A stretch of 64,000 nt of DNA from positions 1,426,001-1,490,000 of the forward strand of contig NZ_CP076128.1 in assembly GCF_018736065.1 (NCBI RefSeq). The letters are read 5' to 3'. The notes beneath the pieces are model-generated. The model did no database searches. It saw only the letters and a program-made list of their open reading frames with translations, and was not told the DNA's origin. The DNA is from Flammeovirga kamogawensis (GTDB lineage: Bacteria > Bacteroidota > Bacteroidia > Cytophagales > Flammeovirgaceae). Numbering within the stretch: the stretch's first letter is position 1; each line of letters begins with the position of its first letter. Positions 1 to 64,000 of this stretch are shown in pieces. Position numbers and translations under genes: made by a program.

Positions 1-143
1 CAAACAATTTTTCAACTCAAAAATAAATCATTTAGTTATCAGATTAACAAGAGGTTACCGATAACATTGTTCACTAATCACTTTGCTTAAAAACTAAAAA
101 AGACTTCTTACCATAGATCAATTTTTATAATAAACTCAGTTTT

Positions 144-151
144 TACATTTG
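144..151 (+). promoter_or_regulatory. Candidate Bacteroidota -7 box before the sulfatase gene
   Basis: TACATTTG matches the Bacteroidota -7 consensus TAnnTTTG and lies 60 bases before the sulfatase start codon. The -33 region about 20 bases upstream is T-rich but lacks a clear TTG, so the match is only half a promoter. Positions 1-210 otherwise hold no gene that I can see. Confidence 0.4.
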
Positions 152-210
152 TATCGTTGATTTAGTTTAATATCAAACAAATATAATTTACTATTATAAA
201 ATTACATACT

Positions 211-1779
211 ATGAAAAAGATACTATACTTTAGCATCAGTCTATTCTCCATATTATTTTCAATTACAAACAGTTTTGCAAAAAATAAACAACCAAATATA
301 TTAGTGGTATGGGGCGATGACATTGGTATTTCAAATGTATCTGCCTATAATCTTGGTATGATGGGATATCAAACGCCAAATATTGATAAAGTTGCCAACG
401 AAGGTGGTTTATTTACACATTATTATTCTCAGCAAAGTTGTACCGCGGGTAGGGCATCGTTTATTTTAGGTGAAGAACCCTTTAGAACAGGTCTACTTAC
501 AATTGGTTTACCGGGTTCTCCTCATGGTATTCCTGAATGGGCACCAACAATTGCAGATTTACTTAAAGAAGAAGGGTATACCACAGGTCAATTTGGTAAA
601 AACCACTTGGGTGATCGTGATGAACATTTACCTACGGAACATGGTTTTGATGAGTTTTTTGGTAACCTCTATCATTTAAATGCAGAAGAAGAGCCTGAGT
701 CTTATTATTACCCAAAAGATGAAGAATTTAAAAAGAAATATGGTCCAAGAGGTGTTATTCATTCTTATGCAGATGGTAGAGTTTCTGACACAGGGCCTCT
801 TACTAAAAAACGTATGGAAACAATAGATGATGAGCTTTTAGAAGGCGCTACTTCTTTTATGGAAAAAGCCGCAAAAGCAGACAAACCTTTCTTTTTATGG
901 TTTAACTCTACAAGAATGCATATCTGGACACACTTAAAAAATGAGTCTGAAGGGGTGACTGGTGTTGGTGAATATGCAGATGGAATGGTAGAACACGATA
1001 GACATCTTGGTGTTTTATTAGATAAATTAGAAGAACTAGGTATTGATGACAACACTATTGTTATCTGGTCTACTGATAATGGCACACAAAAATTCACATG
1101 GCCTGACGGTGGCGTTTCTCCTTTTAAAGGGGATAAAGGAACGACTTGGGAAGGTGGTTTCCGTGCTCCTTGTGTTGTAAAATGGCCAGGTACTATTAAG
1201 CCAGGCACTAAATACGATGGTATGGCTTCTCATATGGATTGGATGCCTACATTATTAGCTGCTGCTGGTAAAGAAAATATTGTTGAGGATGTAAAAAATG
1301 GCTATGAGGCAAATGGAAAAACTTGGAAGGTCCATTTAGATGGGTATGATTTAACAGATTATCTTTCAGGTAAATCTAAAGAATCGCCTAGAGAAACATT
1401 TTATTACTTCTCCTCTACCGGTGACATGAATGCAGTCAGATGGAAAGAATGGAAAGTAAGCTTTGCAATTCAAGAAGGTGATATGTCTGAAGCTTACCGA
1501 ATGGTTCCTGCCTTTCCTAAAGTCGTCAATTTAAAACTTGATCCATTTGAAATGGCACAAGATCAATCCAAAACTGCTTTTAAGTGGTATGTTGAAAATA
1601 TGTGGTTATTTGGCTCTATTGGTGAACAAGTAGAAAAGTTTGTAAAAACTGTCCCCAATTATCCATTCCAACCTGCCGCTGCTAGGGCTGACAAAATTGG
1701 CTACGATATGTTTAAACAAATGAAAGACCTCCAACGTTTGAATAAAGTAGAGGAAGAGGTAAAAAGTTTAAATAAATAA
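211..1779 (+). CDS. Secreted formylglycine-dependent sulfatase (arylsulfatase family)
   Basis: Hydrolyses sulfate esters; the natural substrate cannot be read from sequence, but in marine Bacteroidota such enzymes usually desulfate algal or host polysaccharides. Residues 1-23 form a signal peptide ending SFA, so it acts in the periplasm or beyond. The metal-binding pair D36-D37 sits in WGDDIG. The C77-T-A-G-R81 motif supplies the cysteine that a maturase converts to formylglycine. STDNG near residue 290 provides further metal ligands, followed by GGFRAP. Length 522 is normal for the family. No T9SS tail is present. It stands alone with a convergent terminator at its 3' end, so it is not in a visible polysaccharide utilisation locus. 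No maturase gene is in the window. Confidence 0.9.
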   Translation: MKKILYFSISLFSILFSITNSFAKNKQPNILVVWGDDIGISNVSAYNLGMMGYQTPNIDKVANEGGLFTHYYSQQSCTAGRASFILGEEPFRTGLLTIGLPGSPHGIPEWAPTIADLLKEEGYTTGQFGKNHLGDRDEHLPTEHGFDEFFGNLYHLNAEEEPESYYYPKDEEFKKKYGPRGVIHSYADGRVSDTGPLTKKRMETIDDELLEGATSFMEKAAKADKPFFLWFNSTRMHIWTHLKNESEGVTGVGEYADGMVEHDRHLGVLLDKLEELGIDDNTIVIWSTDNGTQKFTWPDGGVSPFKGDKGTTWEGGFRAPCVVKWPGTIKPGTKYDGMASHMDWMPTLLAAAGKENIVEDVKNGYEANGKTWKVHLDGYDLTDYLSGKSKESPRETFYYFSSTGDMNAVRWKEWKVSFAIQEGDMSEAYRMVPAFPKVVNLKLDPFEMAQDQSKTAFKWYVENMWLFGSIGEQVEKFVKTVPNYPFQPAAARADKIGYDMFKQMKDLQRLNKVEEEVKSLNK

Positions 1780-1813
1780 TTTGAAAACGATATTTATTAT
1801 CAACGTATAAAAG

Positions 1814-1841
1814 CAAGGTCACTTCTAGAGAGGTGACCTTG
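1814..1841. terminator. Bidirectional intrinsic terminator
   Basis: CAAGGTCAC and GTGACCTTG form a perfect 9-bp stem that can extend inward. It is followed by a T-rich tract on the plus strand and preceded by A-rich sequence. It lies between the convergent sulfatase and zinc-ribbon genes and can serve both. Confidence 0.8.
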
Positions 1842-1850
1842 TTTATTATA

Positions 1851-2939
1851 TTATTTTTCTGAAATAATACTCGTACCACATTTAGAACAATAAGGTAAAT
1901 GTGCATAATTTTCTGTTCCACAATTTGTACACGGTTTAAACAATTCTAAACCACAATACCTACAGAAATTAGTAACAATTCCATAGCCTTGTGCTTTAAA
2001 TTTCCTATCTAGATCTTTATCCCATTTCTTTAAAATAAAGTCTTTCCCACAAGATGGGCACATATGGTTTGCTAAAGCTCTTTCTGCTGTTTCTAGTTGT
2101 ACTTTCTTTGCTCTTTCGTTACTTGGTACTTTAAGTTCACTTTTCTTCTTTTCAATAAATGCTTTAATTTTATTGATAGCATACATACCAAAAAGGATAC
2201 TCAAAACAATACCAACGGTATATCGAATATAACCACCATAACTTGGTAAATAAGGTACCAAACCAAAGAAAAAGGCATAAAAAGAAAACATTACATACCC
2301 TAAAAATATAGGCCAATATTTATGTTTTCTAAATTTGATAATAAAGAATATTCCTAACCCTAATATTGGCAAAACAATAAATAGCCTGATTAAGAATACT
2401 TTTAAATCATATGCTCTAATTTCTTCTTCTTGCTTTGTATAGGCTATCTCTTTTTCATCAGATAATGAGGTTTGTAGAGTAGTGATATCTTTTCCTAAAA
2501 CCGATAAAGTATCATCTATTAAAGCCATTTTCGCTCTCCACTCCTGCTCTGTTTTATAATGAGCATCCAATTTATTTGCTCTTGATAAAATCTCTTTATC
2601 TTCACTTGGAGAACCCACTGTTTTTCTTGCCGCTAGCCAATTATCATACGATTTTTTCTCGTTCCTATAATTTTTACTCGCTGCTTCAATTGTTTTTTGA
2701 ATGCTACTTCTTTTCTCATTCTGATAATCTCTTTTAACATAGAGTTTCTTAAGTGCTGCTTTTTGTTTTTTTACAAATGCTTGATCTCTAAATTCTTCTA
2801 CTGTTGGTCGTCCTTCCCAATCATCTATATCTCCCATAAACTGAGATGACAACGAGATTAAGAAACCGCACAAAACAAGTGCTATTAAATAGTTTATCCA
2901 TTTAGAAGTTCTTTCTAACTTCTTATTATTAAATTCCAT
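1851..2939 (-). CDS. Membrane protein with coiled coil and C-terminal zinc ribbons
   Basis: Not a family I recognise. The 362-residue protein has one membrane segment at about residues 15-34, a charged helical and probably coiled-coil region at about 50-175, and three further hydrophobic segments between about 180 and 260. The C-terminus is cytoplasmic-looking, with four CxxC knuckles: CPSCG near 292, CRYCG near 328, CTNCG near 339 and CSKCG near 354. These make two zinc-ribbon folds of the rubredoxin-like type. Such ribbons usually bind protein or nucleic acid partners. The gene is monocistronic, convergent with the sulfatase and divergent from selO. No catalytic motif is visible. Confidence 0.75.
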   Translation of the reverse strand: MEFNNKKLERTSKWINYLIALVLCGFLISLSSQFMGDIDDWEGRPTVEEFRDQAFVKKQKAALKKLYVKRDYQNEKRSSIQKTIEAASKNYRNEKKSYDNWLAARKTVGSPSEDKEILSRANKLDAHYKTEQEWRAKMALIDDTLSVLGKDITTLQTSLSDEKEIAYTKQEEEIRAYDLKVFLIRLFIVLPILGLGIFFIIKFRKHKYWPIFLGYVMFSFYAFFFGLVPYLPSYGGYIRYTVGIVLSILFGMYAINKIKAFIEKKKSELKVPSNERAKKVQLETAERALANHMCPSCGKDFILKKWDKDLDRKFKAQGYGIVTNFCRYCGLELFKPCTNCGTENYAHLPYCSKCGTSIISEK

Positions 2940-3115
2940 CCAATTGTTTAGTTAGTTTACACTATAAAGAGTTATCTATGTACTAAAATTGAGATATATT
3001 CTGTTGTAAAACAACTTTCTACCTCTTCTACACTTTACAGATAGAAAATAGATGTGTAATTTTACATACCAAGCTTTCTTTCATCACTAAGTACAATCAC
3101 TTTCAGTCCAAACGT

Positions 3116-4672
3116 ATGAAACTTAATATTCAAGATACTTTTAATAAAGAGTTACCTGCAGATTCAGTTATTGATAACCATAGAAGACAAGTAAATTCTG
3201 CTTGTTTCTCTTACGTTATTCCAAAGAAAACAGCAAAACCAGAAATTCTTCATGTTTCTAAAGAAATGCTAGATGCTTTAGGTTTGACTGAAAAAGATAG
3301 TAACTCCGAAAATTTTAAAATGATATTTACAGGCAACGCTGTGATGGAAGATTCAAAGCCATTTGCAATGTGCTATGGTGGACATCAATTTGGAAATTGG
3401 GCTGGTCAACTTGGAGATGGAAGAGCTATTAACCTTTTTGAAGTAGTACATGATTCTAAACGATGGGCAGTACAGTTAAAAGGTGCAGGAGAAACTCCTT
3501 ACTCTAGGTCTGCAGATGGACTCGCTGTTTTGAGGTCTTCAATTAGAGAATACTTATGTAGCGAAGCAATGTTCCATCTTGGAGTGCCAACTACAAGAGC
3601 TTTATCACTTGCACTTTCTGGAGATAATGTTCTTAGAGATATGCTTTATGATGGGCACCCTGCTTACGAAAAAGGAGCAATTGTTACACGTGTAGCTCCC
3701 TCATTTATACGTTTTGGTAACTTCGAAATCTTAGCTTCAAAGAAAGATGTATCAACATTAAAAGCACTTACTGATTATACAATAAAGCATTTTTATTCTC
3801 ATTTAGGAACTCCTTCTAAAGATACCTACTTAAAGTTTTTTGAAGAAGTAGCCGAACGTAGTTTAGAAATGGTTATTCATTGGCAAAGAGTCGGTTTTGT
3901 ACATGGAGTAATGAATACCGACAACATGTCTATTCTAGGTTTAACTATTGATTATGGTCCTTATGGCTGGTTAGAAGGATATGATTTTGGATGGACGCCA
4001 AACACTACAGATCGAGAGCATAAACGTTACAGATTTGGTAGTCAAGTGGATATTGTAGGGTGGAATTTGTACCAATTAGCCAATGCCTTGTACTTACTTA
4101 TTGGTGAGGCTGAGGGGTTAGAAAATGCGTTAGCAAACTTCAGAACAATGTATGATACGCAATATTTAGATATGATGAAATCTAAAATAGGCTTATTTAC
4201 AGAAGATGAAAACGACAAAGATCTTATTGTAGCTTTACAAAAGGTACTTCATGTTACAGAAACAGACATGACTATCTTCTTTAGAAAATTAAGTGATTTT
4301 ACATTAACTTCTGATCCTATAAAATGTATTAAAGATGCTTTTTATATAATAGATGAAATAGAAGGAATTGTTACAGAAAAATGGCTAACATGGTTTAATT
4401 TATATATTGTACGCCTTCAAAAAGAAACGCTCTCTGATGCTGAACGTAAAGAAAAGATGGATACTGTAAACCCTAAATATGTACTCAGAAATTATATGGC
4501 ACAGTTGGCTATTAATGCAGCCGATGAAGGAGAATACGCACTAATTGATGAGTTGTTCCAATTACTTAAAAAGCCATATGATGAACAACCAGAAAATGAA
4601 AAATGGTTTGTAAAAAGACCCGATTGGGCAAGACATAAAGTAGGTTGCTCTATGCTTTCGTGTAGTTCTTAA
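3116..4672 (+). CDS. selO: Protein adenylyltransferase SelO (YdiU/UPF0061 family)
   Basis: A pseudokinase-fold enzyme known in other bacteria to transfer AMP from ATP to Ser/Thr/Tyr of proteins, linked to redox stress. Family motifs are intact: GGHQFG at 88-93, LGDGRA at 99-104, the nucleotide-binding KGAGETPYSR at 122-131, and the metal and catalytic block around N270 and D279 (NTDNMS then IDYGP). The C-terminus ends in SCSS, where eukaryotic homologues carry selenocysteine; the bacterial form has cysteine. The 518-residue length is typical. The gene sits alone; 176 bases separate it from the divergent zinc-ribbon gene. Confidence 0.93.
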   Translation: MKLNIQDTFNKELPADSVIDNHRRQVNSACFSYVIPKKTAKPEILHVSKEMLDALGLTEKDSNSENFKMIFTGNAVMEDSKPFAMCYGGHQFGNWAGQLGDGRAINLFEVVHDSKRWAVQLKGAGETPYSRSADGLAVLRSSIREYLCSEAMFHLGVPTTRALSLALSGDNVLRDMLYDGHPAYEKGAIVTRVAPSFIRFGNFEILASKKDVSTLKALTDYTIKHFYSHLGTPSKDTYLKFFEEVAERSLEMVIHWQRVGFVHGVMNTDNMSILGLTIDYGPYGWLEGYDFGWTPNTTDREHKRYRFGSQVDIVGWNLYQLANALYLLIGEAEGLENALANFRTMYDTQYLDMMKSKIGLFTEDENDKDLIVALQKVLHVTETDMTIFFRKLSDFTLTSDPIKCIKDAFYIIDEIEGIVTEKWLTWFNLYIVRLQKETLSDAERKEKMDTVNPKYVLRNYMAQLAINAADEGEYALIDELFQLLKKPYDEQPENEKWFVKRPDWARHKVGCSMLSCSS

Positions 4673-4725
4673 TAAAAAACGCTCAAATCTTTAAGTTTTT
4701 ATCACTTTTGAAAGGCTATAATTAA

Positions 4726-4755
4726 TTGCACATTAATTCCGAAGTCTTAACTTTG
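4726..4755 (+). promoter_or_regulatory. Bacteroidota-type promoter for pyrF
   Basis: TTG at 4726-4728 is followed after exactly 19 bases by TAACTTTG at 4748-4755, a full match to the Bacteroidota sigma consensus TTG-N19-TAnnTTTG. It lies 65 bases before the pyrF start and points the right way. Confidence 0.75.
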
Positions 4756-4819
4756 TATGATTTTAAAGATAAGAAAATAAGGGGTTTTTAACCCTATTAG
4801 TGTAACCATTTAAAGCATC

Positions 4820-5635
4820 ATGACAAAAGAAGAATTATTTGGCGAAATCAAGAAGAAAGAGAGTTTTCTTTGTGTTGGGCTCGATACTGATCCAAATAAA
4901 ATACCGGCTCACCTTTTAAAAGAAGAAGACCCTATTTTTGCTTTCAATAAGCAAATCATTGATGCTACTGCAGATTATTGTGTTTCTTATAAACCCAATA
5001 TCGCTTTTTATGAGTCTTTAGGGACTAAAGGATGGGATGCATTACAAAAAACATTAGAATATATGCCAAAATCGCATTTTTCTATTGCTGATGCTAAAAG
5101 AGGTGATATCGGAAATACTTCTGATATGTACGCTAAAGCATTTTTTGAAAATATGGACTTTGATTCTATCACCGTTGCTCCCTATATGGGCGAAGATTCG
5201 GTGACTCCATTTTTATACAAAGGAAAGTGGGTGATAGTGCTTGCACATACATCTAATAAAGGAGGGTTAGATTTCCAACGTATCATTAATAAAGATACAG
5301 GTAATTACCTTTTCCAAGACATCATGATTAAGAACCAAGAGTGGGCAACACCAGAACAATTAATGTTTGTTGTAGGAGCCACTCGCGCAGAAAGCCTTCT
5401 TGATGTTAGAAAAGTAGCTCCAGATAATTTCTTACTTGTACCAGGTGTGGGTGCGCAAGGTGGAGACCTACAAGGCGTTGCCAAATACGGAATGAACAAA
5501 GAGTGTGGACTTCTAGTCAACTCTTCAAGAGGTATTATTTATGCTTCTAACGGCACTGACTTTGCTGATGTTGCAAAGAAAGAAGCACAAAAATTACAAC
5601 AAGAAATGTCTTCTCTACTCGAGAAATATTTATAA
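4820..5635 (+). CDS. pyrF: Orotidine 5'-phosphate decarboxylase
   Basis: Catalyses OMP to UMP, the last step of de novo pyrimidine synthesis, in the cytoplasm. The signature [10 protein letters not shown] at residues 91-100 holds the catalytic Lys93. CVGLDTDP near 18-25 binds the substrate, and [10 protein letters not shown] near 209-218 forms the phosphate site. The 271-residue length and the motif spacing fit subfamily 2 (the longer form common in Bacteroidota and actinobacteria). It is monocistronic between its own promoter and a strong terminator. Confidence 0.96.
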
Positions 5636-5648
5636 TTTTACTTAGATT

Positions 5649-5694
5649 AGATTGTTAGTAGAAATAAAGAATATTTTTACTGACAATCTTTTTT
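5649..5694 (+). terminator. Intrinsic terminator of pyrF
   Basis: AGATTGT-t-AGTA pairs with TACT-g-ACAATCT to make a 12-position stem with one mismatch, followed by TTTTTT. It starts 14 bases after the pyrF stop codon. The remaining bases up to 5904 show no gene. Confidence 0.85.
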
Positions 5695-5904
5695 AATAAG
5701 TACCAAGTTTTAATCAATTTACTACACTTTAATGATAAGAAGGTAAGGAAGTTATTTTACTGCTTTACATCTTAAAGACAGAAAAATTGTAAAATGGTAC
5801 TCAACAACAAAAGGTATAGATGTAAAAAAGAACATCGCTTTGTGTATTCTTTTTAAAACATAGCCTACTTATTAATAATCATATATAAGCAATAATTTAA
5901 GCGT

Positions 5905-6900
5905 ATGAAAAATGCAAAAATTACAGGATTAGGTTTCTATGTACCTGAAAATGTGGTAACCAATGATGATCTTGCACAAAAAATTACAACTTCTGACGAA
6001 TGGATTCGTGAGCGTTCTGGTATTGAGCAACGTAGATATGCTGCTCCAGGACAAGCCAACTACCATTTAGCAGCAGAAGCAACAAAAGAAGCACTTGCCA
6101 TGGCAGAGTTGGAACCAAAAGATATAGATATGATTGTCTATTGTACTTTGAGTGCCGATTATATCTTTCCTGGTTCAGGTGTACTATTACAAAGAGAGTT
6201 AGGGTTTAAAACTGTTCCTGCCCTAGATATTAGACAACAATGTTCTGGTTTTGTATATGGCTTGTCTATTGCAGACCAATACATTAAAACTGGAATGTAC
6301 AAGAATATTCTAGTTGTTGGCTCAGAAATTCATTCAAGAGGTTTAGATTTCTCTGATGCAGGGAGAGCTGTAACGGTTCTTTTTGGTGATGGTGCTGGTG
6401 CTGCAATTCTCTCGCCTACTGACGAAGATTGTGGTATTCTTTCTACTCACATGCATTCTGAAGGAGAACATGCTGAAAAATTAGCTGTTATTGATCCTGG
6501 GTTTACTAAAGAAGAACGTTTTGATCCTAAATATTGGGAGCCAGGTGGATCTGCTTATCCATTTATGGATGGACAATTTGTATTTAAAAATGCAGTTGTT
6601 CGTTTCCAAGAGGTAATTGCAGAGGCTTTACAAGCCAATAACTTAAAACCAGAGGATATTGACCTTTTGGTTCCTCACCAAGCCAATTTGAGAATTTCTA
6701 ATTTTGTACAAGCAAAAATGAAATTACCAGATGACAAAGTGATCAACACAATTCAAAAATACGGTAATACTACTGCGGCATCTATTCCGATTAGTTTAAC
6801 TACTGCGTATAAAGAAGGAAGAATTAAAAAAGGTGATATTATTTGTTTAGCAGCATTTGGCTCTGGTTTTACGTGGGCATCTGCAATCATTAAATGGTAA
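5905..6900 (+). CDS. fabH: Beta-ketoacyl-ACP synthase III
   Basis: Starts fatty-acid synthesis by condensing an acyl-CoA primer with malonyl-ACP. The thiolase-fold triad is complete: Cys113 in QQCSG, His258 in VPHQAN and Asn288 in GNTTAASIP. The 331-residue length is normal. The gene is outside a plsX-fabH-fabD type cluster, so it could be one of several paralogues, as is common in Bacteroidota, and may use branched or aromatic primers. A bidirectional terminator follows after 17 bases. Confidence 0.93.
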   Translation: MKNAKITGLGFYVPENVVTNDDLAQKITTSDEWIRERSGIEQRRYAAPGQANYHLAAEATKEALAMAELEPKDIDMIVYCTLSADYIFPGSGVLLQRELGFKTVPALDIRQQCSGFVYGLSIADQYIKTGMYKNILVVGSEIHSRGLDFSDAGRAVTVLFGDGAGAAILSPTDEDCGILSTHMHSEGEHAEKLAVIDPGFTKEERFDPKYWEPGGSAYPFMDGQFVFKNAVVRFQEVIAEALQANNLKPEDIDLLVPHQANLRISNFVQAKMKLPDDKVINTIQKYGNTTAASIPISLTTAYKEGRIKKGDIICLAAFGSGFTWASAIIKW

Positions 6901-6917
6901 TAAAACTTTCTAAATAT

Positions 6918-6967
6918 AAAAAAGCAGCCTAGCAATGGATAAATGTCCAATACTAGGCTGCTTTTTT
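6918..6967. terminator. Strong bidirectional terminator
   Basis: AAAAAAGCAGCCTAG pairs perfectly with CTAGGCTGCTTTTTT around a 20-base loop. Both strands end in T runs, so it terminates fabH and the convergent HATPase gene. Confidence 0.9.
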
Positions 6968-6980
6968 ATACTAATAATAT

Positions 6981-7838
6981 TTATTTGCTACTGATTGAGA
7001 TAACCATTTCTGTTCCTTTTTTCTCTTGTGTATTCATTTCAAAAGTAGCTCCTTGAGATAACAGAATTTTCTTTGCCAATTCTAAAGCCTTTAATTCTTC
7101 AGTACTTTGACCTTTATAACCCCAACCTTGTCCATTATCAGAAATACTTATTTGAGCTTCGCCCATAGATGCATACAATGAAACAGTTATTTTACCATTA
7201 CCTTTTATAGTATTGGCAGAACAACGAATGAGTGCACTCAAAGACTTGGTCAATAAATTCTGGTTAACAACTATAACTGGTGCTCCTCCAATTTGCGTAG
7301 CAATACTTACGTTTTCAGGTAACGATTTTTTTGCTGTTTCTATAGTAGCTTCTACAAGTTCTTTGGGTTGAATTTCTCTTTTCTTGCCAATATTATGAGT
7401 AGAAACCATTGTAAGATCACCAATATCATCGTTCTCTTCTACTTCTAAAGCACCAAGATTACCAACACCTCTTAAGCGTGAAGATGTATAAGCCATGGCT
7501 TCTTCTTCCACAACCTTAGGTTTATTTACAGGAGCAGTCTTTACAATACGTTTTTCCGTTTCTTTTAACTTCTCTTCTAAATAAGCAATTTTCTCTTTCT
7601 GCGCTTTATAAGATTGAAAATTTCGTTTTTTCTGACTTTTTCTAACAACTTCAGATATTACTAAACCAATTATTAGTATTAAAATGATTGCTCCAAAGAG
7701 CAAGCGTTCCATAATAAGGTTAGAAGAAACTTCCATTACTGAGTTACTTTGTGCTAAAACTCCTAATGGTAAACTCAATAAAAGTATAGAAAAAAAGCCT
7801 CTGATTAAACTATAGTTTAATTTCATAATTTGATACAA
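6981..7838 (-). CDS. Membrane-tethered HATPase-domain protein, degenerate histidine kinase-like
   Basis: Residues 1-30 look like a signal peptide or first membrane helix, and a second hydrophobic helix lies near 44-64. Then come a basic coiled coil (about 70-110), a linker and a GHKL ATPase-like domain (about 155-285). The G1 box DNGQGWG and a C-terminal KKGTEMVISIS strand are clear. The N box is degenerate (SALIRCSANT) and no phospho-accepting H box is visible, so it is unlikely to be a classical sensor kinase. It may bind ATP as a signalling partner. No response regulator is adjacent. It may be cotranscribed behind the radical SAM gene, which ends 43 bases upstream. Confidence 0.7.
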   Translation of the reverse strand: MYQIMKLNYSLIRGFFSILLLSLPLGVLAQSNSVMEVSSNLIMERLLFGAIILILIIGLVISEVVRKSQKKRNFQSYKAQKEKIAYLEEKLKETEKRIVKTAPVNKPKVVEEEAMAYTSSRLRGVGNLGALEVEENDDIGDLTMVSTHNIGKKREIQPKELVEATIETAKKSLPENVSIATQIGGAPVIVVNQNLLTKSLSALIRCSANTIKGNGKITVSLYASMGEAQISISDNGQGWGYKGQSTEELKALELAKKILLSQGATFEMNTQEKKGTEMVISISSK

Positions 7839-7881
7839 CTTCTTGTTTGTCTTACAAACTACACTGAATACTGACTATCAA

Positions 7882-8901
7882 TCAGTTAAATATATTTATC
7901 CCTTCAGTACAGTTCTTACATATATCTATATTTTCTCTCCCTTCTAGGAGTGATTTTCTAAAATTTGTATAGTTTTGACTACGCCATATATTCAAGAAAC
8001 CAATATAATCATTTTTTATAGCTCCAAGAACATGTTTAGCATCTTTATCAAAACAACAAGGTGCAACCTTACCATCCCATGTTATTACTGCAGAATGCCA
8101 CATTCTCCAGCAATTCCTTTCCAACTCACCTTTAAAACGGAACTTACCTTCTTCATATTCTGTATACCTAGAATATTCTTGTTTAGTAGGAATTAATGGT
8201 GATCCGTTTTCATAATCATATATTTGTGCCGTTTTAAAAACAATTCTATCAACTTTTAAATCTTTAGCCAACTGCTTTGCATCATCTATTTGATGCTCAT
8301 TTGGTTTTACTACTAAAAATTGAAAAACAACTTCTGGCGTAGAAGAATTCAATTTCTTTTTCCATTTCAAAACATTTTCTACCCCTTCAAATACTTTATC
8401 TATCTGCCCACCAACTCTATATTGTTCATACACTTCTTGTGTAATTCCATCTAAAGAAACAATCAATTTATCTAAACCAGAAGCTACTGTTTGTTTAGCA
8501 ACCGCATCTGTTAAATAGTGAGCATTTGTAGATGTAGAGGTATAAATCCCTTTATCCGAAGCCTCTTTTACCATAGCTAAAAAGTTAGGATGTAGATAGG
8601 GTTCTCCCTGAAAATAGAACGTAAGATACATTAATGTAGCCTTCAACTCGTCTATAATTTTTGTAAACTGTTCTTTTTGTAGCATTCCAGTGGGGCGTGT
8701 AAAAGACCTTAATCCACTTGGGCACTCTGGGCAGCGTAAATTACAAGATGTAGTAGGTTCAATAGACAAGCTGATTGGATTACCATAATGTACTGGTTTC
8801 TTTATCCATTTTGAAAGGTGAAAAGTTGTAAAAACTACTATTGCATTGAGTAATTTTTTGAATGTAACTTTTCTTATTAGCTGATATGTCTCCCCTTTCA
8901 A
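7882..8901 (-). CDS. Radical SAM/SPASM domain protein
   Basis: The [4Fe-4S] motif C53-N-L-R-C57-P-E-C60 sits at the end of a first beta strand (SIEPTTSC). The radical SAM barrel covers about residues 44-250. A C-terminal SPASM-type cysteine set follows: CWRMWHS near 264, APCCFD near 282 and CKNC near 330, which would hold auxiliary clusters. SPASM enzymes mature peptides or modify small molecules. No precursor-peptide gene or partner is visible next to it, so the substrate is unknown. The N-terminal 40 residues are basic and amphipathic and may contact membrane. The gene is divergent from the WYL regulator, with 169 bases between. Confidence 0.85.
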   Translation of the reverse strand: MKGETYQLIRKVTFKKLLNAIVVFTTFHLSKWIKKPVHYGNPISLSIEPTTSCNLRCPECPSGLRSFTRPTGMLQKEQFTKIIDELKATLMYLTFYFQGEPYLHPNFLAMVKEASDKGIYTSTSTNAHYLTDAVAKQTVASGLDKLIVSLDGITQEVYEQYRVGGQIDKVFEGVENVLKWKKKLNSSTPEVVFQFLVVKPNEHQIDDAKQLAKDLKVDRIVFKTAQIYDYENGSPLIPTKQEYSRYTEYEEGKFRFKGELERNCWRMWHSAVITWDGKVAPCCFDKDAKHVLGAIKNDYIGFLNIWRSQNYTNFRKSLLEGRENIDICKNCTEGINIFN

Positions 8902-9025
8902 TTATTAAACGGTTATGTCTATAAAATGATTTGTAATGCGTAGTTTATTTAGTATTCTATCAACTACATCAATTAAATATCAAATTTGCTTGAATTACCG
9001 ATAAAAAAAAATTAATTTTTGATTG

Positions 9026-9044
9026 TTTCCGTAATTGCGGTAAA
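9026..9044. promoter_or_regulatory. Imperfect palindrome, possible operator upstream of the WYL regulator
   Basis: TTTCCG and CGGTAAA are near-inverted half-sites around a short AT centre, 27 bases before the WYL-regulator start and inside the divergent promoter region shared with the radical SAM gene. A related ATTACCGATA lies just upstream. Autoregulation is plausible but unproven. Confidence 0.3.
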
Positions 9045-9070
9045 CAACAAGTAATTTTAAACCATTTTTT

Positions 9071-10075
9071 TTGATGAAGAGCAGTAAGCTTTCCTTTTTA
9101 CGCTATTTATTAATTGATAAACTTATCAGAAATAAACAATATCCATTTCCATCAAAACAAAGATTATTAGATAAATGTTCTGAAGAATTTGGTGTAAACT
9201 CACCTTCAACAATAGAAAAGGATCTGCAGGCATTAAGGTATGAGTTTGATGCACCGATAGCTTACAGTAAAAAGAATGGAGGATATTATTACACCAATAG
9301 TGAATACAAATTACTTGGTGTTAACTTAACAAGCGAACATCTAGAAGCCTTAAATTTTGTAGAAACTTTTTTAGTAGAATTTAAAGCATTACCTGTTTTT
9401 AATAATTTCTCTAATGCAGTAGATAAAGTTTTAGATGGTATTGATATCACAAAGTCTTTAAAAAACGATAAAGAGAATTTTGATAGTTTTATTCAATTAG
9501 AAAAATCAATCTACACTAAAGGTGATACTGTTTTCTCAGAAATTATAAATGCTATTAAAGACAACTACGTTATTGATATCGTTTACCAAAAATTTGATGC
9601 TGAAGAAGAAGAAAAATACACTTTCCACCCTTATCTTTTAAAAGAATTTAAAGGGTTATGGTATGTTGTGGGTTATGCTGAAAACAGACAAGGAATAAGA
9701 ACTTTTGCAATTGATAGGCTACAAAGTACTGAAAAGAAAAACAATGCTGTTTACATTCAGGCACATCAAGTAGACTTTGATAAGAACGCTTATTTTAAAA
9801 ATTGTATTGGGGTAACATTAAAAGGTAAACCTCAAGATATAATACTTTCTTTCAATTCTTTTGCGGCAAACTTTGTAAAAACAACCCCTATTCATGAAAC
9901 ACAAGAAATTCTTTCTGAAACAGACAACGAATTACAAATAAAAGTACGCTTGGTTGATAATAACGAATTGCGTTCTATGATATTAGGTTGGGGAGCACAA
10001 GTAGAGGTACTGTCTCCTTTTGGCTTAAGAAAAAAAATTGCACAAGAAATTAAAAATATAGCTCAACGCTATTAA
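9071..10075 (+). CDS. WYL-domain transcriptional regulator
   Basis: The N-terminal 70 residues form a winged helix-turn-helix of the DeoR/HTH_11 kind (KLSFLRYLLIDKLI then STIEKDLQALR as the recognition region). Residues about 155-240 make the WYL domain (IDIVYQKF, FHPYLLKEFKGLWYVVGY, IRTFAIDRLQ), a ligand- or nucleic-acid-sensing SH3-like fold. The tail to 334 is the WCX extension. WYL regulators sense nucleotides or ssDNA and often control defence or DNA-damage genes. Here the adjacent genes are an AcpH-like protein and a channel, which gives no clear regulon. Confidence 0.88.
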   Translation: MMKSSKLSFLRYLLIDKLIRNKQYPFPSKQRLLDKCSEEFGVNSPSTIEKDLQALRYEFDAPIAYSKKNGGYYYTNSEYKLLGVNLTSEHLEALNFVETFLVEFKALPVFNNFSNAVDKVLDGIDITKSLKNDKENFDSFIQLEKSIYTKGDTVFSEIINAIKDNYVIDIVYQKFDAEEEEKYTFHPYLLKEFKGLWYVVGYAENRQGIRTFAIDRLQSTEKKNNAVYIQAHQVDFDKNAYFKNCIGVTLKGKPQDIILSFNSFAANFVKTTPIHETQEILSETDNELQIKVRLVDNNELRSMILGWGAQVEVLSPFGLRKKIAQEIKNIAQRY

Positions 10076-10086
10076 CAATATATTAT

Positions 10087-10680
10087 TTGAATTATTTAGC
10101 TCATTTATACCTATCAAGAGATAATGATGAAGAAATGTTTGGCAACTTTATCGGAGATTTTGTAAAAGGTAAATCTTATAATCATTTGCCTATTAATGTT
10201 GCAAATGGCGTTCGTTACCATCGATTTATTGATGATTTTACTGACAATCATGAAATCACTAAAGAAATGGCGCATCGAATACGGCCTCATGCTAAAAGAT
10301 ATGCTATGGTTGTAACTGATATTTACCACGATCATTTTTTAGCTTTACAATGGAACACATTAGCCAATGATAAAAATTTAAGTGAATTTGCTAATTATTT
10401 TTATCAGCTTCCTTATTGGACAAAAGAATGGACGCCAGAAAAAGCTGTTAATATGTATCCTTTTCTAACTAAATACGATTGGTTAAATGCCTATAAAAAC
10501 TTTGATGGCTTAACAAAAGTTTTTGGTGGCATGCAAAATCGTATTAAAAATTTAGCTCCTATTGGTAATTCTGTGGAGTGGCTGAAGAACGATTACGATT
10601 TTTTCTTAGATTGCCACAATATTTTTTTTCCTGAGCTGCAAACTGCATTTAAAAAGTTCCGAGACAATGATCGTTATTAA
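10087..10680 (+). CDS. ACP phosphodiesterase-like protein (AcpH/DUF479)
   Basis: The 197-residue protein matches the AcpH family, which removes the 4'-phosphopantetheine arm from holo-acyl carrier protein. It opens NYLAHLYLS, then GNFIGDFVKG and RYHRFIDDFTD, an HD-like metal-binding helical fold. The start codon is TTG: no ATG lies near, and the family conservatively begins M-N-[YF]-L-A-H, so position 10087 is the likely start. It begins 11 bases after the WYL gene and its end overlaps the channel gene by 14 bases, so translation of the three is probably coupled. Confidence 0.82.
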   Translation: MNYLAHLYLSRDNDEEMFGNFIGDFVKGKSYNHLPINVANGVRYHRFIDDFTDNHEITKEMAHRIRPHAKRYAMVVTDIYHDHFLALQWNTLANDKNLSEFANYFYQLPYWTKEWTPEKAVNMYPFLTKYDWLNAYKNFDGLTKVFGGMQNRIKNLAPIGNSVEWLKNDYDFFLDCHNIFFPELQTAFKKFRDNDRY

Positions 10681-11329
10681 TACTAAAATACGTGATTTCC
10701 TTGAAGAAAGTAGGTATGTAATTCTTCTAATTGCTTACTTCCTTGTATTATGGGTTCCCATTATTTTTCAATCCCTCCATATCTCCGACGAGCTATCTGA
10801 TATCTCTTTGGTTGTACTTATGTTTGCTATTCTAAATTTTATTAGAAAGGCAAAATTTTATAATAAAATCACTTTAGTTATAACTTTCTTTATAATTACA
10901 GGAAGAAGTGCAAGTGTTGGTACGGAAAGTGATTCAGTAAATATTGCAAATTGGGTAGCAATGCTTATCTACTTCTCAGTTTTCCTGACTATATTGTTAA
11001 AACAAGTTTGGTCGGCAAAAAGCGTGAATATGAATACTATCCTCGGAGCAATTGCCGGATACATTCAGATTGGTGTGATCGAATTTATATTATTTAAGAT
11101 TTGTGATGCATTGTTTGATGGAAAGGCATTTAATACTACTGTTTCGATAGCAGATATAATCTATTTTAGCTTTGTAACATTAACAACTGTAGGCTATGGA
11201 GATATAACTCCAGTTGTGGATGAAGCTCGAGCGTTTAGTGTTATATTCGCAATGATCGGACAATTTTATATGGCAATTTTAATGGCTCTTCTTGTTGGGA
11301 AATATCAACAAGAACATTCAAAACAATAA
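10667..11329 (+). CDS. Potassium channel-like membrane protein (ion-trans 2 pore)
   Basis: Residues 174-179 read TVGYGD, the K+ selectivity filter, between the pore helix (IIYFSFVTLT) and a last membrane helix (about 188-210). Four or five further hydrophobic segments lie before it (about 17-36, 46-60, 68-80, 95-113 and 124-145). There is no arginine-rich voltage sensor and no long cytoplasmic RCK/NAD-binding domain, so gating is not evident. Length is 220 residues. Its start lies inside the AcpH gene, the usual sign of translational coupling. Confidence 0.85.
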   Translation: MIVINTKIRDFLEESRYVILLIAYFLVLWVPIIFQSLHISDELSDISLVVLMFAILNFIRKAKFYNKITLVITFFIITGRSASVGTESDSVNIANWVAMLIYFSVFLTILLKQVWSAKSVNMNTILGAIAGYIQIGVIEFILFKICDALFDGKAFNTTVSIADIIYFSFVTLTTVGYGDITPVVDEARAFSVIFAMIGQFYMAILMALLVGKYQQEHSKQ

Positions 11330-11360
11330 ATTATTAACTTTCCAAATAACTATAATTAAT

Positions 11361-11741
11361 ATGGATAAATTATTTATCAAAAAGAAAGAGTTTGTTCCTG
11401 AGGTAAACTTCGAACCAGCTAAGGGATTACTTGAAATTTCAGGTCAATCTTACCATGAGTATACTGCTGAATTTTTTGAACCACTATTTGAATGGGTTGG
11501 AAAATACCTTGAAGAAAGTGGTCATGATATTACTTTAAACTATAAGATGACTTATTTTAATACTGCATCTTCAAAAAGCTTTTTCCAAATTATTGAAATG
11601 TTACAAGCTTACGAAGAAAGTGGTAAAGGAAAAGCCATAGTTAATTGGTATTATAAAAAAGACGATGAAGATATGTTAGAAACTGGAGAAGACTTTATTA
11701 GTGACTCTGGATGGAAAAATATACATTTAATCGGTTATTAA
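11361..11741 (+). CDS. SiaC/DUF1987-family regulatory phosphoprotein
   Basis: A 126-residue protein of the DUF1987 family, whose characterised Pseudomonas member SiaC is phosphorylated by SiaB and acts in a c-di-GMP/biofilm partner switch. The pattern is visible: FVPEVNFEPAKGLLEISGQS, the phosphosite region YFNTASSKSFFQII, then WYYKKDDEDMLETGE. I chose the ATG at 11361 because the family begins just before its F-x-P motif; an upstream TTG in frame would overlap the channel gene. No SiaB or PP2C phosphatase partner is adjacent. It follows the channel gene by 31 bases. Confidence 0.8.
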   Translation: MDKLFIKKKEFVPEVNFEPAKGLLEISGQSYHEYTAEFFEPLFEWVGKYLEESGHDITLNYKMTYFNTASSKSFFQIIEMLQAYEESGKGKAIVNWYYKKDDEDMLETGEDFISDSGWKNIHLIGY

Positions 11742-11818
11742 TTGTAATACTCCTTAAAAGAAACTTTATGAGGAAACTATTACACTAAAAATATATCGTA
11801 TAGGGATTTTCCCTACTT

Positions 11819-11849
11819 AAGACCTTTTTGAAATAAAAAGGTCTTTTTT
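11819..11849 (+). terminator. Intrinsic terminator
   Basis: AAGACCTTTTT pairs with AAAAAGGTCTT around a short loop and is followed by a T run. It ends the WYL-AcpH-channel-SiaC transcript. Confidence 0.85.
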
Positions 11850-11951
11850 TATAATAAATAACTTGAAGTATACGTTTAAAAACTGTAATTGTACTATTGA
11901 CACATCTTTTTGGACTGATTTTGGCTCCGAAAATATCGATTAGTTGTTTTA

Positions 11952-11991
11952 ATGTAAATTAAATTACATCATGATTTATTTTACATGTAAA
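11952..11991. promoter_or_regulatory. Paired ATGTAA palindromes upstream of the small membrane protein gene
   Basis: ATGTAAATTAAATTACAT at 11952-11969 is an inverted repeat with two central mismatches. TTTACATGTAAA at 11980-11991 is a perfect 12-bp palindrome. Together they give four ATGTAA/TTACAT half-sites in 40 bases, about 80 bases before the next gene. This arrangement suggests a dimeric regulator binding two sites. Confidence 0.45.
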
Positions 11992-12069
11992 CCATTTTTT
12001 AAACCTAATCGTATTGAGTAGAAAATAGTTTAAAAACATTTTACTCTTTTATAATTAAATGAACATTTT

Positions 12070-12342
12070 ATGATTTGGCTTTTTAATACTATACTTCTTT
12101 TATACTTAGCTGTTTCTAATATTGCTATTGTTTTTAGAATTTATAAATCATTCTTACAGTACATGACTCCTGTAAAAGGCTACCTTACTATTGCCGTACT
12201 TTTTGCATCATTAGGTGGTATTGATTATTATGTATACGAAGTAACAACCGAAAAATTTGTTGTAGTAGAAGAAACAAAAAAAGTATTCCAACAAATTGAA
12301 GAACGTGGTTTAGAATTACAGCAATTCGCTAACCAAAAATAA
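12070..12342 (+). CDS. Small membrane protein, function unknown
   Basis: A 90-residue protein with two hydrophobic helices (about 3-24 and 35-54) and a C-terminal acidic/amphipathic helix rich in E, Q and K (about 60-88). No family recognised. It is single, behind the paired palindromes and before a strong terminator, so it seems separately regulated. Confidence 0.65.
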   Translation: MIWLFNTILLLYLAVSNIAIVFRIYKSFLQYMTPVKGYLTIAVLFASLGGIDYYVYEVTTEKFVVVEETKKVFQQIEERGLELQQFANQK

Positions 12343-12404
12343 TTTACTACTACTTATTTATACGCTCATTACTTAAGCTATTTATACTAAATAAGAAATT
12401 ATAT

Positions 12405-12442
12405 AAACACCCTTAATTGAATATGATCAATTAAGGGTGTTT
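12405..12442. terminator. Bidirectional intrinsic terminator
   Basis: AAACACCCTTAATTGA pairs perfectly with TCAATTAAGGGTGTTT around ATATGA. It lies between the small membrane protein gene and the convergent 2035-residue gene. Confidence 0.9.
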
Positions 12443-12448
12443 TGTTTT

Positions 12449-15400
12449 CTATTTAATAAAGTTCTTTACCTCTAAAATTTCTCCATTTTCAATTATTGTG
12501 ACTACATAAATACCAGAAGGAAAATTATTCACATCTACAGCAGTTGTTTTAGTTTGTAAACTCCCTTTACACATTTCTACCCCTTGTGCATTAAATATTT
12601 TATATTCTGAATTTTTAGTTTCAGAATACGCTATCATTAATGTATTTTTCACTGGGTTTGGATACAATAAAAGTGACCTGTTTTCTAAAGTCAAATCGGT
12701 AGAAAGTACGGCACTTCGTGATACAGGTAATTGAAGTGCAGAAAATACTTCTAGCGTGTAATCTTTCTGAAGTAGCACTTGAATATTAAATTCTGATCCC
12801 ATTAAACTGTTGATACTTGATAAGTTTAATGTCACCTCGCCTTGCTGACTCATTACTTGTTTTGGAATAATTTCTCCAATAACTTGATTATTTTCTGTAT
12901 TCTGTACCGTTACTGGATTACACTCTCCAATTTCAACTTGTTGATCACCTATTGTAAATACCCACAATAAATTGTCATTATTGTTATAAATAGCGGTATC
13001 TATAGTATAGTCTATTGTTAACTCATTCTCATTAATAGAATAAGAATATTTTAATGGTTCATCTTTTAAAACAGAATACTTAAACCTATCTAAAAAGGTT
13101 TGCAGTTCAGCACCTTCCATCAATTCACCATCTAATGTTAACGAATATGGACTATCTTCTTCACCAAAAGAATCCAAACCATACCATAAGCGTCTTGCTT
13201 CAGTCCATTCCGATCCTCTTTCGTAAATTGGGTCTTCACAATCTAAACTTCGTTCTAGGTAATAATTATGAATATAGTTCTGATCATTATTACCCACAGT
13301 TTCTAATGATTCATAAATCTTTTGAAGTGTTTCATGATGCGTGCTATTATTTGCTTGCAAGAAAGATTCAACCATAACTCTTCTTTCTCTATCACGAATA
13401 ATAAATTGTTTTGGTTCAAAAAACTCCTCATTTGCAGTACCATAGCTAAACACAAGTCTAAACTGTGTTTTATCCATCTCTAAATCAACAACGTCATCTA
13501 TAGATAGTCTACTTTCAACATTTCCTAACGCACCAGACCAAGCATAACCATTTTCGTTAGAAACAAGATTATTATTATAGAGACCATAGGTGTTGTACCA
13601 ATTCCAAACTTCTGCATCAGTACCTACTGTAACCCATGCCGTATTAGCTCCTTGAGCAGTAATTTGTCTCACCTGAAGAAAAATTCCATTTCGTTCTGTA
13701 GTATTACTCTCAAAAGTAAATTTTATCATCGGTTTACTTAATCCACTGATATCAAAAATATCAGAAGTTAAAGCGAGATAAGCATTTTGTGAATTCTTTT
13801 GAAGCTCAAAACGTCCAAGTGTTTCATTCCAAGGAATAGATGCCCCTGCTGTACTATTTCTATAAACTATAATCTGATTATTTGAATTAATTGTACTCAA
13901 ATTCCAATTTTTTATATCCAAGTCCTCTTCATTATCTAAAGTAACCTTATCTACAGCTATTGTATATTCTTCTTCAAAACCACAACTTTCATCACTAGTA
14001 AAGGCATTTAGTTTAAAAGTAAGCTCATCTCCGTCAAATTCTTCTGTCAATTGATATGAAAAGTTTTCAACTCTACTTGTCACTCTCTTATTCACAATAT
14101 TAACTCCTTTTGTTTCGGTACTTAAAGTATATGTTCTTTCTTTAAATTCTGATAACGCAATATTTATAACGTTAAAATCACCAACTAAAGGAAATGACGT
14201 TAATAACTCTGTTGTAATTTTGGGTTCGTACAGAGTTTCAAAATTAGCTGCACCAATCACTTGCTCTACTTCATTGTTCTTAAAAATTAGTCTTAATTCG
14301 AATTCTTTCTTTCTAATAGTAGAATCACTATGTAGAACTAATGGGTTAAATTGATACGTAAAATCTTGAGTCTTCTCAAAAGCCGTATTTTCTACATTTT
14401 TGTTATTTATAATATCATATAACTCTAATGTTAACTCTCCTACTCCTAAATTTGTGTAATAGTCTGTAAATCGATTATTAATAGTTATTGCAAAGGTTTC
14501 ATCTCCTTGTTCTCCACTACAATACAATGGTTTTAAGGCATTATCAGCAATTATATTTTCTGTTGTTATTTCAAAACGCAATGTATCAGCAATATAAGCT
14601 TTATGAATATCTTTGGCTCTTGCTATCACATTCACTTCTACTTCACCAGTTCCTTCATCACCAATTAAATATAAATCTTCAGGTCGCATGTTTTTAGAAG
14701 ATATAGGAAAATATAGTAGTTCTTCAATAACTAAGTTTTGGTTGTCAAGATTAGTGACAATTTCAAACTCATTTCCAGTATCATGATATAACCTCCAATC
14801 ATTTGTTATTTCAACGTCTGGAATATTGGATATAGCTAATGTTTGATAAGTTGTAGTATTACGCCCATCTCTATTTCCCATCTGAAAGCCTAGAATTTTT
14901 GGACCATATTCAATTTGGTCATTTACTAAAAATAAATGCTTAGACAAAGTAAAAGAATGGCTCGTTTGATCTACCTCCCTAATATCAAATTGTTCTAGTA
15001 AAATATCATTTTCATTATCTCTAAGATATACAAAAAGTGTGTCTCCATTAAGGTTAGGTCTTTGTTCATCTGATATCTCTTTAATACTCTCAATGGTTAC
15101 TTCAAGATCGTCATTTGTACCATCATTAGATACACTCCATTTATTAATCTGTACATTATCATAATTTACCGTTACATTAGAAGGTACTGGAAAAACTATT
15201 TCAGGACCAACTATTCTATTTATTGTAATTATTTCATTTGCGTTATTAACCACAGAAATATCAAATTCTAATTTACGTTTAGCATGAAAAATTAGATGAG
15301 AAATATTCACAGAAATAGTAATGTATTTAATATTGTTCTCCTGTGTAAAAGTTATCTCGCTTTCTGCTTCTTCCCCTTCAATAAGTCCTAAAAACCTTAT

Positions 15401-18400
15401 CTCAACAGATGATAAACCCTCACTCTCATACGGAATTTTTATGGTTTGTAAACCTGCTTTCAATACTTCTCCATCTTTAGAGTATAGAATATCCGATTCA
15501 GTTGTTTTTACATTAAATGGAGGTGTTTTTTCTACTTTAAACGATTTATTGAGAATTATTTCCCTAGTATTATCACATGTAATTTTATCTGAACCATTGC
15601 ATTTTGTTGTATTTCCTAGCTGATCTTCTAAGATTAATTCATTAAGGATAACTGTTCCACTAGAAGGTAGAATATCGTTTTGAATCAGAAATTCTAGATT
15701 GGTTTTGTGACCTTCTGTAGAAGACCTATAAATATCAATAAAACCTAAAGATGTATTTGTTTCTCCTTTGTGGACAAGTTCTAACTTACAGCTATTAGGG
15801 TTTAAAATTAAATCTTCTACCTCAATGGTAAAGATTGTTGGTTCAGCTAAATTTACCCATCCAATTGGTTCAATATCATCTACTTGCACTGTCGGCAATG
15901 TAATATCTATAGGTTCATTCTCATTAATACCAGTAAAAGTAATACCATTTTCTATTATCCTTGGTGGCGTAAAATCATAAATAAAACTATTTGTAATAGA
16001 TGCTTCCCTTCTACCTCCATCCGTCTCATAAAGGTTTACCCTAACTTGCATTACTGTACCTTCATCTATATTTAATAGGTTGGGAATTACCACATTAAAA
16101 TTAGATGTAATATCTTCTTTTACTAAAGTTAATGGTTGATTTATTTCTTCTCCATTTTTTGTATAAATCAGTGTTGCTATAGAATTGTCTGAAATTGCAG
16201 AGTTCAATAAGCTATGTTGATATTGAATAATAGAACCATTCCGTACGTAAAGACTATCCGTTAGTTTTTCTATGGTAAAATCGATAGGTAGAATTATTAA
16301 AGGTGCATCTGGCGTAAAAGTTCTTTCTATATTTGACTTATTTTTGAGTATAGTTTCAAAGCTAAAGTTAGTATTATTAAAAAAGTCTTCAGAATTAATA
16401 TTGTCAATTACAAAATAGAATGATTCAAATGGATTAGTATTTTCTGTTTCTAACTGACTAATAGTAACTTCTTTTTTTGTATTTAAAATATTTATATTAA
16501 TATCATTAGTACTATTCATTGAGCCACTAAAACCTACTGCCACTTTCAGTTTTCCATTTGTTAGCGTAGACGGATTTACTATTTCATTATTATCAGCATC
16601 ATATTGAATATAAGCTATTGTATTAATAGAAATATTCTCTTCCTTTTCATAAGAGAGAGCGTTGATAATTTCGGATGATGAATAAGTATTACCTGCCTGA
16701 TCATTTAAATTTAGTGTTATTGTAGATAACGCTCCTTTATTTCTTAAATTCTCAAATGCATCAATAGGAATAACAAATTCTAAATTGTATACCCCTGCAG
16801 CATTTTTTACAGGTGTATTATGAAGGGGTAAAGTAATAGATTTTTCATTTCCATTATTCATTATTCCTTTTAAAGATAAGTTACATGCTCCCTGATTCAA
16901 ATTTAAAGCATAATCGGAAACATCAAATTTAAATTTCATCGGTCCCGATAAATCTATCCAATTTGAATTGATGACTACTTCGTCTAAATTTTGTGAATTA
17001 ACTTGAGGAGCAGAACCATCATATATACTTGAAGACGTATGTATTGAACTGTTGCCTAGGTTGTCTTCTAATCTTATCAATAACTCAAAGCGTTCTCCTT
17101 CTATTATTCCTATATTTTCCTTATTAATGGATACTGTGAACTCTTGATTATCTGTAAAAATAATAGATGCATTAGTAATAAAAGTACCATCATTTTTTTG
17201 TAAAATTGCTTGAGATCTAACCCTGTTTATCTGTGTATTATTATTTTGATCTAACAAGTAAGAATAATCAATATTTAATACACCTGTACCATTTATAATA
17301 GAGGGTATTGTATTAAATTCACTAGGGTTTATCGTTATGGGTGCATTTGTTAGATTAACCTTAAAATCATAATTTCTTGAATTTCCAGCCAAATCTGTTG
17401 ATGTAAATCTTGCATATAAAGACGTGTTCAAACCATCCTCATCTCTAAAAAAAGACCCATTTATACTTGGAGCCCTAAAATTTAACGTTCTGCCTTTATT
17501 ATTATCAATTCCATTGCTACTTCCTTCAAAGAAGGATATATTATGTAATGATTTAAATAGATTTGTTCTCTGTTCATCCTTATAAAATATTAATGTTTCA
17601 GAATAATCATCTGTTAATGGAGTATAATGCTTGTCAGATAATTGTATCTGAAATGATACAAAGTCATTATCAATATCTTGTTCATTAACTCCATCTTCAT
17701 TTTGAACTATTGACGTATTAGTTTCTTGTATTCTTGGGGATCGACTATCTATCGTCAGACTCGGTTGTGTTTCTGAAGAAGTAGGTGATAGTACCAAATA
17801 ATCATAGTCTTCTCCATTATGATTAGTAGTACCTGAATATGAAGTAGATTGCTTCATATAATATTTTTCAGGTTCAATATTATTTATAATAATATTAAAA
17901 TTTGAAAAGACCACATTAGTATATGTATAACCATCAGTTCTAGGAAATTCATACCATTTCTTATCATTACAGATTAATGACATAGTTCGATATTCAAGAT
18001 CTGGATCATTTCCATCTATATCAATTGGACGAGGACCATTTATAATAATAGAAGGAACTCCATCTTCCGATTTTACAAAAAATGTATTTGAACTTAAATT
18101 TAATCTTCCATTAAGACAATTTGTTTTTGAAAAGCTTAATACCAATTTAATAGTAATCGTATTTTCATCATTCTCATTATTACTTAATAAAGATGAAAAT
18201 ATTGTTTTATTTATATATGCATAATATAGATCTTTTCCATTATTCGTTAGTTGTTTATTAACTGAAATTAGAGTACTATTTAATATTACCCAATCTGATC
18301 TTCCAAGTTTAATTTTTGTATCTGAATTATTAATTCCCGTAAAATCTAAGTTGTAATCATTTAAAGCATTTGCAGAAGTATAAAAACTGATTGTCACAAA

Positions 18401-18556
18401 TTCAGAATTGTTTGTTCTATCTAACAATTTATTCTCTCCATCAACTATAATTTGGTTTTCAGTCACCACAAAACTTACTTCATCTACATACTCTGCTTGA
18501 CTATAACAGTAAATATTGAAAAAGAGTGTAAAAATTAAAATGATATAATGTTTCAT
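12449..18556 (-). CDS. Very large secreted Ig-like protein with T9SS sorting tail
   Basis: The 2035-residue product has a signal peptide (residues 1-19, ending YCYSQ). A long body is made of beta-rich units in which phrases such as D-x-x-G-N (LADNLGNSS, NLNDQAGNTYS, LEDQLGNTT) recur every 100-150 residues, typical of Ig-like/cadherin-like domains. The C-terminal 75 residues are a T9SS type A sorting domain (LLYPNPVKNTLMI, FPSGIYVV, VKNFIK), so it is exported across the outer membrane and anchored or released. Around residues 1720-1810 the pattern RRVMVESFLQANNSTHH resembles an Omp28/thioredoxin-like domain whose CxxC has been lost (weak). Substrate or partner unknown. It may be an adhesin. 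Confidence 0.85.
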   Translation of the reverse strand: MKHYIILIFTLFFNIYCYSQAEYVDEVSFVVTENQIIVDGENKLLDRTNNSEFVTISFYTSANALNDYNLDFTGINNSDTKIKLGRSDWVILNSTLISVNKQLTNNGKDLYYAYINKTIFSSLLSNNENDENTITIKLVLSFSKTNCLNGRLNLSSNTFFVKSEDGVPSIIINGPRPIDIDGNDPDLEYRTMSLICNDKKWYEFPRTDGYTYTNVVFSNFNIIINNIEPEKYYMKQSTSYSGTTNHNGEDYDYLVLSPTSSETQPSLTIDSRSPRIQETNTSIVQNEDGVNEQDIDNDFVSFQIQLSDKHYTPLTDDYSETLIFYKDEQRTNLFKSLHNISFFEGSSNGIDNNKGRTLNFRAPSINGSFFRDEDGLNTSLYARFTSTDLAGNSRNYDFKVNLTNAPITINPSEFNTIPSIINGTGVLNIDYSYLLDQNNNTQINRVRSQAILQKNDGTFITNASIIFTDNQEFTVSINKENIGIIEGERFELLIRLEDNLGNSSIHTSSSIYDGSAPQVNSQNLDEVVINSNWIDLSGPMKFKFDVSDYALNLNQGACNLSLKGIMNNGNEKSITLPLHNTPVKNAAGVYNLEFVIPIDAFENLRNKGALSTITLNLNDQAGNTYSSSEIINALSYEKEENISINTIAYIQYDADNNEIVNPSTLTNGKLKVAVGFSGSMNSTNDININILNTKKEVTISQLETENTNPFESFYFVIDNINSEDFFNNTNFSFETILKNKSNIERTFTPDAPLIILPIDFTIEKLTDSLYVRNGSIIQYQHSLLNSAISDNSIATLIYTKNGEEINQPLTLVKEDITSNFNVVIPNLLNIDEGTVMQVRVNLYETDGGRREASITNSFIYDFTPPRIIENGITFTGINENEPIDITLPTVQVDDIEPIGWVNLAEPTIFTIEVEDLILNPNSCKLELVHKGETNTSLGFIDIYRSSTEGHKTNLEFLIQNDILPSSGTVILNELILEDQLGNTTKCNGSDKITCDNTREIILNKSFKVEKTPPFNVKTTESDILYSKDGEVLKAGLQTIKIPYESEGLSSVEIRFLGLIEGEEAESEITFTQENNIKYITISVNISHLIFHAKRKLEFDISVVNNANEIITINRIVGPEIVFPVPSNVTVNYDNVQINKWSVSNDGTNDDLEVTIESIKEISDEQRPNLNGDTLFVYLRDNENDILLEQFDIREVDQTSHSFTLSKHLFLVNDQIEYGPKILGFQMGNRDGRNTTTYQTLAISNIPDVEITNDWRLYHDTGNEFEIVTNLDNQNLVIEELLYFPISSKNMRPEDLYLIGDEGTGEVEVNVIARAKDIHKAYIADTLRFEITTENIIADNALKPLYCSGEQGDETFAITINNRFTDYYTNLGVGELTLELYDIINNKNVENTAFEKTQDFTYQFNPLVLHSDSTIRKKEFELRLIFKNNEVEQVIGAANFETLYEPKITTELLTSFPLVGDFNVINIALSEFKERTYTLSTETKGVNIVNKRVTSRVENFSYQLTEEFDGDELTFKLNAFTSDESCGFEEEYTIAVDKVTLDNEEDLDIKNWNLSTINSNNQIIVYRNSTAGASIPWNETLGRFELQKNSQNAYLALTSDIFDISGLSKPMIKFTFESNTTERNGIFLQVRQITAQGANTAWVTVGTDAEVWNWYNTYGLYNNNLVSNENGYAWSGALGNVESRLSIDDVVDLEMDKTQFRLVFSYGTANEEFFEPKQFIIRDRERRVMVESFLQANNSTHHETLQKIYESLETVGNNDQNYIHNYYLERSLDCEDPIYERGSEWTEARRLWYGLDSFGEEDSPYSLTLDGELMEGAELQTFLDRFKYSVLKDEPLKYSYSINENELTIDYTIDTAIYNNNDNLLWVFTIGDQQVEIGECNPVTVQNTENNQVIGEIIPKQVMSQQGEVTLNLSSINSLMGSEFNIQVLLQKDYTLEVFSALQLPVSRSAVLSTDLTLENRSLLLYPNPVKNTLMIAYSETKNSEYKIFNAQGVEMCKGSLQTKTTAVDVNNFPSGIYVVTIIENGEILEVKNFIK

Positions 18557-18608
18557 TTTAGCTATCTAAAAGAATTAAAAGTACTAGTATTATATATCTG
18601 TCTCATTC

Positions 18609-18674
18609 TCAATAATACTTTACTTTGATTACCTATGGGTTAAGTTATAGGCAATCAAAGTAAAGTATTATTGA
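18609..18674. repeat. Long inverted repeat (22-bp arms)
   Basis: The arms 18609-18630 and 18653-18674 are perfect reverse complements (TCAATAATAC... paired with ...GTATTATTGA). After one mismatch, a further 5-6 bp pair inward, leaving a loop of about 10 bases. It lies between the BspA-like gene and the 2035-residue gene and could end or stabilise the BspA transcript. It lacks a classic T run on the minus strand. Confidence 0.7.
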
Positions 18675-18785
18675 TGTGAGTTTTATCCTTAATAGCCTAT
18701 CTTTCTATTTGTCGGTTCCTTATTTCTATGTAAAAGGAATAGAAGAAATACACTAAAAAGACATCACTTTTCATTCAAAAAAAGG

Positions 18786-20852
18786 TTAGTGTTTTACAAC
18801 TATTTTCTGATTAAAAGATTTTCCTTCAGCTTCACCTTTGATGTAATAAATACCATTTGGTAATGTAGAAACATCAAAACTTGTTGCTTTGCCATAGTCT
18901 TTAATTACTACACCAGCACTGTTAATTAGATGCATGCTATCCACAACTTTATTTATTTGGAAGCTTAATTTTGCGGGGTTAGGATAAATTATCATTTCTT
19001 GGGGTAATCCACCTTCAACAGATGTAATTTCAGCTTCAATTAGCTTTGCATAAAGGGTATAGTCTTGAGGTAATGCTGTTTCTATTACCTCAATTTTACT
19101 GTTTTCTTGGAAATCTGATGTTGTAAACCAACCTTCAAATGTATAGTTTTCTTTATCTACACCTACCAATGTGATGTTTTCATCATTAATAGTAAATGAC
19201 GTAACCCCTGTATAGCTATCATCCACTCCGTTGTATGAAATTGTAAATTCTTGGAGTGTCCATTTTGCATAAACAGAAAGATTACCCGTACTACCTTTTG
19301 GTAGAGAAGTAATAGGTTGCGTTAATTCTGCATCGGTAAACCAACCGGCAAAAGTATAGCCTAAACTATCTGCAGCTGTTAAAGTAATTTCTTCTTCAAT
19401 AGTATAAAATAATGGATTATTCTGTTCAGTACCATTATGGTAGGTAATTTCATAGTTAATTGGATTCCATTTTGCATATACATTTAATTCTCCGAAACTA
19501 CCTTTGGGAATTGACAAAATTGATTGCGTTAGTTCTGTGTCTGTAAACCAGCCTTCAAATGTGTATCCTAACTTATTAGTTTCAATTAAAGTAATTTCTT
19601 CATTTTCTATAGTATATTCTCTAGGGTTAGTATGTGTTCCTTCATTAAGGTAATTAATGGTATAGTCTATAATTGTTTCCTTACCATACAATGTAGTATC
19701 TCCAAATGATCCGATTGTAATTTCTGAAACTAAAGTATCATAATTGATAGATGTAAACCATTCTACTTTATAACCATCTCTGTCACCTTCATTTGACAAC
19801 TCTATTGTAGGAGTTTCTATTGTATATTCTGAAGGGTTATTATGTGCTGTAAATCCCCCTTCATAAGTTAACGTGTAATTTGATGGTGTCCATTTCCCAT
19901 AAATTGTTTTTCCTTCGACATTTTCTAAAGTAATTTCTACTGGTGTTTGATATGTGATATCAGTGTACCAACCTTCAAAAGGTTCATAGCCTTTTGCACT
20001 TAAATTATTAAAAATATCGGCTCCAAAAGTAGTTAGGTTAGATGGAAATTTAATTGATTCAATATTCTTATTTCCTAAAAATGCAAATCCCTTCAAATCA
20101 TCTACAGATTCAGGTATAACTAGTTGACCTGAAATCGAGTTTTCAAAAAAAGCATATCCACCTATTAATGTAAGAGTCTCAGGTAATTTTAATTCTCCTG
20201 ATATCGAATTACCATAAAATGCACCATCACCAATTTTTGTTAAACTACTAGGTAATATTAATTCTCCTGATATCAAATTATCATAAAATGCAGAACCTTC
20301 AATAACTGTTATAGTCTCAGGTAATTTTAATTCTCCTGATATCAAATTACCATAAAAAGTAGCAGCTTTAATTATTGTCAAACTACTTGGTAGTTTCAAT
20401 TCTCCTGATATTAAATTATTTGAAAAAGCCGCAATTCCAATTGAGTTTAAAGTTTCAGGAAGCTCTAAATGTCCAGAAATAAAATTTGTAAGAAATGCTC
20501 TATTACCTATTATTTGTAAAGAACTAGGTAATTTTAATTCTCCTGATATTAAATTCTCTCTAAATGATTCATTTCCAATCTCTATCATACTATTAGGAAA
20601 AATAACTGATGTTATTCCTTTATTCTGAAACACACCATTTGGGTTTTCCTTATCAGCAATTCCTAAAACAGTCTGCCCGTCTAACACTTCAGGAATAATA
20701 ATATCTCCACCAGCAGTATATGTTGTAGATTGAATATAACCATTTTCATCTACCACTACATCGTCATCAGTTAAAGTATACTGGCTATACGAGAGCGTAG
20801 GAATTAGTAGACTTAGCCATAAAAGCCAAGACATAGTTAAGCTTGTTTTCAT
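18786..20852 (-). CDS. BspA-type LRR / InlB B-repeat surface protein with T9SS tail (copy 1)
   Basis: A 688-residue secreted protein. Residues 1-23 form the signal peptide (ending LSYSQ). About nine BspA-type leucine-rich repeats of 22-24 residues follow at about 70-290 (consensus ISGELKLPSSLTxIGxxAFxxN). Then come about five Listeria-Bacteroides (InlB B/Flg_new) repeats at about 290-610, each ending G-[YF]-x-F-x-G-W-F-T then VYAKW. The last 75 residues are a T9SS sorting tail (IYPNPAKLSFQIN, LPNGIYYIKG, QKIVVKH). Family members act as adhesins or matrix binders. Compared with the adjacent paralogue, its LRR block uses mostly ISGELKLP units and is less homogenised. Confidence 0.88.
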   Translation of the reverse strand: MKTSLTMSWLLWLSLLIPTLSYSQYTLTDDDVVVDENGYIQSTTYTAGGDIIIPEVLDGQTVLGIADKENPNGVFQNKGITSVIFPNSMIEIGNESFRENLISGELKLPSSLQIIGNRAFLTNFISGHLELPETLNSIGIAAFSNNLISGELKLPSSLTIIKAATFYGNLISGELKLPETITVIEGSAFYDNLISGELILPSSLTKIGDGAFYGNSISGELKLPETLTLIGGYAFFENSISGQLVIPESVDDLKGFAFLGNKNIESIKFPSNLTTFGADIFNNLSAKGYEPFEGWYTDITYQTPVEITLENVEGKTIYGKWTPSNYTLTYEGGFTAHNNPSEYTIETPTIELSNEGDRDGYKVEWFTSINYDTLVSEITIGSFGDTTLYGKETIIDYTINYLNEGTHTNPREYTIENEEITLIETNKLGYTFEGWFTDTELTQSILSIPKGSFGELNVYAKWNPINYEITYHNGTEQNNPLFYTIEEEITLTAADSLGYTFAGWFTDAELTQPITSLPKGSTGNLSVYAKWTLQEFTISYNGVDDSYTGVTSFTINDENITLVGVDKENYTFEGWFTTSDFQENSKIEVIETALPQDYTLYAKLIEAEITSVEGGLPQEMIIYPNPAKLSFQINKVVDSMHLINSAGVVIKDYGKATSFDVSTLPNGIYYIKGEAEGKSFNQKIVVKH

Positions 20853-20951
20853 AATGAATGTTGAAATTTTAATTAATTTTTATTGTTTGTTTTTGCTATG
20901 TATGACATATTAAAGCATTTGCTTTTTTCAGTTTATACATTGGTTTTAATA

Positions 20952-20975
20952 AGCCCACGACTTAAGTCATGGGCT
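20952..20975. repeat. REP-like palindrome / possible terminator
   Basis: AGCCCACGACTTAAGTCATGGGCT is a 24-base palindrome with one mismatched pair. It lies between the two BspA-like genes, about 130 bases after the stop of the upstream copy, and can fold into a hairpin with a TTAA loop. Similar sequences recur as dispersed repeats in many genomes; only one is seen here. Confidence 0.5.
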
Positions 20976-21104
20976 AATGAGAATATCTTAATGAATTGAT
21001 GCTCATCCTTAATAGCCTATCTCTCTATTTGTCGGTTCCTTATTTCTATGTAAAAGGAATAGAAGAAATACACTAAGAAGACATCACTTTTCATTCAAAA
21101 AAGA

Positions 21105-23228
21105 TTAGTGTTTTACAACTATTTTCTGATTAAAAGACTTTCCTTCAGCTTCACCTTTGATGTAATAAATACCATTTGGTAATGTAGAAACATCAAAACT
21201 TGTTGCTTTGCCATAGTCTTTAACTACTACACCAGCACTGTTAATTAGAAGTATGCTATCCACTACTTTATTTATTTGGAAGCTTGCTTTTACGGGGATA
21301 GGGTAAACTATGATTTCCTGGAGTAATCCACCTTCAACAGATGTAATTTCAGCCTCAATTAGCTTTGCATAAAGAGTATAGTCTTGAGGTAATGCTGTTT
21401 CTATTACTTCAATTTTACTGTTTTCTTGGAAATCGGATGTTGTAAACCAACCTTCAAATGTATAGTTTTCTTTATCTACACCTACCAATGTGATGTTTTC
21501 ATCATTAATAGTAAATGATGTAACCCCTGTATAACTATCATCCACTCCGTTGTATGAAATTGTAAATTCTTGAAGTGTCCATTTTGCATAAACAGAGAGG
21601 TTACCCGTACTACCTTTTGGTAGAGAAGTAATAGGTTGCGTTAATTCTGCATCGGTAAACCAACCGGCAAAAGTATAGCCTAAACTGTCTGCAGCTGTTA
21701 AAGTAATTTCTTCTTCAATAGTATAAGATGATGGATTACTCTGTTCAGTACCATTATGGTAGGTAATTTCATAGTTAATTGGATTCCACTTTGCATATAC
21801 ATTTAATTCTCCGAAACTACCTTTGGGAATTAACGAAATTGATTGCGATAATTCTGCATCGGTAAACCAACCGGCAAAAGTATAGCCTAAACTATCTGTT
21901 GGATTTTTAAATATGATTGTTTCACTTTCTATAGTATAAGTAAAAGGATTAGTATGTGTTCCTTCGTTAGGATAATTAATGTCATACTCTATTATTGCCT
22001 CTTTACCATACAAAGTCCTATCTCCGAATGACCCAAGTGTAATTTCTGAAACCATGTTATCATAATTAGTAGATGAAAACCATTCTACTTTATAACCATC
22101 TCTATCGCCTTTAGTTGATAATTCTATAGTAGGAGTTTCTACATTATAGTTAAGTGGATTATTATGAATAATAAATCCGCCCTCGTACATTAAAGCATAT
22201 TCAATAATTTCCCATTTCCCATAAATTGTTTGTCCTTTGACATTTTCTAAAGTAAGCTCTACTGGTGTTTCGTAAGTAATATCAGTGTACCAACCTTCAA
22301 AAGGTTCATAGCCCTCGGCACTTAAATCTTTAAATACATTGGTTCCAAAAGTAGTTAGGTTAGATGGGAATTTAATTGAAGTAATATGAAAATTACTAAA
22401 AAAAGTATAATCGTTAATTTCAGTTAAACTAGATGGAAGAACTAATTCACCTGATATATTATTACGAGAAAAAGCACTAGAACCAATTGAAATTAAACTT
22501 TCAGGAAAAATCACACTTGAAATATTATTACGAGAAAAAGCACTAGAACCAATTGAAATTAAACTTTCAGGAAAAATTACACTTGAAATATTATTATGAG
22601 AAAAAGCACTAAAACCAATTGAAATTAAACTTTCAGGAAAAATTACACTTGAAATATTATTATCATAAAAAGCATAAGATCCAATTTCAGTTAAACCGAA
22701 TGGAAGAACTAATTCACCTGATATATCATTAAAAGCAAAAGCATAAGATCCAATTTCAGTTAAACTTTCAGGGAAAATTACACTTGAAATATTATTATCA
22801 TAAAAAGCATAAGCTCCAATTTCAGTTAAACCGAATGGAAGAACTAATTCACCTGATATATCATTACGAAAAAAAGCTCTAGAACCAATTGAAATTAAAC
22901 TTTCAGGAAAAATTACACTTGAAATATTATTATCATAAAAAGCATAAGCTCCAATTTCAGTTAAACCGGATGGAAAAATTACTGATGTTATTCCTTTTTC
23001 CTGAAACACTCCATTTGGGTACTCTTTATCAGCAATTCCCAAAACAGTCTGCCCGTCTAACACCTCAGGGATAATAATATCTCCACCAGCAGTATATGTT
23101 GTAGATTGAATATAACCATTTTCATCTACCACTACATCGTCATCAGTTAAAGTATACTGGCTATACGAGAGCGTAGGAATTAGTAGACTTAGCCATAAAA
23201 GCCAAGACATAGTTAAGCTTGTTTTCAT
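21105..23228 (-). CDS. BspA-type LRR / InlB B-repeat surface protein with T9SS tail (copy 2)
   Basis: A 707-residue paralogue of the downstream gene with an almost identical signal peptide, first 75 residues and last 200 residues. Its LRR block has about ten repeats, alternating ISSVIFPESLISIGSxAF and ISGELVLPFGLTEIGxYAF types. Several neighbouring units are identical over 66 bases, showing recent expansion by slippage or unequal exchange. About five InlB B-type repeats follow, then the T9SS tail (VYPIPVKASFQIN to KIVVKH); here the usual YPNP is YPIP. Exported and surface-attached; a ligand-binding or adhesive role is the family expectation. Confidence 0.88.
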   Translation of the reverse strand: MKTSLTMSWLLWLSLLIPTLSYSQYTLTDDDVVVDENGYIQSTTYTAGGDIIIPEVLDGQTVLGIADKEYPNGVFQEKGITSVIFPSGLTEIGAYAFYDNNISSVIFPESLISIGSRAFFRNDISGELVLPFGLTEIGAYAFYDNNISSVIFPESLTEIGSYAFAFNDISGELVLPFGLTEIGSYAFYDNNISSVIFPESLISIGFSAFSHNNISSVIFPESLISIGSSAFSRNNISSVIFPESLISIGSSAFSRNNISGELVLPSSLTEINDYTFFSNFHITSIKFPSNLTTFGTNVFKDLSAEGYEPFEGWYTDITYETPVELTLENVKGQTIYGKWEIIEYALMYEGGFIIHNNPLNYNVETPTIELSTKGDRDGYKVEWFSSTNYDNMVSEITLGSFGDRTLYGKEAIIEYDINYPNEGTHTNPFTYTIESETIIFKNPTDSLGYTFAGWFTDAELSQSISLIPKGSFGELNVYAKWNPINYEITYHNGTEQSNPSSYTIEEEITLTAADSLGYTFAGWFTDAELTQPITSLPKGSTGNLSVYAKWTLQEFTISYNGVDDSYTGVTSFTINDENITLVGVDKENYTFEGWFTTSDFQENSKIEVIETALPQDYTLYAKLIEAEITSVEGGLLQEIIVYPIPVKASFQINKVVDSILLINSAGVVVKDYGKATSFDVSTLPNGIYYIKGEAEGKSFNQKIVVKH
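22340..22991 (-). repeat. 66-bp coding tandem repeats (BspA LRR units)
   Basis: Units of 66 bases (22 residues) recur with very high identity. For example the segment beginning AAACTTTCAGGAAAAAT starts at 22495 and again at 22561, and later in the block. The protein reads ISSVIFPESLISIGSSAFSRNN in consecutive units. Confidence 0.85.
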
Positions 23229-24024
23229 AATGAATGTTGAAATTTTAATTAATTTTTATTGTTTGTTTTTGCTATATATAACGTTTTAACAACGTTGTTT
23301 TTTTTATATGATTGAGAAATTTCTGTACTATAAAAAGTATGTATATCATTGGGACACACTGAGGAATTTATACCTGAAATAGTAATAAATTGTTCATAAT
23401 TAGAATTATGAACTAAACTATTGGATTTACCATAAGTCTAATAAACACAGATTGGATTAGTTTTCTTTATAAAATTATTTATATAAGAATTATCTAGGTT
23501 AGCCCTAAAAATTGATGTTCTTATTTTTATCAGTATTAGTTTAGTATTAAAAGTAAAGTACAAAAAGATATGCTCTTGCTGTAGATACTTTTTCTAAGTA
23601 ATAGTTAAGTTTACTTTCATTAATAGTTATTGAAATTTTAGTCTTTTTTTTTGCTTGCATGTACTTTGTAAATCGTCAATTATGTACGACGCTACAATTT
23701 AATTGTTAGAATTTGGTTTCTTACTTTCTATATTTATATCTCAGATATCTTCTACCTGATATAAATAAGCATGTAAGAAATATGAGTTAAAGGTAATAAT
23801 TTTTATTTTAAATATTAAGATTTTTCTAATGATTTTGAACTACTTAAGTAATAAATGAGATTTTTTATTTTTATATAACTGAGATACTAATATTTTTTAC
23901 CTCACCCATAGTATTAACATAATAAAATTTACTTATGCATTCCTAATGTAATAATGAAGAGCCTATTTTGAAGAGACTGATTAGTTATCTTGAAGTCTAA
24001 AAAATCTTACTCCCTACCCACAAA
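23229..24024. other. AT-rich gap with palindromes, no gene recognised
   Basis: About 800 bases between the LRR lipoprotein array and the BspA pair. No credible gene is seen on either strand. It contains GTTCATAATT-AG-AATTATGAAC at 23392-23413 (10-bp perfect arms). It also contains a longer imperfect inverted repeat at 23717-23780, in which TTTCTTAC...TATTTATATC pairs with GATATAAATA...GTAAGAAA. The last 25 bases before 24025 match the spacer that separates the LRR genes. Confidence 0.6.
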
Positions 24025-25182
24025 TTACCTTCTCTCCACTCCTGGTTTTGAACCATATTTATGATAAATCTCAAAGGCATCGTCTATACAAGAGGGCATC
24101 CATTCCCAAGGATTACGTCTTGTTGCAAAATATTTCATCTTTTTAAGATTACAGATGGAAGCAGGAAGAGTTGTTAAGTGGTTATATTCTACATGAAAAC
24201 TAAAAATCTCTGTACAATTACCTATTTCTGATGGAATAGATGTTAGTTTATTGTCATCAAGGTATAAAGTACTAAGTTTTGTAAGATTACCAATCTCACT
24301 GGAAAGAGATATAAGTTTATTACTCTCTAAGTTTAGATATTCTATTTGATTGCATTTCCAAACAAAATCTGGTACAGTTTGCAAATCCATTTCAGATAAT
24401 GTAATATTTATCAAAGAATCAATTAACCAAAGGCTATCTGGAAAGGATTTTAAATTAACACACCCTTTCAAATGTAAATTCCTTAATTTAGATAGTTTTT
24501 TTATTGAGAAGGGAAGTGCGTTGAGGTTAGGATTACCGCTTATTGACAAACCTCTTAATTGATGTAAATTACCAATGTTTTTAGGTAATGTTTTAATTAA
24601 ATTATCTGCTATAGTAAACACTTCTAAAGTTGTTATAGAACAAATTTCAGCAGGAACTTTTTTTATCTTATTCTGAGATAAAGATAACTTCTTAAGCTTA
24701 TCTAGTTTATTGATATCCTTTGGTATAGAAGTAATTTCATTATTATTTAACAATAAATATTCTAGCTTATGAAAATTAAGGAAGAAAGGGGGGATTTCAG
24801 TGAGATTACAGTTATAAACCTCTAAATATTCTAAGTTTTTGATTTCTTTCAATAAAGATATATTATCATTCAATTTTGGAAATTTTGAAAAACTTATGAC
24901 ATCTATAGAATCCATTTTTTTATTTATATCATTGTACCAATCATCTAAATTATCACTATAACCTCTAAAATGTATCCAATACATATCCCTCTCGTCTAAC
25001 CCAAATGTTGAATCTGGATACTTTTTCTTTATAAATTCGAGAAATGGTGTCGTTTTCTCATCTTCAGCTGATATATAACTACAAGATGAAAATATCAATA
25101 AACTAATTAAAACTATTATTCTATTTCCAATAATCTGACGCATAACTTCTAAATCTATGAATGACACCTTCTCTTTTCTCAT
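24025..25182 (-). CDS. LRR lipoprotein, array copy 8 (N-type A, LRR-type x)
   Basis: The 385-residue product has a short leader (MRKEKVSFIDLEV), then an internal Met that opens a lipoprotein signal (MRQIIGNR, hydrophobic core, IFSSC), so Cys34 is the likely lipidated residue. After an acidic linker (SAEDEK), residues about 40-125 form the variable N-domain, type A (KKYPDSTFGLDERDMYW). About ten 23-residue LRRs of the LxxLxLxxNxLxxIP kind follow; the penultimate block is type x (LQTVPDFVWKCNQIEYLNL). The C-terminal cap ends KYGSKPGVERR. The C-terminal half is almost the same as in copy 2, whereas the N-domain is that of copy 1. This is the last gene before the intergenic gap. The function is unknown; a surface or periplasmic binding role is inferred. 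Confidence 0.85.
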   Translation of the reverse strand: MRKEKVSFIDLEVMRQIIGNRIIVLISLLIFSSCSYISAEDEKTTPFLEFIKKKYPDSTFGLDERDMYWIHFRGYSDNLDDWYNDINKKMDSIDVISFSKFPKLNDNISLLKEIKNLEYLEVYNCNLTEIPPFFLNFHKLEYLLLNNNEITSIPKDINKLDKLKKLSLSQNKIKKVPAEICSITTLEVFTIADNLIKTLPKNIGNLHQLRGLSISGNPNLNALPFSIKKLSKLRNLHLKGCVNLKSFPDSLWLIDSLINITLSEMDLQTVPDFVWKCNQIEYLNLESNKLISLSSEIGNLTKLSTLYLDDNKLTSIPSEIGNCTEIFSFHVEYNHLTTLPASICNLKKMKYFATRRNPWEWMPSCIDDAFEIYHKYGSKPGVERR

Positions 25183-25233
25183 TGTTTATTAGTTTTTAGC
25201 TGAGTATAAAAAAACATACTATCTACACACGAA

Positions 25234-26394
25234 TTACCTTCTCTCCACTCCTGGTTTTGAACCATTTTTATGATAAATTTCAAAGGCATCGTCTATACAA
25301 GAGGGCATCCATTCCCAGGGATTACGCCTTGTTGCAAAATATTTCATCTTTTTGAGATTACAGATGGAAGCAGGAAGAGTTGTTAGGTGGTTATATTCTA
25401 CATGAAAACTAAAGATCTCTGTACAATTACCTATTTCCGATGGAAGCGATGTTAGCTTATTGTCGTCCAATTCTAATTTCTCTAAATTAATTAGATTACC
25501 TATACTTGGTGAAATAGATGTGAGTTGATTACTGCTAAGACGTAAAATTTTTATTTGATCGCACTTCCATACAAAATCTGGAACTTTGGTTAATTCCATT
25601 TCAGAGAGTGTTATCTTTATTAAAGAATCAATTAACCAAAGGCTATCAGGAAAGGATTTTAAATTAACACACCCTTTCAAATGTAAATTCCTTAATTTAG
25701 ATAGCTTTTTTATTGAGGAGGGAAGTGCGTTGAGGTTAGGATTACCGCTTATTGATAAACCTCTTAATTGATGTAAATTACCAATGTTTTTTGGTAATGT
25801 TTTAATTAAATTATCTGCTATAGAAAATACTTCTAAAGTAGTTATAGAACAAATTTCAGCAGGAACTTTTTTTATCTTATTCTGATATAAAGATAACTTC
25901 TTAAGCTTATCTAGTTTATTGATATCCTTTGGTATAGAAGTAATTTCATTATTATTTAACAATAAATATTCTAGCTTATCAAAATTAAGGAAGAAAGGGG
26001 GAATTTCATCTAATTTACTTTCAATAATCTGTAATTTGGATAGATTCTTAAATTTTTTCAAGTGAATTAAATCTTGAGAAATATTTTCATAATAAATAAA
26101 AGTAAAACTAGAAATTGAATCTTCTTTATTTCTAAAAATAGAATACCACTCTTCTAAAGAGTCTCCTCTATTACCCCAAAAAGAAACCCAATACATTCCT
26201 TCATCATTTATACCAAAATCTGATTTAGGAAAATTCTTCTTCAATTCTTTCAAAAAAGGTGTTTCTCTATCCTCTTCTGCTGAAAAAATATTACAAGCAG
26301 AGAGTATCAATAAACTAATTAAGAGTATTATTCTATTTCCAATAATCTGACGCATAACTTCTAAGTCTATGAATGACACCTTCTCTTTTCTCAT
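25234..26394 (-). CDS. LRR lipoprotein, array copy 7 (N-type B, LRR-type y)
   Basis: The 386-residue product has a lipobox ILSAC and the linker NIFSAEED. The N-domain is type B (KNFPKSDFGINDEGMYW, then IYYENISQDLIHLKKF), shared with copies 4 and 6. The LRR block is type y (LTKVPDFVWKCDQIKILRL, SISPSIGNLINLEKLEL). The C-terminal cap carries FATRRNPWEWMPSC and ends KNGSKPGVERR. B with y here and B with x in copy 6 means the two halves have been exchanged. The true start may be the internal Met at codon 14, because copy 1 of the array has only that one. Confidence 0.85.
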   Translation of the reverse strand: MRKEKVSFIDLEVMRQIIGNRIILLISLLILSACNIFSAEEDRETPFLKELKKNFPKSDFGINDEGMYWVSFWGNRGDSLEEWYSIFRNKEDSISSFTFIYYENISQDLIHLKKFKNLSKLQIIESKLDEIPPFFLNFDKLEYLLLNNNEITSIPKDINKLDKLKKLSLYQNKIKKVPAEICSITTLEVFSIADNLIKTLPKNIGNLHQLRGLSISGNPNLNALPSSIKKLSKLRNLHLKGCVNLKSFPDSLWLIDSLIKITLSEMELTKVPDFVWKCDQIKILRLSSNQLTSISPSIGNLINLEKLELDDNKLTSLPSEIGNCTEIFSFHVEYNHLTTLPASICNLKKMKYFATRRNPWEWMPSCIDDAFEIYHKNGSKPGVERR

Positions 26395-26445
26395 TGTTTA
26401 TTAGTTTTTAGCTGAGTATAAAAAAACATACTATCTACACACAAA

Positions 26446-27606
26446 TTACCTTCTCTCCACTCCTGGTTTTGAACCATTTTTATGATAAATCTCAAATGCA
26501 TCATCTATACAAGAGGGCATCCATTCCCAGGGATTACGCCTTGTTACAAAATATTTCATCTTTTTGAGATTACAGATGGAAGCAGGAAGAGTTGTTAAGT
26601 GGTTATATTCAACTTGAAAAATAAAGATCTCTGTACAATTACCTATTTCTGATGGAATTGATGTTAGTTTATTGTCATCAAGATATAAAGTTCTAAGTTT
26701 TGTAAGATTACCAATCTCACTGGAAAGAGATATAAGTTTATTACTCTCTAAGTTTAGATATTCTATTTGATTGCATTTCCAAACAAAATCTGGTACAGTT
26801 TGTAAATCCATTTCAGATAACGTAATATTTTTCAAAGAATCAATTAACCAAAGGCTATCTGGAAAAGATTTTAAATTTAAACACCCATTCAAATGTAAAC
26901 TCCTTAATTTAGATAGCTTTTTTATTGAGGAGGGAAGTGCGTTGAGATTAGGATTACCGCTTATTGACAAACCTCTTAATTGATGTAAATTACCAATGTT
27001 TTTGGGTAATGTTTTAATTAAATTACCTGCTATCGTAAACTCTTCTAAAGTTGTTATTGAGCAAATTTCAGTAGGTATTTTTTTTATCTTATTCTGAGAT
27101 AAAGATAACTTCTTAAGCTTATCTAGTTTATTGATATCCTTTGGTATAGAAGTAATTTCATTATTATTTAACAATAAATATTCTAGCTTATCAAAATTAA
27201 GGAAGAAAGGGGGGATTTCATCTAATTTACTTTCAATAATCTGTAATTTGGATAGTTTCTTAAATTTTTTCAAGTGAATTAAATCTTGAGAAATATTTTC
27301 ATAATAAATAAAAGTAAAACTAGAAATTGAATCTTCTTTATTTCTAAAAATAGAATACCACTCTTCTAAAGAGTCTCCTCTATTACCCCAAAAAGAAACC
27401 CAATACATTCCTTCATCATTTATACCAAAATCTGATTTAGGAAAATTCTTCTTCAATTCTTTCAAAAAAGGTGTTTCTCTATCCTCTTCTGCTGAAAAAA
27501 TATTACAAGCAGAGAGTATCAATAAACTAATTAAGAGTATTATTCTATTTCCAATAATCTGACGCATAACTTCTAAATCTATGAATGACACCTTCTCTTT
27601 TCTCAT
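26446..27606 (-). CDS. LRR lipoprotein, array copy 6 (N-type B, LRR-type x)
   Basis: The 386-residue product has the same signal and N-domain (type B) as copy 7, differing by isolated residues (FKKLSKL for FKNLSKL). The penultimate block is type x with private changes (LRTLYLDDN; EIFIFQVEYN). The mid-block reads LKNITLSEMDLQTVP and SLHLNGCLNLKSFP, the most diverged of its region. The cap has FVTRRNP and ends KNGSKPGVERR. LRRs of this class form a curved solenoid that binds protein or glycan ligands on the concave face. No enzymatic domain is present. Confidence 0.85.
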   Translation of the reverse strand: MRKEKVSFIDLEVMRQIIGNRIILLISLLILSACNIFSAEEDRETPFLKELKKNFPKSDFGINDEGMYWVSFWGNRGDSLEEWYSIFRNKEDSISSFTFIYYENISQDLIHLKKFKKLSKLQIIESKLDEIPPFFLNFDKLEYLLLNNNEITSIPKDINKLDKLKKLSLSQNKIKKIPTEICSITTLEEFTIAGNLIKTLPKNIGNLHQLRGLSISGNPNLNALPSSIKKLSKLRSLHLNGCLNLKSFPDSLWLIDSLKNITLSEMDLQTVPDFVWKCNQIEYLNLESNKLISLSSEIGNLTKLRTLYLDDNKLTSIPSEIGNCTEIFIFQVEYNHLTTLPASICNLKKMKYFVTRRNPWEWMPSCIDDAFEIYHKNGSKPGVERR

Positions 27607-27657
27607 TGTTTATTAGTTTTTAGCTGAACATAAAAAAACATACTATCTACACACAAA

Positions 27658-28812
27658 TTACCTTCTCTCCACTCCTGGTTTTGAACCATTTTTATGATAA
27701 ATCTCAAAGGCATCATCTATACAAGAGGGCATCCATTCCCAGGGATTACGCCTTGTTACAAAATATTTCATCTTTTTGAGATTACAGATGGAAGCAGGAA
27801 GAGTTGTTAAGTGGTTATATTCAACTGAAAAGTCATATATATTTGTGCAATTACCTATTTCTGTCGGAAGAGATGTTAGTTCATTATCATCTAAAGATAA
27901 CGCTTCGAGGTTAATTAGATTACCTATACCTGGTGAAATAGATGTGAGTTGATTACTACTAAGACGTAAAATTTTTATTTGATCGCACTTCCATACAAAA
28001 TCTGGAACTTTGGTTAATTCCATTTCAGAGAGTGTAATATTTATTAAAGAATTGAGTAACCAAAGGCTATCAGGAAAAGATTTTAAATTAACACACCCAT
28101 TCAAATTTAAATGCCTTAATTTAGATAGCTTTTTTATTGAGGAAGGAAGTGCGTTGAGGTTAGGATTACCACTTATTGACAAACCTCTTAATTGATGTAA
28201 ATTACCAATGTTTTTTGGTAATGTTTTAATTAAATTATCTGATATAGTAAACTCTTCTAAAGTTGTTATAGAGCAAATTTCAGCAGGAATTTTTTTTATC
28301 TTATTCTGATGTAAATATAATTTCTTAAGCTTATCTAGTTTATTGATATCCTTTGGTATAGAAGTAATTTTGTTATCCTCTAGTAATAAATATTCTAATT
28401 TCTCGAAAGTGAGAAAGAAAGGGGGGATTTTGGTGAGATTGCAATTATGAATTCCTAAATAATTTAAATTTTCAAAACTACTTAGACTATCTATCATTAT
28501 GTCTAAATCTGAAAATTCTTCGAAGACAAGGTAATCTATTGAGTCTCTTTTATGCTTAATATCTGAATACCAATTTATAATGGAATCATTATAGCCTCTA
28601 AATTGAATCCAATAATACCCTTTATCTAGACCATAACTAGAATCCGGATATTTACTTGATAATTCTTTCAAAAAAGGTGTTTCTCTACCCTCTTCTGCTG
28701 AAAAAATATTACAAGCAGAGAGTATCAATAAACTAATTAAGAGTATTATTCTATTTCCAATAATCTTACGCATAACTTCTAAATCTATGAATGACACCTT
28801 CTCTTTTCTCAT
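27658..28812 (-). CDS. LRR lipoprotein, array copy 5 (unique N-type C, variant y block)
   Basis: The 384-residue product has lipobox ILSAC; the second Met reads MRKIIGNR. The N-domain is unique to this copy, type C (SSKYPDSSYGLDKGYYW, FEEFSDLDIMIDSLSSF), two residues shorter than type B. The LRR block is a y variant (SPGIGNLINLEALSLDDNELTSLPTEIGNCTNIYDFSVEYN), also unique. This makes copy 5 the most divergent of the array, a possible donor of new sequence or a relic of an older copy. Cap and last residues are as in the others. Confidence 0.85.
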   Translation of the reverse strand: MRKEKVSFIDLEVMRKIIGNRIILLISLLILSACNIFSAEEGRETPFLKELSSKYPDSSYGLDKGYYWIQFRGYNDSIINWYSDIKHKRDSIDYLVFEEFSDLDIMIDSLSSFENLNYLGIHNCNLTKIPPFFLTFEKLEYLLLEDNKITSIPKDINKLDKLKKLYLHQNKIKKIPAEICSITTLEEFTISDNLIKTLPKNIGNLHQLRGLSISGNPNLNALPSSIKKLSKLRHLNLNGCVNLKSFPDSLWLLNSLINITLSEMELTKVPDFVWKCDQIKILRLSSNQLTSISPGIGNLINLEALSLDDNELTSLPTEIGNCTNIYDFSVEYNHLTTLPASICNLKKMKYFVTRRNPWEWMPSCIDDAFEIYHKNGSKPGVERR

Positions 28813-28863
28813 TGTTTATTAGTTTTTAGCTGAACATAAAAAATCTTACTCCCTACCCACAAA

Positions 28864-30024
28864 TTACCTTCTCTCCACTCCTGGTTTTGAACCATTTTTA
28901 TGATAAATTTCAAAGGCATCGTCTATACAAGAGGGCATCCATTCCCAGGGATTACGCCTTGTTACAAAATATTTCATCTTTTTGAGATTACAGATGGAAG
29001 CAGGAAGAGTTGTTAAGTGGTTATATTCTACATGAAAACTAAAAATCTCTGTACAATTACCTATTTCCGATGGAAGCGATGTTAGCTTATTGTCGTCCAA
29101 TTCTAATTTCTCTAAATTAATTAGATTACCTATACTTGGTGAAATAGATGTGAGTTGATTACTACTAAGACGTAAAATTTTTATTTGATCGCACTTCCAT
29201 ACAAAATCTGGAACTTTGGTTAATTCCATTTCAGAGAGTGTTATCTTTATTAAAGAATCAATTAACCAAAGGCTATCAGGAAAAGATTTTAAATTAACAC
29301 ACCCTTTCAAATGTAAATTCCTTAATTTAGATAGCTTTTTTATTGAGGAGGGAAGTGCTTTAAGATTAGTATTACGGGTTATTGATAAACCTCTTAATTG
29401 ATGTAAATTACCAATGTTTTTGGGTAATGTTTTAATTAAATTACCTGCTATCGTAAACTCTTCTAAAGTTGTTATTGAGCAAATTTCAGTAGGTATTTTT
29501 TTTATCTTATTCTGAGATAAAGATAACTTCTTAAGCTTATCTAGTTTATTGATATCCTTTGGTATAGAAGTAATTTCATTATTATTTAACAATAAATATT
29601 CTAGCTTATCAAAATTAAGGAAGAAAGGGGGGATTTCATCTAATTTACTTTCAATAATCTGTAATTTGGATAGTTTCTTAAATTTTTTCAAGTGAATTAA
29701 ATCTTGAGAAATATTTTCATAATAAATAAAAGTAAAACTAGAAATTGAATCTTCTTTATTTCTAAAAATAGAATACCACTCTTCTAAAGAGTCTCCTCTA
29801 TTACCCCAAAAAGAAACCCAATACATTCCTTCATCATTTATACCAAAATCTGATTTAGGAAAATTCTTCTTCAATTCTTTCAAAAAAGGTGTTTCTCTAC
29901 CCTCTTCTGCTGAAAAAATATTACAAGCAGAGAGTATCAATAAACTAATTAAGAGTATTATTCTATTTCCAATAATCTGACGCATAACTTCTAAATCTAT
30001 GAATGACACCTTCTCTTTTCTCAT
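28864..30024 (-). CDS. LRR lipoprotein, array copy 4 (N-type B, mid-type TR, LRR-type y)
   Basis: The 386-residue product has lipobox ILSAC with linker SAEEGRE as in copy 5, then the type B N-domain of copies 6 and 7. The middle repeat reads SITRNTNLKALPSS, a variant otherwise found only in copy 1, where other copies have SISGNPNLNALPSS. It ends with block y (LTKVPDFVWKC...LEKLELDDN). It therefore combines a copy-5-like linker, a copy-6-like N-domain and a copy-1-like C-half, a mosaic best explained by gene conversion. Confidence 0.85.
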   Translation of the reverse strand: MRKEKVSFIDLEVMRQIIGNRIILLISLLILSACNIFSAEEGRETPFLKELKKNFPKSDFGINDEGMYWVSFWGNRGDSLEEWYSIFRNKEDSISSFTFIYYENISQDLIHLKKFKKLSKLQIIESKLDEIPPFFLNFDKLEYLLLNNNEITSIPKDINKLDKLKKLSLSQNKIKKIPTEICSITTLEEFTIAGNLIKTLPKNIGNLHQLRGLSITRNTNLKALPSSIKKLSKLRNLHLKGCVNLKSFPDSLWLIDSLIKITLSEMELTKVPDFVWKCDQIKILRLSSNQLTSISPSIGNLINLEKLELDDNKLTSLPSEIGNCTEIFSFHVEYNHLTTLPASICNLKKMKYFVTRRNPWEWMPSCIDDAFEIYHKNGSKPGVERR

Positions 30025-30075
30025 TGTTTATTAGTTTTTAGTTGAGTATAAAAAATCTTACTACCTACCCACGAA

Positions 30076-31233
30076 TTACCTTCTCTCCACTCCTGGTTTT
30101 GAACCATTTTTATGATAAATCTCAAAGGCATCGTCTATACAAGAGGGCATCCATTCCCAGGGATTACGCCTTGTTACAAAATATTTCATCTTTTTAAGAT
30201 TACAGATGGAAGCAGGAAGAGTTGTTAAGTGGTTATATTCTACATGAAAACTAAAGATCTCTGTACAATTACCTATTTCCGATGGAAGCGATGTTAGCTT
30301 ATTGTCGTCCAATTCTAATTTCTCTAAATTAATTAAATTACCTATACTTGGTGAAATAGATGTGAGTTGATTACTGCTAAGACGTAAAATTTTTATTTGA
30401 TCACATTTCCATACAAAATCTGGAACTTTGGTTAATTCCATTTCAGAGAGTGTTATCTTTATTAAAGAATTGAGTAACCAAAGACTATCAGGAAAAGATT
30501 TTAAATTTACACACCCTTTCAAACGTAAATTCCTTAATTTAGATAGCTTTTTTATTGAGGAGGGAAGTGCGTTGAGGTTAGGATTACCGCTTATTGACAA
30601 ACCTCTTAATTGATGTAAATTACCAATGTTTTTTGGTAATGTTTTAATTAAATTATCTGATATAGTAAACTCTTCTAAAGTTGTTATAGAACAAATTTCA
30701 GCAGGAACTTTTTTTATCTTATTCTGATGTAAATATAATTTCTTAAGCTTATCTAGTTTATTGATATCCTTTGGTATAGAAGTAATTTTGTTATTATATA
30801 GTAGTAAAAATTCTAATTTTTTAAAATTGAGTATTGGAGAAGGGATTTCTATCAAATCACAATCAACAATACTTAATGTTTCTAAACTATCAAATTGACA
30901 TATCAAATTAATAGATTTTATTATATCTGGATATTTTCTAAACTTAATGTAATCAATTGAATCTCTTTTACTTTTTAAATCTTTAAACCAATTGTCTAAT
31001 TGATCTTTATGACCTAAAAATGCAAACCAATACATACCGTCTTCATCTATCCCAGCATATGAATTTGGATATTTAGCTTTTATTTCTTCTAAGAATGGAG
31101 TCGTTCTCTCATCTTCAGCTGATATATAACTACAAGATGAAAATATCAATACACTAATTAAAACTATTATTCTATTTCCAATAATCTGACGCATAACTTC
31201 TAAATCTATGAATGACACCTTCTCTTTTCTCAT
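30076..31233 (-). CDS. LRR lipoprotein, array copy 3 (N-type D, LRR-type y)
   Basis: The 385-residue product has lipobox IFSSC with linker YISAEDER, the signal type of copies 1 and 8. The N-domain is type D (IKAKYPNSYAGIDEDGMYW, RKYPDIIKSINLICQF, VDCDLIEIPSPILNFKKLEFLLL), shared only with copy 2. The LRR block is type y. The leader and 51-base gap match the other copies. Because copy 2 has the same N-domain but the other signal type and block x, signal, N-domain and LRR block all reassort independently. Confidence 0.85.
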   Translation of the reverse strand: MRKEKVSFIDLEVMRQIIGNRIIVLISVLIFSSCSYISAEDERTTPFLEEIKAKYPNSYAGIDEDGMYWFAFLGHKDQLDNWFKDLKSKRDSIDYIKFRKYPDIIKSINLICQFDSLETLSIVDCDLIEIPSPILNFKKLEFLLLYNNKITSIPKDINKLDKLKKLYLHQNKIKKVPAEICSITTLEEFTISDNLIKTLPKNIGNLHQLRGLSISGNPNLNALPSSIKKLSKLRNLRLKGCVNLKSFPDSLWLLNSLIKITLSEMELTKVPDFVWKCDQIKILRLSSNQLTSISPSIGNLINLEKLELDDNKLTSLPSEIGNCTEIFSFHVEYNHLTTLPASICNLKKMKYFVTRRNPWEWMPSCIDDAFEIYHKNGSKPGVERR

Positions 31234-31284
31234 TGTTTATTAGTTTTTAGCTGAGTATAAAAAAACATACTATCTACACACGAA

Positions 31285-32442
31285 TTACCTTCTCTCCACT
31301 CCTGGTTTTGAACCATATTTATGATAAATCTCAAAGGCATCGTCTATACAAGAGGGCATCCATTCCCAGGGATTACGCCTTGTTGCAAAATATTTCATCT
31401 TTTTGAGATTACAGATAGAAGCAGGAAGAGTTGTTAAGTGGTTATATTCTACATGAAAACTAAAAATCTCTGTACAATTACCTATTTCTGATGGAATTGA
31501 TGTTAGTTTATTGTCATCAAGGTATAAAGTACTAAGTTTTGTAAGATTACCAATCTCACTGGAAAGAGATATAAGTTTATTACTCTCTAAGTTTAGATAT
31601 TCTATTTGATTGCATTTCCAAACAAAATCTGGTACAGTTTGCAAATCCATTTCAGATAACGTAATATTTATCAAAGAATCAATTAACCAAAGGCTATCTG
31701 GAAAGGATTTTAAATTAACACACCCTTTCAAATGTAAATTCCTTAATCTAGATAGTTTTTTTATTGAGGAGGGAAGTGCGTTGAGGTTAGGATTACCGCT
31801 TATTGACAAACCTCTTAATTGATGTAAATTACCAATGTTTTTAGGTAATGTTTTAATTAAATTATCTGCTATAGTAAACACTTCTAAAGTTGTTATAGAA
31901 CAAATTTCAGCAGGAACTTTTTTTATCTTATTCTGAGATAAAGATAACTTCTTAAGCTTATCTAGTTTATTGATATCCTTTGGTATAGAAGTAATTTTGT
32001 TATTATATAGCAGTAAAAATTCTAATTTTTTAAAGTTGAGTATTGGAGAAGGGATTTCTATCAAATCACAATCAACAATACTTAATGTTTCTAAACTATC
32101 AAATTGACATATCAAATTAATAGACTTTATTATATCTGGATATTTTCTAAACTTAATGTAATCAATTGAATCTCTTTTACTTTTTAAATCTTTAAACCAA
32201 TTGTCTAAATGGTCTTTATGACCTAAAAATGCGAACCAATACATATCGTCTTCATCTATTCCAGCATATGAATTTGGATATTTAGCTTTTATTTCTTCTA
32301 AGAATGGAGTCGTTTTCTCCTCTTCTGCTGAAAAAATATTACAAGTAGAGAGTATCAATAAACTAATTAAGAGTATTATTCTATTTCCAATAATCTGACG
32401 CATAACTTCTAAATCTATGAATGACACCTTCTCTTTTCTCAT
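31285..32442 (-). CDS. LRR lipoprotein, array copy 2 (N-type D, LRR-type x)
   Basis: The 385-residue product has lipobox ILSTC with linker NIFSAEEEK, then the type D N-domain with small differences from copy 3 (DDMYW; KDHLDNW). The C-half is block x (LQTVPDFVWKCNQIEYLNL, LSTLYLDDNKLTSIP) with FATRRNP and the ending KYGSKPGVERR, features otherwise found together only in copy 8. A recent exchange of the whole C-half between copies 2 and 8, the two near-ends of the array, is likely. Confidence 0.85.
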   Translation of the reverse strand: MRKEKVSFIDLEVMRQIIGNRIILLISLLILSTCNIFSAEEEKTTPFLEEIKAKYPNSYAGIDEDDMYWFAFLGHKDHLDNWFKDLKSKRDSIDYIKFRKYPDIIKSINLICQFDSLETLSIVDCDLIEIPSPILNFKKLEFLLLYNNKITSIPKDINKLDKLKKLSLSQNKIKKVPAEICSITTLEVFTIADNLIKTLPKNIGNLHQLRGLSISGNPNLNALPSSIKKLSRLRNLHLKGCVNLKSFPDSLWLIDSLINITLSEMDLQTVPDFVWKCNQIEYLNLESNKLISLSSEIGNLTKLSTLYLDDNKLTSIPSEIGNCTEIFSFHVEYNHLTTLPASICNLKKMKYFATRRNPWEWMPSCIDDAFEIYHKYGSKPGVERR

Positions 32443-32493
32443 TGTTTATTAGTTTTTAGTTGAGTATAAAAAATCTTACTATCTACCCACGAA

Positions 32494-33612
32494 TTACCTT
32501 CTCTCCACTCCTGGTTTTGAACCATTTTTATGATAAATCTCAAAGGCATCATCTATACAAGAGGGCATCCATTCCCAAGGATTACGCCTTGTTACAAAAT
32601 ATTTCATCTTTTTGAGATTACAGATGGAAGCAGGAAGAGTTGTTAAGTGGTTATATTCTACATGAAAACTAAAAATCTCTGTACAATTACCTATTTCCGA
32701 TGGAAGCGATGTTAGCTTATTGTCGTCCAATTCTAATTTCTCTAAATTAATTAAATTACCTATACTTGGTGAAATAGATGTGAGTTGATTACTGCTAAGA
32801 CGTAAAATTTTTATTTGATCACATTTCCATACAAAATCTGGAACTTTGGTTAATTCCATTTCAGAGAGTGTTATCTTTATTAAAGAATCAATTAACCAAA
32901 GGCTATCAGGAAAAGATTTTAAATTAACACACCCTTTCAAATGTAAATTCCTTAATTTAGATAGCTTTTTTATTGAGGAGGGAAGTGCTTTAAGGTTAGT
33001 ATTACGGGTTATTGATAAACCTCTTAATTGATGTAAATTACCAATGTTTTTGGGTAATGTTTTAATTAAATTACCTGCTATCGTAAACTCTTCTAAAGTT
33101 GTTATAGAACAAATTTCAGCAGGAACTTTTTTTATCTTATTCTGAGATAAAGATAACTTTTTAAGCTTATCTAGTTTATTAATATCCTTTGGTATAGAAG
33201 TAATTTCATTATTATTTAACAATAAATATTCTAGCTTATGAAAATTAAGGAAGAAAGGGGGGATTTCAGTGAGATTACAGTTATAAACCTCTAAATATTC
33301 TAAGTTTTTGATTTCTTTCAATAAAGATATATTATCATTCAATTTTGGAAATTTTGAAAAACTTATGACATCTATAGAATCCATTTTTTTATTTATATCA
33401 TTGTACCAATCATCTAAATTATCACTATAACCTCTAAAATGTATCCAATACATATCCCTCTCGTCTAACCCAAATGTTGAATCTGGATACTTTTTCTTTA
33501 TAAATTCGAGAAATGGTGTCGTTTTCTCATCTTCAGCTGATATATAACTACAAGATGAAAATATCAATAAACTAATTAAGAGTATTATTCTATTTCCAAT
33601 AATCTGATGCAT
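32494..33612 (-). CDS. LRR lipoprotein, array copy 1, overlapping the 755-residue gene
   Basis: The 372-residue product starts MHQIIGNR directly, without the 13-residue leader of the other copies, so the lipobox cysteine (IFSSC) is at residue 21. This supports the internal Met as the functional start throughout the array. Its first 23 bases lie inside the 3' end of the 755-residue gene in another frame, suggesting coupled translation. N-domain type A (as copy 8), middle variant SITRNTNLKALPSS (as copy 4), block y. This is probably the founder position of the array, next to the CIS operon. Confidence 0.87.
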   Translation of the reverse strand: MHQIIGNRIILLISLLIFSSCSYISAEDEKTTPFLEFIKKKYPDSTFGLDERDMYWIHFRGYSDNLDDWYNDINKKMDSIDVISFSKFPKLNDNISLLKEIKNLEYLEVYNCNLTEIPPFFLNFHKLEYLLLNNNEITSIPKDINKLDKLKKLSLSQNKIKKVPAEICSITTLEEFTIAGNLIKTLPKNIGNLHQLRGLSITRNTNLKALPSSIKKLSKLRNLHLKGCVNLKSFPDSLWLIDSLIKITLSEMELTKVPDFVWKCDQIKILRLSSNQLTSISPSIGNLINLEKLELDDNKLTSLPSEIGNCTEIFSFHVEYNHLTTLPASICNLKKMKYFVTRRNPWEWMPSCIDDAFEIYHKNGSKPGVERR

Positions 33613-35857
33613 AACTTCTGTTTTCTAAATAATTTTTAAATAGTACTAATTCTTCAAATTCAGAGCCTGTAATTATTAAGATATTCTGGCTATTAATATT
33701 CTTAAACCTACTCTTACCTAGTCTGCTAAAAACTTGCTCTTTTGTTTTACCAAAATGCCTATGGATGTCAAATCCCATAATTTTATCGGGAACATCTTCA
33801 TCATCATTTAACTTCACCCATTCTTTATTAAACTGTTCTTGGAACTTATTTTTTATTCCTTTAATGGCAGATGAATGTTTATTTTTAAAAAGTTCCCAGT
33901 CAGTACAACTGTACGTAGAATCTTCGTTCTTTTGTAATGCTTCTAATCTTTCTAGAATCAATGCATCATGTTCTTTGTAAGAATCTTTATCATTTAAACG
34001 TTCCAATTTCGTCTGCTTCAAATAAGTAGTTAAACTTTTTTGGAATGAAGTATCTCTTGCTTCCCACATCATCTGATTGTATACAGTACTGATATAACTA
34101 AGGGTATCTTCCATTACAATTTCTGCAAAAGCTACCTTATTTGTGGCAGTAATGCTTACACTCATCTTTTTACCTTTACTTGTGGCACTACTATTTTTCT
34201 GAGTGGACATTGACGCCTCATTGTTAAACCAAAATCTTAAATACTGAATATGATAGTTTTCACCCTCTTGATATGCATTTACTTCTACAGTAATACTTTG
34301 TTTATAATCTAAAATTCTTTCTATTCCACCTTCACTCGCATTCTTTTTATGATATACTGTAGCAACTATTGTTCTACCTAATTCATTTTCAAGAGCCGAA
34401 AGGCTAGAAAGGCCACCTTTAATTGAGCTAAATGCTTTGACTATACTTTCCTTATGGGATGTAAAATTATCTACTAAACTACTTCCTGATATTTTACCAT
34501 CAGTAGATTTTATTTCTGTAATAGGTAACTGAATTTGAAAGTTTAAATAGTCACCATTATTATCTTTATTTGCATCATTCATCACTTTTGTCAACTCCAA
34601 AGTTGCACTAACACTTAAATCGTTAGATAAAGGAACGTCTAAACTAACTGATGTTGCTTGCTCAAAAATAGTATCTGTATGATGATCGTTGCTTGCTTTT
34701 ATAAATTCTAAGTCAGGACTATAAGTTTCTAAACTTTGCTCTGTACCAACTTTATTAATTCCATTTCTCTTAACACGAGATATTGTTGTTTTTTTATACT
34801 CTCCATGTACACCCAATTTTTCATCTAAACCTACTTCTGCATTGGCATTTAAAGCATGATAAACTTTCGATACAGAAGTATATCCTTTACTTAAAGCTTT
34901 CTTATTTGTTTTCCAATAGCTAGATTTATCATCAAGTCCATATTCTTTAGGATCCAAATCCGATTTATCCAAAACTACTCTAAACGTATTATGAAAATGA
35001 GCAAGAAAATGATCTATTGATTCATAACTTCCATTAAGTTGATCAAATGTATTTAAAGACCCCCCTCCTTTTATACCTATATCTGCATTTAAAATACCTA
35101 CATCTATACCACCAGACCCTCCTAGTTTCCAATTCACTGATGTCGTAAAACGTCTATCATCTGTAACACTCCCAGAAAGTCCCATTCCACCGTTAAGTGA
35201 AACTGTGAAGATTAAACTAACTCTTGAAGTTAAATTAATTGCAAAATCAATTTTTGATTCTGATAGTGATAAATTATTTTTTTCTCCTGGAAAAAGAGAA
35301 TGCATTTTATTGGCTAGTAAAAGAGGTGAATACCTTTCTACCCCTGTGGCAGGTGATAACTCGGTAGCATTAACTCTTTTCTTTGTTATTTTCTTTTCAA
35401 GTGGTGTTACATTTTTACACTCTTCATAAGCAAAACCAAAAGCAGTTGCTTCGCTTCCATAATAAAAGTGTGCAAATATAGTCGCCGTAGAATCGATAGG
35501 AGTATAAGAAGCTATCTCCTTGTGAAGTAACGATGCGTTCCCCAAAGAAATTAGGTCTCTGTTAGTTACTGTTGTGTCTGCAAAAAAGGAGTTATTCACA
35601 AATAGAAGATATTCAATATTCAAATTAAATTTCTTCGCAATATCTGTAATTTTTTCACCTTCGTCTTTAGCATAAAACACAGTATTCCCATTATAATAAC
35701 AAAACCCCTTATGGTAATAATTATCATACACAGGACCATCACTTTTTAAGGCTTGGTCTATATCTAAACCCTCTAGTCCCGTATTAATAGATGCAAAATC
35801 TATATGAAAATCTTCTTCTTCTTCAAAATCTAAGAAGTTAGTTTTATTTTTACTCAT
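33590..35857 (-). CDS. LysM-like 755-residue protein at the end of the CIS operon, candidate cargo
   Basis: No family recognised over the full length. The N-terminus is short and very acidic (FLDFEEEEDFHIDF), without a signal peptide. Residues about 59-107 fit a LysM fold (VFYAKDEGEKITDIAKKFNLNIEYLL, then ISLG). Residues about 205-280 are glycine-rich beta strands (LNGGMGLSGSV, WKLGGSGGIDVGI, DIGIKGGGSL). About 450-600 is another beta-rich part and the C-terminal 150 residues are charged helices. It follows the AAA+ ATPase by 31 bases and overlaps LRR copy 1. Its position after the conserved ATPase, lack of export signal and mixed domain build are what CIS cargo proteins often show, but a structural role is equally possible. 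Confidence 0.6.
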   Translation of the reverse strand: MSKNKTNFLDFEEEEDFHIDFASINTGLEGLDIDQALKSDGPVYDNYYHKGFCYYNGNTVFYAKDEGEKITDIAKKFNLNIEYLLFVNNSFFADTTVTNRDLISLGNASLLHKEIASYTPIDSTATIFAHFYYGSEATAFGFAYEECKNVTPLEKKITKKRVNATELSPATGVERYSPLLLANKMHSLFPGEKNNLSLSESKIDFAINLTSRVSLIFTVSLNGGMGLSGSVTDDRRFTTSVNWKLGGSGGIDVGILNADIGIKGGGSLNTFDQLNGSYESIDHFLAHFHNTFRVVLDKSDLDPKEYGLDDKSSYWKTNKKALSKGYTSVSKVYHALNANAEVGLDEKLGVHGEYKKTTISRVKRNGINKVGTEQSLETYSPDLEFIKASNDHHTDTIFEQATSVSLDVPLSNDLSVSATLELTKVMNDANKDNNGDYLNFQIQLPITEIKSTDGKISGSSLVDNFTSHKESIVKAFSSIKGGLSSLSALENELGRTIVATVYHKKNASEGGIERILDYKQSITVEVNAYQEGENYHIQYLRFWFNNEASMSTQKNSSATSKGKKMSVSITATNKVAFAEIVMEDTLSYISTVYNQMMWEARDTSFQKSLTTYLKQTKLERLNDKDSYKEHDALILERLEALQKNEDSTYSCTDWELFKNKHSSAIKGIKNKFQEQFNKEWVKLNDDEDVPDKIMGFDIHRHFGKTKEQVFSRLGKSRFKNINSQNILIITGSEFEELVLFKNYLENRSYASDYWK

Positions 35858-35888
35858 TGTTTAATAGTTTTTAGCTTAAAAAAACAGA

Positions 35889-37313
35889 TTACATTCTACG
35901 GCCAGTATGCACTGCTGTTCTACCTAACCTTTGTTCTATTAATGCTGCTCCTGGAGCTGTATCTGGACAAACCCTATAAGTAGAATCTCTCTTGTAAAAT
36001 TCTTTCTTTAAGTAAGGCTCTACTATTTCAAATGTTATCTCTTTGTGATTATCATGAATTAATTTAATCAGTACCTCAGAGATTATTGAGCTGATATTAG
36101 CACCAGATAACTGATAATTTTGTGATAATTCTTCTAATAAACCCTCTTTATATATATAACCTTTTGGTAATGCAGTTGCCCATAATAAATATCTTTCTTT
36201 TGCTAATGGGAAAGGGAACTCTATAATATGATTAATTCTACGGAGCATTGCTTTATCAACATGAGTTCTTATATCTGTTACGTTACTTGCTAAAATTACT
36301 ATCCCATCAAAGGTTTCTAAGCGTTGTAATAAATAAGACATTTCTTGATTACTATATTTATCCTTGGCTTCATTCACATTTTCATTTCTTTTCGTAAAAA
36401 TTGAATCCGCTTCATCGATAAATAATATACAATTATGCCCTTCCAAACGGGTAAAAATTCGCTCCATGGCTTTTTCAAAATCACCAACATATCTTGAAAC
36501 TACCCTAGAAATATCTAATGTATAAGTTGGTACATTATAGTCTTGTCCTAATGTTGTTGCTGTAAGAGATTTACCTGTACCCGGTGAACCAGTAAATACA
36601 AATAACTGATTAGATTTAATATAACTGTATAGCTCTTTTTTTTCTTTTAGTAATGGACGAACCTTAAGTAGTAATTCTAAAGATTCTAATTCCTTTTTTG
36701 TTTCATTAGGTAAAATAACCTTCTCAAAAGACATTTTACTAGTTGTCAATCTTGCCGGAAAATCAATTTCATGATCCAAACGTGGTGATTCACCTCCTAT
36801 TAAATATTCAATATAATTATTAGCTACTTTTAGTTTTTGATCTAATAAATTATCGTTGTTTTTTGAATAATGACTTAACTCAATTATACCATCTTTAATT
36901 AATGGAAACGTAGGAGATGCTACTTTTAATAAAAAGGCGTTTCTATCTTTTTTAGGTATACATATCATCAAAAAAGTCTTCAATGTAGGTATAAAAATTT
37001 CCCTCTCCTTTTCTAAAAAACCTCCAAAATTTGTTCTAAAATTCACTTTTTTAAATCCCTCTACAAAAGGAAGAAAAAGTTCTGGTAAGAATTCCCAAGA
37101 ATAGGCAAAAATAATTAATAACTCTTCTTCTAAAGTCAATCGGTATTTTTGTGAAAGTTGCCCTAAATTACTATTTAGATCTATTGGACTGATTGAGATC
37201 TTAGTATCATCATTTTTAAAATGTTTTTCAATAATCTGTTTCAAGATTAAAACTCTAGAAGATAGTATTTGCTCATTACTATTGATATCTTTTCTAGTTT
37301 CAAGTGTCTCCAT
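35889..37313 (-). CDS. CIS-associated AAA+ ATPase (Afp15/Pvc15-like)
   Basis: The 474-residue protein has an N-terminal helical domain (about 1-190) and an AAA+ module. Walker A GSPGTGKS lies at 242-249, Walker B ILFIDEAD at 296-303, sensor 1 VILASN near 335, and an arginine-finger region MLRRINHIIEFP near 350. AAA+ proteins of this type are a hallmark of eCIS loci. In PVC and Afp the equivalent is needed for cargo loading or assembly, though its exact step is unsettled. It lies between the 12-TM/HEAT protein and the candidate cargo gene, as in many eCIS loci where cargo follows the ATPase. Confidence 0.87.
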   Translation of the reverse strand: METLETRKDINSNEQILSSRVLILKQIIEKHFKNDDTKISISPIDLNSNLGQLSQKYRLTLEEELLIIFAYSWEFLPELFLPFVEGFKKVNFRTNFGGFLEKEREIFIPTLKTFLMICIPKKDRNAFLLKVASPTFPLIKDGIIELSHYSKNNDNLLDQKLKVANNYIEYLIGGESPRLDHEIDFPARLTTSKMSFEKVILPNETKKELESLELLLKVRPLLKEKKELYSYIKSNQLFVFTGSPGTGKSLTATTLGQDYNVPTYTLDISRVVSRYVGDFEKAMERIFTRLEGHNCILFIDEADSIFTKRNENVNEAKDKYSNQEMSYLLQRLETFDGIVILASNVTDIRTHVDKAMLRRINHIIEFPFPLAKERYLLWATALPKGYIYKEGLLEELSQNYQLSGANISSIISEVLIKLIHDNHKEITFEIVEPYLKKEFYKRDSTYRVCPDTAPGAALIEQRLGRTAVHTGRRM

Positions 37314-37396
37314 AATTTAATTAATAAAATTTTTGTTTATTGTTTAAGTGATTTGCAATAAGCTTTACTTCAAAAAATCTATTTATAGTTTAGTTT

Positions 37397-40300
37397 TTAT
37401 ATATGAACTTTATCAAAGGTTTCAGCTTTTTCTTTCTTTATAAATTCATAAAGTTTAGCTCTTCGTCCTATTAAACTTTCTAACTTACCTTGGTCTATTT
37501 TAAGAATCTGAACAGCGTTCTTGTTAATTTTTAAATGTACATGATCGAAATTTAGATTACTTATCTCTAATGGCATAAACCATGCGTTAGTATCTATATA
37601 CATCTTTTTAGTTCTCTGGTTACTCTGAATATTCATTGTAATTTCTCCTTTATGAACATAGATATAGGGAACGTCTTCTTCAAAATAGTAATTTTCTAAA
37701 GTGGAATCTTTATCGAGAATTTCAACAGTAGAAAGTTCTACTATTTCACAAAGTACATCTCCATCCAATTCAGAGAAAACAGATAATGTTTTCATTCCCA
37801 TAAGAATCTCCATCACATTAATAACCTGACTTTTTAATGTATAATTATTCCATAATGTATTTAGATTTTTGTTTTCAAAAGTTAGTCTATTCATTATTTG
37901 AACAAGCTCATTTGGTTTAACAAGATCTGATAATACAATAAATGCGGTTTGCTGAATTAAATGATCTTGATTTTCTAATTGTGTTATTAACGTATCTCTA
38001 AATAAATCTCCTTTTCTAAGTGATGGAATTATCGTTAACGCGCAAATTCTTGACCATCTGTTGGTTAGCTGTGCATCATTATAAATAATCTTATTTATAA
38101 CATCTTCCAAATTTTCTGGTTTTACCGGCCAATGAATATTTAATTCTTTTATTTTATCTTCAAAAGACAATTTCTTCAAGAAGATAATAATCATGGGTTT
38201 TACTTCTAAGGTATTTGGTAAGGCTACTTCTAATAATTGTACACCAAAATTTATTTCTTCTTCTACAGTACTGTAAATTACAGGTCTGATAATATTAAAA
38301 GTTTGGTAATCATATAGTATACTACAAAACCTTAAAATAGCATCTAACTTATCAAATGAATCTTCTTTAATAGCTGTAACAAGCACATTACTTTCATCTG
38401 TTCTTAGCGTATCTAAACTTACAATAGCCATATAATTCCAAATTATTTGCTTAGCAAGTTCCTCAATATGCTTTTCTACAATGTAAGTATGTTTTGTAAT
38501 TTTCCCTTCAACAACACTTAAAGTATCTAACGCAGTTAAATATACATTCTGATTGGTATGGTTTAAAGCATTCTGGAGATACTCATAAGCTAGAGGTGTA
38601 TTTAAAATACCGTATAATTGAAGAATTCTTTGTTGTGTTAATACATTTTGCCCTACAGCATTAAAAGCTGAATATAACATATTAGTAATCCTATCTCCTA
38701 TTTTATTAGAGGCATCAATTACCACATTTTGAAGCTCTTCATTCGACATATTATTTGCTAATACATACAACACCTCATCAGACACTTCGCCATCTGTAGA
38801 CGAAATTATTGCCGCTCTTCTAACAGTCATAAAAGGGTCTGTCAATAACCTTTTTAATACCTTATTCCTTGGCTCTTCAGGTAATTTTGAAGAAAGAAAA
38901 GCTCCTAGAATTCTCTCTTCTGATAACTTAGAAAGTGACAACTGTTCTATATAATTATCATGTTCTAAACGTTCTTGTATTTTACTAAGTGATCCATGTA
39001 CATCAATAATAAGTGTTGCATTTTTACTTTGGCCAAACCTTTTATCATTCATTACCTCTTGTAACTTAACTAATAAATCTATTCTACCTTCTTTAAGTGC
39101 TTCAATAATAGCCAATGCTTGAATATCATCATCTGTATGAGATAAAAAATATTGGAGTTGTTCCTGTAAAAAGGTAGGAGCAATTTTTCTAGATAAATTA
39201 AATTTATTTACCGAAAATTGATCAATTTGATGAATACTATAGAGATTAAATACTGGAAATAAGCTTGAGAAACGAATATTTTTTGCTCCAATAGCTTCTT
39301 CTAATTCATTGTAATAATCCTTTTTTAAGAAAAATACTACAACTAAATACACCGCAGATAGTACTAGTAATGCGGCATATAATAATTCATGGTAATCATC
39401 TAATTTCCCAAAATAACCATACATTATAAAAAATGTTCCTGTAGCACCTAATAGTATTGCCATTGTACAAAGCAATGAAAAATCTGCTCTTAATTCTTGT
39501 ACAATAGTTTGTATTAAATCCTCTTTAATTTCATCTTCTAGACTATAGTAATAGGTTAAAAAAAGTACAAAACACATCGTAGTAATTACCATCTGCAAAG
39601 ATGGTATACCCATAAAAGCTTCGTGCTGGTTAGATACTTTATAATGGATGCCAATAGACGTAACAGAAAATAAAATGATTAATAAAGGTGCGATATAAAA
39701 TATAGATAACCTTCCGAATTTATCAATAATTTGATTGGTAAATACCTTTCTTATGATAAACACAAATAGGCAGAGTAGTATAAATACCACTACCTCAAAA
39801 TTTAGTATACTTTCTTTATTTTTATAATGTGTTTGAGCTTGAAAAAACATTAAAACAATGACAAACCATTTAATAGTGGTAAGGCAAATAGATTTTAAGG
39901 TAATAAGAAAATAAAAACGATTAGTAATGATCTTGAAAAAAGTATGTTCTGTTCGGATTTCTAAAATATTTTGATTGACAAGATTGAGTACTGAATATCT
40001 TTTTAAAACACGGTTCCATACTATAAAAAAGCCACTAAAGAATACGATTGGTAAGTAAATTATATACGCTGTTATTGCGGAATAAAGCACTACTCCAATA
40101 CCTAATGAAACGGTAAAGCCCACTAAAAAATTTTGAATTAAGAATTTATCAACAGCAGCAAATTTTAGAACTTTTCCGATACGATTGTATACTTGAGCAA
40201 AATAAGTTACCAATACCAAGTATAATGTAAACGACAAACCAATTATTCTATCATCTATAAGTAAAGCTTTAATTCTCTCTTCTGCTATAAAATATATGCT

Positions 40301-40576
40301 TATACTCCACACCACCATAAACAATGATGAGTACTCCTGAGATTTTTTGATAGAAAAATACCTACTCATAAAAAAGAGTACCAAGAAAAAAGGAAAATAT
40401 AGTAGCACACTTATAGAAAACCATATATATAATTTTTCAGTTGTGAAATCATGAATCTTATCAACTAATAACAGGTTTAGACTTGATAATACAAATGATA
40501 AAGCTACAAGACTTACTTTAATTTCTTTATGCGAAGAAAGTGTTTCTACTTGGTTTTTGAGTTTAGTTTGCTGCAT
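37397..40576 (-). CDS. 12-TM protein with HEAT repeats and cNMP-binding-like C-terminus
   Basis: The 1059-residue inner-membrane protein has about 12 hydrophobic helices in residues 20-425, reminiscent of the MFS or NTP/NDP exchange transporter fold. It continues with about 450 residues of HEAT-like helical repeats (LLTDPFMTVRRAAIISSTDGEVSDE is typical). The C-terminal 140 residues resemble a cyclic-nucleotide-binding jelly roll (YYFEEDVPYIYVHKGEITMNI). Transporter-HEAT-cNMP fusions exist in bacteria, but one inside a CIS operon is unusual. Transport activity is not shown; the HEAT platform could dock the injection machine at the membrane. The gene is separated from the second tube gene by 6 bases, so it is in the operon. 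Confidence 0.7.
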   Translation of the reverse strand: MQQTKLKNQVETLSSHKEIKVSLVALSFVLSSLNLLLVDKIHDFTTEKLYIWFSISVLLYFPFFLVLFFMSRYFSIKKSQEYSSLFMVVWSISIYFIAEERIKALLIDDRIIGLSFTLYLVLVTYFAQVYNRIGKVLKFAAVDKFLIQNFLVGFTVSLGIGVVLYSAITAYIIYLPIVFFSGFFIVWNRVLKRYSVLNLVNQNILEIRTEHTFFKIITNRFYFLITLKSICLTTIKWFVIVLMFFQAQTHYKNKESILNFEVVVFILLCLFVFIIRKVFTNQIIDKFGRLSIFYIAPLLIILFSVTSIGIHYKVSNQHEAFMGIPSLQMVITTMCFVLFLTYYYSLEDEIKEDLIQTIVQELRADFSLLCTMAILLGATGTFFIMYGYFGKLDDYHELLYAALLVLSAVYLVVVFFLKKDYYNELEEAIGAKNIRFSSLFPVFNLYSIHQIDQFSVNKFNLSRKIAPTFLQEQLQYFLSHTDDDIQALAIIEALKEGRIDLLVKLQEVMNDKRFGQSKNATLIIDVHGSLSKIQERLEHDNYIEQLSLSKLSEERILGAFLSSKLPEEPRNKVLKRLLTDPFMTVRRAAIISSTDGEVSDEVLYVLANNMSNEELQNVVIDASNKIGDRITNMLYSAFNAVGQNVLTQQRILQLYGILNTPLAYEYLQNALNHTNQNVYLTALDTLSVVEGKITKHTYIVEKHIEELAKQIIWNYMAIVSLDTLRTDESNVLVTAIKEDSFDKLDAILRFCSILYDYQTFNIIRPVIYSTVEEEINFGVQLLEVALPNTLEVKPMIIIFLKKLSFEDKIKELNIHWPVKPENLEDVINKIIYNDAQLTNRWSRICALTIIPSLRKGDLFRDTLITQLENQDHLIQQTAFIVLSDLVKPNELVQIMNRLTFENKNLNTLWNNYTLKSQVINVMEILMGMKTLSVFSELDGDVLCEIVELSTVEILDKDSTLENYYFEEDVPYIYVHKGEITMNIQSNQRTKKMYIDTNAWFMPLEISNLNFDHVHLKINKNAVQILKIDQGKLESLIGRRAKLYEFIKKEKAETFDKVHI

Positions 40577-40582
40577 AAATAG

Positions 40583-41134
40583 TTATAATTGATTAAGCTT
40601 TTTTAAACCAATATCTTTGGCTGAACTTATTGATATTTGTTTTATGTACTCTACTGTATAAGTAACACTTTCCATTAAGATCTCTCCTTTTTCTGCATTA
40701 AAATCACCGAACTCTACAGCTTTTGGAAAACAGTTTACTAATACAATCGAAAATAAAGGAACTCCAGATTGGTTTAATGCTACTATCAACAAATTAAACT
40801 TTCTAATCACATAATTGCCTGTACCAGAGTTAACCATGCTCTCAAGGATTTCTCCTCCAACATTATTATGAGGACTTGAAAACACACCTTTTTTAAAGGT
40901 TACATCATCAAATTCAACACCTTTAGCTAGCAACATTTGCCTGTCATTACTACCTAAAATATTCACTCTTTCAGTTACTCTTTTAGCTGTTATTTTAGAA
41001 ATACTTTGAAATGATGCAATGGGTGTTTGTCCAAACATCTTTAGACCTTCTTGCATATCAACTTTTTCATTAAAGTCATCAAGTACAATTACATTAAATC
41101 TATAACCCGTTAATATTTCATCAAAATCAATCAT
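40583..41134 (-). CDS. Second tail-tube-like protein (gp19/Afp5-type)
   Basis: The 183-residue protein has the T4 gp19/Hcp-like tube pattern: an N-terminal strand FNVIVLDDF, then VEFDDVTFKKGV, a middle loop, FNLLIVALNQSGVPLFSIVLVNCFPKAVEFGDFNAEKGEILMESVTYTVEYI. Two tube paralogues are usual in eCIS: one main tube and one initiator contacting the baseplate. Its place next to gp25 favours the initiator role. It ends 6 bases before the 12-TM gene and starts 2 bases after the gp25 stop codon. Confidence 0.78.
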   Translation of the reverse strand: MIDFDEILTGYRFNVIVLDDFNEKVDMQEGLKMFGQTPIASFQSISKITAKRVTERVNILGSNDRQMLLAKGVEFDDVTFKKGVFSSPHNNVGGEILESMVNSGTGNYVIRKFNLLIVALNQSGVPLFSIVLVNCFPKAVEFGDFNAEKGEILMESVTYTVEYIKQISISSAKDIGLKKLNQL

Positions 41135-41136
41135 CT

Positions 41137-41520
41137 TTATTCAAGTTCACTTTTATAAGAAAATTCACCAATTTCGTTTGTTTCTTTAATCATATAAGCA
41201 ATAAATACAGCCATTGCTTTTCCTTCTTGCTCTTGCTCTTCAATAACATTAATGTTCAGAACATTTACTCTTGGCTCAAATTTCTGTATTGCTTTTTGTA
41301 CGACAGTTTCCACCTCATAAATAAGTTGGCTGTCTATTCTTCTAAAGATAAATTGTCTAAGATTACACCCAAAATCTTTATTGATAGGACGTTCACCTGG
41401 GTGTGTAGAAAAAAGAATATATAAACTTTCTCTTATATCTATATGGTCTGATACCATCTCGATATCTGTTCCATCATTTCTAAAACTAGGCGGAAATTTC
41501 CATCCCGTATTATTGTCCAT
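41137..41520 (-). CDS. Baseplate wedge protein gp25 (GPW/Afp9-like)
   Basis: A 127-residue gp25 homologue, a small baseplate wedge component that nucleates the sheath. The signature lies at residues 28-60: DIRESLYILFSTHPGERPINKDFGCNLRQFIF, with the conserved GERP at 42-45, and later FEPRVNVLNINV. Length is normal. It starts 60 bases after the fibre-like gene. Confidence 0.92.
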   Translation of the reverse strand: MDNNTGWKFPPSFRNDGTDIEMVSDHIDIRESLYILFSTHPGERPINKDFGCNLRQFIFRRIDSQLIYEVETVVQKAIQKFEPRVNVLNINVIEEQEQEGKAMAVFIAYMIKETNEIGEFSYKSELE

Positions 41521-41580
41521 TTTAGTTTGCGTTTAGCAGTTTATATCTAAATAAATTCTCTTCTATAGGCCTGGAAAAGG

Positions 41581-42321
41581 TTATTCTTCTTCTACAAAAG
41601 AATCATCCATAAATTGATCATTCCACAAAGAAGACACGTGAAAGTTTACAACTGTATTCCCTTCATAATTTCCTCTTGTTCTCATTTCTAACTGAAAATT
41701 ATAGGTATCTCCTTTCCACCTTAATTCAATTTTATTACCCCTAGAACCATAATAGGCTTGTGTTTTTTCTATAATCTGATTCGACTTTCCAAATGTGCTT
41801 ATAGCATGTGCAATCTGTAGAGCATATTTACCAGTCTTTTTTTTACCTACTCCTGCCACCACTTCAAATGCATGGCAACCGTTAAGATTTTCAATTATTG
41901 GATACCACTTTCCATCTGCATTAATACTACCTCTATAAAGTGTTCCAATACGTTCTTTACTGCCAATACTACCGTTAACTTCTAGGGTATATTGTGGCGT
42001 TTCTGTATTAATACCAACATTATTGTTCTGAGAAAAAGTCATTACAGCTTCCCCATTTCTATCTTGAAATTGCAAAGTACCTTCCTTTTTATCTGTTGCA
42101 ATACTCCAAATCGGGCTTCTGTCTTCTATATTTCTAAAAAAACTGACTAGCTTATTTTCATCACCAACAGGAGACAACATTAAGCCCTCGTCAATACTTT
42201 TAGAAAGTCCATCATCTAGTTTATTTACACTAGATTCTATAAAATCATGGAAATTTTCTTGAGAAGGTAATTTCCCTTTGTTGAAATAACCTTTTAATGT
42301 ATTTCTATCTAATAATGCCAT
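41581..42321 (-). CDS. CIS fibre-like or baseplate-decorating protein
   Basis: A 246-residue protein. Residues 1-75 are a conserved helical adaptor (RNTLKGYFNKGKLPSQENF then KLDDGLSKSIDEGLMLSPVG). Residues 103-117 (GINTETPQYTLEVNG) are the loop seen in phage tail fibres and Bacteroidota surface beta structures. The C-terminal 120 residues, with a jelly-roll-like pattern (YGSRGNKIELRWKGDTYNFQL), could bind a receptor. Gene start and the stop of the barrel gene share one base (TAATG), so translation is coupled. A tail-fibre or receptor-binding role is inferred. Confidence 0.6.
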   Translation of the reverse strand: MALLDRNTLKGYFNKGKLPSQENFHDFIESSVNKLDDGLSKSIDEGLMLSPVGDENKLVSFFRNIEDRSPIWSIATDKKEGTLQFQDRNGEAVMTFSQNNNVGINTETPQYTLEVNGSIGSKERIGTLYRGSINADGKWYPIIENLNGCHAFEVVAGVGKKKTGKYALQIAHAISTFGKSNQIIEKTQAYYGSRGNKIELRWKGDTYNFQLEMRTRGNYEGNTVVNFHVSSLWNDQFMDDSFVEEE

Positions 42322-43421
42322 TATTTTCTTTTCTTTTTAAATCTATAGAAGTAATGTTGATAACCTACCGAAAATAGAATGTTTTGATTTCTATAATCAT
42401 CACTAATAAAAGTATAGTAGTTAAGGAAAACATCGCCTTGATAACGGGTAGATGCGTCTATTAAGTCATTTAATGCATGTTGATACTCTACATAACAATA
42501 AAAAGCACCTCTTTTATATTGTTTTTTCAACCCTATACCTCCTCCAAGTCTTAGTTCATATTGATACCTCTGCTCTAAAGTAGACTTTGAATCTGTAGAA
42601 ACTTCATTTTCTCCTTCTAAAGTAAACTCTCCGTCTATTTTTGCATTGGCATCAAACAAATAATTTCCGCCAAACGATAGCCTAACAAAAGGGTAAATCG
42701 GAGAAGTATATGCTGCTTCATTATTATCAACATTTAAAAACCTTTTACTCGGTTTCTTTCTGAAATTAATATTAAAAATTGCCTTAGAAGTAACAAATTG
42801 TTGATTTTCTGAATAGTAAGTTGAAAGTACTCCATCAAAAATTTCATTTTCGCTAATGCCTATATTAGTTGATTTATACCCTATAGATAACGCCCAATCT
42901 AACCAATATTTAAAGTATCCACCAAAATTCACATTTGCTTGAAACCCCACAAGACTTTCGTAAGTAACATTTTTACTATTTGCCGTTGTATTATAAGATT
43001 TATCTACTTGCCCAAAACTTAAGTTTGCTCCTGCATCTAAGCCATAATAAAAAGAGGGTTCTCTATTATAAGAATTAAATAGCTCAATATATTCTTGTGG
43101 ATCATTTTCAGAATCAACCGATACAAAAGGATTATTTTTTAAAATCTGTTTTATATTCTCTTCTGCATCTGTTTTTCTCAAAAGATAAATATTACAAAGT
43201 GCTAAAAGTTTGTATGCTTTTTCTTTTTGTTTGGCATTAAACCCATTTTTCAAACAGTTACTTATTAATGGGGCTACAGCTTCAATATTCCCATTTAAAT
43301 ATGCATTTTGAGCGGAAATTAATTTTTCAGAACATTCTATTTGTTGTGCAAATAACGGTACTGAATATAGTTTTAGTAATAAAAACAGTAATAGAAATAT
43401 TTTAATGTTTGTCATAATCAT
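42321..43421 (-). CDS. TPR plus outer-membrane beta-barrel protein in the CIS operon
   Basis: The 366-residue product has a signal peptide (ending PLFAQ). An N-terminal helical part follows at about 27-105, with TPR-like repeats (AQNAYLNGNIEAVAPLISNCLKNG; KEKAYKLLALCNIYL) and the phrase NPFVSVDSENDPQEYIELFNSY seen in Bacteroidota envelope proteins. A C-terminal barrel (about 120-366) has alternating strands ending NILFSVGYQHYFYRF. It should sit in the outer membrane with a periplasmic TPR. Free extracellular CIS do not need this, so its presence hints at envelope docking. Second Met at codon 3 is an alternative start. Confidence 0.72.
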   Translation of the reverse strand: MIMTNIKIFLLLFLLLKLYSVPLFAQQIECSEKLISAQNAYLNGNIEAVAPLISNCLKNGFNAKQKEKAYKLLALCNIYLLRKTDAEENIKQILKNNPFVSVDSENDPQEYIELFNSYNREPSFYYGLDAGANLSFGQVDKSYNTTANSKNVTYESLVGFQANVNFGGYFKYWLDWALSIGYKSTNIGISENEIFDGVLSTYYSENQQFVTSKAIFNINFRKKPSKRFLNVDNNEAAYTSPIYPFVRLSFGGNYLFDANAKIDGEFTLEGENEVSTDSKSTLEQRYQYELRLGGGIGLKKQYKRGAFYCYVEYQHALNDLIDASTRYQGDVFLNYYTFISDDYRNQNILFSVGYQHYFYRFKKKRK

Positions 43422-43427
43422 TGTTGT

Positions 43428-44012
43428 TTATAACACTGGCGAAGAGAGTTCTATATATGCTTTTTGTTTTTTCTCTATATCACCATTTAACTTATTCATC
43501 TGATTAAGTTGCTTATCGTATGGCGATTTTTTCTTAATAAAAAATGTAAATGGATAGATAAGCACATTAATTGTTTTTCTGAAAAATGATTTTTTACTGT
43601 AACCATATTCTAAAAAGAGTATGCGTTCAAAATCTTTTTCAGCTTTTCCTTCAAAAGTATAGTAAGGTGTTAACGTTAAGTCGTTTATTAATTTAGTTTG
43701 GTTTATACAAGACATTCCATAACGCTCGATAATTTTAAACACTCCAGTCTGGAAAAATTCTGCAGTTTTACTTAACGAATCTCCTTCAATAGTTAAGACC
43801 TCCAAATCATTTTGGCTATTCAATATAAAAAACCATAATTTATTGTATTTAATGGCCTGTAATTGATAAGGGTTTTCCTCACTATCACTAACATAGCTAG
43901 GAGAAAATGCTGTAATTTTATCTACATTATAAGCAGTTTGAGCATCAACAAATAAAGTAAACCCTAATAACAAGATTACTAAAAATGTGGTAGTTAGCTT
44001 TTGATTATTCAT
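43428..44012 (-). CDS. Secreted protein of unknown function in the CIS operon
   Basis: The 194-residue product has a signal peptide (about 1-24, ending FVDAQ), a beta-rich middle, a hydrophobic/basic stretch near 145-162 (TINVLIYPFTFFIKKK) and a helical tail (NQMNKLNGDIEKKQKAYIEL). No family recognised. It is followed after 6 bases by the barrel gene and may work with it in the periplasm or at the outer membrane. Confidence 0.6.
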   Translation of the reverse strand: MNNQKLTTTFLVILLLGFTLFVDAQTAYNVDKITAFSPSYVSDSEENPYQLQAIKYNKLWFFILNSQNDLEVLTIEGDSLSKTAEFFQTGVFKIIERYGMSCINQTKLINDLTLTPYYTFEGKAEKDFERILFLEYGYSKKSFFRKTINVLIYPFTFFIKKKSPYDKQLNQMNKLNGDIEKKQKAYIELSSPVL

Positions 44013-44045
44013 TTCAGTTTTCAGTATTTTCTTAAAAAGAGTTAG

Positions 44046-44555
44046 TTAACTCACTTTTTCTATAAAATTTCCAGTCGATGCAGCCGTTTCAGCTTTTGAT
44101 GTTTTTTCTTTATTACCATCACTTTTTACAATTGGTTCGTCTTCAGCAGGTATAAATTCTTTAAATTGAAAATCAATTTTTGCACGTAATACCGTACCAT
44201 TCTTGTCCATTAATTCATAATTTATATTCATAGTCGTTGCATTAAATTGACTATCTCCTGTAAGGTTTTCGTCAAAACTAATTGAACTTGGAGCGTTACC
44301 AATAAATAAAATATCTTGAATTTTAGTGATAATTTGTTTTGGTGATGATGTTTCTACTGCTGGATATAACATACCTGTTCCATCTATATAAGCCGAAAAA
44401 GATACATTTTTAGTTAATTTTGATATCTGTGAAGTTTCTTCATCATCTATATTTTTACCCAACGTGTTACCTCCGTAACTAAGATTTACAGAGAAGTTTG
44501 TAATGGCAAGTAAAGTTATTTCAGCTTTATCAGAACTTTTTTTAATAGTGATCAT
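44046..44555 (-). CDS. CIS tube/hub adaptor, Afp7/Pvc7-like, without LysM
   Basis: The 169-residue protein matches the core of the Afp7/Pvc7 family that joins the inner tube to the spike: VSFSAYIDGTG near 51-61 and YELMDKNGTVLRAKIDFQFKEF near 112-135 follow the family pattern of a D-G-T-G turn and a late [LYF]-x-x-x-G-T-x-[LP]-R-A-K strand. Known members often end in a LysM domain; here the last 35 residues are a low-complexity polar tail (KSDGNKEKTSKAETAAS). It sits directly after the tip gene, as expected for hub components. Confidence 0.7.
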   Translation of the reverse strand: MITIKKSSDKAEITLLAITNFSVNLSYGGNTLGKNIDDEETSQISKLTKNVSFSAYIDGTGMLYPAVETSSPKQIITKIQDILFIGNAPSSISFDENLTGDSQFNATTMNINYELMDKNGTVLRAKIDFQFKEFIPAEDEPIVKSDGNKEKTSKAETAASTGNFIEKVS

Positions 44556-44561
44556 CTTAAT

Positions 44562-44837
44562 TTATTTATTACCAAAAAATACAGTTCTTGGACTCATAGG
44601 TAGTAATATTCCATTTGGTACTTTATCCGTATGTACAACAACAGTTTTACCTTCTATTTTTATGTTTTTTATTTCCGTAATAGCACTACATGAACATGAT
44701 AATTTATCACTTTCAGTTAAGATTACTTTTCCATCAGCCATAACTGTTTTTTCTTCTAGCGGACTTATTGTAATTATTACTGGAGTTCCAGTTTTAGTAC
44801 ATATATGGAAGTCATTCGCTTGTATTGCAAGTTTCAT
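44562..44837 (-). CDS. PAAR-like spike tip protein
   Basis: A 91-residue protein placed after the VgrG-like spike, where eCIS loci encode the PAAR tip (Afp10/Pvc10). It opens MKLAIQANDFHIC, like the start of PAAR folds. Later it repeats strand-turn units and a CSC motif (DKLSCSCSAI; IKNIKIEGKTVVVHTDKVPNG). The classical PAAR triplets are weak, so this may be a diverged or DUF4280-like version. Cysteines and His12 could bind the stabilising metal. Confidence 0.62.
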   Translation of the reverse strand: MKLAIQANDFHICTKTGTPVIITISPLEEKTVMADGKVILTESDKLSCSCSAITEIKNIKIEGKTVVVHTDKVPNGILLPMSPRTVFFGNK

Positions 44838-44847
44838 TTTTTAGTTT

Positions 44848-46620
44848 TTAGTTTAAATTAATCATTTGCCCTTTTATATCTAGGTTATTCGATGCTTCTA
44901 TTGCCATCTTACCATTTGACTTTTGTGAAATTTCTTTACCCGTTAACTCTAAGTTATTATCAGAAGTAATATTCACACCGTTTTTACCGATTATGTTTAC
45001 TTTATCCCCTTCAATAGTAATTTCTCCATCCGTATTTCTAAGAATCAGTTCATTATCTTTATTCATAATACACTCAACAACAGGTGTATCACCATCCATG
45101 ATTGCAGAGCTTAAAACTCCATTTTCTTCATCTAATAAAATCTTATTCCCTGGAGTTTTTATTTCTATTAGATTCTCATTGTCATTAAAAATGATACTTA
45201 AGTTATTTTTGCTTACAATAGACCTGTGCCCCTCAGTACCAAGGTGTGGATGTTCATCAGAGTTTTTAAATAAACTTCCTAAAATAACTGCATTATCGGC
45301 ATGCCCACCTAAAAAACCTACTATTACTTCGTCTTCAACTTCAGGCATCCATAATACGCCATGATCTTTACCCGCAAACATTGATGAGACTCGAGCCCAT
45401 ATTTCTGGTTCTTCATCATTTTTTTCGTTGGACATCATCATTAATGGCACTTCAACTTTAACTAAGTATTTATCTGTTACATCACTTTCATCATTTGTGA
45501 CTATCTTTTTAACAATACCATGATGTAAATTAGTCAAGTTATTATTGGCTACTTCAAGCACGTCACTTTCCAAAATATCAGGGTAACCAAGGTAAATTGT
45601 TGTTTTCCAAATATCATTATCCATATGATGTTCTATGGAATAAATAAATGCAAGGCTATCTATATGAACTCCAGCTTCTTCAATTTTAATATAATCACCG
45701 CAGTTAAGTTCAGTTTGTCCTTCAATAGTTACCCCTCCTTTAACCTGTCCTAATAAGCTCCTTACAATTTGATTTGTCGCTATCTTCTTTTTTCTTTCAA
45801 TATCTTCTAACCCATAAAGAATATTTTGTAATGGTATTTCTTTATCAAATTCACTTACAATATCTTTTGGTTCTACAGTACCTACATCAAGAGATATTGC
45901 TTCAGATTCTTCATTCTCTACCGACTGATCTTCTGGAAGATAAGAATATGAAACAGCTTCATCATACACACTTTGTATATCTGTATACACATTAAATTGA
46001 AATGTGGTGTGAGGAGTAATGAGTAGTTTTCCATTAACATCTTCTAAACAATCAACTAATCCAACACCTTCTTGAGTGGCATTTATCATTTTACCAATCT
46101 CTTTTGATTTTAACAGTAAAAAGTCAAAATCAGTTTGTTGATACTGAATAATTTTACTCACCTTATTGTCTGATGCACTTCCATCTGTCGCACTAGTGAT
46201 ATTTATATCATGGTCAATTAATAATTTCTCTAAAATCCCTTCTAAATTTGTATCAAAAATTCTATTCGTCTTTCTTCTTTTTAATTTATATATAGGGTGT
46301 GTAATATATAATTTCGTTAAAAAATATTGACCATAACTTTCAGTACCAATCTTAGATATAATTCCATCAAATAGTAAGTATCTACCTTTTGCTTCGTTTT
46401 CGATATAAACCTTAATTGCATTCAATGGCTTAAACTCTTCATAAGCTCCAAATTCAATCACATTGTTGTTATTCAACAAAGTAACAACGCAATCAGGTAC
46501 ACCATTAATCATGTAATTTGCCTTTAAATCATGCAAATTCACACTTCTAATAGGCATTTCCTTCCCTTCAATTTCAAGTGTTACTCTAGATATCAAATAA
46601 TTTAATTTATTAGCCTCCAT
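44848..46620 (-). CDS. VgrG-like spike (gp27-gp5 fusion, Afp8/Pvc8-like)
   Basis: The 590-residue central spike. Residues about 1-350 correspond to the gp27 hub (ISRVTLEIEGKEM, LEGILEKLLIDHDIN, QYQQTDFDFLLLKSKEIG). About 365-460 form the gp5 OB fold (HHGIVKKIV, YLVKVEVP, VSSMFAGKDHGVLWMPEVEDEVIVGFLGGHADNAVILGSL). The C-terminal 130 residues are a repetitive triple-helix needle (GDKVNIIGKNGVNITSDNNLELTGKEI). No C-terminal effector extension is present. The PAAR-like tip gene follows after 10 bases. Confidence 0.92.
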   Translation of the reverse strand: MEANKLNYLISRVTLEIEGKEMPIRSVNLHDLKANYMINGVPDCVVTLLNNNNVIEFGAYEEFKPLNAIKVYIENEAKGRYLLFDGIISKIGTESYGQYFLTKLYITHPIYKLKRRKTNRIFDTNLEGILEKLLIDHDINITSATDGSASDNKVSKIIQYQQTDFDFLLLKSKEIGKMINATQEGVGLVDCLEDVNGKLLITPHTTFQFNVYTDIQSVYDEAVSYSYLPEDQSVENEESEAISLDVGTVEPKDIVSEFDKEIPLQNILYGLEDIERKKKIATNQIVRSLLGQVKGGVTIEGQTELNCGDYIKIEEAGVHIDSLAFIYSIEHHMDNDIWKTTIYLGYPDILESDVLEVANNNLTNLHHGIVKKIVTNDESDVTDKYLVKVEVPLMMMSNEKNDEEPEIWARVSSMFAGKDHGVLWMPEVEDEVIVGFLGGHADNAVILGSLFKNSDEHPHLGTEGHRSIVSKNNLSIIFNDNENLIEIKTPGNKILLDEENGVLSSAIMDGDTPVVECIMNKDNELILRNTDGEITIEGDKVNIIGKNGVNITSDNNLELTGKEISQKSNGKMAIEASNNLDIKGQMINLN

Positions 46621-46629
46621 GTTTACTAC

Positions 46630-46833
46630 CTAAAAATTTATCTTTAAATTATTGATACTCTTATTTTCACGCTGTACTTCATTTTTACATTTGTGAATCA
46701 ATTGATCTAAAAATTCTTTAGAGAAATCATCAAGTGACAATTCTTTTAAAGCATTTTTAGTTAATTGGTCTTGAGGCACGATATCCCTCTTAATATTGAT
46801 TTTAATGTTTATTTCTTTTATACTAACTGGCAT
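46630..46833 (-). CDS. DUF5908 small CIS protein
   Basis: A 67-residue protein opening MPVSIKEINIKINI, the hallmark start of DUF5908 proteins that occur in eCIS loci beside the spike gene. The function is unknown; a chaperone or small structural role has been supposed. It lies 9 bases before the spike gene and 5 bases after the GH18 gene. Confidence 0.75.
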   Translation of the reverse strand: MPVSIKEINIKINIKRDIVPQDQLTKNALKELSLDDFSKEFLDQLIHKCKNEVQRENKSINNLKINF

Positions 46834-46838
46834 AACTA

Positions 46839-48698
46839 TTATGGTAATTCTTTCGTGACAAAAAATCTATATCCTAATGTAAATAAGGTGAGCCCCCCTA
46901 TAAGTACACCGCCTATCAACAATGCAATTTCTTTCCCAGAAGCCATTTCGTAGTTCATAAGAAAAAGTCCCATTGCAATTATAAAACCTAGTATAATAAA
47001 TGTTGAACTAGCTATTTTCACCCTTTTAGTTAACTGATATCTAAAGGCCAAAAAGGTTGTTAATAGGAGCATATTCACACCAGCAATGCTACTAAACAAG
47101 TAAAATAGCATTCTTGGGTTGCTTAATAATGCTTTTGGATTGCTAATTATTCTCAATGCATAGAATGCATATTTTCTAAATTTTGAAAGGGTAATTCCCT
47201 CACCATCAGCAGCAGCATCTTGCATTGTGAAATTGTCTTTTACTTTTAACCATACATCACTTTTACCATTTGCAAATCCAAGTGCCCAAAATCCAATTCC
47301 TTTAAGATTATGTTTCTTAATCAAATCCATCTTCCCTTGTAGCGACAAACTATCTTCAAACCAAATTTGATGATACGCTCCTCCATTATCTCTAAAAACA
47401 TAATAAGCACTTCCACTCGTTGGGTCTCTTTGAATAGGTGTTTGCCCCGTTTTATTATCAATTTGTTTGTGCGTGAGGTACCCTACAAAACTTTTTACTT
47501 TAGACGGATACGTGAGATCTTCTGTAACCCATTCTGCTCCGTATAAAGGAGCTGCCAATACCAATTTATTTGTGGGTAAACCATCTACTTGATATTCAAG
47601 AATACTTCTCTCAATATTAAACTCCCACCAATAATCTCCACTTTCAATTGGTGCCATTGGTCCAGCTACAGTACTGTTTTGACCATAGAATTCATAACCC
47701 ATTATAATAAACTGATCTACATAATTTGTTAGATTTTGCATATCAAAAACACCTGTAAAATCTTTAGGGGGTATGGTTAATGTCACTCTAAATTTTGGAT
47801 TGTTTTTCTTCAGTGAATTTGATAAGTCGATCACAAAGTTTGTAAAGTCCTCTTTATGTTCTTTTGGTATATTCTCAAAATCTATATTTACACCATCTGC
47901 ATTTCTTAATGTTAATAGTGTTATCATTTTATTTATAAACGCTTCTTGTTGGTTATTCCTATTTTTTAAGAAGGTTCTATTGTTGTTATATCCAAAGTTG
48001 GTTACAGTTAGTAACACTTTACAATTGTATTGATGTGCCGAATCTATAAGTGCTGTTGTTTCCCAATCATGGATTGTGTGGTACAAACCGGTAACTGGAT
48101 TCATTTCATACGAGAAATAAGCAATAGAGCTTAATAGCGAAAAATTATACGATTGATACCCTTTACCAACCCAATAAGGATGCCAGCCAAAAACCTCTAC
48201 ATTATTGTCTAAATTGTAATCTCCTTCTAATGATTTAGTGCTAATTAGGTTCATTTTCTTTTGCCATTCCCCTTCTGTAAAATCACCTTTCATTTTATTA
48301 GTTTTCATTACCCTTAAACGATCTTTCATTTTAAGTGTATCAATAAAAGGCTTTTGCTCTTGAACTAGTATAGGTGGATCAGTATCCAACTCAACTAATT
48401 CAATGTCTGTAGATAAGACAGAATCATTGGCTACAACATTTACAGACTGATTCATCGTTACTTCTAAACCATCAACTTCTGTAGCCGAGGTTGTATCAGC
48501 AGTTTTTTGAATCTCATTAATTTTTGCTGTTTCCTCTTCCTGATTACGTGTATTAACATAATTCTTTAATAGTCCTCTTAAACTACTATTTTTCTGTTCT
48601 TCTTTTGGTTCCTTTTCATCTTGAGCTACTACAACATGCGTACTAAGCAAGAACAAGAGCATGAAAAGCGTATAACACCTATAGTTAATTTTATTCAT
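46839..48698 (-). CDS. GH18-family hydrolase with C-terminal membrane segments
   Basis: The 619-residue product has a signal peptide (1-26, ending VVVAQ), an acidic linker to about 165, and a GH18 barrel (about 168-500) starting VFGWHPYW. The catalytic motif D268-G-V-N-I-D273-F-E275 has the YaaH/SleL-type N in place of the third D but keeps catalytic Glu275; MGYEFYG near 335 supplies the substrate-side Tyr. Three hydrophobic helices at about 540-612 anchor it in the inner membrane with the barrel periplasmic. Peptidoglycan is the likely substrate, so it could open the wall for an anchored CIS. Chitin-type substrates are the alternative. Confidence 0.8.
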   Translation of the reverse strand: MNKINYRCYTLFMLLFLLSTHVVVAQDEKEPKEEQKNSSLRGLLKNYVNTRNQEEETAKINEIQKTADTTSATEVDGLEVTMNQSVNVVANDSVLSTDIELVELDTDPPILVQEQKPFIDTLKMKDRLRVMKTNKMKGDFTEGEWQKKMNLISTKSLEGDYNLDNNVEVFGWHPYWVGKGYQSYNFSLLSSIAYFSYEMNPVTGLYHTIHDWETTALIDSAHQYNCKVLLTVTNFGYNNNRTFLKNRNNQQEAFINKMITLLTLRNADGVNIDFENIPKEHKEDFTNFVIDLSNSLKKNNPKFRVTLTIPPKDFTGVFDMQNLTNYVDQFIIMGYEFYGQNSTVAGPMAPIESGDYWWEFNIERSILEYQVDGLPTNKLVLAAPLYGAEWVTEDLTYPSKVKSFVGYLTHKQIDNKTGQTPIQRDPTSGSAYYVFRDNGGAYHQIWFEDSLSLQGKMDLIKKHNLKGIGFWALGFANGKSDVWLKVKDNFTMQDAAADGEGITLSKFRKYAFYALRIISNPKALLSNPRMLFYLFSSIAGVNMLLLTTFLAFRYQLTKRVKIASSTFIILGFIIAMGLFLMNYEMASGKEIALLIGGVLIGGLTLFTLGYRFFVTKELP

Positions 48699-48704
48699 TG
48701 TTGT

Positions 48705-51700
48705 TTAGTTATAAGAGTTTACAATCAGATCAGTACTAATTTTTAAATTATTAATACCTGCTTTATCATTCTTTTGATCATCTAGATAAACTTCATGATC
48801 GGTAGAAGAAGTAAGTACACTCCAAGGCTTTGATGCTAAAATAAAGCTCTCATTATAATCTTCTTGAGCAGTATCAATTAACTTGAATTTATTATTGTCA
48901 TCTTTAATTAAATGAACTAAAGAAAGATGTTTAATTCCATCGATATATGGGATTGTTTTTAAATAGCTTAGTACATCTGATAAATGTAATTTCCCTCCTA
49001 AAACAAATCGATTTGAATTAGATGAGGAAATAGTATTGATAAAATTGGTTAGTTTAGTATTTATCTCCTCTAAGTAAAAACCTTGGGTATACCCTACTTT
49101 TAAGCTTAGCGAAACGTTAACTTTAATTTTTTCATACAAAGGAGAACATATCTCAAATTTTACATGAGACGATGTAATAGATTTTAGAAAGCGGTCTACA
49201 CGCTTCAATAAATCATTGGTTGTAATAGGAAACTTTTCTTCAGAAACAGGTATAATAACAATCAATAAAGAGTTATTAAATTCTGATACAGGAATACAAA
49301 TAACCTGACTTATTTCATGAAATTCTGTAAGGATAATTTTCTCATAATCCCATGTAGTTACAGGTCTATTTCTATGTTTAATTGTTTCTGATATTCTATT
49401 TACAAAAGCGTTTTCTCGTTCTAAACTCTTACCTCCAAAAGAAGGTAAAGGCTGCTCTATTGATCTAATACCTGGTATCTTTGATAACGACCTAGAAATT
49501 GAATTTGGTGATAGTACTTTTCCGTAGTCATAATGCGAAGTCTCTTCTGGTAAGTTAAGCACTACTTCTACCACCTTAGAGTAAATCTTTTCAATGACAA
49601 TATCATTTTGTTGTTCACCTGCCAAATGAATTCTAATACATATACTCTTTGATGTGGAGTTATCATTAAAAGTTTCAGGTACTTTAAATATCACCATACC
49701 TGTTTTAGTGAGGTTATCAGTTTCATTTCTTAAAATGTTTGACTCGGCAATACTTTCCCATTCACCCCCATTATAAAACTCCCATATTAAGTTGTTTGCT
49801 TTCCTTTTCTCCTCTTCATTAGAATTGTTTTTCAGTTGGAATAAAAGTGAAATAATATCTCCTTTAAATGCATTAGCAATTTCTATTTCTATTGAAATCC
49901 CCATTTCAATTTTAGGAAAAAGGTGCTGCTTAGTAACTGTTTCTACAACTTTATTAGTACCGTAATTAAAACCAAACTTTGCCACTCTATCTACATTCTT
50001 TATTTTTTCATCTAAAATGATTGTCGATTTAGCAGAATAATTTGCAGTAATTTTACTTACAAAAGGAACAAAAGGCACCGAATATTCTTTTACTTTATTT
50101 TTCTTCCAGAAAGTAAAGAATGACTTTTGCCCTACTTGTGACATTAATAGTTTAGGATATACCTCATGACCAAAACCTACCTCTGGATTTTCTAGTGTAA
50201 ATTTTAGATAACCGTTTTTAGAATAATTCGAAAAGCTTTGTAAATCATCTTGGTTTACTTCATCAATAGAAGGTGCATTTACATATTCAATATCATGAAA
50301 ATAAGTTAAGTCTGATAACGCCCCAATATCATACACCTCCTCATTTGATGTTGACCTTTGGTTTTTAAACATTGAAAAAGTATCTAAATAGATCCACTTA
50401 CCATTTTTCAATCTTTCTAGTTTTAACTTAAACTTAGAGTTTTTAAGTTCCTCTTGTTCATATGTTTCATAATAGCCTGTTAACCCATTTGGATGAAAAG
50501 GTAAATTGTACCAATGACAATCAATATCTAAATAGTTTAAATTTTTATAGAAAACTTCATTACTACCTAATACAATGTAGTTGCCTTTTACCGGCTGATT
50601 TCCCCATGCTGCATAAGGAACATTTGTAGCCAACTCTCCATCATGATTGTATACATTAAACCCAGAATACCCCAATACATTTACATCTATAACTATTCTA
50701 TCGATAATTAATTCTGATAAAAATGAATAACCAAATAAATAGGTTTCAGTGTTTAATGTAAATTTAAATACAGGTTTATCAGTAAATGAATTAATAGCGT
50801 GAAGTACTTTATTTGCTCCTACTACACTATCTTCATCAGCCTTAATGATAACTTTAAAAGCCAATGAAGTAGGAGTATATTTAGTCGTTAAAAACGTAAT
50901 TTTTTTGACTGTTACCCACCCTTCAGGTCCTGTAAATTCTGCAGTAAATATATCTCCAAAAATATTATTAAAAAGTAAGTCGCCCTTCCAACCTGTAGCC
51001 TCTTTTACATTAGAAATTAAATGGGCTAGTCTATTCATTGATTTTGCATCCAAATGGAATGTAAAAACAACTTCTCTATCGCCATTATCTAACAAAAGCA
51101 CATGGTCGCTTACATAAAAATTAATAGGTTGTTTTTCTAAACCGTCGCTACCAAACAAGGGTAAATTAATCAACTCTCCTTCTAATAATGGCTGTTCAAA
51201 TGATTTTACAGCACTTACAATATTAATCGGATATTTTGTTCCAATTTCCTTAAACTCAATATTCTTAACCGTTATTTTTTTCACTTCAGAAGAAGTAAGA
51301 ACAACATTATGATCTAATGAGTAATAAACATTCTTTCTTAGACTATCTGTTCCTGCTATAAACTTAGTGCCTGCATGAATTTTAGCATATTGAATCCCAT
51401 CATTTAGCCCAAATGTGAGGTAAGCAAAGTCCTTTTTTTCTAAATGACGTTTCTCTTCTAGAACATCATTGAAATATAAATTAAGGTATCTTTTTGCAAA
51501 ACTATTCAGCATTTTTTGGGGGTATTTATACAAATGCTGATAAGTCATCATTAAATCAATGTGCGGTTGTTGAGATGAATTTTCGATGTAAAAAGAATAG
51601 TATTGATCACTTTTCCCTTTAATCATAAAAAACAAATCGATAAATACTGTATTCAATCTATGGCAAGCTTCTGCTAGAAAGTCTATTTCTTCATCTTCTT

Positions 51701-52253
51701 GAAAGTTTCTCTCGTTATTTTCGTACTTATAATCAAGGAGTATAAAAATGTTGACTATAAACTCTGGTGTTTTATGTTTTATAAATTGACGTTCACTATT
51801 CTTTTGATAATAAATAAATGAGAGATCCGAGAGAACAGAAGGTGTATTCAACAACCTACAAATTGTAAGGTATAATTCACTTTCAAAAAAGCCTTTTGTG
51901 ATAAAACCAGTAAGCCACTTACTAAAATAGGATAGTAATACTGTAAACGTATCTATATTTTTCTTTAAATATTTCTCTCTTTTCTCCTTTCTTCTAAACT
52001 GTGTAAAATTATGATAAGCATTAATATTTATCTTTTGGTATTCTTCAATATCAAAATATTTTAAATCAGCTAAAATACTTATCTCAGAAAATAATATATT
52101 ATACCAATAACGATACCCTTGTGCGTCTCCTTCCTTTAGGGTATTAAAAACCTGCACTAAAGTATCCCTTAGATCAATATCGTTTAGTTGTAGGTCTCTG
52201 TTAACTAAATTTGTTAGCTCTCTACTTTCTTGACTAGTTCCGTTATAAATCAT
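48705..52253 (-). CDS. Large CIS baseplate protein (Afp12/Pvc12-like)
   Basis: A 1182-residue protein. The conserved part is near residues 950-1120: LSKIPGIRSIEQPLPSFGGKSLERENAFVNRISETIKHRNRPVTTWDYEKIILTEF split into its phrases (the E-x(5)-RxSExxxHRxRxVTxWDYE block), then ICIPVSE and a repeat of baseplate J-like alpha/beta units ending LSDVLSYLKTIPYIDGIKHL. The N-terminal 400 residues are helical and the middle beta-rich. Wedge proteins of this kind link gp25 and the hub in eCIS baseplates. It follows the tape-measure gene by 16 bases. Confidence 0.8.
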   Translation of the reverse strand: MIYNGTSQESRELTNLVNRDLQLNDIDLRDTLVQVFNTLKEGDAQGYRYWYNILFSEISILADLKYFDIEEYQKININAYHNFTQFRRKEKREKYLKKNIDTFTVLLSYFSKWLTGFITKGFFESELYLTICRLLNTPSVLSDLSFIYYQKNSERQFIKHKTPEFIVNIFILLDYKYENNERNFQEDEEIDFLAEACHRLNTVFIDLFFMIKGKSDQYYSFYIENSSQQPHIDLMMTYQHLYKYPQKMLNSFAKRYLNLYFNDVLEEKRHLEKKDFAYLTFGLNDGIQYAKIHAGTKFIAGTDSLRKNVYYSLDHNVVLTSSEVKKITVKNIEFKEIGTKYPINIVSAVKSFEQPLLEGELINLPLFGSDGLEKQPINFYVSDHVLLLDNGDREVVFTFHLDAKSMNRLAHLISNVKEATGWKGDLLFNNIFGDIFTAEFTGPEGWVTVKKITFLTTKYTPTSLAFKVIIKADEDSVVGANKVLHAINSFTDKPVFKFTLNTETYLFGYSFLSELIIDRIVIDVNVLGYSGFNVYNHDGELATNVPYAAWGNQPVKGNYIVLGSNEVFYKNLNYLDIDCHWYNLPFHPNGLTGYYETYEQEELKNSKFKLKLERLKNGKWIYLDTFSMFKNQRSTSNEEVYDIGALSDLTYFHDIEYVNAPSIDEVNQDDLQSFSNYSKNGYLKFTLENPEVGFGHEVYPKLLMSQVGQKSFFTFWKKNKVKEYSVPFVPFVSKITANYSAKSTIILDEKIKNVDRVAKFGFNYGTNKVVETVTKQHLFPKIEMGISIEIEIANAFKGDIISLLFQLKNNSNEEEKRKANNLIWEFYNGGEWESIAESNILRNETDNLTKTGMVIFKVPETFNDNSTSKSICIRIHLAGEQQNDIVIEKIYSKVVEVVLNLPEETSHYDYGKVLSPNSISRSLSKIPGIRSIEQPLPSFGGKSLERENAFVNRISETIKHRNRPVTTWDYEKIILTEFHEISQVICIPVSEFNNSLLIVIIPVSEEKFPITTNDLLKRVDRFLKSITSSHVKFEICSPLYEKIKVNVSLSLKVGYTQGFYLEEINTKLTNFINTISSSNSNRFVLGGKLHLSDVLSYLKTIPYIDGIKHLSLVHLIKDDNNKFKLIDTAQEDYNESFILASKPWSVLTSSTDHEVYLDDQKNDKAGINNLKISTDLIVNSYN

Positions 52254-52269
52254 TTTTTACTGATTTCTT

Positions 52270-55200
52270 TTACTTACCCCACTTACAGTTTAATTTATTA
52301 TCCATCCAGGGTAACATGGTCATCTTAATTGACCACGGTAACATCTTCACAAAAATATCATAGGTCCCTTTTTCTACTTCAAGAGTCCAATCATCGTTTA
52401 AAGTCAATAACCCTTCTCTTATAAAAAACATTACCCTTAAACTATCTGGCTCCATTTGCTTTAAAGAAGACCAATGTTCAATAACTGTTGATAATAAAAA
52501 GTCTGCACTTTCTTTTTCATCATCTGTTAGATTAAAATCTATCGAAATTGTTTCTTCTAGTTTTAATCCACACAATATCTTTGGTAAAATAAGTTGACTT
52601 TCTTCTTCTACTAAAACATTTTTATGCGCTATGTAGAGTAATAAAGCAACACCTTTAAGCAAGCTTTTTTCATTTTTAAAAGCCTTATTATTTTCTTTTA
52701 ATAAGCCCTGCCTATTAAAAAATAATTGTATGTATGGAGCGATTATTACCAATCCAGCATTTGGTATTTTTATAGCACATTTTTTAATGGTTTTTTCAAC
52801 ATCTTTTGTTAGAGATGTTAGCGTAATAGTTTCTTGTCTTGTATAGTTTAGTTTTAATAGCTCACATGTAATAGTGAAAATTCTATTATATGAAAAATTA
52901 ATATTTGGTAGAATAGTTATTATTGCGTCTTTTATTCTTGATATTTTTATTTCATTTTTAGCTTTAAAAAAAAGTATGTTTTGAATAGATTTAATGTATT
53001 TCGAAATTAGAGTTATTGAAAAATGTTTTGAAAATTCATCATTAATTTCAATTTCTAATTTCTCAATAGTCTCACTAATGCTTTTAGTATATCGTAAATT
53101 TAAATAACTAAATAATATATTCTTTTGTCTAATTGAATATTTATTTAAATAGGCCAATTCTTTTAGTGATTTTGTATTAAAATACTGTAACAAAATTTCA
53201 AATTGAGCTGCAGTTATACTATTTGATAAATTATTGATTACTAAATCCACTAAAAATTCTATTTCATACTCTTCTTGTTTTATTAATGTATTTGGTAATA
53301 ACAAATCAACCTTATCAGCAATTGAATTAATCTTTTTAAGGTGCTTGATTAAGTGATTAAAATCCACTACTATTTTATATACAGTAAAGGCATCTATTAT
53401 TTGTTCAATGATTTTCAATTCATTAAAAACATCTAACTGTATAAAGTAACCATTCTTCTTATTTATTATTTTAACCTTATAGTCTTTATACAGGATAGTA
53501 ATTTCACTGTCAGCAATTGTTAGATTGAAGTTATTAGTAGCAAAGAGTTTATCAATAGTAATTGAATCAGTAGTTGGGTAAACCCATCTTAATAATGTCT
53601 CAATACTTTTAATATTTGAGCTAGAAAAAGCACCTACTAACTGATGTAATTCTTTAATAATAACCTTTACATCAACGTTTTCATTTTCTAAATAAATTAA
53701 TTTCTTTATCAATAGATAGCATTCTTTTTCGTTGGCTGTCAAATTAAAATAGCTTACTTCTTTCAATTTTACATTTCTGATAACCAAATCTTTTGCTACA
53801 ATTTCAATCGTAAGCGAAGCTCCTAATAATTCAACCTTACCCGTTGAGCGCTTAATTATATCATGAATTAGACTAATTGTAATACGATCTGTCAGCGCTT
53901 TAATTTCTGCAGAAAAATCATTTCCTTGCTTTTCTGAAATACTTTTTAATTCTTTTTCTAACCTACCGATAGTCTTGTGAGAAATAAATGCATTTAATGC
54001 TACTAGAAATTCGACTTGATTACTCTCATATCTAAAGTTAAATACATACAACACACCAGAATAAACGATCTCCAATATGTTATTTTCTCTTGCTTTTATC
54101 TGCAAAGGAGCAGCAATAAATGAGTGCCATAATCTATTCGTTTTTTCAACAAATAAATTAATATCTTCTTTAATTATATCTTTAATACCGAGGTGTATTA
54201 AATTATTTTTTTGATAGGTTGACAAACGATTTATCACTTCAGCAATAGGCATTTTTAGTAGGTTCGATGCGAGATAAACACCTCTTGTCTCACTTTTTGA
54301 TAAACCTTCTAAATGATTTTCACCTTTGGCTTGCCCTATTAAATCTTCAACCTTTGCATCATAAGAAACTGTTAAATATAAAATAAAAAAAAGTGCTTCA
54401 TCAGCATTTAGATGCTTAGTAATTAATTCTTGAAACGAGCCTTTTTCTATTATCTCATAATTTATTTTTAGATCAACCCATTCCTGAAAAGGAACATTTT
54501 TGGGGTTGCTGATAAATAATGCCTTTAAATAAATAAACCTTTTTACTAGCTGCTTTTTAAACTCTTCTTTCATAGAAGAAGCCAATGCTTGAGGCGTAAT
54601 TTTGTTACTATTAAACACCTTTATACATTCTTTCAATAAGCGTAAAGTCGTTTTACTAGTTGTTGAGGTACTATTTTTTAGTAAACCAATAGTTGTTTTA
54701 TCTAATATTTTTTCAACACCAATATCATAATTATAACGTAATAGAATAGAAAAATAGACGATTTTCTCAGGTGATTTTTTATCAATAAATAATCTTGAAA
54801 ATGATCTATCATTTATAAATTCATAGTTTAATTTTAGCTCAATCCATTCTTGAATATCAACACTTTTAGGAGAATGAATAAATTGATTCATCAGAGAATC
54901 AAACCTTATAATTATTTGTTTTTTAAACTCCTCTACCATCAGGGAAACCAACCCTTTAGATACATTCTTTTTATTATTGTATTCCCTTAAACAAGCATTT
55001 AATAATAATAACGTTGTTGTATTATGTACCTTAGTTCCTAAAATAAATGAAAAGACACTGATAAATTTATCTTTACTATTATTGATCAAGGTATTAAACT
55101 CTTTTGTACTTACTTTTAAATACAATAGGGATAATAGTTGAATAACCTTATCTTCTGTAATCAAAAAGTGTTTCAATAAATCATCAATAGAAAGGTTTTC

Positions 55201-56109
55201 TTTGATTTTAAAATAAAGTTGATCGCTAATAGAAATATTTACTTTATTGATAGGGTATAAACTAATATACTCTAAAATTGTATCTGCATAATTTAACGTA
55301 TCTCCCCCATCTTCTCTTAAAACTTTATAGTAATCTATAATTAAAGAAATACTTTCATTAGACCATGTTGTATTTACCGCTAATAACTTGGTGAATGTCT
55401 GATGAATACTTTTTCTATCAAAACTTCTAGCATTTGCTAACATGATTTCTAAAATCGACACTTCAATGGATTCATCAGTGTAATATTTAGAAAATATCGT
55501 CTCAAATTGTGGTTTTGTGAACGTTGAATTCTTTATCAATGAATACACAATTGATTCAGAGGCAATCAGTTGAAATAAAAACGTTTCAAGTTGATGTCTT
55601 TGAATAAATTTATAAAAATGAATAAAATTGATATTTCTACGCTTATAAAAATCAACTAATTTAATTAATAATGAAGGTGTATTTTGAATTTTCTTTAACC
55701 ACTTTTCTTTCTCAAACCATACCGTTATACCATAAAATGAAAAGTAAAATAATCTTTCAACTTCATCCTTGTTCTTTATTGAAAGCGGTTCTTCTTTTAT
55801 ATCCTTTTCTGTCAACTCTTTAATAGTAGAAGAACCTTCTTGGTCAATACTCAACTGATGTAACCTTTGATGTATTGCATTCTTTACTACTTCTAGTGTT
55901 TTTTCTTTATATTCAAACACAGAATTTGCATCAACCTCTATATCTATACATTCTATAATTAATGCTTTGTTTTTGTATAATTCTATTTCTCCAGCAATTA
56001 CTTCTGTAAGCTGATTTTCTATAAAACTCGAAAGATCTTGCTTAATAAGTAATTCATCTACAGCTGAACTAGAATTATAGTCAATATTTAAAGACAATAC
56101 TTCTTCCAT
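52270..56109 (-). CDS. CIS tape-measure protein (Afp14/Pvc14-like family)
   Basis: A 1279-residue protein. The N-terminus (FIENQLTEVIAGEIELYKN, IECIDIEVDANS) and C-terminus carry the marks of the CIS tape-measure family: NAGLVIIAPYIQLFFNRQGL, LLKGVALLLYIAHKN, ILPKILCGLKLEETI, VIEHWSSLKQMEPDSLRVMFFIREG, and the final DIFVKMLPWSIKMTMLPWM. The middle 900 residues are helical with at least two related blocks (SxxxEFKKQxIxRFxxL...IQEWIxLKxNYE at about 400-430 and 520-550), suggesting repeat-based length setting. The start shares one base with the stop of the upstream lipoprotein gene (TAATG). Confidence 0.88.
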   Translation of the reverse strand: MEEVLSLNIDYNSSSAVDELLIKQDLSSFIENQLTEVIAGEIELYKNKALIIECIDIEVDANSVFEYKEKTLEVVKNAIHQRLHQLSIDQEGSSTIKELTEKDIKEEPLSIKNKDEVERLFYFSFYGITVWFEKEKWLKKIQNTPSLLIKLVDFYKRRNINFIHFYKFIQRHQLETFLFQLIASESIVYSLIKNSTFTKPQFETIFSKYYTDESIEVSILEIMLANARSFDRKSIHQTFTKLLAVNTTWSNESISLIIDYYKVLREDGGDTLNYADTILEYISLYPINKVNISISDQLYFKIKENLSIDDLLKHFLITEDKVIQLLSLLYLKVSTKEFNTLINNSKDKFISVFSFILGTKVHNTTTLLLLNACLREYNNKKNVSKGLVSLMVEEFKKQIIIRFDSLMNQFIHSPKSVDIQEWIELKLNYEFINDRSFSRLFIDKKSPEKIVYFSILLRYNYDIGVEKILDKTTIGLLKNSTSTTSKTTLRLLKECIKVFNSNKITPQALASSMKEEFKKQLVKRFIYLKALFISNPKNVPFQEWVDLKINYEIIEKGSFQELITKHLNADEALFFILYLTVSYDAKVEDLIGQAKGENHLEGLSKSETRGVYLASNLLKMPIAEVINRLSTYQKNNLIHLGIKDIIKEDINLFVEKTNRLWHSFIAAPLQIKARENNILEIVYSGVLYVFNFRYESNQVEFLVALNAFISHKTIGRLEKELKSISEKQGNDFSAEIKALTDRITISLIHDIIKRSTGKVELLGASLTIEIVAKDLVIRNVKLKEVSYFNLTANEKECYLLIKKLIYLENENVDVKVIIKELHQLVGAFSSSNIKSIETLLRWVYPTTDSITIDKLFATNNFNLTIADSEITILYKDYKVKIINKKNGYFIQLDVFNELKIIEQIIDAFTVYKIVVDFNHLIKHLKKINSIADKVDLLLPNTLIKQEEYEIEFLVDLVINNLSNSITAAQFEILLQYFNTKSLKELAYLNKYSIRQKNILFSYLNLRYTKSISETIEKLEIEINDEFSKHFSITLISKYIKSIQNILFFKAKNEIKISRIKDAIITILPNINFSYNRIFTITCELLKLNYTRQETITLTSLTKDVEKTIKKCAIKIPNAGLVIIAPYIQLFFNRQGLLKENNKAFKNEKSLLKGVALLLYIAHKNVLVEEESQLILPKILCGLKLEETISIDFNLTDDEKESADFLLSTVIEHWSSLKQMEPDSLRVMFFIREGLLTLNDDWTLEVEKGTYDIFVKMLPWSIKMTMLPWMDNKLNCKWGK

Positions 56110-57242
56110 TATTGTGTTCTAAATTCTATTACATATTTGAACTTTAACAACGAAGAAGTCATTGTGAAATACAGCTCTTCATTTTTTATAAATGCGACAT
56201 CTAGAATATAACTACTCGTTGTATTATTAAACATACGCTCCGAAAGAATTTCTCCATTCGCATTAATATTTATAGCATGGAATGTCAACTCATCTGAACT
56301 ATCATCAATAGAGGAAACAATAAAATAATCTTCCTTACCTATAATATCTCTTAACTTATCTTTAGTAGTCTCAAATTTTAATTCTATCCATTGGTTATTT
56401 TCTTTTAATAAAAAAAGCTTGTCCTTACTTTCAACATTTCTTTCAATCATTACTAACCCATAAGTAGTGCTAATAGCATCAATAATATAATGTTGATCAT
56501 TAGAACCATAAGAAATATTTTCTATCAACCCCGTTGTAGGATTAATTGTGTATTCTGCAATCTCTACCCTTGCTTCATTATTTGCATATTCCCAAATAAA
56601 TATCTTTACTTTATTATCTCTATAATCTATTGATTTAGGTAACACATAACTTGATTGTCTTTCATGAATACGCTCCCAAAGAATATCTCCGTTACTATTT
56701 AATGAGGCAAAATATATTTTAGATTTACCACTTGTCAATTCTACTCTACCTTGAACAAAATAATTGTCACCGGTTTTCTCTATTAAATCAATTACTCCAG
56801 ATGTATATTCAGCAGCTAACCAAGTCTTTTCTTTGACTATTAACCAATTATCACCTTCTTTTTTAAACATTGCAAATAAGAACTTATTCTCAAAAGTTCC
56901 CACTCCAAATACATTCGACTGATCTGGAATTGCATGCGAATACACTAAACCTTGTCGTTCATCTATATAGCTAGAAATTTGTTCTCCTTGCTCATTTAGA
57001 ATAGAAAAAAAACCGTTACCATTTATCCATGTTCTAGGTTCTAAAAAGTGAATTGACGCTGCTGAAGAATTTTCATTCATTACTCCAGAAATTAATCTAT
57101 TGTTCTCCCATTCTTCAATATGTCTACCTAAAAAATTACCATCACTACTGTAAAATTGCAATGATTCTTCAACCACTTCGTTTTTCTGATTTAAACAGCT
57201 TATTAACGATAGAGAAGTAAGTAAGATGATTAGTTTATTCAT
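56109..57242 (-). CDS. Lipoprotein with propeller-like repeats in the CIS operon
   Basis: The 377-residue product has a lipoprotein signal (MNKLIILLTSLSLISC, Cys16). The rest is beta-rich with recurring strand patterns ending in statements such as GDILWERIHE, GEILSERMFN and GEQISSYIDE spaced through the chain, suggesting a beta-propeller of the kind found in periplasmic scaffold proteins. No family recognised. It is coupled to the tape-measure gene and follows the STAND NTPase by 20 bases. It could be an envelope scaffold for the injection machine. Confidence 0.62.
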   Translation of the reverse strand: MNKLIILLTSLSLISCLNQKNEVVEESLQFYSSDGNFLGRHIEEWENNRLISGVMNENSSAASIHFLEPRTWINGNGFFSILNEQGEQISSYIDERQGLVYSHAIPDQSNVFGVGTFENKFLFAMFKKEGDNWLIVKEKTWLAAEYTSGVIDLIEKTGDNYFVQGRVELTSGKSKIYFASLNSNGDILWERIHERQSSYVLPKSIDYRDNKVKIFIWEYANNEARVEIAEYTINPTTGLIENISYGSNDQHYIIDAISTTYGLVMIERNVESKDKLFLLKENNQWIELKFETTKDKLRDIIGKEDYFIVSSIDDSSDELTFHAININANGEILSERMFNNTTSSYILDVAFIKNEELYFTMTSSLLKFKYVIEFRTQ

Positions 57243-57262
57243 TGTATTAGAGTTTGTCGCTA

Positions 57263-60200
57263 TTAATTAAATAAAATAAAGAAGGTAGAATCGTAATTAA
57301 TTTCACTACTCACATATTTGCTCCAATCTTCATTTGATAAGAAATCTTTATTGGCTGTAGAAAGGTCTCTATATTGCATTGGAATAGTTAATGGCCATTT
57401 TTTTAATTGTCCGGATTGACTTCCTGTATAAAGATAATCCCCAGCATCAGAAAATATTAATGATGAAAACCACACCTTTTCTTCTACAATAATTTTTTCT
57501 TTTTTAGGTCTATCGATATCCCAAAGTCTCACAGTTCCATCAAAACCTGCAGTTGCAATAAGGTTTTTATGTATTGGATGTACAGCTATCTCATTAATTC
57601 TTGCCTTATGATTACCGCTACTGAAGTTCTTCCTCCATTCTTTATTTTCCTTCACCCATCTTTGAACTTCACCTTTTTCTGTTCCAACAAATAGCGTATT
57701 ATTATCTGCATTTAATGCCCAAATTGGGGTATCTTGGTCAATGTAGATGTTTGAAATTTCTTGTTTTCCTGACAATGACAACTCAAAAACATACCCTTTA
57801 TCAGTTGCTATAAAAATATGTTTTGAAGCAGCATCATAAAATGATCGTGTTAATGACCCTTTCCCTTCTAAGAAAGGTGTTGCTACTATTGTTGGTTCAA
57901 ACGAATTTTTCTTTTCATTTTTATTCCATTGCGTAACAATTCCACTTACATCAATCGATAAATAGTGGTTTTCATCTATTTTAAATACGCCAACTAATTC
58001 ACTGTCAGCAATATAACTAATTAATAAATTAACCTCATAGGTATCTAAGTTCATCTCATATAAAGACCGTGAATAATCATAATACACCATTTTTGTATCG
58101 CTAATTGGTTTTGCTATTCCTTTTACGATACTCTTTAAATCGATGGTATTCTTAACATCATTCGTATATAAACTTATACTGTTTGAAAAAGAAATTACAG
58201 ACATAAATTTTCCTGTATTGATAAAATCTGTAATCATACCTCTTTCAGTATCCATCAAATTATAAGTATCTCCAAGTATAGTTTTTGTGGCCATATGAAA
58301 AGCAGCATAAAATTCCGCATCATAACCATCTCCTCTATTATTCATATAACCCAATACCGCCTGTTTTGCTAAAAGATACCTGATTTCATTATCTTCTAAT
58401 TGATAAGAATTTAAAGCCATCGCTCGTGCTGTAGATATATTTTGGAGTCTGTTGGCTCTAGAATTGGCACTTTCTGCATTTATTTGGGCTACTGTTGCTC
58501 TTTCTAATGCATTATTGGCTAGTTCTTTTTGTTCATTAGCTTCGGCAAAAGATAATTCTGCTTGAAGCATTGCTTTAAGTGCTTTCTGTTTTTCTTCATC
58601 AGCCACTAAAAGTGCATGTTCAGCTCTGTGTTTTTCGTTCTCAGCATTCTTTTTCTCTGCTTGTGCTTTATTTTTCTCGTCTTCTGCAATATTTCTACTC
58701 TCTTCTGCTCTCTTTTGAGATGCTAAGGCCTCCTTCTTCGATTTTTCTGCTTCCTCTTTTTTAAGTTCGGCTTGTTTACTTTTCTGATAAGCATGTACTC
58801 CTAATAGTACACCACCAATTCCTAAAAATAAGAAAATGACAACCAAAATTCGGGAGAGTTGATTTCTTCTTTTCTGTAATAATTTGGTTCTTTCAAGATC
58901 CTTAATTTCTTCTTTTTCAGAAAACGTTAAGAATTCCATTGTTCGTTCAAAGGAGGAATGATACCTTACTCCCCATTCATAGGTAGGTTGTTGCGACTCC
59001 CTCCAATTTAATGAAATTTGTAGCTCTGGCTGCCTTAATCTTGACCTGCTTCCTTTCTGAAAATCTTGAGCATCTTCTGCAAGTTTTACATACCTTTTAA
59101 TAGACTCTGTTTCTTTAACAGTCCATTCTTTTAATAACTCCCAAGATCTCATTAAAGACTCATGAGTAATATCAATAACTGAATTCGAAGAAATTTCAAC
59201 ATGTTCCCTAGGTTGTAGAAAAGCACGGTCTTTCTTTCTAAAAGTAGTAATAACATTAAGAATTTTTTCCTCCTCTTTAACACCAATTATTTGCATTATT
59301 CTTTCTAAAGAAGAGGGGTTCCTAATCCCTTTACCTTCTTTGTTAATAGTAGTAATACTTCTAAATAGTTTTTCACAAATCAGTTTTTCATCATCATTTA
59401 ATGTATTGAAAATCTCATTTGCATGTATAGAAAGGCTATTTTTAATACCGCCAACAGCTGTATAATGTTTTGTAGATACAGGTTCAGCTATTAACTGTTC
59501 TTTCCGCCAAACTTCAAAAGTTCTCATCATTGCATGTTGCATAGATGGAAGTTGATCTTGCTTATTGCCTAGTTCTTCTTGAATTAACTGGAGTAAATCT
59601 TCTGTTATTTCAACATCAACATATTTCAGAGGGTTAATTATGGCTTCTTTTTTCTCCTCCATAGACATTTGAGGAATCAAAAACTGACTTTGATTTATGC
59701 ATTTAGTCAAAGCAGGATAATCCGCACAATTACCAATAAAATCAGACCTCATTGTCAATAATACATGAAACTGTACCTTATCTGTTTTCGTTAAAACAAC
59801 AAGTAATTCAACAAATTTCACTATTTCTAATGACATGCTCCCATCTCTATTGTCATAGCTGAATAATTCTTCAAACTGATCAACATATAGTACTGGTACA
59901 GTCTCATTATTTACTTTATAGTAGTCAAAGAAGGTAGTTACATCAACCAATAAGTTCTGGAAAATTTGCTTTTTTACTTGATCTGATTCATAATTAAAGA
60001 GAGTATTAATTAACTTTACTAAGGGGCCAATAGTACCCGGAGTAAATGTATAAATATCGTGGTTTAATTTAGTTTCTAATAATGGAAAAATACCACAGAA
60101 AATAAATGATGATTTACCAATACCAGATTTGCCTAGAACCGCTGAAAAACGATTTTCTACTAACTTATCAACAACTTCATTTACATGTTTTTGTCTTCCA

Positions 60201-60289
60201 AAATACAAATAACTTTTATCTCTTGTAAAAGGCTGTAAACCTAAGAAAGGGTTTTCTAGTGCTGTTATATTTCTAGTTTTAGTTTCCAT
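57263..60289 (-). CDS. STAND NTPase with membrane segment, coiled coil and WD40 domain
   Basis: The 1008-residue protein has a novel-STAND NTPase domain (about 10-400): NPFLGLQPF at 13-21, a Walker A GKSGIGKSS at 53-61 and a Walker B VLYVDQFEELF at 133-143. One membrane helix follows near 478-498 (ILVVIFLFLGIGGVLLGV). Then comes a strongly charged alanine/glutamate/lysine coiled coil (about 500-620) and a C-terminal WD40 beta propeller (about 690-990; HKARINEIAVHPIHKNLIATAGFDGTVRLWDI). The build is that of an oligomerising signal-activated switch. Inside a CIS operon it may sense a trigger or gate assembly. Which side of the membrane the propeller faces is not decided by the sequence. Confidence 0.82.
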   Translation of the reverse strand: METKTRNITALENPFLGLQPFTRDKSYLYFGRQKHVNEVVDKLVENRFSAVLGKSGIGKSSFIFCGIFPLLETKLNHDIYTFTPGTIGPLVKLINTLFNYESDQVKKQIFQNLLVDVTTFFDYYKVNNETVPVLYVDQFEELFSYDNRDGSMSLEIVKFVELLVVLTKTDKVQFHVLLTMRSDFIGNCADYPALTKCINQSQFLIPQMSMEEKKEAIINPLKYVDVEITEDLLQLIQEELGNKQDQLPSMQHAMMRTFEVWRKEQLIAEPVSTKHYTAVGGIKNSLSIHANEIFNTLNDDEKLICEKLFRSITTINKEGKGIRNPSSLERIMQIIGVKEEEKILNVITTFRKKDRAFLQPREHVEISSNSVIDITHESLMRSWELLKEWTVKETESIKRYVKLAEDAQDFQKGSRSRLRQPELQISLNWRESQQPTYEWGVRYHSSFERTMEFLTFSEKEEIKDLERTKLLQKRRNQLSRILVVIFLFLGIGGVLLGVHAYQKSKQAELKKEEAEKSKKEALASQKRAEESRNIAEDEKNKAQAEKKNAENEKHRAEHALLVADEEKQKALKAMLQAELSFAEANEQKELANNALERATVAQINAESANSRANRLQNISTARAMALNSYQLEDNEIRYLLAKQAVLGYMNNRGDGYDAEFYAAFHMATKTILGDTYNLMDTERGMITDFINTGKFMSVISFSNSISLYTNDVKNTIDLKSIVKGIAKPISDTKMVYYDYSRSLYEMNLDTYEVNLLISYIADSELVGVFKIDENHYLSIDVSGIVTQWNKNEKKNSFEPTIVATPFLEGKGSLTRSFYDAASKHIFIATDKGYVFELSLSGKQEISNIYIDQDTPIWALNADNNTLFVGTEKGEVQRWVKENKEWRKNFSSGNHKARINEIAVHPIHKNLIATAGFDGTVRLWDIDRPKKEKIIVEEKVWFSSLIFSDAGDYLYTGSQSGQLKKWPLTIPMQYRDLSTANKDFLSNEDWSKYVSSEINYDSTFFILFN

Positions 60290-60294
60290 ACTTG

Positions 60295-62955
60295 TTAATT
60301 ATTTCTATGTAAAAGAGCCAGTAAATTATCTCGAATTTCAATTTTATTCACCTCTGTAGCATCATCTTCTTGTAATTGACAGATGTAAGCTTCAAAGTCT
60401 TTATAATCTGTAGGTAATAACCATTGTGTATTCACCTGTATATGTGCAGGTACTTCTTCTCTACATAAATTGTGTACTATAACTTGGAATTCAGAATTAC
60501 TAAAGCGTTTTGAAATGCTTGGAAAAACCATTGAAATAGAAAAATTGAAGAACCTTTCAATAATTCTCTCCACAGCTAATTTTGAGTTTGTTGCATAATT
60601 TAAAGTAATATGTCTTTCGTATTTGTTGTTTACATCGATTACCTCATATTTATCAGATAGAAATTCTTCTATCTCCTCTTTAATTTTATGCACTTTCTGC
60701 ACAGACTCATTCTCTTTAATACCAATAAAATTGATGTTAAATTCAGGTATTCTAAATACAATTCTAAAATTACCATTGTTCAATCTTTCAACATCGTATC
60801 GAGAACTCTCTTTAAAATATGTAGATAGCTTGTCTAGAACAATTTCTCTATTCTTGAAATTTAACGATGCATCTGTCATCATACAAAGCTCATTATTAAC
60901 GTCTTTGATATAGATTCCAAAACATTCTTCTTCAATATTGGGCTGAAGGTCTAAATGCTCTACAATATGAAAAGTTTCAAGATGATTGTTTATCTCAATA
61001 ACTTTATGGTGTAATTGAACTGCTGTACTTTCCGCCTTATCCCAAGTAGCAAAATCAGCCACTTTTATAAAACTCTTTTGCTGAAAAGAATAATAAATTA
61101 TTTCAAAAGCGATTGTAGTTTCAGTAGGAATTTCTACAACAAATAAATTTTCAGGGTTTAAACATTGGTGGATAAAATCCAAGGATATGCAGTTTAAAAA
61201 AATAGCCTCAAAATTTACCTGCTCCTCTAAAATAGGTGTATCAATATCTATAAAATCAAAAGTTTTTCCTTGCAATGAAAGATACCTCTTTTGTTTTCCT
61301 TGTGGAGTGAATAAATTATTAAAAAATGTATCTTGTTTGTAAAAAAATGGCGTATTATCTAAACGAATAGAGTGATCTTTATTCAAGCCTACACCCATCA
61401 TTAGCATCAATTTTAATTGTAAAGAAGATATCCCCCATTTTTCAATAGCTGTATCAACTTGCCTCACACTACATTTTGAGCTCAAAAACTGAGGAATATA
61501 TTTTAAAAATGATGCTTTAAAAATTATAAGTCTCTGATCAATTTCTTTTTGCGATAAAAACGAGGAGAAAGAAGTAATCAATTCGTTTTCAAATCTTTCC
61601 CCATGTACTTCAATTAGATAATCTAATATTTCTTTTTTCTTCTGCACATTTTCAAAATGTGAAGAGATCAATAATTCATCATTATCCATCAATAAGCCAT
61701 CTGCAGAAAATAGCTTTGGAAGATCATATAATTGCTTAAAGAACTCATTAAACTGTCCCTCAAAGAAATTGACAAATGTTTTAAAGTCTTTTGCTGATTT
61801 TCGTCTTTCATGGTTTGAAGTAGAGGGCAAGCCATAAGCGCCAATACCATAAATGAGAGGAAAGTTATCTACAATATTTAAAGGAGATAAAAATAATGAT
61901 GGAATTGGTTTATTCTGTATGTTCTTTTTGGTCTTCTTTCTAAACGTAAGTGCCTGAGAGAATCCTTCGTGTGATGCTTTAATTTGATCTAGTAACGCAT
62001 ACACTTTCTTATACTCAAATTGAGTACAAACAATTCCATTTTTATAAAAAACGATTTGATGGTCTCCCGACTCCTGAAATACGGGAATGATATCATTAAG
62101 TTTTAATAGCGAATTTTCTTTTTTCCCCTCTACAATTAAACTTAAATTCTTAACCCCAACAACCCCTTCTATGTTCATCAAGTTACGAATAATAGCAGAG
62201 GTAAGTACGGTAAATTGTCTTTCGTGTAATTGATCTTCTTGAATAAAACCTCTTTTTAATTTGGGCCCTTCAAAAATCTGAGAAGTTGTTTTCCCTGCTT
62301 TTTGTAGTTCTTCAAACGATTCTATTTTGATTGAAGGTGAGAAATATCTACTCAAAGAAAATAAAACATTTGCAAGCACTTCTTCCACAGAAGTGTCTGT
62401 GGTAATTTCTAAATCTGCCTGAACATCAACATTGGTTTGTTTTACTTCTTCTATTGAATTGACCCTTTCACAATAATTTCTAAAAACCTGAGCATAATTT
62501 AAAATTTTAGAAAGAAATGTGTCTTTATCAATTTGAGATAAATATTGGGGTTTAAACTTTACCACTAAATGGTATTGTCCTTCAAACGAGGTCATCTCTG
62601 AGGATACTAACTCAACCCAAATATTTTCTATCTCAATAAATTCATCAATAAGTATTTTTCTTAAGTCATTAGGTGTAACAGGTAAAACAGAAAATGCTTC
62701 TTTCTGAGATAGAATCGCAGATTTATAAGGAGCATAGGTTAAATAATTCTCAAAATTAGCACTAGATCTCACACACATTTCTGTGATACTTGATGATAAA
62801 TATTCAAGCAAAGTTATCCCAGGATCATGTGTTCTATGATCTGTCCAATTTTCATTTTGTAGTTTAGAAAGATAGGTTTTCCCTTTATTAAATAAATTAA
62901 AAGGGTTGGCTTCTTCTATTACATCAAAAGGAATTAAATTTTTAAAAACTCCCAT
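60295..62955 (-). CDS. CIS baseplate wedge protein (gp6/baseplate J-like, Afp11/Pvc11-like)
   Basis: An 886-residue protein. Residues 36-60 carry the eCIS baseplate signature NWTDHRTHDPGITLLEYLSS. The rest alternates alpha/beta units with a central helical insertion (about 390-480) and ends in a beta-rich C-terminus (VHNLCREEVPAHIQVNTQWL). This signature is shared by proteins annotated as baseplate assembly in Afp-type loci. It ends 5 bases before the STAND NTPase gene and starts 9 bases after the small gene. Confidence 0.82.
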   Translation of the reverse strand: MGVFKNLIPFDVIEEANPFNLFNKGKTYLSKLQNENWTDHRTHDPGITLLEYLSSSITEMCVRSSANFENYLTYAPYKSAILSQKEAFSVLPVTPNDLRKILIDEFIEIENIWVELVSSEMTSFEGQYHLVVKFKPQYLSQIDKDTFLSKILNYAQVFRNYCERVNSIEEVKQTNVDVQADLEITTDTSVEEVLANVLFSLSRYFSPSIKIESFEELQKAGKTTSQIFEGPKLKRGFIQEDQLHERQFTVLTSAIIRNLMNIEGVVGVKNLSLIVEGKKENSLLKLNDIIPVFQESGDHQIVFYKNGIVCTQFEYKKVYALLDQIKASHEGFSQALTFRKKTKKNIQNKPIPSLFLSPLNIVDNFPLIYGIGAYGLPSTSNHERRKSAKDFKTFVNFFEGQFNEFFKQLYDLPKLFSADGLLMDNDELLISSHFENVQKKKEILDYLIEVHGERFENELITSFSSFLSQKEIDQRLIIFKASFLKYIPQFLSSKCSVRQVDTAIEKWGISSLQLKLMLMMGVGLNKDHSIRLDNTPFFYKQDTFFNNLFTPQGKQKRYLSLQGKTFDFIDIDTPILEEQVNFEAIFLNCISLDFIHQCLNPENLFVVEIPTETTIAFEIIYYSFQQKSFIKVADFATWDKAESTAVQLHHKVIEINNHLETFHIVEHLDLQPNIEEECFGIYIKDVNNELCMMTDASLNFKNREIVLDKLSTYFKESSRYDVERLNNGNFRIVFRIPEFNINFIGIKENESVQKVHKIKEEIEEFLSDKYEVIDVNNKYERHITLNYATNSKLAVERIIERFFNFSISMVFPSISKRFSNSEFQVIVHNLCREEVPAHIQVNTQWLLPTDYKDFEAYICQLQEDDATEVNKIEIRDNLLALLHRNN

Positions 62956-62964
62956 TTTCTGGCA

Positions 62965-63141
62965 TTAACTGTTAAGTGTTTCTTTATTTTTTTGTACCAC
63001 TTGGCTATTTGCTTCTTCGTTTAGTTTACCTATTAATTGATAAACCTTCTCAAAAGGTAATTTTCCTAGTCCACCAATTATCAATTGTAATTCTTCAACT
63101 GATAATGCAATTGTGATTTTATGGTCTTTCTGATCAATCAT
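62965..63141 (-). CDS. Small conserved-position protein of the CIS operon, unknown
   Basis: A 58-residue protein with two predicted helices (SVEELQLIIGGLGKLPFEKVYQLIGKL) and a polar tail. I place the start at the ATG at 63141; a TTG 30 bases upstream is in frame but has no support. It sits between the tube and the baseplate wedge genes. Helical small proteins here could be tube chaperones, but no family is recognised. Confidence 0.6.
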   Translation of the reverse strand: MIDQKDHKITIALSVEELQLIIGGLGKLPFEKVYQLIGKLNEEANSQVVQKNKETLNS

Positions 63142-63234
63142 TTTCTTAATAGAATGATACTTGTAAATCAATCAAAGCACTTGATAGAAACACTGTTCCT
63201 TATCAAGTGCTTGATGAATAATTTCTAGCTACAA

Positions 63235-63696
63235 TTACACCGCTTCTTGCGTTAACCCTTCATGTGCTAACTCAATTGTTTCGATAGCAATTGCATTATC
63301 TTCAGCGTTCAAATCTGGTGCCGACAGCTTCACTGGGAAGGCTCTTGTTAGCGTCCATTTAAATACCGGACTCTCCATGGTATCCATAAGAATAATAGTC
63401 ACTAGTCTCTTCTTTTCTTCAAAAGAACCTGCTTCATTTTTACTATCCTTTACTTCCTGAAACCAATCATAAAGTTCATTATCACCGTTATAAACTCCTT
63501 TTTTGATTGTAACATTACTTACTTTTTGTAAGCCTGGAATTTTCATTTTAGTATCACTACTATGATCTCCAGTTCTATATTCAATAAATTCGATTTCAGA
63601 TTCTAAGCCAGTAATTTCTTGTGCACTTAATTCTAAACCTTCAATTTCTACTTTAAAGCGAAATTTAGGAATTGGATATGCTCCTTCCGTTGCCAT
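63235..63696 (-). CDS. CIS inner tube protein (T4 gp19-like, Afp1/Pvc1-like)
   Basis: A 153-residue main tube subunit with the gp19/Hcp-like fold. Diagnostic phrases: YPIPKFRFKVEIEG at 7-20, TGLESEIEFIEYRTG near 29-43, KIPGLQKVSNVTIKKGVYNGDNELYDWF near 52-79, and FKWTLTRAFPVKLSAPDLNAEDNAIAIETIELAHEGL near 111-147. The family is usually about 145-150 residues. It follows the sheath gene by 25 bases. Stacked hexamers form the tube propelled by sheath contraction. Confidence 0.93.
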   Translation of the reverse strand: MATEGAYPIPKFRFKVEIEGLELSAQEITGLESEIEFIEYRTGDHSSDTKMKIPGLQKVSNVTIKKGVYNGDNELYDWFQEVKDSKNEAGSFEEKKRLVTIILMDTMESPVFKWTLTRAFPVKLSAPDLNAEDNAIAIETIELAHEGLTQEAV

Positions 63697-63721
63697 GATG
63701 AATTATTAGTTTATTTGTTAA

Positions 63722-64000
63722 TTATGATTGCATTTGTTGTTGGAATGTAAGAACGATAAATTCTGCAGGTCTAGAAATAGCTACTTTAACGCTAATTTTC
63801 ATCATACCGTCCAGAACATCGTTTTGTGTCATCGTAGATCCTAAACCAACTTCTACCAAGAAGGCATCGTTTTGTGTAGTACCAACTAATGCACCTTGGT
63901 TCCATAAATTCGTAAGGAAAGCATCAATCGCACCTTTTGCAGAAACCCATGTCATTGGTGTATTTGCTTGGAATACATAGCTTTTCACACTTGATTTCAC
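63722..64000 (-). CDS. CIS tail sheath protein, C-terminal part (cut by window end)
   Basis: Only the last 92 codons are inside the window; the reading frame is open to the edge, so the gene starts further upstream. The C-terminal sheath domain is clear: FQANTPMTWVSAKGAIDAFLTNLWNQGALVG, then TMTQNDVLDGMMKISVKVAISRPAEFIVLTFQQ, the pattern that lets sheath subunits weave together and bind the tube. Belongs to the Afp2-4/Pvc2-4 sheath group. Whether more sheath paralogues lie upstream cannot be seen. Confidence 0.92.
   Translation of the reverse strand: MKSSVKSYVFQANTPMTWVSAKGAIDAFLTNLWNQGALVGTTQNDAFLVEVGLGSTMTQNDVLDGMMKISVKVAISRPAEFIVLTFQQQMQS

What the first reader, a model, noticed from the sequence alone, without database searches (positions are those of the whole stretch)
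24000..33617. Eight LRR lipoprotein genes are recombinational mosaics
Four N-domain types (A: copies 1, 8; B: 4, 6, 7; C: 5; D: 2, 3) combine with two penultimate LRR blocks (x: 2, 6, 8; y: 1, 3, 4, 5, 7), two signal types (IFSSC: 1, 3, 8; ILSxC: others) and two mid-repeat types (SITRNTNLKA: 1, 4; SISGNPNLNA: rest). A, B and D each occur with both x and y. All pairings together cannot come from simple duplication and divergence; exchange between copies is required. The system looks like a cassette for generating variant ligand-binding proteins.
Basis: seen in the sequence. Interest (0 to 1): 0.85.

Follow-up and report, generated by a model that had tools for sequence, protein, structure and literature searches.

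The report
Mosaic immunity genes behind injected toxin
Eight neighbouring genes in a marine Flammeovirga bacterium have clearly swapped pieces with one another, and they most likely make a set of shield proteins against variants of a toxin that the bacterium fires from a phage-tail-like injection machine.

Summary
Eight intact LRR lipoprotein genes (24025-33612, minus strand) are mosaics in exactly the combinations listed. Four-gamete, PHI-type and GENECONV-type tests all demand exchange.

The interpretation needs changing. The array ends an extracellular contractile injection system (eCIS) operon in Flammeovirga. It follows, and overlaps by 23 nt, a 755-aa putative cargo toxin. In five Flammeovirga genomes I found 13 toxin->LRR loci. 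Four continue with an orphan toxin C-terminus plus a second LRR gene, the layout of CDI/Rhs orphan modules. There the module's flanks are nearly identical, while the end of the toxin and the LRR body have diverged.

The leader of each inner window copy is a relic of the toxin gene's start (upstream region plus 12 codons), joined directly to the immunity gene. Variable residues concentrate on the LRR concave face.

Best reading: a toxin-stripped, recombining immunity array against variants of an eCIS toxin. Recombining tandem immunity genes (EsaG, TipC), predicted LRR immunity proteins and eCIS immunity genes are known. I did not find the combination in my paper searches. Toxicity and immunity are inferred, not shown.

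The parts
33590..35857 (-). 755-aa putative eCIS cargo toxin; N-terminal ~50 aa shared with a second cargo in the same genome; variable C-terminal region
   Evidence: No Pfam (E<=1), NCBIfam, PHROGs or PADLOC family. Relatives with LRR gene downstream. N-terminal 48 aa 65% identical to the G000:C2 toxin.
32494..33612 (-). LRR lipoprotein copy c1 (IFSSC / N-type A / SITRNTNLKA / y); start overlaps toxin stop by 23 nt; presumed cognate immunity gene
31285..32442 (-). LRR lipoprotein copy c2 (ILSTC / D / SISGNPNLNA / x)
30076..31233 (-). LRR lipoprotein copy c3 (IFSSC / D / SISGNPNLNA / y)
28864..30024 (-). LRR lipoprotein copy c4 (ILSAC / B / SITRNTNLKA / y)
27658..28812 (-). LRR lipoprotein copy c5 (ILSAC / C / SISGNPNLNA / diverged y)
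26446..27606 (-). LRR lipoprotein copy c6 (ILSAC / B / SISGNPNLNA / x)
25234..26394 (-). LRR lipoprotein copy c7 (ILSAC / B / SISGNPNLNA / y)
24025..25182 (-). LRR lipoprotein copy c8 (IFSSC / A / SISGNPNLNA / x), last of the array
33247..33528 (-). N-domain (codons 29-122) of c1, the most diverged block: N-terminal alpha/beta cap plus first repeats; four types 37-52% identical between types
32683..32922 (-). x/y block (codons 231-310) of c1
32404..32493 (-). Spacer plus leader between c1 and c2: ~31 nt resembling the flank after c8, then a relic of the toxin gene's start (upstream region + 12 codons MRKEKVSFIDLE), then 7 nt of toxin-only 3' sequence before the immunity ATG
31195..31284 (-). 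Same spacer/toxin-start relic before c3
29986..30075 (-). Same spacer/toxin-start relic before c4
28774..28863 (-). Same spacer/toxin-start relic before c5
27568..27657 (-). Same spacer/toxin-start relic before c6
26356..26445 (-). Same spacer/toxin-start relic before c7
25144..25233 (-). Same spacer/toxin-start relic before c8
35889..37313 (-). AAA ATPase directly upstream of the toxin (Pvc15-like position; that name is recalled, not from a call)
   Evidence: Pfam AAA 7.6e-23
40583..63696 (-). eCIS structural genes: gp19-type tubes (40583, 63235), gp25 (41137), CIS_tube (44046), spike with OB domain (44848), GH18 (46839), Baseplate_J (48705), CIS tape measure (52270), with unassigned genes between; sheath and Pvc16_N lie just beyond the window

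Best explanation
The array is a homogeneous polyimmunity locus: eight LRR lipoprotein immunity genes behind an eCIS-delivered polymorphic toxin.
Mechanism: (1) the 755-aa cargo carries an N-terminal loading signal and a variable C-terminal end. (2) c1, translated from an ATG inside the toxin's 3' end, makes an exported LRR lipoprotein whose N-cap and concave face bind and block that end. (3) Tandem duplication of toxin+immunity, followed by deletion of almost the whole second toxin gene, left an immunity-only unit headed by the toxin's translation start and first 12 codons. (4) Unequal crossing-over amplified this unit to seven copies. (5) Recombination and gene conversion through the near-identical spacer, early-LRR and C-terminal blocks shuffled old, strongly diverged N-domains and concave-face blocks. 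The cell thus carries shields against several toxin variants made by kin.
Shown: the mosaic, the eCIS context, the toxin-LRR pairing at 13 loci, the toxin-start relics, the concave-face variation. Inferred: toxicity, binding, protection, the order of steps 3-5, and that different N-types answer different toxin variants.
For: Mosaic. eCIS context; an AAA ATPase also lies just upstream of the cargo or cargo run in L039, L040, L053 and L080, and in two pieces in L041. Pairing: of 14 distinct toxin genes hit in Flammeovirga have an LRR gene directly downstream; one shares only the N-terminal signal and has a 144-aa membrane protein instead (L040), one runs off its contig (L081). A 13th pair (L053) came from the LRR search. 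In all 13 the LRR start overlaps the toxin or lies within 30 nt of its stop. Orphan toxin C-terminus + second LRR gene: 4 loci, L039, L042, L053, L057. Module exchange: last 75 LRR codons 0.96 aa identity with pS 0.09-0.26, against pS 0.59-0.76 in the LRR middle; toxin end 0.39-0.63 aa identity in the three loci measured. Relics: the leaders match the toxin start at 43-45 of 61 ATG-anchored positions, against at most 30 of 61 for 19 other gene starts; alignment score 51 against at most 37 in 5000 shuffles and at most 32 in 500 when searched against all toxin-only sequence. A spacer of the three-gene array L079 also holds an internal toxin piece (score 48, 0 of 500 shuffles). Concave face: 27/50 against 26/175, p = 6.7e-8, best of 23 registers, next best p = 0.0068; pooled over seven other paralogue sets 61/155 against 438/1771, p = 9e-5. 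Constraint: pN/pS 0.17-0.32 in the LRR blocks.
Against: No toxin domain is recognised and no toxicity is shown; the toxin structure job failed and could not be rerun. Of the seven other paralogue sets the concave-face enrichment is significant alone in only one (L053, p = 0.013 uncorrected), and register +5 also scores in the pool. 26 of the 28 LRR genes at the 13 loci end their signal in a cysteine, but only 11 fit a strict lipobox, and the two of L053 have none, so not all need be lipoproteins. In L042 the LRR N region is less diverged (0.80) than the middle (0.70). The toxin 3' part of the window relic is only 7 nt beyond the immunity gene itself; the other L079 spacer is weak (85 of 500 shuffles as good over the whole toxin), L080 not significant at 5% only marginally (41 of 1000) and L078 has none. 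The rejection of a single origin of the window N-domains is borderline (AU p = 0.034), and co-variation of toxin ends with N-domains is not testable with five pairs. c1 alone could suffice for self-protection.
Confidence: 0.8

Rival explanations
1. The LRR lipoproteins are surface adhesins or environmental receptors whose repertoire is diversified by recombination, only incidentally placed behind an eCIS.
For: LRR proteins with an export signal and variable concave faces; acidic stretch after the cysteine; BspA-type LRR secreted proteins lie next door.
Against: The placement is not incidental: 13 toxin->LRR loci with overlapping or adjacent starts, orphan toxin C-termini between LRR genes at four, and toxin-start relics in the window's leaders.
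Confidence: 0.1
2. The LRR lipoproteins are accessory parts of the injection system (anchor, release or cargo-handling factors), multiplied for dosage.
For: They are the last genes of the eCIS operon and start inside the cargo gene.
Against: The export signal (by eye) sends them out of the cytoplasm, where cargo is loaded. Dosage does not explain four old N-types, and an accessory would not be paired with orphan toxin ends. In the 13-17 kb read around L042, L043, L056 and L057 I saw no structural eCIS gene by eye.
Confidence: 0.06
3. Neutral tandem amplification with gene conversion; only c1 matters and the other copies are by-products.
For: Spacers (92-99% to the first one) and C-terminal blocks (mean 96%) are alike, as recent amplification would give.
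Against: All eight frames are intact; amino-acid change is held down in the LRR blocks (pN/pS 0.17-0.32) and directed to the concave face; N-domains are far older than the spacers around them (pS 0.53-0.75 between types).
Confidence: 0.12

Closest known systems
EsaG and TipC immunity gene strings of type VII secretion (PMC9484751: abstract and discussion read)
   Same: Tandem, non-identical immunity genes for a polymorphic toxin; recombination between paralogues through conserved blocks; variation on a concave binding face (TipC).
   Different: Gram-positive, other folds, type VII secretion; here LRR lipoproteins, an eCIS cargo toxin, and a toxin-start relic in every spacer.
Orphan cdiA-CT/cdiI and rhs-CT/rhsI modules (PMC4927057: passages read)
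   Same: Displaced toxin C-terminus plus immunity gene downstream of the intact toxin; homology to the upstream gene allows recombination.
   Different: In the window only the toxin's start and immunity genes remain; four other Flammeovirga loci show the intact orphan stage.
Imm-LRR and homogeneous polyimmunity loci (PMC3482391: passages read)
   Same: LRR proteins predicted as immunity proteins; tandem paralogous immunity genes as a concept.
   Different: The passages seen list Imm-LRR next to T5SS toxins and in heterogeneous polyimmunity loci; LRR is not among the families they name for prominent homogeneous loci, and 'contractile' does not occur in the text held.
eCIS toxin-immunity pairs (PMC8213781: passages read)
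   Same: Immunity genes next to eCIS toxins, evidence that some eCIS act on bacteria.
   Different: There a RES-like toxin with an unrelated antitoxin; the authors note that most antibacterial eCIS toxins lack a recognisable immunity gene; 'LRR' and 'lipoprotein' do not occur in the main text.
rAID orphan immunity arrays of gut Bacteroidales (PMC12247911: abstract and outline read)
   Same: Arrays of orphan immunity genes in Bacteroidota that change at the effector interface.
   Different: SUKH-domain immunity to T6SS effectors, in recombinase-associated clusters.

Membership tests
Extracellular contractile injection system (eCIS) | Sheath, gp19-type tube, baseplate, tape measure, Pvc16-type protein and AAA ATPase in one run of genes | tested here: met
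   Pfam hits in the window and the stretch beyond it
Extracellular contractile injection system (eCIS) | Free particles that are released and inject cargo | not testable with these tools
   needs microscopy
Polymorphic toxin-immunity system | Conserved N-terminal/trunk region with variable C-terminal region | tested here: met
   Shared N-terminal signal on different cargos; toxin end diverged while the part before it is nearly identical
Polymorphic toxin-immunity system | Candidate immunity gene immediately downstream of the toxin | tested here: met
   12 of 14 toxin genes, plus L053
Polymorphic toxin-immunity system | Orphan toxin C-terminus/immunity cassettes | tested here: met
   L039, L042, L053, L057
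Polymorphic toxin-immunity system | C-terminal region toxic, neutralised by the immunity protein | not testable with these tools
   no recognised toxin domain; bench test needed
Imm-LRR | LRR protein used as immunity protein beside a toxin | tested here: inconclusive
   LRR families strong and model pLDDT 87; position fits; function not shown
Lipoprotein | Signal sequence ending in a lipobox cysteine | tested here: inconclusive
   window: 8 of 8 with cysteine at 21, 7 of 8 strict lipobox; all 13 loci: 26 of 28 with cysteine, 11 of 28 strict (pattern only, no predictor)
Homogeneous polyimmunity locus | Tandem paralogous immunity genes of one family | tested here: met
   eight in the window, three in L079, two in L078 and L080, given that they are immunity genes
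Recombining tandem immunity genes (EsaG/TipC type) | Recombination between paralogues through conserved blocks | tested here: met
Recombining tandem immunity genes (EsaG/TipC type) | Copy-number change between strains of one species | not testable with these tools
   one genome per species held

The most novel reading that the evidence does not exclude
Flammeovirga carries a class of eCIS-delivered polymorphic toxins neutralised by exported LRR proteins. It builds multi-specificity immunity repertoires by a stepwise route visible in present genomes: duplicate toxin+immunity, erode the second toxin until little more than its translation start is left, amplify the immunity-only unit, then reshuffle N-caps and concave-face blocks between copies. 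This works much like a recombining receptor repertoire against an incoming weapon.
Probability: 0.5. Interest if true: 0.75.

Novelty: new variant of a known kind. Interest (0 to 1): 0.62.

Why it matters
PMC8213781 calls it a mystery that most antibacterial eCIS toxins lack immunity genes; here is a family of eCIS cargos with an obvious candidate immunity gene in 13 loci, of a fold not linked to eCIS in the papers I saw. Loci with an intact orphan toxin end (four), with toxin pieces in a spacer (L079) and with only the toxin's start left in every spacer (the window) suggest how a bacterium turns toxin-immunity pairs into an immunity-only array. It makes testable which toxin variants each N-type answers, and whether a bacterial LRR repertoire evolves like other recombining recognition repertoires.

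Tried and rejected
Rejected: simple duplication and divergence; adhesin/antigenic variation as first choice (pairing with toxins); neutral amplification as full explanation.

Led nowhere or weak: toxin families in Pfam, NCBIfam, PHROGs and PADLOC gave none; the solved-structure search gave only a chance-level hit (E 0.52). The wider search found the A1 toxin family in 1 of 395 class genomes (the window's own) and in 5 of 194 order genomes (four Flammeovirga and one weak hit in G550, E 3.8e-4 with a stop inside, not followed). Flammeovirga-genus genomes G002, G003, G004 and G006 had no toxin hit. From (21 of 58 genomes with LRR matches) I read only some loci: six stretches in other families (L065-L070) hold tandem or single LRR genes without a toxin-like partner that I could see, and in F. 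aprica L054 (LRR, no toxin seen) and L055. So the pairing was not extended beyond the genus. Of the window genome's other LRR genes, those in L048-L052 have no toxin-like neighbour by eye. Promoter/terminator scan: no excess, no terminator; Rfam: none. N-domain trees across species: suggestive only; one tree puts the two G008 N-domains together without support (69/76), an earlier one does not. Co-variation of toxin end and N-domain: five pairs, not informative.

For this I lowered the novel case from 0.55 to 0.50.

Not examined: strain-level variation, viral contigs, metagenomes, the first 12 kb of the window.
Full report
OBSERVATION. Eight LRR lipoprotein genes lie head to tail at 24025-33612 on the minus strand. 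Informative sites: 281, of which 211 have two states; 11,380 of their 22,155 pairs fail the four-gamete test. The PHI-type statistic is below all 2000 permutations over the whole gene and in three sub-regions. One tree cannot hold c4 and c6 identical over 213 consecutive polymorphic sites, c1 and c8 over 207, and at the same time c2, c6 and c8 against the rest at 42 sites of the x/y block. Exchange between copies is therefore required. The Hudson-Kaplan number (40) should not be read as 40 events, because the N-domain is saturated.

AGE OF THE PIECES. Between types the N-domains are 37-52% identical in protein with pS 0.53-0.75; within types pS is 0-0.08. The early LRR block (mean nt identity 0.93), the C-terminal block (0.96) and the 90-nt spacer+leader (the six others 92-99% to the first) are far younger or homogenised. 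Old N-domains thus sit in a young, uniform scaffold. pN/pS is 0.67 in the N-domain, 0.62 in the signal, 0.29 and 0.32 in the early LRR and x/y blocks, 0.17 at the C-terminus. The predicted structure (mean pLDDT 87, pTM 0.83) is an N-terminal alpha/beta cap followed by an LRR solenoid. Among residues 125-349, the xxLxLxx positions vary between copies in 27 of 50 cases and all others in 26 of 175 (p = 6.7e-8); of the other 22 registers the best reach p = 0.0068. A first version with four positions per repeat gave 23/40 against 30/185. In seven other paralogue sets the pooled effect is weaker (61/155 against 438/1771, p = 9e-5); only L053 is significant alone, and register +5 also scores.

CONTEXT. 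The right half of the window is a minus-strand run of genes for an extracellular contractile injection system: tubes, gp25, spike, Baseplate_J, tape measure, AAA ATPase, with sheath and Pvc16_N just outside. A GH18 protein and an nSTAND1-WD40 protein are in the same run. The gene between the AAA ATPase and the array (33590-35857, 755 aa) has no family. Its first 48 residues are 65% identical to those of another large protein on contig C2 of the same genome, and in Flammeovirga sp. SJP92 two otherwise different proteins share one N-terminus (L040). That fits an eCIS loading signal (N-terminal signals of eCIS cargos: PMC11297309, passages read). The genus name rests on two relatives of the same genus group whose contigs are Flammeovirga records.

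PAIRING. Searches of 58 relatives and 194 order genomes gave 14 distinct toxin genes in this genus. Twelve are followed directly by an LRR gene. One, sharing only the N-terminal signal, is followed by a 144-aa membrane protein. One runs off its contig. A thirteenth toxin-LRR pair (L053, F. aprica) came from the LRR search. The LRR start overlaps the toxin or lies within 30 nt of its stop in all 13. The LRR genes come singly, in twos, in twos with an orphan toxin C-terminus between them (L039, L042, L053, L057), in a three (L079) and in the window's eight; at L041 and L058 the contig ends inside the first LRR gene. Pfam finds an AAA ATPase just upstream of the cargo or cargo run also in L039, L040, L053 and L080, and in two ORFs in L041. 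Of the 28 LRR genes at these loci 26 have a cysteine at the end of the signal sequence, 11 fit a strict lipobox (7 of 8 in the window), and the two of L053 have no such cysteine. F. aprica also has a lone LRR lipoprotein (L055) related to the C2 immunity genes of the window genome, without a toxin or a clear relic beside it.

MODULE EXCHANGE ELSEWHERE. In the loci with an orphan C-terminus, the start of the orphan is nearly identical to the intact toxin at DNA level (L039 100%, L042 100% over 60 nt, L053 91-100%, L057 mostly 86-100%). Then the last toxin residues before the conserved tail diverge (0.39-0.63 aa identity, three loci measured) together with the LRR body, and the last 75 LRR codons are again 0.96 identical with low pS (0.09-0.26). 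Identical flanks around a diverged block that joins the toxin's end to the immunity protein's recognition part are what recombination between toxin-immunity modules leaves. All eight sets with two or more LRR genes have a homogenised C-terminus (0.88-1.00 aa identity in the last three 25-column blocks of the seven other sets); L042 is the set whose N region is not more diverged than its middle.

TOXIN RELICS. The inner window copies carry a 13-codon N-terminal extension (MRKEKVSFIDLEV) that c1 lacks. A DNA search with the c1/c2 spacer found, besides the seven spacers and the flank after c8, the start of the toxin gene itself (72% over 81 nt, E 2.9e-4). ATG-anchored, each leader matches the toxin start at 43-45 of 61 positions, while 19 other gene starts of the window reach at most 30; the local alignment score of 51 exceeds all 5000 shuffles (maximum 37). 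Against the whole toxin-only sequence it is again the best match, 0 of 500 shuffles as good. The extension reads like the toxin N-terminus (MSKNKTNFLDFEE; C2: MSKSKTNYIDLEE). It joins, at a short AGAAG match, the toxin/immunity overlap; only 7 nt there lie outside the immunity gene, so the 3' side of the relic is little more than the immunity gene's own start. Each inner unit is therefore an immunity gene headed by the translation start of a toxin gene that has lost everything in between. One deletion followed by amplification explains why all seven are alike. Elsewhere, one spacer of L079 holds a piece from 192-158 nt before the immunity start (score 48, 0 of 500 shuffles); its other spacer is weak, L080 marginal (41 of 1000), L078 none. 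Matches in L079 to the region upstream of the toxin involve a palindromic repeat and are not counted.

EXPLANATION. The simplest account is immunity: an exported LRR protein whose gene starts inside a cargo gene, diversified at its binding face together with the end of that cargo, and accumulated in tandem after the toxin parts were lost. Toxicity, binding and protection are inferred. Co-variation of toxin end and N-domain across species could not be tested with five pairs. N-domains of other species are 27-51% identical to those of the window copies, about as far as the window types are from each other, while the C-terminal half (codons 206-372) of the eight window copies forms one clade (100/100). 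A test against one origin of the window's N-domains gives p = 0.034, suggestive only.

WHAT IS KNOWN. Recombination between tandem immunity genes is established for EsaG and TipC (PMC9484751, abstract and discussion read). LRR immunity proteins and homogeneous polyimmunity loci were proposed in PMC3482391 (passages read), orphan modules are described in PMC4927057 (passages read), eCIS immunity genes in PMC8213781 (passages read), orphan immunity arrays of Bacteroidales in PMC12247911 (abstract and outline read). AlgoCIS cargo proteins are described in PMC8894135, where the word immunity does not occur in the main text (passages read). In six paper searches no listed title or abstract start joins LRR proteins, immunity and eCIS, or Flammeovirga and eCIS; the lists were cut at 10-20 papers and cover open PMC papers only. 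I rate it a new variant of a known kind.

Noticed in passing
window 18786-20852 and 21105-23228 (-): Two paralogous BspA-type LRR_5 / Flg_new secreted proteins with near-identical N- and C-termini and different internal repeats, directly downstream of the array.
   Followed up: no
window 57263-60289 (-): nSTAND1 NTPase with a WD40 propeller inside the eCIS gene run (Pfam 8.5e-77); function in an injection system unclear.
   Followed up: no
window 46839-48698 (-): Glycosyl hydrolase family 18 protein within the eCIS gene run, possibly a cell-wall or chitin-directed part.
   Followed up: no
window 37397-40576 (-): 1059-aa membrane-protein-like ORF with weak HEAT hits in the eCIS gene run; no family above cut-off.
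   Followed up: no
L040 2966-3889 and 3873-4307: A 307-aa cargo with the same N-terminus as the SJP92 toxin, overlapping a 144-aa membrane protein: perhaps another cargo-immunity pair with a membrane immunity protein.
   Followed up: partly
L053 760-1734 / 1731-2126 and 2538-2852: Small genes with near-identical N-termini (REKEQRLEQKKK), one overlapping a 131-aa protein: a further cargo family in F. aprica.
   Followed up: no
L055 5294-6673 (-): Solitary LRR lipoprotein in F. aprica related to the C2 immunity genes of the window genome, no toxin upstream: looks like a lone orphan immunity gene.
   Followed up: partly
L039 9444-13985 (-): Inverted second set: AAA ATPase, short toxin-like C-terminus (169 aa), LRR lipoprotein, then another similar AAA ATPase.
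   Followed up: partly
L079 spacers (about 3574-3680 and 4890-5066): Palindromic repeats (ACTTCAGTCGTG) in the LRR spacers and upstream of the toxin; possibly a mobile or REP-like element.
   Followed up: no
L065 6161-10610, L066 5263-7957, L067 11336-15500: Tandem arrays of three to five LRR genes without evident export signal in another family of the same order, with a shared N-terminus and no toxin-like neighbour seen in the stretch.
   Followed up: partly
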